From Burkholderiales bacterium (lineage in GTDB: Bacteria; Pseudomonadota; Gammaproteobacteria; Burkholderiales; Burkholderiaceae_E), in contig SYIM01000285.1 of the NCBI GenBank assembly GCA_005798775.1, positions 1 through 32,990 on the forward strand: a stretch of 32,990 nucleotides of DNA, read 5' to 3'. Below, in pieces: positions 1 through 32,990 of the stretch (position 1 is its first letter; every line of letters starts with the position of its first letter). The position numbers and the translations under genes were made by a program. A model generated the notes under the pieces. The model worked only from the letters and a program-made list of their open reading frames with translations. It was not told where the DNA came from and searched no databases.

Positions 1-165
1 CAGATTGCCGAGCACGGTGTTGACCCATTTGAACACCGGCAGATCACGGGGCTTGAGAGCGCCCACCACGGTGGGAACATGGATGCAGCCTGCATCGGCA
101 ACAGCGGCGAAGCACCACAGGCCGTCGCTGCTGACAACCGGCTTGGGCATCAAGCTCAAGCCCTT
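1..165 (-). pseudogene. IS1595-family transposase, internal/C-terminal fragment (truncated on its N-terminal side; runs off the left edge)
   Basis: Minus-strand translation ...GLSLMPKPVVSSDGLWCFAAVADAGCIHVPTVVGALKPRDLPVFKWVNTVLGNL resembles the catalytic-core region of IS1595-type transposases (DGLxCF...FKWVNTVLGNL). Right boundary is approximate (150-174). Confidence 0.7.
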
Positions 166-475
166 AGCAGTTTCAACGCCCCGACGCTCCCCGCTTCTGC
201 CCGATGTCCCCACGCTGAGCGAGTCAGGCCTTAAAGACTGTCAAGTCTCAAACTGGGGCTCCATCCTTGCGCCTGCCAAGACGCCAGCCACCATCGTGAC
301 CCGAATCAACGAAGCCATTTTTCAGGTACTCGGTAGCGCCAGCGTTCGAGAACGCTATGCGACGATGGGCTTCGAAACCCAACCCTCCTCGCCCACCGAG
401 CTCGAGGCATACATGAACGCCGAGGTCACGAAATATGCCGACGTGATCCAAAGTGCCAGCATCAAGCGCGAATAG
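150..475 (+). pseudogene. Bug/TctC tripartite tricarboxylate transporter substrate-binding protein, C-terminal fragment
   Basis: IKLKPLAVSTPRRSPLLPDVPTLSESGLKDCQVSNWGSILAPAKTPATIVTRINEAIFQVL... is a typical Bug C-terminal half. The ORF-track N-terminus (5-150) is antisense to the transposase fragment, so it is not Bug sequence. Confidence 0.75.
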
Positions 476-496
476 CCACGCAGGAGCGTACGCCTC

Positions 497-1486
497 ATGC
501 CTCCCATTGCATCGCGTCGCCAAACGCTGCGCAGCCTGAGCCTCGCATTGGCGGCTACCGTCACACCGGGTGCAGGCCGAGCAGACGCCAACTACCCACA
601 GCGGGCCGTCAGGCTTGTCGTGCCATTCGCACCGAGCGGATCCGCCGATGCGGCCGCGAGAATACTCGCGGAGAAACTGGCCGAGATGTGGGGGCAGCCT
701 GTCATCCTTTTGAATCGCCCGGGCGCTGGTACGACGGTGGCGTCGGCTTATGTTGCCCAGTCGCCTGCCGATGGTTACACACTGCTGATGGGCTACGTTC
801 TGTCCTATTCAACCACTGCCAGCCTCTACAAGAAGCTGAGCTACGATCCCGCCACCGCGCTCACGCCCCTGTCGCTCGTGGCGGATGCGCCGTTTATCGT
901 GGGCGTTGACCCTTCCACCGGTATCCAGACGCTTGACGAACTGGTCGCAGCGATTCGTAAGTCGCCACACGGATTGAACTACGCTTCGTCGGGCACTGGT
1001 GCTGGCCCGCATCTCACCACCGAAATACTGTTGCGACGGTTGGGTGTTCGATCCAACCATGTGCCCTACCGTGGCACGGCAGAGGTGGTAACTGCGGTGA
1101 TCTCGGGACAGGTGCAATTCAGCGTCTTCGATGCGTCCGCGCTGGGACAGATACGGTCGGGGCGCATCCGCGCCCTGGCGCTGACTGCAGCCAAGCGCTG
1201 GAACCAATTGCCGGACCTACCTACGGTCGCCGAACTGGAATACCCCGACTTTAATATGACCACCGGCGGTGGAATCATGGTGTCATCCAAAACGCCCGAT
1301 TCGATCAAGCAGAAAATTGAGCGCGATGTCATACAGTCGATGTCCGTTGAATCGGTCCGCCAGCAATTCAACGCGCTGGGCTTCATCCCTGTTGGTTCAC
1401 CCTCGACTGAATTCGAGGCGACGCTTCGGATCAACATGCAGCGCATACGCGCCTTGATCGACGAACTCGGCATGACGGCCGACTGA
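497..1486 (+). CDS. Bug/TctC family tripartite tricarboxylate transporter substrate-binding protein
   Basis: 329 aa; signal peptide with twin Arg, YPQRAVRLVVPFAPSGSADAAARILAEKLAEMWGQPVILLNRPGAGTTVAS, typical Bug motifs. Confidence 0.92.
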   Translation: MPPIASRRQTLRSLSLALAATVTPGAGRADANYPQRAVRLVVPFAPSGSADAAARILAEKLAEMWGQPVILLNRPGAGTTVASAYVAQSPADGYTLLMGYVLSYSTTASLYKKLSYDPATALTPLSLVADAPFIVGVDPSTGIQTLDELVAAIRKSPHGLNYASSGTGAGPHLTTEILLRRLGVRSNHVPYRGTAEVVTAVISGQVQFSVFDASALGQIRSGRIRALALTAAKRWNQLPDLPTVAELEYPDFNMTTGGGIMVSSKTPDSIKQKIERDVIQSMSVESVRQQFNALGFIPVGSPSTEFEATLRINMQRIRALIDELGMTAD

Positions 1487-1530
1487 TCGAATCGACGCCC
1501 CCGCCCGTCAAGCAGTCCAAATTCTGGCCC

Positions 1531-1640
1531 TTACCTGCGAATCATCTCTTCCAGCGCGGCGGCCGTTGCTCGTGCCAGGCTGTCGACCCGATCCAGCGTT
1601 TCCGCGCTGGGAAGGCGCCCTGCATCAGCGAGAGGTCTCC
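1531..1640 (-). pseudogene. C-terminal tail of an unidentified protein-coding gene (remnant)
   Basis: Minus frame GRPLADAGRLPSAETLDRVDSLARATAAALEEMIRR* has protein-like helical composition and a stop at 1533-1531, but no full-length ORF upstream. Confidence 0.3.
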
Positions 1641-1757
1641 CGTCACCTCCTCCCCTATCTCGCCACCATGCTCGGGGTAGCGCTCCTGATCGTGTTCGCG
1701 CCTTGGATCACGTATGTGGTTCCGGTCTCGCTCGGCCTCTACAAAGTGCCCGGGTAA
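1641..1757 (+). pseudogene. TRAP transporter large permease (DctM-like), C-terminal remnant
   Basis: RHLLPYLATMLGVALLIVFAPWITYVVPVSLGLYKVPG* looks like the last transmembrane segment and tail of a DctM protein; no upstream coding body. Confidence 0.45.
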
Positions 1758-1934
1758 AACGTCAATCAGGAAAAGCGCCGCCACGCTGAGAAAGCAACCG
1801 GGACCTGCGCCCATCCCTCCATATCGCCAGCGCGCGACAAGTGATTATCATGGCGGGCCAGCGCGACACCCGGGCATTCGGCAGAAACGCTCAGCCGGGT
1901 GTCGCGGTGCGCACGGTCAACTCACGAGGTCTTC

Positions 1935-2885
1935 ATGGTCAACCTTCACGACATCCGATACGTGCGGCTCGGCACGCCCGATCTCGATTCGGCCATCAAG
2001 TTCGCCACCCGCATCGTTGGCCTGCAACTCGTCGCGCGGGAAGGCAGCATGGCCTACTTCCGTTCCGATAAGGTTGACGTAAGGGGCGATACGCGTGATC
2101 ACACGTTAGTCTATTTCGAGGGCGATCCACGCGAGCACTACACCGGCTTTGATCTCAGGAACCCCGACGACTTCAACCACATCGCGACAGAAATCGAGCG
2201 GGCAGGACACCCCGTTCACGTCGGAACGGAGGCTGAGTGCGCACAGCGCAGGGCCAGGCGCTTCATCCGTTTCCAGGACCCCACCGGTAACAATATCGAA
2301 GTTGTAGAGCGGCCGTTTCATAGTGGTCCGCGCACCTTCCTCTCGCGCGATGCGGGCATCACCCACTTCAGCCACATCGGGCTTCGTACCCGAAACCCGA
2401 CCGCCGACGAGACGTTCTGGTCACAGGTGCTCTCCGCTCGCACCTCCGACTGGATTGGCGATGCGCCGCTCATGCGTATCAACACGGTCCACCACACTCT
2501 CGCGCTGTTTCCGTCCACCTTCGCCGGGGTGCAGCATGTCAATCACCAGGTGGAGGACATCGACGACATCATGCGCTCCTATTACTTCTTGAAGGAGAAG
2601 GGTGTGCGGATTGTTTTTGGTCCAGGCCGGCATCCCTCGTCAGGGGCGGTGTTCCTCTATTTCGAGGGACCCGACGGGATGGTCTACGAATACTCCACTG
2701 GCGTGCGACACATCAGCGCAGCCGAGGAAACCACGCATCAGCCACGTCAATTCCCGTTTTCGCCCGAGTCCTTCTGCATGTGGGGTTCGCGGCCGGACAT
2801 CCCAGAGTTCCGCTCGGGCGCTAGCGCCTCCCGTCACCCACCAGGACCCACAAACTTAGGTCATGAAGAACCCTCTTTCGATTAA
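1935..2885 (+). CDS. VOC family protein, two-domain extradiol dioxygenase-like
   Basis: MVNLHDIRYVRLGTPDLDSAIKFATRIVGLQL...; repeated VOC domains; candidate metal ligands in THFSHIGL, HVNHQVEDID and MVYEYSTGV. Start placed at 1935 rather than 1899. Confidence 0.85.
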   Translation: MVNLHDIRYVRLGTPDLDSAIKFATRIVGLQLVAREGSMAYFRSDKVDVRGDTRDHTLVYFEGDPREHYTGFDLRNPDDFNHIATEIERAGHPVHVGTEAECAQRRARRFIRFQDPTGNNIEVVERPFHSGPRTFLSRDAGITHFSHIGLRTRNPTADETFWSQVLSARTSDWIGDAPLMRINTVHHTLALFPSTFAGVQHVNHQVEDIDDIMRSYYFLKEKGVRIVFGPGRHPSSGAVFLYFEGPDGMVYEYSTGVRHISAAEETTHQPRQFPFSPESFCMWGSRPDIPEFRSGASASRHPPGPTNLGHEEPSFD

Positions 2886-3672
2886 CGCCTACATCTGTCC
2901 GCCCGATTATCCGATCGCGAGGTTTCTGTCTCGTGTTGCTCAGACCGGTGCATCCGCTGTCGGGCTCACCATTCGCGCCCTTGACGAGATTCCGCTGCCG
3001 CAACTCAAGGCACAGCTGAACGACCTGGGGCTGGCCGTGTCAACACTGAACAGCGCGGGCTATTTCCTGTATCACGACGCACAGCGCACGGCGCAGCAAA
3101 CCAGCACTAACCTTCGATTGATCGACACCGCTGCTGAGCTTCGCGCACAAACGCTGGTCGTCATCCCTGGCAGTTTAAGCCATGGCGCCGCATCACTACG
3201 CGATGCGCGCGACACGATCGCCAACGGCTTACATCGGCTTGCTGAGCGCGCAGCCAATACCGGGGTACACCTTGGGTTGGAGCCCATTCACCCGGCGGGC
3301 ATCCTGAATAAGGGCTGTGTGAACTCGCTGCGCCATGCGCTCAGCCTGGTCAGCGACATTCACAATGCCTCGCTTGCGCTGGATCTTTACCACTCCTGGT
3401 GGGATCCCGAACTTCCCAATCTGATACGCAACCATGGAAGCAAGATCCGCGTGGTTCAGTTCTGTAATGTCGTAGCGCTTCGCGACCCGGCTGACCTGCA
3501 GCGCGAAAGCCCCGAAGTTGGGCTGCTAGATGTTGGCGCCGAACTAAAAGCCCTGAGCACGCAGGGCTACAGCGGAACCTTTGAGTACGAGCTTTTTGCT
3601 GAACACCTACGCGGCCGCGACGTCGAGGCGATGATCGCGCAGGCGGCAAAGTTTTACGCCGGACTCGCCTAG
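2863..3672 (+). CDS. sugar phosphate isomerase/epimerase family (TIM barrel, xylose isomerase-like)
   Basis: 269 aa; HLGLEPIHP, LALDLYHSWWDPEL, FEYELFAEHL motifs; overlaps the VOC gene end by 23 bp. Confidence 0.85.
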   Translation: MKNPLSINAYICPPDYPIARFLSRVAQTGASAVGLTIRALDEIPLPQLKAQLNDLGLAVSTLNSAGYFLYHDAQRTAQQTSTNLRLIDTAAELRAQTLVVIPGSLSHGAASLRDARDTIANGLHRLAERAANTGVHLGLEPIHPAGILNKGCVNSLRHALSLVSDIHNASLALDLYHSWWDPELPNLIRNHGSKIRVVQFCNVVALRDPADLQRESPEVGLLDVGAELKALSTQGYSGTFEYELFAEHLRGRDVEAMIAQAAKFYAGLA

Positions 3673-3708
3673 TTTCCGCGCACACGCTGAGGAGTTCGCT
3701 CCGTTTCG

Positions 3709-5388
3709 CTAGGGCGTACGCCCGTAGACCTCGAGCGCGCGCTCGACGCTAACGTAGCCGTCTTTCAAGTCGCGCTCGATCAGCGATCGGTCTCTTGCCT
3801 TAGGATCACCGTAACCGCCGCCACCGGCGGATTGAAGCCAGACCAGGGTGCCCTGATCCAGCGGAAGGTAGGGCGTTTTACTGGACAGCACGCGTTCTTT
3901 GGCAGTGCCGGGGTCCAGCACATAGCGCGCGGTGCTGCCTGGTAGGCCACCGAAAAGGCCCTGCGGCTGAGACCGGTGCCGATCGGCGCACAGGCAGATC
4001 GAGGCGCCATCGGCAAGTACCCTGAACACCCGACAGAATCCGTTGCCACCACGGAAGGTTCCTGCACCTCCCGTGTCTGCCACCACTTCGTAGCGTTCAA
4101 ACACGATGGGGTTCTCCATCTCATCGGCTTCAATCGGCACATGACCCGCATTGCCCGCGCCATAGCGGATCGCGTTGATGCCATCGCGGGTTGCGCGGGC
4201 ACCATAGGCGCCCGAGGATAATTCCAGCGTCAGGAAATAGCGCTTTTTCGCCTCTGAGCGGGAGTCGCTTCCGCCAATCACAGTGGTCCCTGTTGAGCCT
4301 GAACCACTGGCGAGGACTGAGCGGGGCGATGCGTCGGCTAGTGCTCTCATGACGGTATCGAGGACGCGATAGGTGACTTCGCCATAGCCCACCATGGATC
4401 CCGGCGGCTGCGCATCGCAGAGCGTTCCGGGCCGGGTAACGACTTTGACCGGGCGATAGCTGCCGGCATTCGGCGGATTCTCAGGGTCGGTGATCGACTT
4501 GATCGCATACTGAATACCGGAAATCGCCGAGGCGCGCGAACAGTTCATGCCGCCGCGCGACTGATTGGACGACCCACTGAGATCCACCGTGATGTCAGAG
4601 CCAGCGATGGTGACCTTGGCATCAATCCATTGGGCATCCTCGGTCAGTCCGTCGCCATCGATGCAATCGCGAGCGTGATAGACGCCGTCCTTGAAATCCG
4701 CGATTCGAACCCGCGTCAACTGCTCCGAGCGCGACAGAATTTCGCGCATGGCCTCGCGAATGGTGAGAAGCCCATACCGCGCGATGACTTCCGCCAGCCG
4801 TCTCTCGCCGCTGAAACAGGACGCATACTGCGCCCGCATATCACCCAGCGCTACCGAGGCGTTACGAACATTTCGTACAACCAGATCGACGAGCGGCTTC
4901 TGCAATTGGTCATTGACGAAGAGCTTGACCGGGGGGATGACGATGCCCTCCTGAATCAGCTCTCGGGTGGCAGGCGAGTAGCTTCCAGGGCCCATACCGC
5001 CAATGTCGGCCCAGTGACCACGGTTACACAGATAGCCGTAGAGCTCGCCCTCCCAAAACAGCGGTCTGACCAATAGAACATCGGGCAGGTGAGTCCCCCC
5101 CAGAAAGGGGTCATTGGTCATGAGGACATCGCCTGGCTTGATGTTGTCAGGCCCGATTCCGTCGATGAGCCCACGCAGTTGAAATGGCATCGTCGTGACG
5201 TGTATGGGGAAGCCAGTAGGGTCCTGGGCAACAATCTCGCCCTCTGCATCCATCACGCAACAGGACAAATCGCCCTGCTCTTTCCAGAGCTGGGTATAGG
5301 CGGCGCGCATGGTCATGAGCTTCATCTCATGCGACACACCGATCAACGCATTCTGAATCACAGCAAGGGTGAAAGCATCGACGGCCAT
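3709..5388 (-). CDS. hyuB: hydantoinase B/oxoprolinase family protein
   Basis: 559 aa; TNDPFLGGTHLPDVLLVRPLFWEGELYGYLCNRGHWADIGGMGPGS and C-terminal GGGGYGDPKARD typical of HyuB. Confidence 0.93.
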   Translation of the reverse strand: MAVDAFTLAVIQNALIGVSHEMKLMTMRAAYTQLWKEQGDLSCCVMDAEGEIVAQDPTGFPIHVTTMPFQLRGLIDGIGPDNIKPGDVLMTNDPFLGGTHLPDVLLVRPLFWEGELYGYLCNRGHWADIGGMGPGSYSPATRELIQEGIVIPPVKLFVNDQLQKPLVDLVVRNVRNASVALGDMRAQYASCFSGERRLAEVIARYGLLTIREAMREILSRSEQLTRVRIADFKDGVYHARDCIDGDGLTEDAQWIDAKVTIAGSDITVDLSGSSNQSRGGMNCSRASAISGIQYAIKSITDPENPPNAGSYRPVKVVTRPGTLCDAQPPGSMVGYGEVTYRVLDTVMRALADASPRSVLASGSGSTGTTVIGGSDSRSEAKKRYFLTLELSSGAYGARATRDGINAIRYGAGNAGHVPIEADEMENPIVFERYEVVADTGGAGTFRGGNGFCRVFRVLADGASICLCADRHRSQPQGLFGGLPGSTARYVLDPGTAKERVLSSKTPYLPLDQGTLVWLQSAGGGGYGDPKARDRSLIERDLKDGYVSVERALEVYGRTP

Positions 5389-5391
5389 GGC

Positions 5392-7449
5392 TCAGTATCC
5401 TCGCTTAAGGCTGATCAAAAGATTTCGATGGGTATCCACAACCAGCTCGGCCCCCGGGGGCAGCACCGTGGCTGAGGACAATTCCTGGATGATCGCGGGC
5501 CCCAACATCCGGTCCTCAGGCTCCAGACTTTCTCGGCGGATCACGCGGGTGGGCACCATGCGGTCGCCAAACCAGGCGTCTCTGACCGCTTCAAGACGAG
5601 CACCCTGTTTCTTGGTTCGGTCGGCAAGCAGGTTAGGCTTGGCCACGGCACCGATTGCACGCAGGCGAATGTTGACCAGTTCAACCGGCTCACCGGGGAC
5701 AGAATAGGTGTAGACCGCTTCGTGCTGCCGATGGAACTCAGCGGTAAAGGCCGCAATATCAGGCGCGCCTGTTCCGGTATCGGCATCCACACGAATATTG
5801 ATTTCAGTGGTCTGGCCTACATAGCGCAGGTCCATGCTGCGCTCGAAGCGGCTGGCCTCCGCTGCAACCCCTTCGAGCTCGAAGTCAGCCTGGGCACGCT
5901 TGCGCAAGGTCTCGAATTCGTTTGCGAGCGCCTGCGCATCGTTGACAACCAACACCTTGAGAACAGACCGGGAGTAGTCATGCGTGAAATCAGCGACCGA
6001 AATACCTCCCGCTGAAAACAGCCCTGGATTATTCGGTACCAGAATGCGCTCCATCCCAAGCTCTTCGGCGATCGAAAAGGCATGAATGGGCCCGCCACCG
6101 CCAAATGGACAAAGCTCAAAATCGCGCGGATCGGCGCCACGCTGCACCGATACAAACCGAATCGCCTCCGCCATCTGGCTGGCCGCCACCTTAAAGATGC
6201 CCGCCGCCGCCTGGTGCACACTCACACCCAGCGGGCCGGCAATGTCGCGCTCAATCACCGCGCGCGCGCGGTCCGGGAATAGCTTGACAGCGCCATCTGC
6301 GAAATCGTCGGCATCGATATAACCCAGAACCAGATTTACATCCGATAGCGTGACGTAATCGCCGCCCAATCCATAACAGGCGGGACCTGGATCAGACGAG
6401 GCGCTGTCGGGCCCCACCTTCAGGCGCCCCACGTCGTCGAGCCGCACAATGCTGCCGCCGCCCGCCCCCACCGTATGCACATCAAGCATAGGCGTAACCA
6501 CGGGAAAGTAATCGATTTCGCGCGCGGTGGTCGCCTCAGCCTTACCCTGACGCAGCAGACACACATCGAGGCTCGTGCCCCCCATGTCCATCGTGATCAG
6601 GTTCATGTGCCCGCTGACCCGCGCAAGATTGGCGGCGCCGACCACTGCACCGGCAGGCCCGGAGAGTAGCGTGGTAGCGGGGTTACGCATGACAAGGTCA
6701 GGACGTCCCACACCGCCGTTCGACTGGAAAATGAATAGTCGGTTATCCACCCGGATGTCGCGCAGACCCTCCATGAGTTTCTCGATATACAACCTGAGCA
6801 CTGGCGACACATACGCGGCAAATAGCGTGGTGCTGGTTCGGGGAAACTCGCGAAACTCAGGCAGCACATCTGACGAGGTCAGCACATCCATATTAGGGAG
6901 CGCCTGGCGGAGCGCATCGCGTAGCGTCTGTTCATGACGCGGCTCGAGAAATGAGAAAAGCAAACAGATGGCGACCGCCCGGACATCGCTTTCACGCACC
7001 TGATTAACGAGCCGTGCCACCTCCGTCGGCTCAAGCGCTTTGAGAATCTGGCCTTGCGCGTTTACCCGGCAGTCGGCTTCGAACCTGAGGTGTCTGGGCG
7101 CCAGCGGGCTGGGCTTATCCATCTGTACGCGATAAATGAGTTCTGCCGGTCGACTGAATCGACCGATTTCAATCACATCGCGAAAGCCTTTATTCGTGAT
7201 CAGCGCGATTCGGGCACCCTTTCGCTCAATCACCGCATTGGTGGCAATCGTGGTGCCATGACCGATGAAGCTCACTTCCTCGGGCTTCACCCCTGCCATT
7301 TCCATAACCCGACTGATTCCGCGTACGACAGTCGCATACCGGCGCCCAGGTTCGTTCAAGACCTTAGCGACCTGTACCGCGCCAGACGTTTCGTCAACCA
7401 AAACGACGTCTGTGAAGGTGCCCCCAACATCGATACCGATGCGAACCAT
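5392..7449 (-). CDS. hyuA: hydantoinase/oxoprolinase family protein (HyuA, N-methylhydantoinase A-type)
   Basis: MVRIGIDVGGTFTDVVLVDE...FIGHGTTIATNAVIERKGARIALITNKGFRDVIEIGR...MDMGGTSLDVCLL; start refined to 7449 from the 7482 ORF. Confidence 0.93.
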   Translation of the reverse strand: MVRIGIDVGGTFTDVVLVDETSGAVQVAKVLNEPGRRYATVVRGISRVMEMAGVKPEEVSFIGHGTTIATNAVIERKGARIALITNKGFRDVIEIGRFSRPAELIYRVQMDKPSPLAPRHLRFEADCRVNAQGQILKALEPTEVARLVNQVRESDVRAVAICLLFSFLEPRHEQTLRDALRQALPNMDVLTSSDVLPEFREFPRTSTTLFAAYVSPVLRLYIEKLMEGLRDIRVDNRLFIFQSNGGVGRPDLVMRNPATTLLSGPAGAVVGAANLARVSGHMNLITMDMGGTSLDVCLLRQGKAEATTAREIDYFPVVTPMLDVHTVGAGGGSIVRLDDVGRLKVGPDSASSDPGPACYGLGGDYVTLSDVNLVLGYIDADDFADGAVKLFPDRARAVIERDIAGPLGVSVHQAAAGIFKVAASQMAEAIRFVSVQRGADPRDFELCPFGGGGPIHAFSIAEELGMERILVPNNPGLFSAGGISVADFTHDYSRSVLKVLVVNDAQALANEFETLRKRAQADFELEGVAAEASRFERSMDLRYVGQTTEINIRVDADTGTGAPDIAAFTAEFHRQHEAVYTYSVPGEPVELVNIRLRAIGAVAKPNLLADRTKKQGARLEAVRDAWFGDRMVPTRVIRRESLEPEDRMLGPAIIQELSSATVLPPGAELVVDTHRNLLISLKRGY

Positions 7450-7489
7450 GACTGTATTTTCCCCGACCAACGGGTTTGACAAAGAGAAC

Positions 7490-7513
7490 GCCGGATGCCG
7501 CGTGGCATCCGGC
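7490..7513. other. perfect 10-bp stem-loop in the potD-like/hyuA intergenic gap
   Basis: gccggatgcc-gcgt-ggcatccggc; arms are exact reverse complements. Confidence 0.8.
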
Positions 7514-7535
7514 TGCTGCGTTGAGCGCTAGCCGG

Positions 7536-8645
7536 TCACGCGCTCTTGACGCGAGCCCAGACCTCGATCCACTGCTGCAGATTGGGCGGCATGCGAAGCG
7601 GATAGTGCTTGGTGCTGCCATCCAAAATTCCGTAGCCCCAGGCCTGTTTGTCCGCTGCGCTTAAGTCCTGAGCACCCAGCGTAGAGGCCGACAGATAGCC
7701 CGATACCGTAGACAGACGCGATGCATAGGCCTTACCAAGCATTGCGTTGATCAGCGCATGCGCGCTGTCCTGGTTTTTCGAGTCTTTCGGAATGTAGGCG
7801 GGTTGGACAAAGGACAACACGCCCTCCTTACACCAGGCACTGCGAATCGGCATGCCCTTCTGCTGCAGGCCATAGCGAACAGGGATCGCACCGAAGGTGA
7901 CGACGATCTCGCCAGAGGCAAGCAGATTGGCGCCCTGAGCGAAACTGGTCCAAAGCGTGCGGACATTCTTCTTCTTGGCGATAAGGAACTTACCCACCTC
8001 GTTCAGTTCGGCGGTAGACATCTGCTCAGGCTGCTTGTTGCCCAGATAGAGGCCTGCGGCCATGATCATCTGGTGCGCAGTATCAAACCAGCCAATCCGG
8101 CCCGCATATTTTTCCTCAAAGATTGCTCCCCAAGACTGCGTGAACGGATCGTTCTCGGGCACCACATCACGGTTGTAGACCACCGTGTCATAGCCCCACA
8201 TCACTGGAATACCGTACACCTTGCCGTCACGACCCAGGATGTCGTCCTTGAAGGTGTTAGACACGTATTTGAAGTTGGGAATTTTGCTTAAGTCGAGCGC
8301 TGTGCATTTTTCCTGGCCTGCCGAGGCGCCAAGCACCGGACCTCGGGAGAAAATGCTGTGGCTCATCATCATGTTGTAGCGCCCCGTACCACCTGGCGCC
8401 ACCAGCCGCGCGACCACGTCAGTCGATGACTGAAACGGCGCGTCGTTGATCTTGCACTTTGCCTCTTCTTCGAGAATTCCCTTGAGCGGGCCGCTTACCA
8501 GGGCATTGGCAACCAGAATTTCAAGGGTCGGAGCTGATTGGGCGAGAGCCGCTCCGGACGTACCCGCCAAAACAGCTGTAGCAGCGCCTACCTTAAGGAA
8601 ACCACGGCGATCGGTGTCGCCGTTAACTCGGTTCAGGTGCTTCAC
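7536..8645 (-). CDS. extracellular solute-binding protein, polyamine-type (PotD-like) ABC transporter; Tat signal
   Basis: DTDRRGFLKVGAATAVLAGTSGAALAQ is a twin-arginine signal; GTG start at 8645 preceded by aaaggag on the minus strand; followed by two PotB/PotC-type permeases. Confidence 0.85.
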   Translation of the reverse strand: MKHLNRVNGDTDRRGFLKVGAATAVLAGTSGAALAQSAPTLEILVANALVSGPLKGILEEEAKCKINDAPFQSSTDVVARLVAPGGTGRYNMMMSHSIFSRGPVLGASAGQEKCTALDLSKIPNFKYVSNTFKDDILGRDGKVYGIPVMWGYDTVVYNRDVVPENDPFTQSWGAIFEEKYAGRIGWFDTAHQMIMAAGLYLGNKQPEQMSTAELNEVGKFLIAKKKNVRTLWTSFAQGANLLASGEIVVTFGAIPVRYGLQQKGMPIRSAWCKEGVLSFVQPAYIPKDSKNQDSAHALINAMLGKAYASRLSTVSGYLSASTLGAQDLSAADKQAWGYGILDGSTKHYPLRMPPNLQQWIEVWARVKSA

Positions 8646-8676
8646 TTGCGGACTCCTTTTGTGAACGGACAAAAAG

Positions 8677-9477
8677 CTAGCGGCGTTCAACTGCAGCCGC
8701 CAAACGACTGGCTCGACCTGTGAGCCAAAACCCCAGCGCGGCAATCAGCGCTGAAATACTCATGATGACTACCCCGACCGCCGGTAACTGCGGCGCAACC
8801 TGCTCGACGATCAGGAGCCAGAGATACACGGGCGTTGTGCGGTCGCTGCCTGCAACAAACAGCGTTCGGATGAACTCATCAAACGACAGGGTGAACGCAA
8901 ATAGCAGCGTGGCGATAAGCGCAGGCCGGATGAGCGGCAAGACGATCCGCAGAAAAACCACCCATGGGGTCGCCCCCAGGTCCATGGCCGCCTCCTCAAT
9001 TGAACGATCGAACTTATGCAGCCGCGGATAGAGCGTAAGAAAGGCAAAGGGCAGCACCCAGGTGACGTGCGCGATCAGCGACCCAGTCCAGAGACCGTAC
9101 GGCACGCCAGTGAGCCCAAGAAACACCAGCAACATGACGCCTGACACGATTCCTGGCGTGATGATGGGCAACAGAAAGGCGGGTATCACCCAGCCTCGGC
9201 CTGGAAACCGGTAGCGAAGCCCTAGCGCAGCCATCAGCGCCAGTGCTGTCGCGATCGTGCCTGAAGCCAAACCGACCGCGAAGCTGTTGATTAAGGCCTT
9301 TGCGAGTCCCCCGTCCTCGAACACTTCGCCATACCAGCGCAGCGTAAAACCTCGAAACGGAAAGCCCATCACCTCCGAATCGTTGAACGACAGGATGAAC
9401 AGCACCAGGATCGGCGCGTACAAGAACGCGAAAAACACGCCTACGTAACTACGCAGCAGCCAGCCTGAGGCGATCAT
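8677..9477 (-). CDS. ABC transporter permease, PotC-like
   Basis: MIASGWLLRSYVGVFFAFLYAPILVLFILSFN...; EEAAMDLGATPWVVFLRIVLPLIRPAL EAA loop; start ATGA-overlaps the preceding stop. Confidence 0.9.
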   Translation of the reverse strand: MIASGWLLRSYVGVFFAFLYAPILVLFILSFNDSEVMGFPFRGFTLRWYGEVFEDGGLAKALINSFAVGLASGTIATALALMAALGLRYRFPGRGWVIPAFLLPIITPGIVSGVMLLVFLGLTGVPYGLWTGSLIAHVTWVLPFAFLTLYPRLHKFDRSIEEAAMDLGATPWVVFLRIVLPLIRPALIATLLFAFTLSFDEFIRTLFVAGSDRTTPVYLWLLIVEQVAPQLPAVGVVIMSISALIAALGFWLTGRASRLAAAVERR

Positions 9478-10364
9478 CCCCGCTCTCCGACGAAAAGGCG
9501 CTGAAAACCAAATCGACGACTGGCCAGATACACGCACCCGAGCACCACCGCCATCAGCACCACCGATAGTGCTGCACCCAGCGGCCAGTTATTCGCATTG
9601 AGGAACTGACTGGCAATGATATTGCCGAACATCTGACCAGACGGACCACCAAGAAGTTGAGGTGTCACGTAAGCGCCGCAGGACAACAGAAAGACCATCG
9701 TGCAGCCAGACCACACGCCCGGCAATGAAAGCGGAAAGACCACGCGTCGAAATGTCTGAAACGGCGTCGCGCCCAGATCATAAGCCGCCTCAATCAGTGC
9801 GCGATCGATCTTTTCAAGGGAGAGATAAATCGGCAGTGTCATGTACAAGGTGTACACATAGACAAGCCCCACATACACCGCCGCCTCGTTATAGAGCAGC
9901 GCGTCCAGCGGCTTGTCGATGATTCCGAGAGACATCAGCGCCTGATTCACCAACCCTGTCCGGCCCAACATCGGCAGCCAGACAAAGGTACGAACGACAT
10001 AGCTCGTCCAGAATGGAAGAAACAGAAGCACAACGGCCAGCGTTCGTTTGTGCCCTTTAAGTCGGGCAATGAACATCGCCAGCGGATAAGACACCAGCAG
10101 CGCAAGGGCCGTGGTGATGAATGCGATTCGCAAAGTCTGCAGCAAAACCCTCGCATACACGGGTTCATCCACCAGCGACTGATAGCTCTTCAGTGACAGC
10201 TCAGAGCTCAGCCCGAACACCGATGCGGTCCAGAACGACACGCATGCGAAAAATATTAATGGTCCGATTGCAAATACCGCCAGCCAGAGAACTGCCGGGA
10301 CGACCAGAAGCCCTCCCAGTGACCACCGCGAACGCCTGACAGCCGATGAAGACATGGTGATCAA
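9474..10364 (-). CDS. ABC transporter permease, PotB-like
   Basis: IEAAYDLGATPFQTFRRVVFPLSLPGV EAA loop; multiple TM segments. Confidence 0.9.
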   Translation of the reverse strand: MITMSSSAVRRSRWSLGGLLVVPAVLWLAVFAIGPLIFFACVSFWTASVFGLSSELSLKSYQSLVDEPVYARVLLQTLRIAFITTALALLVSYPLAMFIARLKGHKRTLAVVLLFLPFWTSYVVRTFVWLPMLGRTGLVNQALMSLGIIDKPLDALLYNEAAVYVGLVYVYTLYMTLPIYLSLEKIDRALIEAAYDLGATPFQTFRRVVFPLSLPGVWSGCTMVFLLSCGAYVTPQLLGGPSGQMFGNIIASQFLNANNWPLGAALSVVLMAVVLGCVYLASRRFGFQRLFVGERG

Positions 10365-10367
10365 GGC

Positions 10368-10895
10368 CTACGTGCCAGACGCCTTCATGGACACCACCCT
10401 GCGCTCGAGATGAGTCCGCCATCCGCCGATGGCGATGATGTCCAGCAGCTGCGGCTCGAGCGGCTGATAGGTTCGATTGATGCTACGGCTGTGATTCGTG
10501 AACACGCCGCGTTCGAAATCGATTTCAATCTCATCGCCGGTTTCGACCAGCTCGGTCACGCCCGCGCACTGCGTGAGAAAAGGAATACCGGCATTGACCG
10601 CATTCCTGAAGCTTCCGCGCGGAATTGACTCTGCAACGAGACCCAAGCCATGGGCGCGAATACCGATGAATCCCTGAATATGAGGATTACCCTGGGCAAA
10701 GCGCTTACCCGCAACGATCACATCGCCCGGACGAACCTTGCGCGCGAACTCCGGGTCAACGCCGCTCATCAGCTGCGGACCAAGAACTGCAGGGTCGAGT
10801 TCGCGCTTGAGCGCAAATTCGAGCGGCATCATGTCGCCATCAATGCCGATGTTGTCGCCGAATTTCCAACAGCGGCCGCACAAGCGCCAATTCAT
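10368..10895 (-). CDS. 3-isopropylmalate dehydratase/aconitase-family small subunit (divergent, LeuD-like)
   Basis: RCWKFGDNIGIDGDMMPLEFA... swivel-domain start; GDVIVAGKRFAQGNPHIQGF; ATGA overlap with the large-subunit gene. Confidence 0.8.
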   Translation of the reverse strand: MNWRLCGRCWKFGDNIGIDGDMMPLEFALKRELDPAVLGPQLMSGVDPEFARKVRPGDVIVAGKRFAQGNPHIQGFIGIRAHGLGLVAESIPRGSFRNAVNAGIPFLTQCAGVTELVETGDEIEIDFERGVFTNHSRSINRTYQPLEPQLLDIIAIGGWRTHLERRVVSMKASGT

Positions 10896-12163
10896 CGCAT
10901 GAACTCCCTGGGGTCGGCAATTTCGCCCGCCACAGCCGATGCAGCCACGGTGGCTGCGCTGGCTAGATAAATCTCCGCTTTGGCAGAGCCGAGACGCCCG
11001 TAGTCATTGCGGGTGCCCGTATTGATGGACACTTCTTCGTCGGTAAGCGGGCCAATTTTTCCACCGGCACATACCCCACAGCCGGGCGCCGTAATCGCGG
11101 CGCCAGCATCCACGAACACCTTCATGATGCCTGCCTCTTCTGCCTGCGACAGCACCCGCTGCGTGCCCGGTGTTACAAAGAAACGCACACCAGGATGAAT
11201 GCGTCGATAGCGCAGAATATCAGCAGCCACCTGCAGATCCTCAAAGCTTGCCGCGGCGCATGAACCGATAAACGCGTGATGGATCTTGCGACCCCTTACC
11301 TGCGATACACCCACCACCTTGTCCGGTGTCGGAGGAACAGCAACCTGCGGCTCCGCGAGCGACAGGTCGAAGTCGATCACGCGACGAAAGTTTGCATCAG
11401 GATCGCTTTTGATCAGTAAAACGGGTTCGGTTGTACGCGTCGCGAGGTAGTCGAGCGTCTGCTGATCCGGCTCAACCAGAGCCGACTTGGCTCCAATTTC
11501 GATCGGCGTGTTACACAACACCTGACGGCCAGCGAAGCTCACCTGCGACAGCGCGGGGCCGCCATACTCGACAACACCATAGTCGACGTCATCGACCTCG
11601 AGTACCGCGATGAGTTTCTGGGCCACATCGCGCATTGAGGTTCCCGGCGAAAGCCGGCCATGCAGGTTGACCCGCACGGTGTGAGGAACCTTCAGCCAGA
11701 CTGAACCGCACGCGAGCACTTCGGTGATTTCGGTGACTACCGGAATTCCGAGGCACCCGAGCGCACCGTAGTTGGTCACGTGAATGTCATAAGCGATGGT
11801 GAGCATGCCAGGGCGGACGTAACCAAGCTCCATGGGAAATACGTGCCCATGTCCGCCGCGACCCACGTCGTAGAAATGCTTGATGCCAAGACGCTCTAAG
11901 ATTTTTCGGACCTGTCGTTGACGCTGTGCAGCCAGCGGGCTGGTTGCCACCGGCTCGTGATCGGTTGAGATAAGGAGCTTATCCGGCGCGTGAAGACGAT
12001 CGACGCCCAACTCATCCATCACTTTCGCAAAATTCACCACGTACCAGTCGTGCGTGGTGATGAGATCGGGCTCGGGGAAAATGATTTCGTCCTGCTTTAC
12101 CTGTCGACCGCATGCACGCGATAGGATTTTTTCGCTGAGCGTTTGACCCATGGCGTGTTTCAC
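10892..12163 (-). CDS. 3-isopropylmalate dehydratase/aconitase-family large subunit (divergent, LeuC-like)
   Basis: IGSCAAASFEDLQVAADILR and APGCGVCAGG supply the expected three Fe-S cysteines; TRNDYGRLG; paired with the small subunit. Confidence 0.87.
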   Translation of the reverse strand: MKHAMGQTLSEKILSRACGRQVKQDEIIFPEPDLITTHDWYVVNFAKVMDELGVDRLHAPDKLLISTDHEPVATSPLAAQRQRQVRKILERLGIKHFYDVGRGGHGHVFPMELGYVRPGMLTIAYDIHVTNYGALGCLGIPVVTEITEVLACGSVWLKVPHTVRVNLHGRLSPGTSMRDVAQKLIAVLEVDDVDYGVVEYGGPALSQVSFAGRQVLCNTPIEIGAKSALVEPDQQTLDYLATRTTEPVLLIKSDPDANFRRVIDFDLSLAEPQVAVPPTPDKVVGVSQVRGRKIHHAFIGSCAAASFEDLQVAADILRYRRIHPGVRFFVTPGTQRVLSQAEEAGIMKVFVDAGAAITAPGCGVCAGGKIGPLTDEEVSINTGTRNDYGRLGSAKAEIYLASAATVAASAVAGEIADPREFMR

Positions 12164-12798
12164 GGCGCAGCCCGCAAACCCACCACTACCGATACCGGCT
12201 CACCCGCGCGGATCCGCGCGTCACGGGCGATTTCCTTGTCACGTTGCTTGCGCGCGGCCTCAAGCGAAGCCTGGGCCTGACCAGCGGGAACCACTACGAC
12301 ACCGTCCGAGTCACCCCGCACAATATCGCCAGGATTGACAATCACGCCGCCCACGCTCACTGGAATGCCTGTCCATCCTGGGTGATTTTTCAGCGTGCCT
12401 TGAACACAGACCCCTGTCGCATACACGGGAAATTTCGCGTCACGAATTTCATCGATGTCTCGAAGCAAGCCGTTCGTGACAATACCCGCGATCCCGCGCA
12501 TCGTTGCCGCCAGGCTCGATGTGCCGCCCCACACCGGATGCACCCCGACGCTGCCGGTATCGATGACAAGCACCGACCCGGCTGGAGCCTGCTCCACCGC
12601 CCACAGCACCGCAGCGGTTTCGCAACCCAGGATACGAAGCGTATAGGCTGGCCCACAAAGGCGCAGGCGGTCCATCATGGGCCGTATGTCGGGGCTCATG
12701 CCGCCGGACCTCCCTTGCGCCTCATACAGCGTTGCCGCCGGGAACAACGCGATTTCCTTCAATGTTTCGGCCGAGACTTTCCCTACTTCCGATGACAT
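12160..12798 (-). CDS. RraA/HMG-aldolase family protein
   Basis: MSSEVGKVSAETLKEIALFPAATLYEAQGRSGGM...GIVTNGLLRDIDEIRDAKFPVYATG...PGDIVRGDSDGVVVVP; start refined to 12798 from 12942. Confidence 0.87.
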   Translation of the reverse strand: MSSEVGKVSAETLKEIALFPAATLYEAQGRSGGMSPDIRPMMDRLRLCGPAYTLRILGCETAAVLWAVEQAPAGSVLVIDTGSVGVHPVWGGTSSLAATMRGIAGIVTNGLLRDIDEIRDAKFPVYATGVCVQGTLKNHPGWTGIPVSVGGVIVNPGDIVRGDSDGVVVVPAGQAQASLEAARKQRDKEIARDARIRAGEPVSVVVGLRAAP

Positions 12799-12881
12799 GT
12801 AGACCCCACTGAGTGAGCAGTCGCGGACAGACCGCTGAATGCTGAAACCGCGCCCATCGCCTGATGCGCCTAGTGCTCTAC

Positions 12882-12899
12882 AACTTGATTGGACGAGTT
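12882..12899. promoter_or_regulatory. candidate operator, inverted repeat AACTTG-N6-CGAGTT
   Basis: 5 of 6 positions symmetric; lies directly downstream of the candidate minus-strand -10. Confidence 0.35.
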
Positions 12900-12900
12900 C

Positions 12901-12930
12901 AGAGTAGCGCTTGCGTCCGAGAAGCGTCAA
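12901..12930 (-). promoter_or_regulatory. candidate sigma70 promoter for the rraA-like...hyuB operon
   Basis: Minus strand TTGACG (12930-12925), 18-nt spacer, TACTCT (12906-12901). Confidence 0.4.
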
Positions 12931-13011
12931 GAAAGATTTCACTGCTGAACCCGTCGCTTGAGGCCCCCACCGGTAGGGCTTTCACGCCCCATCCGAAATA
13001 GACCCGGATGC

Positions 13012-13041
13012 TTGACGCCCGCAAAGTTGGCGGCGTATTGT
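13012..13041 (+). promoter_or_regulatory. candidate sigma70 promoter for the potA-like gene
   Basis: TTGACG (13012-13017), 18-nt spacer, TATTGT (13036-13041). Confidence 0.5.
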
Positions 13042-13048
13042 CTTTCAC

Positions 13049-13066
13049 CACCTATCCGGACAAGTG
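13049..13066. promoter_or_regulatory. candidate second operator, weaker inverted repeat CACCTA-N6-CAAGTG
   Basis: Same 6-6-6 architecture, 4 of 6 positions symmetric; directly downstream of the plus-strand -10. Confidence 0.25.
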
Positions 13067-14176
13067 AGCGCCATTCAGATGACTTCTTCACCCGCGGTCG
13101 AAATCATTGACGTATCCAAGCAGTTTGGCACCACCTCCGTCCTGAATCAGATCTCGCTCGAAGTCCGCAGGGGAGAGTTTCTTTCGCTATTGGGCCCAAG
13201 CGGCTGCGGCAAGACCACCCTTTTGCGAATCATTGCCGGGTTTGAGCATCAAAGCTCCGGCCAGGTGCGAATCGATGGCAAAGACGTCTCAGGCGTGCCG
13301 CCATTCGCGCGCCGCACCAACATGATTTTTCAGCACCTGGCGCTGTTCCCGCACATGAATGTGTTTGAGAATATTGCCTTTGGCCTTCGGATGAAGAAAG
13401 CAGATCGGGCCACAATCAAGCGACGGGTTGAACAGGCTCTCTCGATGGTGCAGTTGCAAGGCTACGATCAGCGCCTTCCCGAGCAGTTGTCGGGCGGGCA
13501 GCGCCAACGAATTGCGATAGCCCGCGCGCTGGTCAACGACCCATCGGTGCTTCTGCTCGATGAGCCCTTAGGTGCGCTCGATTTGCAGCTGCGGCTTCAA
13601 CTGCAGGTCGAGCTTAGGCAGTTGCATCGCTCGCTCGGAAGCACCTTCATTTTCGTCACGCACGATCAGACTGAGGCCATGACGATGTCCGATCGGATCG
13701 CGGTCTTCGACAACGGCCGAATCGTTCAGCTGGGTACACCTCAGGAAATCTACGAAACACCACAGACTCGCTTTGTGGCTCGTTTCGTTGGTCACGCCAA
13801 TCTTTTGGGTGGGCGGGTGACGGCAGTCGAATCAGCCGATCGCTGCATGGTGGAGCTCTCCCAGGGCGGTGAAATCATTAGCGCCATTCCGGGACCCCAT
13901 ATTAGCGTCGGGAGCGCGGTCACAGTAGTTCTTCGATACGGAAGCGTCGGCGTCCGGCAGCCCGGCTCGCAGCCCTCTTCGAACGATCGCCAAGTCGTTG
14001 CAACCATTCAGGAGCTCACCTACATGGGCGGTTTCCAGCGTGCCTGCGTTCGGACCTCGAATGGCCTTTCGCTTGTTGCTGATGCAGCCGTCAGCGAGCA
14101 GACTCGCCTCTGGACAGTTGGTACCCAGGTGGTCGCAGGCTGGGCCACCACGGATGCTCGCGCCCTATCCGACTGA
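13064..14176 (+). CDS. ABC transporter ATP-binding protein, PotA-like
   Basis: Walker A GPSGCGKTTLL, LSGGQRQRIAIARAL signature, LLLDEPLGALD Walker B, C-terminal TOBE-like domain; GTG start. Confidence 0.93.
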   Translation: MSAIQMTSSPAVEIIDVSKQFGTTSVLNQISLEVRRGEFLSLLGPSGCGKTTLLRIIAGFEHQSSGQVRIDGKDVSGVPPFARRTNMIFQHLALFPHMNVFENIAFGLRMKKADRATIKRRVEQALSMVQLQGYDQRLPEQLSGGQRQRIAIARALVNDPSVLLLDEPLGALDLQLRLQLQVELRQLHRSLGSTFIFVTHDQTEAMTMSDRIAVFDNGRIVQLGTPQEIYETPQTRFVARFVGHANLLGGRVTAVESADRCMVELSQGGEIISAIPGPHISVGSAVTVVLRYGSVGVRQPGSQPSSNDRQVVATIQELTYMGGFQRACVRTSNGLSLVADAAVSEQTRLWTVGTQVVAGWATTDARALSD

Positions 14177-14187
14177 CCTGCAGACGG

Positions 14188-14979
14188 TTGCGCCACATGC
14201 CCACCAACAGGCTCGAATCACAGCGGCCAACCCGATCGCTCAGGCAGGATAAGTCTCGACCCCGCTACAGCGAAGTTGCCGACTTACTCAGGCTCGCCAT
14301 TCTCACTGGTAGGCATCCGGCCGGCTCGCTATTGCCGAGCGAGAGCGATCTGTGCAGGCAATTTTCCATAAGTCGGCACACCGCCCGCGAAGCAATACGA
14401 GTCCTCCAACTCCGAGGCCTCGTCTCGCGCCATCAGGGGCGAGGCACCGAGGTGCTGCAGGCACAGCAGATCACCAAAGTCGCGCGGGTGCTCGGCTCTT
14501 TGGAAGACGTTGAGCGTCATGGCCGAGACACCCGGCTGGTGGGCTTGGAGTCACATTGGGTCGAGGTTGACCGCGAGCTTGCCTCATTACTGGGCGCTAC
14601 CGTAGGTGAGCGGCTTCTTAAAATTCAGGCCTACCGGGAACCGCGCGACCAATCATCTAGCTTCCCGCGCGCGTGGAATGAATCGTTTATTCGCGAGCAG
14701 TACGCCGGTATCCGAGATCAGCTCCAACCCTGGCAGGGCGCTGTGTATTCGCTCATTGAAAAGCTTTATAGCGAGCGGGTCAGTTCGGTTCGCCAGGAGG
14801 TGTCGGCGCTAAATTTGCCCGACACCATCGCTCATCGCCTGTCCGTCAAGCCTGGAACCGCGGGGCTTCGAGTCAAGCGCAGCTACTTTAACGATACGGG
14901 CGTGGCTATGATTATCGGGATCAACACCTACATTGGCCTGCAGTTCTCGCTGATCATGGATATTCGCTCACACGACTGA
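14188..14979 (+). CDS. GntR family transcriptional regulator (HutC subfamily, UTRA domain)
   Basis: PRYSEVADLLRLAILTGRHPAGSLLPSESDLCRQFSISRHTAREAIRVLQLRGLVSRHQGRGTEV winged HTH plus a UTRA-like effector domain. Confidence 0.9.
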   Translation: MRHMPTNRLESQRPTRSLRQDKSRPRYSEVADLLRLAILTGRHPAGSLLPSESDLCRQFSISRHTAREAIRVLQLRGLVSRHQGRGTEVLQAQQITKVARVLGSLEDVERHGRDTRLVGLESHWVEVDRELASLLGATVGERLLKIQAYREPRDQSSSFPRAWNESFIREQYAGIRDQLQPWQGAVYSLIEKLYSERVSSVRQEVSALNLPDTIAHRLSVKPGTAGLRVKRSYFNDTGVAMIIGINTYIGLQFSLIMDIRSHD

Positions 14980-15118
14980 GCGCGAGCCCTCAGAAAATCA
15001 CGGTGCGCTACCGGATCGGCGGTTGACAACGCGGTCCCGCGGTGGAGCCATCCGCCGCGCAGCCGATAGTGTCCGTAACGCGGCGTTCGACCTGGGGCCG
15101 ACATCAAGAGAGGGGGCA

Positions 15119-15423
15119 ATGAAACAGCCGCATCCACATCCGCACGATCCCGGCACTGTTACCTTGCCGCGCGATGCCCGCGCTTGCCGCGCGATGCCCG
15201 CGCCTACCCGATTTGCGAAGATCTTCGCCTGTCGCGTGCACGGGCATGGGTAGCCATCGCGAAGCCCAGCACCTTGCTCACCGGCGCTCGGAGGGTGGTC
15301 GCAGCAACCAACAGCGCCCCTCACCGTTATGATGCGCGAAACGAGGAAGAGTTTGAGGGAGGCTGGCGGCTGGGACTGCGAGGGGCAAAGATCCATCTGC
15401 ACAGCCCTTCAACGAAAGACTGA
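15119..15423 (+). pseudogene. possible small gene disrupted by a 20-bp duplication
   Basis: ATG at 15119 after gagaggggg; removing one 20-bp copy joins MKQPHPHPHDPGTVTLPRDARA to YPICEDLRLSRARAWVAIAKPSTLL...LHSPSTKD*. No family recognised. Confidence 0.25.
15163..15203. repeat. perfect 20-bp tandem duplication (two copies)
   Basis: ttgccgcgcgatgcccgcgc at 15164-15183 and 15184-15203. Confidence 0.9.
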
Positions 15424-15652
15424 GCCGTAGTCGGCAAGTAATTCAGAGATGACGGGCAGGATGATGGGTGACAGCTTTGAACAGCCCTGAAACCCGCGGG
15501 AATACTTGGATCGCAGCGGGGCACGAGCGAGTGCTCAACCAAAACTCGCTCAGTTTTCAGACCTCCTGTTTCTGGTGGGATTGCGGACTCGAACCCCCCG
15601 ATGGAGAGTTATGCCGCTTGCGGTGTGTAGCGCCACACGCTCCAAGCTTCAA

Positions 15653-15917
15653 ATGATCCGAGGCTTCAGGCGTAAGGGCGTTGAGCGCTTCTTCAAATGC
15701 GGCTCACGCGCTGGCGTCCAAGCCGTTCATGCTCCGCGCCTGGCTAGGCAGCTGTCAGCGCTGGAGCCGCATCACGGCCCGAAGACATAAACCGGCCCGG
15801 CCGGGACTAGCCCCCCTCAAGGGCGACCTATCTGGACATTGGTCAGTCAGCGTCAACGGCAACTGGCATCTACCTTTTAAGTTTGAAAACGGCGATGTCG
15901 TCCTGGTCGATTACTAG
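15653..15917 (+). pseudogene. higB: HigB/RelE-family toxin, frameshifted remnant
   Basis: Frame 1 MIRGFRRKGVERFFKCGSRAGVQAVHAPRLARQLSALEPHHGPKT* and another frame PGLAPLKGDLSGHWSVSVNGNWHLPFKFENGDVVLVDY* together reconstruct a HigB; the bridging DINRPG sits in the third frame. Confidence 0.85.
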
Positions 15918-16219
15918 GCGCAGCAGTCTGCGTATGGCCTCTGGCAGGCGAGGTTAGCGGTGAAGGCTAGTAAGGCCCTGTCTGGCATCAAGGCATTCAA
16001 GTTCCAGATCGCGTGAGTAGCATGCAAAGTCATCGCGATCCATCGGTATTGCGGGCACGGCGCAATAGCAGGGTGGCGTTTCTATAGCGCGTCAGCATCC
16101 TTCCACTCAAAAACAGTCTGGGCTGGCTCTGCTAGACACCTTCGGGTATCTTTCGGTGCTGGGTTGCCGTTCGCTTCCAGGCGAGGGTTGGTCACGTTTC
16201 TTGCATCAAGGAGGTTCAC

Positions 16220-17377
16220 ATGAGTCGGTTATCTGGATTGAAATTGGGTGCCGCGGTAGCAGTAGCGCTCGCCGCTTTCGCCGCGCCTGCCCTGGCGCAG
16301 AACGTCATCCGCGTGGGCGTGCTTATGCCTATCTCCGGACCCGCATCCTATTTTGGTGTGCAGGGCAAGGAAGGTATCGACATGGCGCTAGAGCAGGTCA
16401 ATCGCGGTAATGGCATCAACGGCACCAAGATACAGGTGCAATATGAGGATTCCGCCTGTAGCCCATTGCAGGCGACCAATACCGTCAAGCGCGTATTGGA
16501 GCAATTCAAGCCACACATCGTGGTTGGTGAGGAGTGTTCGGATGCGTCGCTTGCGATCGCACCGATCCTGGAGCAGGCCAAAGTACCAATGCTCAATGCC
16601 GGTTCCGCCACCAACCAGTTGACCGAGTCGGGCTACAAGTACGTGTTCCGGATTTTCCCCAATGCGCAACAGCAGGGGGTGCCGTTAGGGCGTAACGCGT
16701 ATAACAAGCTTGGCGCCCGCACCGCGGTGTTGTTGCACGAGAAGACCAATGCCGGCGTCGACAATGCGGACGGCTTTGCCAAGGAGTTCGAGGCGGCCGG
16801 CGGCAAAATCGTCGCTCGTATCGATTTCGGCCGTGATGTGAACGACTTCACCGCGATTGCTACGCGCATCGCCTCGCTCGGCAAGATCGACGTCCTGCCG
16901 ACCTTCGGCCTTGAGGGTCAGCAGGTGCGGCTTTCGCAGGCACTGGCCCAGGCCAAGGTGGTCAAGGGCGGCGGCGGCAATGCCATTCAGATGGGCTCGA
17001 TCTGGTTGCCCTGGGGTTACGACGCTAAAGCCGGCCAGGCATCGGTGGGCTACATCCGCATTGTGCAGTTCGATCCCACCGAGAAGCGCAAGATCGTGAC
17101 CGACTTCAATGCGGCGTTCCGTGCCAAGTACGGCGCTGACAAGACGCCCACGCACATCAATGCACACGCTTATGACACCATTCTCCTCATCGCTGAGGCG
17201 GTGCGCCGTGGCGCCAAGGATTCGGAGTCGCTGCGTGAGGGCTTGTCGAAAATGAAGGATGTCGAGGTCACAACGGGCAAAATCACCTTCGATGCCAAGG
17301 GCCAGAATTCAGACCTGTCGGTGATCCACTTTGTCGAGACCCAGCCTGACCTGTCTTGGAAAGCCCTGCCCTGGTAG
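16220..17377 (+). CDS. branched-chain amino acid-type ABC transporter substrate-binding protein (LivK-like)
   Basis: 385 aa; signal peptide, VIRVGVLMPISGPASYFGVQGKEGIDMALEQVNRGNGINGTKIQVQYEDSACSP; RBS aaggagg. Confidence 0.92.
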   Translation: MSRLSGLKLGAAVAVALAAFAAPALAQNVIRVGVLMPISGPASYFGVQGKEGIDMALEQVNRGNGINGTKIQVQYEDSACSPLQATNTVKRVLEQFKPHIVVGEECSDASLAIAPILEQAKVPMLNAGSATNQLTESGYKYVFRIFPNAQQQGVPLGRNAYNKLGARTAVLLHEKTNAGVDNADGFAKEFEAAGGKIVARIDFGRDVNDFTAIATRIASLGKIDVLPTFGLEGQQVRLSQALAQAKVVKGGGGNAIQMGSIWLPWGYDAKAGQASVGYIRIVQFDPTEKRKIVTDFNAAFRAKYGADKTPTHINAHAYDTILLIAEAVRRGAKDSESLREGLSKMKDVEVTTGKITFDAKGQNSDLSVIHFVETQPDLSWKALPW

Positions 17378-17450
17378 AGCAGGTAGGCGCCACCCGGTGC
17401 GCGTATGACCGGCGGCATCCGGTGGCGCCGATGAGCAACAGGGTGCCGGA

Positions 17451-17520
17451 CGTTCCCGCGCATGCAGGAACCAGGCAAATGTCCATTCAATCCAACTGGA
17501 CTCCCGCTTGCGCGGGAACG
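17451..17520. repeat. REP/BIME-like element: inverted pair of palindromic units
   Basis: cgttcccgcgca (17451-17462) and tgcgcgggaacg (17509-17520) are perfect inverted repeats; each end also folds locally (GTTCC...GGAAC; CCCGC-TTGC-GCGGG). Confidence 0.65.
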
Positions 17521-17531
17521 ATAAAGCCCGA

Positions 17532-18449
17532 GTGACTGATTTCCTCACACTGATTTTGCAGCAATCGATCAACGGCATCTATCTCGGCTGCCTGTACGTG
17601 ATCGTAGCCTTGGGTCTGACCCTGATCTACGGGGTGATGAACCAGATCAATTTCGCGCATGCCGACTTTGTCACCGTCGGTGCGTTCGTCGCGTTCTTCG
17701 CTGCCACCCGGTTCCTCACTAAGATGCTGGGCCTGTCCGACACCACCGGCTACCTCCTGTCGATCTTCCTCGGGTTGGGAGCAGGCGCGCTGCTCGGGTT
17801 AATGGTCAATGCCCTGGTGTTCGCGCCCTTGCGCAATCGCGGCGACGAATTGCGCCCACTGATCGCCACCATCGGCGTATCGGTATTGCTGGAAAACGGG
17901 CAACTCGCGCTGTTCGGGCCGATTCCCTTCCAGTTCGATTCACCCTTCGCGCAGCAGACCATCCGCTTTGGCAAGATTTTCTTTTCGCAGCAGAGCCTCT
18001 TGGTAGTGATCGTGGCGGCGCTGGCGATCGGCGCGTTGTATGTGTTTATGAAGTTCACCTACCTTGGCAAGGCCTTGCGCGCGGTGTCGCAAGACCGTGA
18101 GACCGCAGGCTTGATGGGCATCAACGAGACTTTTCTCATTGGCCTGACCATCGTCATCGCGTCTGCCTTGGCAGGCATGGCCGGCGCCCTCCTGGGACCG
18201 GTGATTGTGCTTACTCCCTTCGCTGGGGTAAGCCTGATCGTCAAGGCTTTCGCCATCGTGATCATCGGCGGTTTCGGCAACATGGAAGGTACCATTGTCG
18301 CTGGCATCCTGGTCGGCCTGATCGAGGCCTTTACAGTGCAATATCTGGGTTCGGGCCTGATCGATCTGGTGGTGTTCTCACTGCTCCTCATCATGCTGGT
18401 GGTCAGGCCCACCGGGCTCATCGCCGAGCGGCGCGAGGAGAACGTATGA
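17532..18449 (+). CDS. livH: branched-chain amino acid ABC transporter permease LivH
   Basis: VTDFLTLILQQSINGIYLGCLYVIVALGLTLIYGVMNQINFAHADFVTVGAF; GTG start at 17532 placed after the repeat element rather than TTG 17508. Confidence 0.92.
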   Translation: MTDFLTLILQQSINGIYLGCLYVIVALGLTLIYGVMNQINFAHADFVTVGAFVAFFAATRFLTKMLGLSDTTGYLLSIFLGLGAGALLGLMVNALVFAPLRNRGDELRPLIATIGVSVLLENGQLALFGPIPFQFDSPFAQQTIRFGKIFFSQQSLLVVIVAALAIGALYVFMKFTYLGKALRAVSQDRETAGLMGINETFLIGLTIVIASALAGMAGALLGPVIVLTPFAGVSLIVKAFAIVIIGGFGNMEGTIVAGILVGLIEAFTVQYLGSGLIDLVVFSLLLIMLVVRPTGLIAERREENV

Positions 18450-18471
18450 ACGCACTGGCAACCCGCAGACG

Positions 18472-19500
18472 GTGCCCGACATGAGGGGGCTTGCCGCAGC
18501 GCTGCGGCGAGATGTGCGCTGGCCCTGGTACCTAGGCGCCATGTTCGTGCTGCTGCTTTTGCCGGTCGTTCTGGGTACGCCTTACTGGCGCGGCATCTTG
18601 GTCGTGTGCGCCATGAACGTGCTGCTGGCGATATCGCTCAACCTGGTGATCGGCTATACCGGGCAGCTCAACCTGGGGCAGTCGGGGTTTTTTGCCATTG
18701 GCGCCTACGTCACTACGGTACTGCTCAAGAGCTACGGCTGGAATTTCTGGCTCGCTTGCGTGGCGGCGGTGCTTGCTTCCGGTCTGGTGGGCTTGCTGCT
18801 GGCTGCGTTTGCCGCACGCCTGCGCGGGCACTACCTGGGCATCGCCTCGCTCGGGTTTGCCGTGATCGTTTATCAGATACTGATCAACTGGGAAAGCGTC
18901 ACCCAAGGTGTGCGCGGAATCTACGGTATCAGACCGCCACCGCTTGCAGTACCAGGCTTCCCGGATCTTAATTTCGGCAACCCGGCTGCGCTGTTCTACC
19001 TCGTGGCGGGCATTGCGCTCGTGGTCTATCTGCTTCTCGATAACCTGTTGCGTTCACCAATCGGTGAGACCCTGCGCGCGATTCGCGAGGACGAGATTTC
19101 AGCCGCCTCGCTGGGTGTCCATGGCGCCAAATGGAAAGCTTTCTCCTTCAGCCTGTCAGCGGCCATCGCTGGCTTAGCGGGCTGCTTCTACCCGGGTTTT
19201 GTCGGCACCCTGGTGCCGGACGCGTTCAATATCGTCGAGTCGTTCACCATGCTGGCCATGGTGGTTGTAGGCGGCATGGGCACAATGATCGGCCCGGTGA
19301 TCGGCGCGATCGTACTGACCTTCCTGCCAGAACTGCTGCGCGGGTTTGGTGACCTGCGCCTGATCGTCTACGGCCTGGCGCTCACGCTGGTGGTGTTGTT
19401 CATGCCCGGCGGCATGGTGCAGGCCTGGCAATTGCTGCGTGCTCGCTTCAAAGGTGTGGCTACAAGACGCGCAAGCGATACCAGCGGGGGGGGTCGGTGA
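18472..19500 (+). CDS. livM: branched-chain amino acid ABC transporter permease LivM
   Basis: LLAISLNLVIGYTGQLNLGQSGFFAIGAYVTTVLL; start GTG 18472 or ATG 18481. Confidence 0.92.
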   Translation: MPDMRGLAAALRRDVRWPWYLGAMFVLLLLPVVLGTPYWRGILVVCAMNVLLAISLNLVIGYTGQLNLGQSGFFAIGAYVTTVLLKSYGWNFWLACVAAVLASGLVGLLLAAFAARLRGHYLGIASLGFAVIVYQILINWESVTQGVRGIYGIRPPPLAVPGFPDLNFGNPAALFYLVAGIALVVYLLLDNLLRSPIGETLRAIREDEISAASLGVHGAKWKAFSFSLSAAIAGLAGCFYPGFVGTLVPDAFNIVESFTMLAMVVVGGMGTMIGPVIGAIVLTFLPELLRGFGDLRLIVYGLALTLVVLFMPGGMVQAWQLLRARFKGVATRRASDTSGGGR

Positions 19501-20279
19501 ACGCGCTGTTCGAAGCCCGCGAACTCAGAAAGAGTTTCGGCGGGGTCAAGGCAGTAGCAGGCATTTCGATTGAGGTGCCAGAAAAATCGATCTTTGCAGT
19601 AATCGGCCCCAATGGTGCCGGTAAGTCGACGCTGATGAACCTCTTGTCAGGCACCTACCAGCCCGATTCGGGCGAACTGCGTTTCGCCGGCCGGGATCTC
19701 ACCGGACTACCCGCGCATCGCCGTGCGCGGCTCGGGTTGGCTCGCACCTTCCAGAAAATCCGCCTGTTCAAGCAACTCTCCCTTCTCGATAATGTGTTGG
19801 CAGGTTTTCATATTCATCATCAGGTCCCAGCCTGGCAATACCTGCTGCCGGGCGCAACCTTCTGGCGCGACTGGACCCGTTGTCGTGAAGAAGGCCTGGC
19901 GCTGCTCGATTTTGTAGGCCTGGGCGATTTGGCTGCACAACGGGCCGGATCCCTGGCCTACGGGCAACAGCGGATGCTCGAGATCGCACGCGCGCTGGCG
20001 ACGCGACCCAAACTTTTCATGCTCGATGAACCAGCCGCTGGCCTCAACGCCGCCGAGGTCGCTTTCCTGCTGCAGCGCTTGCGCGACATTCGGGAGCGCG
20101 GCATCACCGTGGTGGTGGTCGAGCACCATCTGGATCTGGTGATGAAGGTCGCCGATCATGTGTTCGTGATGGACCACGGCGAATTCCTTTTCGAAGGCCC
20201 GCCCAAGGCGGTGCAGAGTAACCCGAGTGTGATCGAAGCCTATCTGGGCGGCGAATTTGAAAGTGGAGCGCTGGTCTGA
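19497..20279 (+). CDS. livG: branched-chain amino acid ABC transporter ATP-binding protein LivG
   Basis: Walker A GPNGAGKSTLMN, LAYGQQRMLEIARAL, MLDEPAAGLN; GTGA overlap with livM. Confidence 0.93.
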   Translation: MNALFEARELRKSFGGVKAVAGISIEVPEKSIFAVIGPNGAGKSTLMNLLSGTYQPDSGELRFAGRDLTGLPAHRRARLGLARTFQKIRLFKQLSLLDNVLAGFHIHHQVPAWQYLLPGATFWRDWTRCREEGLALLDFVGLGDLAAQRAGSLAYGQQRMLEIARALATRPKLFMLDEPAAGLNAAEVAFLLQRLRDIRERGITVVVVEHHLDLVMKVADHVFVMDHGEFLFEGPPKAVQSNPSVIEAYLGGEFESGALV

Positions 20280-20998
20280 TGGCGGCCCTGTTGCAAGTCG
20301 AGGGAATCGAACTAGCCTATGGCGACGTGGCGGCCTGTCGCGACATTTCATTCCACGTTGGCGAAGGCGAGATCGTTACGCTGATTGGCGCAAATGGTGC
20401 AGGCAAGTCGACCACCTTGCGCGCGGTAGCTGGAGCCATGATGCCGCGCCGCGGGCGCATCCTGTTCCGCGGCAACGAAGTCACGCGTATGCGCTCTCAC
20501 GAGCGCCTGCTGGCCGGTATCGCCCTAGTACCGGAAGGGCGGCGCGTATTCCCTTTCCTGACTGTCCGCGAAAACCTGGAAATGGGCGGCTTCAAATACC
20601 GCGCCGACAAGGCGAAGACCCGCATGCTGATCGAACGCATGATGGACATGTTTCCTCGCCTGCGCGAGCGCTCCGCGCAGCGCGCCGGTACCCTATCGGG
20701 CGGCGAGCAGCAAATGTTGGTACTGTGCCGCGCGTTGATGTCGGAGCCGGTGCTCCTGTGCATGGATGAACCGTCGCTGGGCCTGGCACCGTTGGTGGTG
20801 CTGGAGATCTTCAAGAGCATTCGCGCCATCAATCGCGCCGGCACCAGCGTGCTGCTGGTGGAGCAGAATGCGCGCTACGCGCTCGAGACTGCCAGCCGAG
20901 GTTACGTACTGCAGACTGGCGCGATCATTGCATCCGGATCGTGTGCGGCGCTGAAACAAGACGAGCGGGTCAAGGAAGCCTATCTCGGGCGTAGCTGA
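20279..20998 (+). CDS. livF: branched-chain amino acid ABC transporter ATP-binding protein LivF
   Basis: GANGAGKSTTLRAVAG, LSGGEQQMLVLCRALMSEPVLLCMDEPSLGLAP; TGATG overlap with livG. Confidence 0.93.
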   Translation: MAALLQVEGIELAYGDVAACRDISFHVGEGEIVTLIGANGAGKSTTLRAVAGAMMPRRGRILFRGNEVTRMRSHERLLAGIALVPEGRRVFPFLTVRENLEMGGFKYRADKAKTRMLIERMMDMFPRLRERSAQRAGTLSGGEQQMLVLCRALMSEPVLLCMDEPSLGLAPLVVLEIFKSIRAINRAGTSVLLVEQNARYALETASRGYVLQTGAIIASGSCAALKQDERVKEAYLGRS

Positions 20999-21001
20999 CA
21001 A

Positions 21002-21016
21002 GGCCCGCGACGGGCC
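21002..21016. terminator. short GC hairpin after livF (weak terminator candidate, no T-tract)
   Basis: GGCCCG-CGA-CGGGCC. Confidence 0.25.
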
Positions 21017-21176
21017 GCCGCGCCGCATTGACGGGTTTTGAAACACCGTCGCCCGCCTCACGGAATCTCGTGTTGCAAAACGTCCGAATCCAATCGATGC
21101 CTGCGTTCGTTCGCGACGGACCAGGGGTCAACAATCCTAGGTTCTGTAGTAGCCTGATACCTTTGAGGAATTCGCC

Positions 21177-22196
21177 ATGAACAACCCGATCGTCACGCGT
21201 CGCACCGCTCTGGCCCTTGGGGGGATGGGCGTTCTGTCCTGCACCATCGGCGATCTCCGCGCACAGGCGGCGCGCCGCATGACCTATGTGACGCCCTTCT
21301 CACATATCCTCGCTTTTGCCGATGTGCTGCACGCTAAGGGCGGCGGCTATTTTGAGCGCGAGGGCCTCGATGTCACGATCGAGCAGGGGCGTGGCTCGGC
21401 GATGGCGGTGCAGCAGGTACTCGGAGGCGGTGCGCTGCTGTCGCGCACTGGCGTAGGTGACCATATCCGCGCCTCCTCGCGCCCCGGTGGTAATGATCTA
21501 GTGGCCGTTGGTACGATTAGCCAGGGCTCTCCCTTCTATGTAATTAGTACCGTCGCAAAGCCGATACGCACGCCGGAGGAAATGGTCGGCAAAACCATCG
21601 GTATTCTCTCCGTCGGTGGCGCCACCGAGATCGTGCTCGATGTAATGCTGCAGGCGCGCGGTGTTGATCGCACGCGCGTGGCGCGGCAGACTGCGCCGAA
21701 CTCACCGGCTGGGCTGCAGTTGATCGAACAGGGACGGATCGACGCCTATATCGTCTCAGCCGGTGTGCCTGTGGCGTTGCAGGCCATGAATACGCCGCAT
21801 GTTTCCTGGAACACCGACACGGTCGCGCCGATCCCGGGTCAGTGCTACATCGCGCGACGTCCCACGCTGTCACAGAACGGCGATGTGGTGGTGCGATTCC
21901 TTCGTGCGGTCAAGCGCTCTCTGGACGACATGCTGGCCGATACCACCTTGACGAAGACGCTCTCAAATCTGAAGAGTTTCGAGATTGCGGAGATGAGTAA
22001 TACGGCTTTGGCGCCGCTGATCCTGCGCAACGAGATGCAGTTCTGGCTGACAGCTGGCCGGGATAATCTGCTGCGCAACGTGCCCGAGCGCTGGCAGCGT
22101 GGCTACGACCTGATGGCCGCCGCGGGCTTCGCGCCCCCGAGCGTGCGTGCCGAGACCTTGTTCACGAACGAATTCGTGGACCGCGCTCGAGCTTGA
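21177..22196 (+). CDS. ABC transporter substrate-binding protein, nitrate/sulfonate/taurine type (SsuA/NMT1-like)
   Basis: TRRTALALGGMGVLSC signal; FADVLHAKGGGYFEREGLDVTIEQGRGSAMAVQQVLGG; followed by SsuB- and SsuC-like genes. Confidence 0.87.
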   Translation: MNNPIVTRRTALALGGMGVLSCTIGDLRAQAARRMTYVTPFSHILAFADVLHAKGGGYFEREGLDVTIEQGRGSAMAVQQVLGGGALLSRTGVGDHIRASSRPGGNDLVAVGTISQGSPFYVISTVAKPIRTPEEMVGKTIGILSVGGATEIVLDVMLQARGVDRTRVARQTAPNSPAGLQLIEQGRIDAYIVSAGVPVALQAMNTPHVSWNTDTVAPIPGQCYIARRPTLSQNGDVVVRFLRAVKRSLDDMLADTTLTKTLSNLKSFEIAEMSNTALAPLILRNEMQFWLTAGRDNLLRNVPERWQRGYDLMAAAGFAPPSVRAETLFTNEFVDRARA

Positions 22197-22825
22197 TGCG
22201 CTTCCGCCGATCTGAAGCAGCGCTATTGCTGGTGGATTACCAGCGAGGCTTTGTGCATCCCAGGGGGTTCGTGGCGGCTCAGGGGCGTGATGTCTCGCCC
22301 TGCGCCGACGCCGCGCGGCAAGGCTTCGCACTGGCCCGGGCAGCACGCGCCGCAGGCATGCTGGTGATCTGGACGCGCCATGTGCTGCGTGCGGATCACG
22401 CCGACGGCGGGTTGCTGACCACCGAGTTACGCCCACACCTGGGCAAGATTGGCGCGCTCGCCTGCGGTAGCGATGACATCGAGATCCCACCGGAAGCCGG
22501 CGTCGCGCCTCAAGACGCGGTGATCGATAAGCCGCGATACTCGGCCTTCTTCGGCACCTCTCTCGACATGCTGCTGGGTGCGCGCGGCATCCGGGCGCTC
22601 ATGGTGGGTGGCGTTACCACTTCGATGTGTGTCGAGACCAGCGTGCGCGACGCAGCGCAGCGCGATATCCGCACTTTCGTGGTGCGCGATGCGGTGGCAG
22701 ATTTCGATATCGCTCGGCACGAGGCTTCACTCTCTGCCATGAAGTTCGGCTTTGCGCGGATCATTGACACGAACCAGGCCGCGCAGGCTATTGTGAATGG
22801 CGAGGCGGTATTTCCGTATGGATGA
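22193..22825 (+). CDS. isochorismatase-like cysteine hydrolase
   Basis: Candidate Asp-Lys-Cys triad in ALLLVDYQRGF, VIDKPRYSAFFGT and VGGVTTSMCVETSVRDA. Confidence 0.9.
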   Translation: MMRFRRSEAALLLVDYQRGFVHPRGFVAAQGRDVSPCADAARQGFALARAARAAGMLVIWTRHVLRADHADGGLLTTELRPHLGKIGALACGSDDIEIPPEAGVAPQDAVIDKPRYSAFFGTSLDMLLGARGIRALMVGGVTTSMCVETSVRDAAQRDIRTFVVRDAVADFDIARHEASLSAMKFGFARIIDTNQAAQAIVNGEAVFPYG

Positions 22826-23612
22826 CGCAGCGCATACAGCCATCCGCTTTCGCGACGTCGAGAAATGGTACGGCACCCGTGACGAGCCGGTTTATGCGCT
22901 GGCTGCGACTGACCTCTCGGTAGCGCGGGCAGAGCTGGTCGTCTTGCTTGGACCCTCCGGCTGCGGCAAGACAACGATGCTACGAATGATCGGCGGGCTC
23001 ATCTCACCCACTTCTGGCGAGATCGAGATCGAGGGGCAGAACCTATGGCATAGCGGTGAGCGGCAGGCTCCGGCCCTCGCCGATCTTGGCATGGTGTTCC
23101 AGGAAGCCCATCTGTTCCCCTGGCTCAGCATTGAGGAAAATATCGCCCTGCCGTTAGAGCTAAAGGGCGAGCCGAAGAACACAAGACTGGAGAGCGCGCG
23201 CGCACTGGCCAAGCTCGTGGGCATCGAGGGGTTTGAGAAGCGCTGGCCGCGAGAACTCTCGGGTGGCATGCGACAGCGCGCTGCCATCGCGCGGGCACTT
23301 TCCTACGATCCGCGCATCCTGTTGATGGATGAACCCTTTGGCGTGCTCGACGCCATGACGCGCGAGGCGATGAACCTCGAGCTGCAGCGCATCTGGATCG
23401 CGACGCGCAAGACCATCGTATTGGTAACGCATTCCATAGCCGAGGCGGTGTTCCTGGGCGATCGTATCCTGCTGCTATCACCGCGCCCCGGTCGGGTGGA
23501 TATGGAGGTGCGTGTGCCCTTTGCCCGGCCGCGCGAGCCCGACCTGCAATCGATGCCAGAGTTCCAGGAGATCGTGCGGCAGCTTCGCCATCGACTGAAC
23601 CAGATCAGCTAG
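22818..23612 (+). CDS. ABC transporter ATP-binding protein, SsuB/TauB-like
   Basis: GPSGCGKTTMLRMIGG, LSGGMRQRAAIARALSYDPRILLMDEPFGVLDAMTR; start refined to 22818 (overlaps the hydrolase stop). Confidence 0.92.
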   Translation: MDDAAHTAIRFRDVEKWYGTRDEPVYALAATDLSVARAELVVLLGPSGCGKTTMLRMIGGLISPTSGEIEIEGQNLWHSGERQAPALADLGMVFQEAHLFPWLSIEENIALPLELKGEPKNTRLESARALAKLVGIEGFEKRWPRELSGGMRQRAAIARALSYDPRILLMDEPFGVLDAMTREAMNLELQRIWIATRKTIVLVTHSIAEAVFLGDRILLLSPRPGRVDMEVRVPFARPREPDLQSMPEFQEIVRQLRHRLNQIS

Positions 23613-23614
23613 CA

Positions 23615-24460
23615 ATGGACAACGCACCCCACCCCGCAGTGTCAACAGCCTCCCCGGCGACTGCCCAATTCACCCAGCGCCGCGTCACGCGCGAGCGCCT
23701 GCTGCCATGGATCACGACGCCCATCCTGCTCGCCCTCCTGATACTGATCTGGGAGGCTTACGTGCGCGCAGCAGGCGTCTCGCCGATGATCCTGCCGCGC
23801 CCGGGTGCGGTGGCGAAGGCCTGGCTCGGATTGCTGCAGGACCCTCGCGCCTGGCACCATACATGGATGACGGTCTACGCCACTTTCACAGGGTTCGCCT
23901 ACGCCACCGTGATCGGCGTGGGACTGGGCGTGATGATCGCGAGGGTGCGCTGGCTCGAACTGACACTCAACCCTTTCATCGTCGCCACGCAGGTGATTCC
24001 GAAAGTGGCGCTGGTGCCACTGTTTGTGCTGTGGTTCGGCTTCGGCCTCACTTCGAAGGTGATCGTGGCCTCCGTGCTTGCTTTCTTCCCTATCCTGACC
24101 AACACGGCGATGGGTGTGAAATCCATCGACGAGGGACACCGCGATGTGATGGTGTCCCTGAACGCTACCCGGTGGCAGGTATTCCGCCGCCTCGAATTCC
24201 CCTCAGCCTTGCCCTATATGCTCACAGGGCTCGAGATCGGGATCGTCCTGGCGATTATCGGGGCTATCGTGGGCGAGTATCTCGGCGGCAATGCAGGGCT
24301 CGGCCATTTGCTAATCGCGCGGCTCAACGCCTTCGAGACCGACCAGATGTTTGCTGTGCTGATCCACATGTCGATCCTGGGTTTCTCGTTCTACTTCGCG
24401 ATCGGAGCTCTCAGAAAGATGCTGGTGCCCTGGCACGCTTCGGCGAGACTGCGGGTATGA
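23615..24460 (+). CDS. ABC transporter permease, SsuC/TauC-like
   Basis: MILPRPGAVAKAWLGLLQDP..., TQVIPKVALVPLFVLWFGFGLTSKV, binding-protein-dependent permease loop. Confidence 0.92.
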   Translation: MDNAPHPAVSTASPATAQFTQRRVTRERLLPWITTPILLALLILIWEAYVRAAGVSPMILPRPGAVAKAWLGLLQDPRAWHHTWMTVYATFTGFAYATVIGVGLGVMIARVRWLELTLNPFIVATQVIPKVALVPLFVLWFGFGLTSKVIVASVLAFFPILTNTAMGVKSIDEGHRDVMVSLNATRWQVFRRLEFPSALPYMLTGLEIGIVLAIIGAIVGEYLGGNAGLGHLLIARLNAFETDQMFAVLIHMSILGFSFYFAIGALRKMLVPWHASARLRV

Positions 24461-25599
24461 GTGACAGCGAGGTCCTCGATAGCGTCGAGACTTTTCTCCA
24501 TCGCCGATTGCCACCAGATGAGATCAGGCGCCGCGATGCTGGCCATGTGCCGCCCTACGACTTGATGCCCAGAATGGGCGAGCTGGGCCTTTTTGCGCTC
24601 GCCGTGCCGGAGGCGGAGGGCGGGCTTGGCGCTGCCTGGAACACCATCGCGCAAGTGCAGCTCAAGCTCGGGCAGCACGCCTATATGGTCGCATCGATCT
24701 TCAACCGTGTCGTGGGCTTCGGGCTGATGTCGCTACTGACCTACGGTAGCGCCGCACAACGCCGCTTGCTTGTGCCACCGCTGATGTCTGGCGAGGTCTT
24801 CTGCGCCCTGGCGCTTTCAGAACCGCAGGCGGGCAGCGATGCGGCTGCCATCCGAACGCGTGCAGTTCGGCACGGTGATGGCTGGCTCATCAATGGCCGA
24901 AAGAGCTGGATCAGCGATGCGCTCCAGGCGCGTTGGTTGATCGTGCCGGCGCGCACGGGGCCAGCGCACGAAGGCCGTCCTGGCATTTCGCTGTTCCTGG
25001 TGCCGACCGATAGCCCCGGTATCTCGATGACGATGCTGCCCAAGATCGGTAACAACTGTATGCCGAGCTTCGATATCGGTCTGCAGGATGTCGATCTGCC
25101 AGCGCATGCGCTGCTCGGCGAAGAAGGGCGTGGCTTCGCACATCTGATGTCCACGCTGCACTATTCACGCGCCTCGATGGCTGCCACGGTGACCGGGGCG
25201 GCCGAGTCAGCGTTGCAGATTGCGCTGAGCCATGCGCGAGAACGGGTCCAATTTAACCGCCCCATTGGCCATAACCAGGTCATCGCGCATCGCCTAGCCG
25301 ACATGCGTATGCGCGTCGATCTGTCACGGCTGATGGTGCTGCATCTAGCCGGGTTGATCGACCAGGGCGCGCCGTGTCGGCGCGAGGCTGCACAAGCAAA
25401 AATCATTGCGACCGAAACGCTGCGCGAGGTCACCGATGCCGGAATGCAGATTCTGGCCAGCGCGGGCTACTCGGCCGAGAGCGACATGCAACGGCTGTGG
25501 CGGGATTCGCGCCTTTACACCTTTGGCGAAGGGGCGAATGAAGTGTTACGCGATACCGTCGCGCGTGAACTTCAACTTGGTTCAAGAGCAGGGACATGA
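24457..25599 (+). CDS. acyl-CoA dehydrogenase family protein
   Basis: MSDSEVLDSVETFLHRRLPPDE...ALSEPQAGSDAAAIRTRAVRHGDGWLINGRKSWIS...RVQFNRPIGHNQVIAHRLADM...FGEGANEVLRDTVARE; start ATGA-overlaps the permease stop. Confidence 0.92.
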   Translation: MSDSEVLDSVETFLHRRLPPDEIRRRDAGHVPPYDLMPRMGELGLFALAVPEAEGGLGAAWNTIAQVQLKLGQHAYMVASIFNRVVGFGLMSLLTYGSAAQRRLLVPPLMSGEVFCALALSEPQAGSDAAAIRTRAVRHGDGWLINGRKSWISDALQARWLIVPARTGPAHEGRPGISLFLVPTDSPGISMTMLPKIGNNCMPSFDIGLQDVDLPAHALLGEEGRGFAHLMSTLHYSRASMAATVTGAAESALQIALSHARERVQFNRPIGHNQVIAHRLADMRMRVDLSRLMVLHLAGLIDQGAPCRREAAQAKIIATETLREVTDAGMQILASAGYSAESDMQRLWRDSRLYTFGEGANEVLRDTVARELQLGSRAGT

Positions 25600-26456
25600 A
25601 AAAAATCGGCGCTATCGACGCGGTGGTCAACATCTGGACGCCGCAGGCCCTGGCGGGCCGGCCTGACCGCACTGGCTTTTACACCTCTAAGATGCGCGTC
25701 AAACGCGAGATCTTCGAGGGGGTGAGCCTGCGGGACATGATCGCGCGCATGGATGCAGCCGGGATCGAGAAGGCCTTCCTCATCGCTGCCAAGGTCGGCC
25801 GGTTGGGACACCCTGCCTGTTACCACGTCGACTATCGCCTGGTGGCGGACGCAGTACAGGCGCATCCGGATCGCTTCTACGGTCTCGCCGGCCTCGACCC
25901 CACCACAGGAATGAAGGGCGTGCGTGAGCTTTCGCAAGCCGTCACCGAATACGGCTTTATCGGAGCGCACTTCTATCCGCATTGGTTCGAGCTGGCGCCG
26001 GACCACGCGAAGTGGTATCCCTTTTACGCGAAATGCGCCGAGCTCGAAGTACCGGTGCAGTTGCAGGTCGGGCAATCGATGATCTACGACCCTTCCTACC
26101 CCCGGCGCTCCGTCGGCCGCCCCATCGCGCTCGACGCTGTGGCCTGCGACTTCCCAGAGCTCAAGATCATCGGCATCCATGTCGGCATCCCCTGGACCGA
26201 GGAGATGATCGCAATGGCCTGGAAACATAGCAATGTCTTCATCGGCTCCGATGCTCACAGCCCGCGGTACTGGCCAGAATCATTCAAGCACTATATCCGA
26301 AGCTACGGGCAGGACAAGGTCATCTTCGGTACTGATTTCCCTGTGCTCGATTTCGCGCGCACCATGGCAGAGATCGATGAGCTAGGGCTGTCAGAAGTGG
26401 TCCGCACGAAGTTCCTGCGGACCAATGTCGAACGCATCTACAAGCTCAAAGGCTAG
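25596..26456 (+). CDS. amidohydrolase-2-like family protein (TIM barrel) with atypical N-terminal metal motif
   Basis: MARMDAAGIEKAFLI-like barrel pattern, KIIGIHVGIPW, VIFGTDFPVLDF; N-terminal IDAVVNIWTP in place of IDxHxH. Confidence 0.85.
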   Translation: MKKIGAIDAVVNIWTPQALAGRPDRTGFYTSKMRVKREIFEGVSLRDMIARMDAAGIEKAFLIAAKVGRLGHPACYHVDYRLVADAVQAHPDRFYGLAGLDPTTGMKGVRELSQAVTEYGFIGAHFYPHWFELAPDHAKWYPFYAKCAELEVPVQLQVGQSMIYDPSYPRRSVGRPIALDAVACDFPELKIIGIHVGIPWTEEMIAMAWKHSNVFIGSDAHSPRYWPESFKHYIRSYGQDKVIFGTDFPVLDFARTMAEIDELGLSEVVRTKFLRTNVERIYKLKG

Positions 26457-26458
26457 GC

Positions 26459-27904
26459 ATGAACCTCGCCGATGCGCTCGACATCCACGCCAGAGCGCGT
26501 CCGAGTCACCCCGCGCTGATTGAGGGTAACCAGGAGCTGACGCATGCGCAGTTCGCGCACCGGGTACGTCGCATGGCGGCGTGGCTGCACGGTCAGGCGC
26601 TGCCGGCTGGGCAACCGGTGGGTGTCTGCTTGCGCGACACGACGCAGCACGTCGTGGCGCTGTATGCCATGGCACGGGCCGGTATCGCCATCTTGCCGAT
26701 GGATGTGCGTTGGACTGTCCAGGAGCAGTGCAATGTGGCGTCGCATTTCGGCGCCTGTCTTGTGCTGATCGAGCCTGACATGGCGCTGTTGCCTGGCTTG
26801 CGCTGTATGCAGCCTGGGGAATCCGATGAGGTGGGCATCGTCTTCGCCTCCGATGCCAAAGCGCCGTTCGTGCTGTCGCTTTCGTCCGGCACCAGCGGGC
26901 GGCCCAAGGGGCCACTGATTGAGCATCGGCACTTTCTGGCGCGGTTTCGCACCCATTGGATCAATCTCGGCCTGAATGGCCGGGATCGTTTCATCTGTGC
27001 CACGCCACTGTACTTTGGCGGTGGCCGCACGTTTGCGATGTCGGTGCTGTTTTCCGGCGGCACGCTAATCCTCAAGCCGCCACCCTGCGCGCCGCAGGAC
27101 CTCATCACTTGCGTGGCGTCCGAGCAGGCGACCAGCCTGTTCCTCGTGCCCACGCAATTACGCCGCCTGCTGGCGCTCGATGACGCCGCGCTCGCGCCGC
27201 TGCAGGGGCTGAACCTGCTGTTTTCCTCCGGCGCGCCGCTTTCGCCTGCGGAGCGCGTAGCGATCCGCGACCGGCTCTGCCCGCGCTTTTTCGAGTACTA
27301 CGCTTCGACCGAGGGGGGTGGGATCTCGCTGCTTACGCCTGATGACATCGCCACTCATGGGCAGACGGTGGGCCGCCCCGTCTTCGCTGTGGAAGTCGAA
27401 GTGGTAGATGCGCAGGACCGAACCTTGCCGCCTGGTGAAACTGGCCTGCTGCGCTATCGCGGCCCTGCTTGTGCCACTGCCTATCATTGCGATTCCGATG
27501 CTTCGGCCGAGGCCTTTCGACAGGGATGGTTCTATCCTGGTGACCTCGCTTCCTTGGATGCTGATGGCTTCGTGACGATCTGCGGACGCCAGAAGGACAT
27601 GATCATCCGCGCGGGTATCAACATCTACCCCTCTGACATCGAGGCTGCGTTGAACGCGCACCCCGCGGTCGCCGAAAGTGCCGTCCTGGGCTGGCCCTCG
27701 CGAGACTTCGGTGAGGAGATCGCGGCCTTTGTTCTGCTCACCGCACCCTGTGAGCCCGAGGCGCTGCTGGCCCATGTACGCGCGCTCTTGCCACGGCCGA
27801 AATGGCCGCGTGCCGTGTTTGTCGTCAGCGAGTTGCCGCGCAACAGCGGCGGCAAGGTTCTGAAGCGCGAACTCTCGCAGCGCCTGACGCCACCGGAGCT
27901 TTGA
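26459..27904 (+). CDS. class I adenylate-forming enzyme / AMP-dependent acyl-CoA synthetase
   Basis: SLSSGTSGRPKGPLIEH, FEYYASTEGGGIS, GWFYPGDLASLDADGFVTICGRQKDMIIRAGINIYPSDIEAAL, NSGGKVLKREL. Confidence 0.93.
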   Translation: MNLADALDIHARARPSHPALIEGNQELTHAQFAHRVRRMAAWLHGQALPAGQPVGVCLRDTTQHVVALYAMARAGIAILPMDVRWTVQEQCNVASHFGACLVLIEPDMALLPGLRCMQPGESDEVGIVFASDAKAPFVLSLSSGTSGRPKGPLIEHRHFLARFRTHWINLGLNGRDRFICATPLYFGGGRTFAMSVLFSGGTLILKPPPCAPQDLITCVASEQATSLFLVPTQLRRLLALDDAALAPLQGLNLLFSSGAPLSPAERVAIRDRLCPRFFEYYASTEGGGISLLTPDDIATHGQTVGRPVFAVEVEVVDAQDRTLPPGETGLLRYRGPACATAYHCDSDASAEAFRQGWFYPGDLASLDADGFVTICGRQKDMIIRAGINIYPSDIEAALNAHPAVAESAVLGWPSRDFGEEIAAFVLLTAPCEPEALLAHVRALLPRPKWPRAVFVVSELPRNSGGKVLKRELSQRLTPPEL

Positions 27905-28079
27905 ACCTATTCGGCCAGCTTGCCGGCCCGTGTCGCCGCGGCATCACTTCGGCCCAGGCGATCCATCCATCAGCAAGCCCTTCCCAGCGATCAAGAAAAA
28001 GTAGCTGTGGGGCTGCTCGCGCAAACCATTAATCGCGCGTAATCCTCGCGCTGGTATACCCATTTATGCGGGGTAGGCT

Positions 28080-29087
28080 TTAGGGCTGAATCCTGATCAG
28101 TTCGCCGCCGGCTGCGGCCGATCGAACGACCGCGTCCAGCGTGCGGATGTTGTCGAGGATCTGGTCGCTGGTGAAGCGGTAGGGCGCTTCACCAGCAATC
28201 GCAGCGGCCCACGCTTCGAAGTTGCTGCGCACAGTATTGATTGGGGCATAGGATCGAACGTTGCGCTCAAGCGCTGCGTTGCAGTGCGTCAGGTCGCTGG
28301 GCAGTCCTTTATCAACGTTACCGTTTTCCTTGACCTCAACCCAGCCGCCGCTGCCGAAGAAGCTCATTCGGCCGTGAAACGGCGTTGACGACAGGCAGGT
28401 CACAGCACCAGTGATGCCCGATTCAAATTCGATCCAGAGCGAGATATGGTCGGTGCCAGACGCCTCGCGCATTACGCGCGCTGATCGAGCCCGCACGGCG
28501 CGCGGGCGGCCTGCCAGCGATACGAACATATCAGTGAGGTGAATGCCGAGTGCGGTCATGGCCCCGGCTGGCGCGTCGGCCGGGTCGATCCGCCAATTAC
28601 CCGGCGCCATTTTGGCGAACAGGTTATGACTGACGTTGGCCTCGAGGTGCAGCAGCTGACCGAGTTCGCCAGACGTGACCATGCGGCAAGTCTCTTCCAT
28701 GGCGGGCTCGAAACGCCGCTCGTGACCGATTCCCAACACCACCTTCGCGCGCGCGCACGCATCTAAGATACGCTCGGCGCCTGCCGCTGTCAGCGTGAGC
28801 GGCTTTTCGCAGAACAGCTGTTTGCCAGAAGCAACCACAGCAAGCGCTTGCACTTCATGCTGTCGGTGTGGCGTTGCAATCACGACGGCATCAATATCGC
28901 GTCGGGTAAGTACCGCAGCGAGCGAATTGGATAACTCGAGCCCATGGGCCTGCGCAAACTCGGCTGCTGTCGCGGGCGCCACGTCTACGCCGTGCGTCAC
29001 CCGGAAACGGGGGCTTTCTTTCAGACAGGCCACGATCTGACGGCCCCACCATCCGAGGCCGATTACAGCAGTACGTAGCGGATTCAT
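28080..29087 (-). CDS. Gfo/Idh/MocA family oxidoreductase
   Basis: RTAVIGLGWWGRQIV Rossmann motif; LFCEKPLTLTAAGAERIL (EKP motif). Confidence 0.92.
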   Translation of the reverse strand: MNPLRTAVIGLGWWGRQIVACLKESPRFRVTHGVDVAPATAAEFAQAHGLELSNSLAAVLTRRDIDAVVIATPHRQHEVQALAVVASGKQLFCEKPLTLTAAGAERILDACARAKVVLGIGHERRFEPAMEETCRMVTSGELGQLLHLEANVSHNLFAKMAPGNWRIDPADAPAGAMTALGIHLTDMFVSLAGRPRAVRARSARVMREASGTDHISLWIEFESGITGAVTCLSSTPFHGRMSFFGSGGWVEVKENGNVDKGLPSDLTHCNAALERNVRSYAPINTVRSNFEAWAAAIAGEAPYRFTSDQILDNIRTLDAVVRSAAAGGELIRIQP

Positions 29088-29127
29088 CCAGGCTCCTGGA
29101 AGGCTAAAAGCGTTGCTCAGCCGCGTA

Positions 29128-30453
29128 TCAGAAGCGGCCGAGGATGCCGGTTGCGATTCTCGGGAAAATGATGATGAGAAGCAGCGTCAGCATCACGATT
29201 CCGGCGAATGGCAACGCACCGCGAAAAATGTCGGTAATGGTGATGCGCCGATCATCAAGCGTTGCCTTGATGACAAACACAGCAACGCCGAATGGTGGTG
29301 TCAGCAGGCCCACTTCCACTGCAATAGTGGTAATCACGCCCAACCACACCAGATCGATCTTGAAGGCCATGAACAGCGGCAGAAACAGAGGAACCGTGAT
29401 CAGCATGATCGAGGCTGCGTCGATCAAACAACCCAGCATCAGGATGATGCCCAGGTATATCGCAAGCACCACATAGAAATTCGTATCCAGGCCTGTGACC
29501 CACTGCGCAAGCTGCCCCGGAACCGCTGCTACGCCCAGCATCCGGCTGTACATGGTGGCCGTAATGATGAGAAAGCAGATGGTAGCGGTGACGTGTCCCG
29601 TTTCCACCAGCACCTGCCAGAGGCTAGCCCAGGTCAATTTACGGCGCGCTGCGGTGAGCAGAAAGGCACCGAACGCACCGATCGCACCTGCTTCGGTTGG
29701 AGTAAACAAACCGCCATAGATACCGCCAATAACAACGCCAATCAGAAGCAAGATGGGTGAGAGTTTGCGAAGCGCTTCACCCACGCTCATGTCAGCCTGA
29801 TCGGTTCCTGTGCCTAGCGCACCCGCGCGCATCACCGAGTTCGGAATCAGGTAGGCGGCCAGCACAATACCCAGGCAAAACATTAGCGACAGCAATATGC
29901 CCGGGATGACGCCCGCGAGGAACATATCACCAACCGATTGATCGGTCAGTACTGCAAACAGAATGAGCAGCAGGCTGGGCGGAATCAGCATGCCGAGCAG
30001 CGAACTGCCAGCTACGACTCCTACTGCAAAGCGCGGCTGGTAGCCGTGACGGAGCATCTGTGGCACCGACACCTTGGTGAACACCGATGCCGAAGCGATG
30101 CTGACGCCGGTGATCGCTGCAAACAGCGCGTTGGCAGCAACGGTTGCCACGCCAAGCCCACCGCGCAGCCTTCGAAACACGACATTGGCGACTTCATAGG
30201 TATCTTTACCGATATCCGAGATGGATACGAACATACCCATCAGTACGAATAGCGGAATGACGCCAAACACATAGCTTGAGATGCTGTCTGCAACCGCGAG
30301 CAGCAGCAGATTGCTTGCGACCGCGGGATCGCCCTTGATGATCCAGACGCCGAGATACGACACTACGGTGAGCACCACGCCGACATAAACGCCGGCAAGG
30401 AGCAACACCAGCATCCCAAATACCGACAGTGCCGCAATCTCAAAAGGTGTCAC
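29128..30453 (-). CDS. dctM: TRAP transporter large permease (DctM family)
   Basis: LLAGVYVGVVLTVVSYLGVWI, GLFTPTEAGAIGAFGAFLL, 12-TM-like ORF. Confidence 0.92.
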   Translation of the reverse strand: MTPFEIAALSVFGMLVLLLAGVYVGVVLTVVSYLGVWIIKGDPAVASNLLLLAVADSISSYVFGVIPLFVLMGMFVSISDIGKDTYEVANVVFRRLRGGLGVATVAANALFAAITGVSIASASVFTKVSVPQMLRHGYQPRFAVGVVAGSSLLGMLIPPSLLLILFAVLTDQSVGDMFLAGVIPGILLSLMFCLGIVLAAYLIPNSVMRAGALGTGTDQADMSVGEALRKLSPILLLIGVVIGGIYGGLFTPTEAGAIGAFGAFLLTAARRKLTWASLWQVLVETGHVTATICFLIITATMYSRMLGVAAVPGQLAQWVTGLDTNFYVVLAIYLGIILMLGCLIDAASIMLITVPLFLPLFMAFKIDLVWLGVITTIAVEVGLLTPPFGVAVFVIKATLDDRRITITDIFRGALPFAGIVMLTLLLIIIFPRIATGILGRF

Positions 30454-30463
30454 GGGTACAGCC

Positions 30464-30994
30464 TCACTGAGGCGTGAGGTAAATGACTTCGTTGCGGCGC
30501 AAACGGCCGAGTGCGCGACCGAACTGAATCAAAAACTGGATCAGCCCAGCCGCGCAGCCAAGCGCCACCATCAGCTCCAGCGGCCAGGTGGGTGCGGTAA
30601 ACAGCCCTGGATTACCTTTGAAGCTGTTCTCCGTCCAGGCTTCAATCAATCGAGGGATCTGGCCCTCGAGAATGACGCTCATCAGCGCGATTCCAGCGAG
30701 CTGGCCAACTGCATCGAGCGCGTGCCCTACGCGCGGTACCCGGACCATCAGAATACCCAGCAGGGTGTCCGCGCGAATCATTTTGCCCTCGGACATTGCA
30801 TGCGTCAGCTGCAGAAACACAATACCGACGATAGACATCTCAACAATCTCAACAACACCGGGAATCGGTTGTGACCAGATGAACCGCATCGATACGTCCG
30901 CGGTCACCAACATCATCAAACCGAAAATCAGTAGCGTGCCAACGCTGTTGAGACCAGAGATCAGCCGAAGGAACAGTGCGTGGAGGGCTTTCAC
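30464..30994 (-). CDS. dctQ: TRAP transporter small permease (DctQ family)
   Basis: 4-TM-like 176 aa; MFGLMMLVTADVSMRFI-type and VVEIVEMSIVGIVFLQLTHAM motifs; adjacent to dctM. Confidence 0.9.
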   Translation of the reverse strand: MKALHALFLRLISGLNSVGTLLIFGLMMLVTADVSMRFIWSQPIPGVVEIVEMSIVGIVFLQLTHAMSEGKMIRADTLLGILMVRVPRVGHALDAVGQLAGIALMSVILEGQIPRLIEAWTENSFKGNPGLFTAPTWPLELMVALGCAAGLIQFLIQFGRALGRLRRNEVIYLTPQ

Positions 30995-31053
30995 GTTGGC
31001 TCAAACGGTCCATGCGGACACGTTGCAGTGCATGCGGACTGTTGGGTTCAGAG

Positions 31054-32136
31054 TTACTCTTTATCCCATTGACGCGCGATGGGCTGCTTGTTCTGACGCA
31101 TGAAGTCCATATAGGCCGTCAGAATCTGGTCGCCGGACAGACCTTGCTTGTTCAAGCCAGCGGCCCACTCTTTTGCAATATTGGGCATACCTTTGGCCCA
31201 TGCGAGTCGGTCGGCCTCGGACAGGGGAACCACCTTACCCCCTGCGTCGCGGTAACGCTGGGGTGCGGTTGCGCCGACGTCCATCACATAGCCGCCCAGA
31301 ACCTGCCCGAACGTCACCGCTTTGTCCTGCAGGGTTTTCTTCACTTCGTCGGGCAACTTCTTCCAGACGCCAGCGTTGACCGTCATGGCGTAGGCCGTCG
31401 CGCCACCGAGGCGAGCCTGAAGCATGTGCGGACCTGCCTCATGCATCTTCTGGTTGACGACTGCCTCGCCCCACATCAGCACCCCATCGACAATACCGGT
31501 TTTAGTGGCGTTGTAAAACTCGGCAAGATTACTGATTACACCGACCGCGCCAGCGCTCTGCACCCAGCGCAGGTTGAGTCCAATTCCACCGATCTTCATG
31601 CCTTTCAGGTCGGTGAGAGAGTTGATCGGTTTACTTGAAATGATCAGGTAATCATCGCCCACACCTGAGGCACCAAGAAACACCTGACCCTGTTTGGCCC
31701 AGGCTGCCGACATCTGTGGGAAGCTTGCAGTAAGGTGATCCACAGCTTTGGACAGCAGCTTCATGTCGGAAGACGTGAACGGCGTCACGAAGCCGATGTT
31801 GTAGAACGGTACCTTGTCTGCGTGCGCGGGTGTGAGCACGATGCCCATGTCCGCAAGTCCAGTACGAATCGCGTCTAACTCCCCGCCCGGTTTGGCGACG
31901 GTACCTGCAAAAGCCTCATTCCACTTGATGCGGTAATTGGTGCCTGCAAGCGCCTTGTTCACTTCAGGGATGTAGAACTCCTGCAGTTGCTTGACGACGG
32001 CCGCAACCGGCGGAAAGCCGGACACGATTGTCATGTTGATCGTCTGTTGTGCCAGAGCTGACTGGGATAGCACCGTCGCCGACAGGGGCAATGCAGCCGT
32101 TATCGCGAGGCTCGCGATGCGCGAACGTGAAACCAT
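31054..32136 (-). CDS. dctP: TRAP transporter substrate-binding protein (DctP family)
   Basis: Signal peptide; FNNKALAGTNYRIKWNEAF-like region, LKGMKIGGIGLNLRWVQSAGAVGV, GIVDGVLMWGEAV. Confidence 0.9.
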   Translation of the reverse strand: MVSRSRIASLAITAALPLSATVLSQSALAQQTINMTIVSGFPPVAAVVKQLQEFYIPEVNKALAGTNYRIKWNEAFAGTVAKPGGELDAIRTGLADMGIVLTPAHADKVPFYNIGFVTPFTSSDMKLLSKAVDHLTASFPQMSAAWAKQGQVFLGASGVGDDYLIISSKPINSLTDLKGMKIGGIGLNLRWVQSAGAVGVISNLAEFYNATKTGIVDGVLMWGEAVVNQKMHEAGPHMLQARLGGATAYAMTVNAGVWKKLPDEVKKTLQDKAVTFGQVLGGYVMDVGATAPQRYRDAGGKVVPLSEADRLAWAKGMPNIAKEWAAGLNKQGLSGDQILTAYMDFMRQNKQPIARQWDKE

Positions 32137-32424
32137 GGATGTCTCCTCCAGTAGGCCCGATCCTGTTGGCAGACCGGGGTTGTCTGTTCAGTCTCGCTGC
32201 ACTCGGGTGATCGAGCGAAGGCAGAGCTAGGACCGTTTATTTGCCTGTTGACTTGATGTTGTGGACCGAACCGGATTCGATCACTGCCATGCATAGCATG
32301 TCAAGGTCCCGCCAGCCTAGTTTGGACGCTGCTGGGTGAACGGTTACGCTCGTGCGACATCTGTGTAGCCGCTCGAGCGATCTTTGGCTCGAGCATTCAT
32401 GCGAGTTGGCCCAGGGTATCAACA

Positions 32425-32682
32425 CTGAAATCGTCAGTTGACGAGCGGTATCGAAAAATCCTTGAGAAATTCGCACAGCGCCCACCAACGTTCGCTTTGC
32501 CGATCCTCAGAAGGTATGCGAGCCGGTATTTTGGCAAGCCCAGGCAACGCGGCAGCAGTCACGCCGTCTACAAGAGACCCTGGCTGGGAGATCCGAGGGT
32601 GAACATTCAAAACGATAAAGGCAAAGCAAAGACTTTCCAGGTCCGGCAAGTGCTGCTGGCCTTCGAACGTCCAGAAGCATAG
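32425..32682 (+). pseudogene. hicA: HicA-like toxin, degraded (probable start-codon loss plus two compensating indels)
   Basis: LKSSVDERYRKILEK (frame 0), IRTAPTNVRFADPQKVCE (shifted frame), RYFGKPRQRGSSHAVYKRPWLGDPRVNIQNDKGKAKTFQVRQVLLAFERPEA* (frame 0) reconstruct a HicA-family protein; CTG where ATG is expected. Confidence 0.75.
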
Positions 32683-32684
32683 GC

Positions 32685-32990
32685 ATGAGCATCAATCACT
32701 ACACCTACCGGGTTACCTGGTCTGCCAAGAAGAACGAGCACGTTGGACTTTGCGCGGAATTTCCCTCGCTGTCCTGGCTCGCGCCCCCCCCCGAAAAAGC
32801 CCTCTTGGGCATTCGTCGGGTGGTGGCCGATGCGGTGGCCGATATGAAGGTGACCTTGCCCCCGAAAACCGGATCCCTTGCTAAGGCGCTCAAAATGATC
32901 AGCGAGGAGAAAGTAAATCATGGGGACTGGTACGAGGGCGCGGTACGGTCGCTATGCCTGATCAGTCCTGGAGCGGGGTGCGGGCGAAAC
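32685..32990 (+). CDS. hicB: HicB-like antitoxin, N-terminal part (runs off the right edge; divergent after about 32848)
   Basis: MSINHYTYRVTWSAKKNEHVGLCAEFPSLSWLAPPPEKALLGIRRVVADAVADMK resembles HicB N-termini; two nt downstream of the hicA stop. Confidence 0.75.
   Translation, partial: MSINHYTYRVTWSAKKNEHVGLCAEFPSLSWLAPPPEKALLGIRRVVADAVADMKVTLPPKTGSLAKALKMISEEKVNHGDWYEGAVRSLCLISPGAGCGRN

Follow-up and report, generated by a model that had tools for sequence, protein, structure and literature searches.

DmdAB (2,3-dimethylmalate dehydratase) is a two-subunit hydro-lyase of the LeuCD type and belongs to an N-heterocycle pathway. Aconitase-family enzymes other than AcnX have a nearly invariant active site, with identity at more than 15 of its 20 residues (PMC8184944). 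In mitochondrial aconitase, Ser642 is the general base, and Asp165, His167 and His147 form a hydrogen-bond network at Fe4 (PMC8184944). The gene pair described here, acnL and acnS, keeps the network residues and the cluster cysteines and has lost the base. The window, that is, the whole stretch of DNA analysed, comprises 32,990 nucleotides of contig SYIM01000285.1 from a Burkholderiales bacterium. Coordinates of the pair, of its diagnostic residues and of the neighboring genes are given in Table 1.

Table 1. Features of the acnLS locus (window coordinates; residues in brackets numbered as in mitochondrial aconitase).
Feature	Position	Strand	Evidence or remark
AcnL, aconitase-superfamily large subunit, 423 aa	10892..12163	-	PF00330, 1.2e-76
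AcnS, LeuD-type small subunit, 175 aa, without GSSREHA	10368..10895	-	phmmer to 3vba, 2.2e-29
AcnL D126-I127-H128 (Asp165 and His167 kept, Ser166 replaced)	11780..11788	-	alignment columns
AcnL G104-H105-G106-H107 (clade-specific GGHGHxFP; H107 = His147, H105 new)	11843..11854	-	alignment
AcnS N70-P71-H72 (replacing Ser642-Ser643-Arg644)	10680..10688	-	7/7 in subclade A
AcnS R31 (new Arg, specificity loop after the lost Arg580 position, E26)	10803..10805	-	alignment
RraA/HMG-CHA aldolase-family protein	12160..12942	-	PF03737, 2.1e-37; overlaps AcnL start by 4 nt
PotB-type ABC permease	9474..10364	-	domain and family models
PotC-type ABC permease	8677..9537	-	domain and family models
PotD/PotF-like solute-binding protein	7536..8744	-	domain match
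HyuA, hydantoinase/oxoprolinase/caprolactamase alpha type	5392..7482	-	ATP-site Asp motifs, residues 18 and 299
HyuB, hydantoinase B type	3709..5388	-	metal-ligand motifs THLPD, GHWAD present
PotA-type ABC ATPase, divergent	13064..14176	+	domain and family models
GntR/UTRA regulator, divergent	14188..14979	+	domain match

Both open reading frames are intact and overlap by 4 nt. AcnL scores 259 bits against PF00330 (cut-off, 28.7); no Pfam model reports the small subunit in a Pfam search of AcnS, and the best NCBIfam matches of AcnS are LeuD-type models (up to 7.7e-31). Above cut-off, only the general subfamily NF001614/PRK00402 is matched, by AcnL (397 vs. 385), and neither subunit scores high enough for any curated equivalog model. 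The LeuCD equivalogs remain below theirs (TIGR02083, 331/610.65; TIGR00170, 174.8/560.25; TIGR02084, 86.9/245.85), the homoaconitase (HACN) models lie far under (309 vs. 550; 90 vs. 230), and the AcnX model NF051439 gives 18.4 for a cut-off of 700, the cysteines being instead of the mitochondrial aconitase type. AcnS falls narrowly short of the LeuD/DmdB small-subunit family TIGR02087 (107.0; cut-off, 108.95). AcnLS is, in other words, an aconitase-superfamily member that is not recognized as LeuCD, HACN, aconitase or AcnX.

AlphaFold2 models of AcnL (pLDDT 90.9) and AcnS (pLDDT 97.0) found their fold matches in 4kp1 (the best PDB match of AcnL, TM 0.91) and 3vba (TM 0.89), respectively. The large subunits of isopropylmalate isomerase and homoaconitase match the AcnL model best (TM 0.91), and aconitase X is distant from it (TM about 0.6). 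A sequencing or frameshift artefact was ruled out, as two other genomes of the same genus carry agreeing orthologs. Between orthologs, dN is 0.08–0.17 and dS is about 1.7–2.2, near saturation; the low dN against a nearly saturated dS indicates purifying selection on acnLS.

The relationships of the pair were examined in FastTree trees of 137 large/small pairs, a set whose choice was biased by the query and that lacks DmdAB. AcnLS belongs to a 34-pair clade, with support values of 0.995 for the concatenated alignment, 0.98 for the large subunit and 0.945 for the small subunit, and no pair of this clade has the canonical loop. Together with seven further pairs also devoid of Ser642, this clade makes up a wider group of 41 (support 0.998). 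In these trees the pair falls into no characterised specificity group, and the motifs singled out in the initial annotation define the 34-pair clade, which divides into subclades A (the window type), L022/L113, B, C and D. Subclade A comprises 7 loci from alpha- and beta-Proteobacteria, with large subunits 62–89% identical to that of the window. In the explanation that we consider best, AcnLS would represent an uncharacterised branch of the aconitase superfamily, on its LeuCD/homoaconitase side.

AcnS matches at E 1e-28 were found in 0/398 other genomes of the phylum sample, AcnL matches at E 1e-110 in no further genome of the class sample, and no relative with >60% identity on plasmids. A literature search, with subscription papers mostly outside its reach, found no paper describing the clade, and none on a HyuAB, RraA and LeuCD cluster or on related hydratases.

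Other heterodimers were encountered along the way. Besides LeuC-type genes, the source genome holds three more (contigs C235, C292 and C42; loci L018, L024 and L029): one belongs to subclade B, one to a sister clade with HFDGH/GHPHY motifs that adjoins a PEP mutase/ICL protein, and one has a standard SSREH loop. A second aconitase-type large subunit was seen in L052, L065, L072, L073, L099 and about 25 other loci (e.g., L073:7511-8989), with the three Fe-S cysteines replaced (GGHGGGR, PPSTGSNQA) and GSDSHTPVHG intact. Its partner small subunit reads SSGRA vs. SSREH, it mostly adjoins a Cys-bearing pair, and it occurs in Actinobacteria, Firmicutes, Spirochaetes, Deltaproteobacteria and Burkholderiales. 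The small subunits L081:8953-9438 and L091:8977-9438, outside the clade, have GASDEH for GSSREH, as read in L081.

Active-site residues are numbered after mitochondrial aconitase, mapped via alignments with the M. jannaschii proteins and aconitase; the 137 pairs were aligned, and the 64 other Cys-bearing pairs outside the wider clade served as comparison set. The cluster cysteines, recognized from the outset in the IGSCAAAS and GCGVC segments of the translation, are AcnL C302, C362 and C365 (Cys358, Cys421 and Cys424), and all three are found in 34/34 clade pairs. In a loose motif search, some subclades had seemed to be missing the first cysteine, but the alignment revealed this as an artefact. 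Asp100, His101, His147, Asp165, His167, Glu262 and Arg452 are retained in the clade; in subclade A, all seven pairs have Asp100, His101, His147, Asp165, His167, Asn258 and Glu262, as well as Arg447 and Arg452.

The other side of the active site is different. Where the large subunit usually has a GDSHT-type segment, AcnL reads AYDIHVTNYGALGCLG, and the initial annotation had taken this substrate signature to be missing. The statement holds for Ser166, which is lost, but not for Asp165 and His167, which persist as D126 and H128. In the small subunit, the presence of VAGKRFAQGNPHIQGF in place of the FGxGSSREHA-type loop was borne out by the AcnS translation. The Ser166 position is I, T or V in 7/7 subclade A pairs and S in 64/64 other Cys-bearing pairs; in the latter, Ser642 is present in 62/64, Arg644 in 61/64 and Arg447 in 64/64. 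Both Ser642 and Ser166 are missing from 34/34 clade pairs, the Arg644 position is occupied by His (20 pairs) or Lys (14 pairs), and in the seven pairs of subclade A Arg580 is changed to E and Asn446 to T. A further departure, beyond those noted at first, is GGHGHVFP in AcnL where relatives have G-I-x-H-Q: H105 is found in 34/34 clade members and in 0/64 of the comparison set. Two additional residues accompany it, AcnL N131 (33/34 clade pairs) and AcnS R31 (Arg in 34/34), and all three are absent or nearly so outside the 34-pair clade.

As read from the alignments, the active site combines an intact cluster half with a remodelled base/carboxylate half. Since all seven members of subclade A keep the replacements, these are not due to chance; and since one fixed set of residues is lost in the clade and another gained, a changed function seems indicated rather than decay. 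AcnLS probably carries a cluster and is presumably active; judged by alignment, AcnS H72 and AcnL H105 would be located near that cluster.

The surroundings of the pair are catabolic, related neither to leucine biosynthesis nor to the TCA cycle. On the minus strand, the gene order is RraA, AcnL and AcnS, with overlaps at 12160-12163 and 10892-10895, followed by PotB, PotC, PotD, HyuA and HyuB. The nearest solved relative of the RraA-family protein is the CHA aldolase 3noj (3.9e-27). The catalytic residues of HyuAB are ATP-site Asp motifs in the A subunit and an Asp-His-Asp-His metal site in the B subunit (PMC8453981), and these motifs are present here (D18 and D299 in HyuA; THLPD and GHWAD in HyuB).

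Elsewhere in the window, a separate catabolic cluster (16220-27904, +) has branched-chain-type and NMT1-type ABC transporters, an isochorismatase-family hydrolase, an acyl-CoA dehydrogenase, an amidohydrolase and an AMP-binding ligase. The acyl-CoA dehydrogenase ORF (23707-25599, +) has 630 aa, with domain matches at residues 255–622 only; because its first 750 nt overlap an ABC permease ORF (23615-24460), translation probably begins much further downstream. A TRAP transporter DctPQM and a GFO/IDH/MocA oxidoreductase lie at 28080-32136 (-).

Across loci, the RraA gene stands directly beside acnLS in 7/7 members of subclade A, and the proteins retain the motif G-X20-R-D-X2-E in all seven; a G-X20-R-D-X2-E/D motif is reportedly that of the RraA-type class II pyruvate aldolase (Mazurkewich and coworkers, 2014). 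RraA is contiguous with AcnLS in 8/8 loci when L113 is counted with subclade A, against 0/28 others, and HyuAB is present in 10/13 loci of A, L113 and C and in 0/23 of B, D and the rest, although Fisher values for both associations are too optimistic because the loci share ancestry. L113, a more distant pair, has both RraA and HyuAB. Six of the seven subclade A loci contain HyuAB and PotBCD, in differing gene orders; the seventh, L035, has AcnLS-RraA without either, so that HyuAB and PotBCD are not obligatory. Subclade A has HyuA proteins of three or more subfamilies with mutual identities of about 35%, and this variety suggests that the lower module is constant and the ring-opening upper part variable. 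In L031, L032 and L033 (e.g., L032:2-6764), a second HyuAB-PotBCD set of another subfamily (HyuA about 35% identical) is divergently oriented, facing the AcnLS operon, at the place where the window has PotA and GntR. Neighbors differ in the remaining branches: a beta-keto acid cleavage enzyme (BKACE) in 3/5 loci of subclade C, a ThDP enzyme and amidases in subclade B, TctC carboxylate receptors in subclades B and D, and a PEP mutase/ICL protein in the sister clade. BKACE, the ThDP enzyme and the PEP mutase/ICL protein are, like the aldolase, of C-C cleaving types, which speaks for the reading favored below.

The proposal that neither isopropylmalate nor citrate is the substrate of the pair is supported by the motif-defined clade, the lack of an equivalog match and the catabolic gene context, and a different specificity of AcnLS can be considered well, if indirectly, supported. 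Of the substrate site, Asp165, His167, Arg447 and Arg452 persist in subclade A. Because the catalytic base Ser642 has been removed as well, the chemistry may differ in addition to the specificity. The reading that we favor, at a confidence slightly short of even, is that AcnLS is an active heterodimeric Fe-S hydratase yielding a tertiary 4-hydroxy-2-oxo acid, from which RraA would release pyruvate, both acting after the opening of an N-heterocycle by HyuAB. Judging from the operon, HyuAB would perform ATP-dependent opening of an imported lactam, hydantoin or imide. Later steps would lead to an unsaturated 2-oxo dicarboxylate of the 4-substituted 2-oxopent-3-enedioate or 4-methylene-2-oxoglutarate type; AcnLS would add water onto this unsaturated 2-oxo acid, and cleavage of the resulting tertiary 4-hydroxy-2-oxo acid by the RraA-family aldolase would yield pyruvate and a second oxo acid. 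In AcnLS, the cluster may still chelate a carboxylate and a hydroxyl on one carbon, and AcnS H72 or AcnL H105 would be the likeliest new residue to take over the proton transfer carried out elsewhere by Ser642.

HMG and CHA both carry a C(OH)(COO−) unit at a tertiary carbon, which is the unit bound on iron (Fe4) by aconitases. Both are known substrates of RraA-type aldolase (PMC5065237). Because aldolase substrates contain the very unit chelated on Fe4, our proposal takes the matching unsaturated 2-oxo acid as the substrate of AcnLS and its hydration product as that of RraA. A hypothetical substrate that fits all three enzyme roles is 4-methylene-2-oxoglutarate derived from 4-methylene-5-oxoproline. 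The window operon harbors no deaminase or transaminase linking HyuAB to the 2-oxo acid. RraA-family proteins can serve otherwise, as oxaloacetate decarboxylase or as RNase E regulator, and this counts against the aldolase role.

One alternative, unlikely but still worthy of attention, is that AcnLS is a DmdAB-like hydratase or isomerase acting on a substituted acid of the malate type (dialkylmaleate-, citraconate- or maleate-like), with RraA as an oxo-acid decarboxylase or as a later-acting enzyme. Retention of Arg447 and Arg452 in subclade A agrees with such a substrate, as does the PEP mutase/ICL-family lyase adjoining the sister clade; a lyase of this type catalyzes the step after DmdAB in nicotinate fermentation. 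However, Ser642, Arg580, Arg644 and Ser166 are lost, the score for TIGR02087 is narrowly insufficient, and the constant partner here is RraA, not a PEPM/ICL lyase.

We deem it rather improbable that the substrate is an amide, ureido or amino-acid derivative coming straight from HyuAB, in which case the arginine loss would reflect an uncharged or cationic distal group. The invariant new R31 in the specificity loop suggests continued binding of an acidic group, and TctC carboxylate receptors at subclade B and D loci argue in the same direction, even if HyuAB occurs in those 10/13 loci of three subclades, amidases adjoin subclade B, a D-Ser dehydratase-type PLP protein adjoins L113, and the window has a polyamine-type transporter. 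Very little likelihood is left for a pseudoenzyme or regulatory protein, catalytically dead after base loss: Ser642, the base of mitochondrial aconitase (PMC8184944), is indeed missing from all clade members, but the cluster ligands and the residues on the iron side do not vary, neither subunit has been lost, the two have new invariant His and Arg residues in common, and the genes evolve under strong purifying selection and lie in operons for enzymes. Finally, it is hardly tenable that AcnLS is a usual LeuCD or homoaconitase whose motifs have drifted: the general PRK00402 model is passed (397 vs. 385) but no equivalog is, the replacements are fixed in the clade, and other large-subunit genes of the same genome score far higher to PF00330 (521 and 475 bits).

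Returning to AcnLS as a hydratase paired with RraA, a broader and more tentative view is that the branch may have swapped the serine base for His or Lys, added a second cluster-side His and diversified into hydratases of unsaturated 2-oxo acids in N-heterocycle pathways with differing C-C cleaving partners. A clade with normal similarity to LeuCD and normal cluster cysteines that lacks Ser642 implies that a conserved cluster half is compatible with a rebuilt catalytic half, and AcnLS offers a direct test case for base swapping in aconitase-class enzymes. Annotation by similarity would label these genes as 3-isopropylmalate dehydratase; their function is very likely different.

The isopropylmalate/citramalate isomerase LeuCD of M. 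jannaschii (4kp1 and 3vba) shares with AcnLS the two-subunit architecture and the fold (TM 0.91 and 0.89), the three cluster cysteines and the equivalents of Asp165, His167, His147 and Glu262. In contrast to LeuCD, AcnLS has no SSREHA loop, Ser166 or Arg580 equivalent, has gained GGHGH, Asn131 and Arg31, and is encoded in a catabolic operon. Homoaconitase HacAB (4kp2 and 2pkp) has the same architecture, and its large subunit is the second-best fold match to AcnL; like AcnS, it has an Arg in the specificity loop (YLRT in the alignment), but it keeps the SSREQ loop. DmdAB is a functional parallel, compared here through the small-subunit family model TIGR02087. The 4-oxalomesaconate hydratases GalB and LigJ act before an HMG/CHA-type aldolase, as proposed for AcnLS; the analogy is one of role only, as they belong to unrelated protein families and have no Fe-S cluster. 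AcnX is, like AcnLS, a branch with a rebuilt active site (PMC8184944); unlike AcnLS, it retains a serine base and differs in the cluster ligands.
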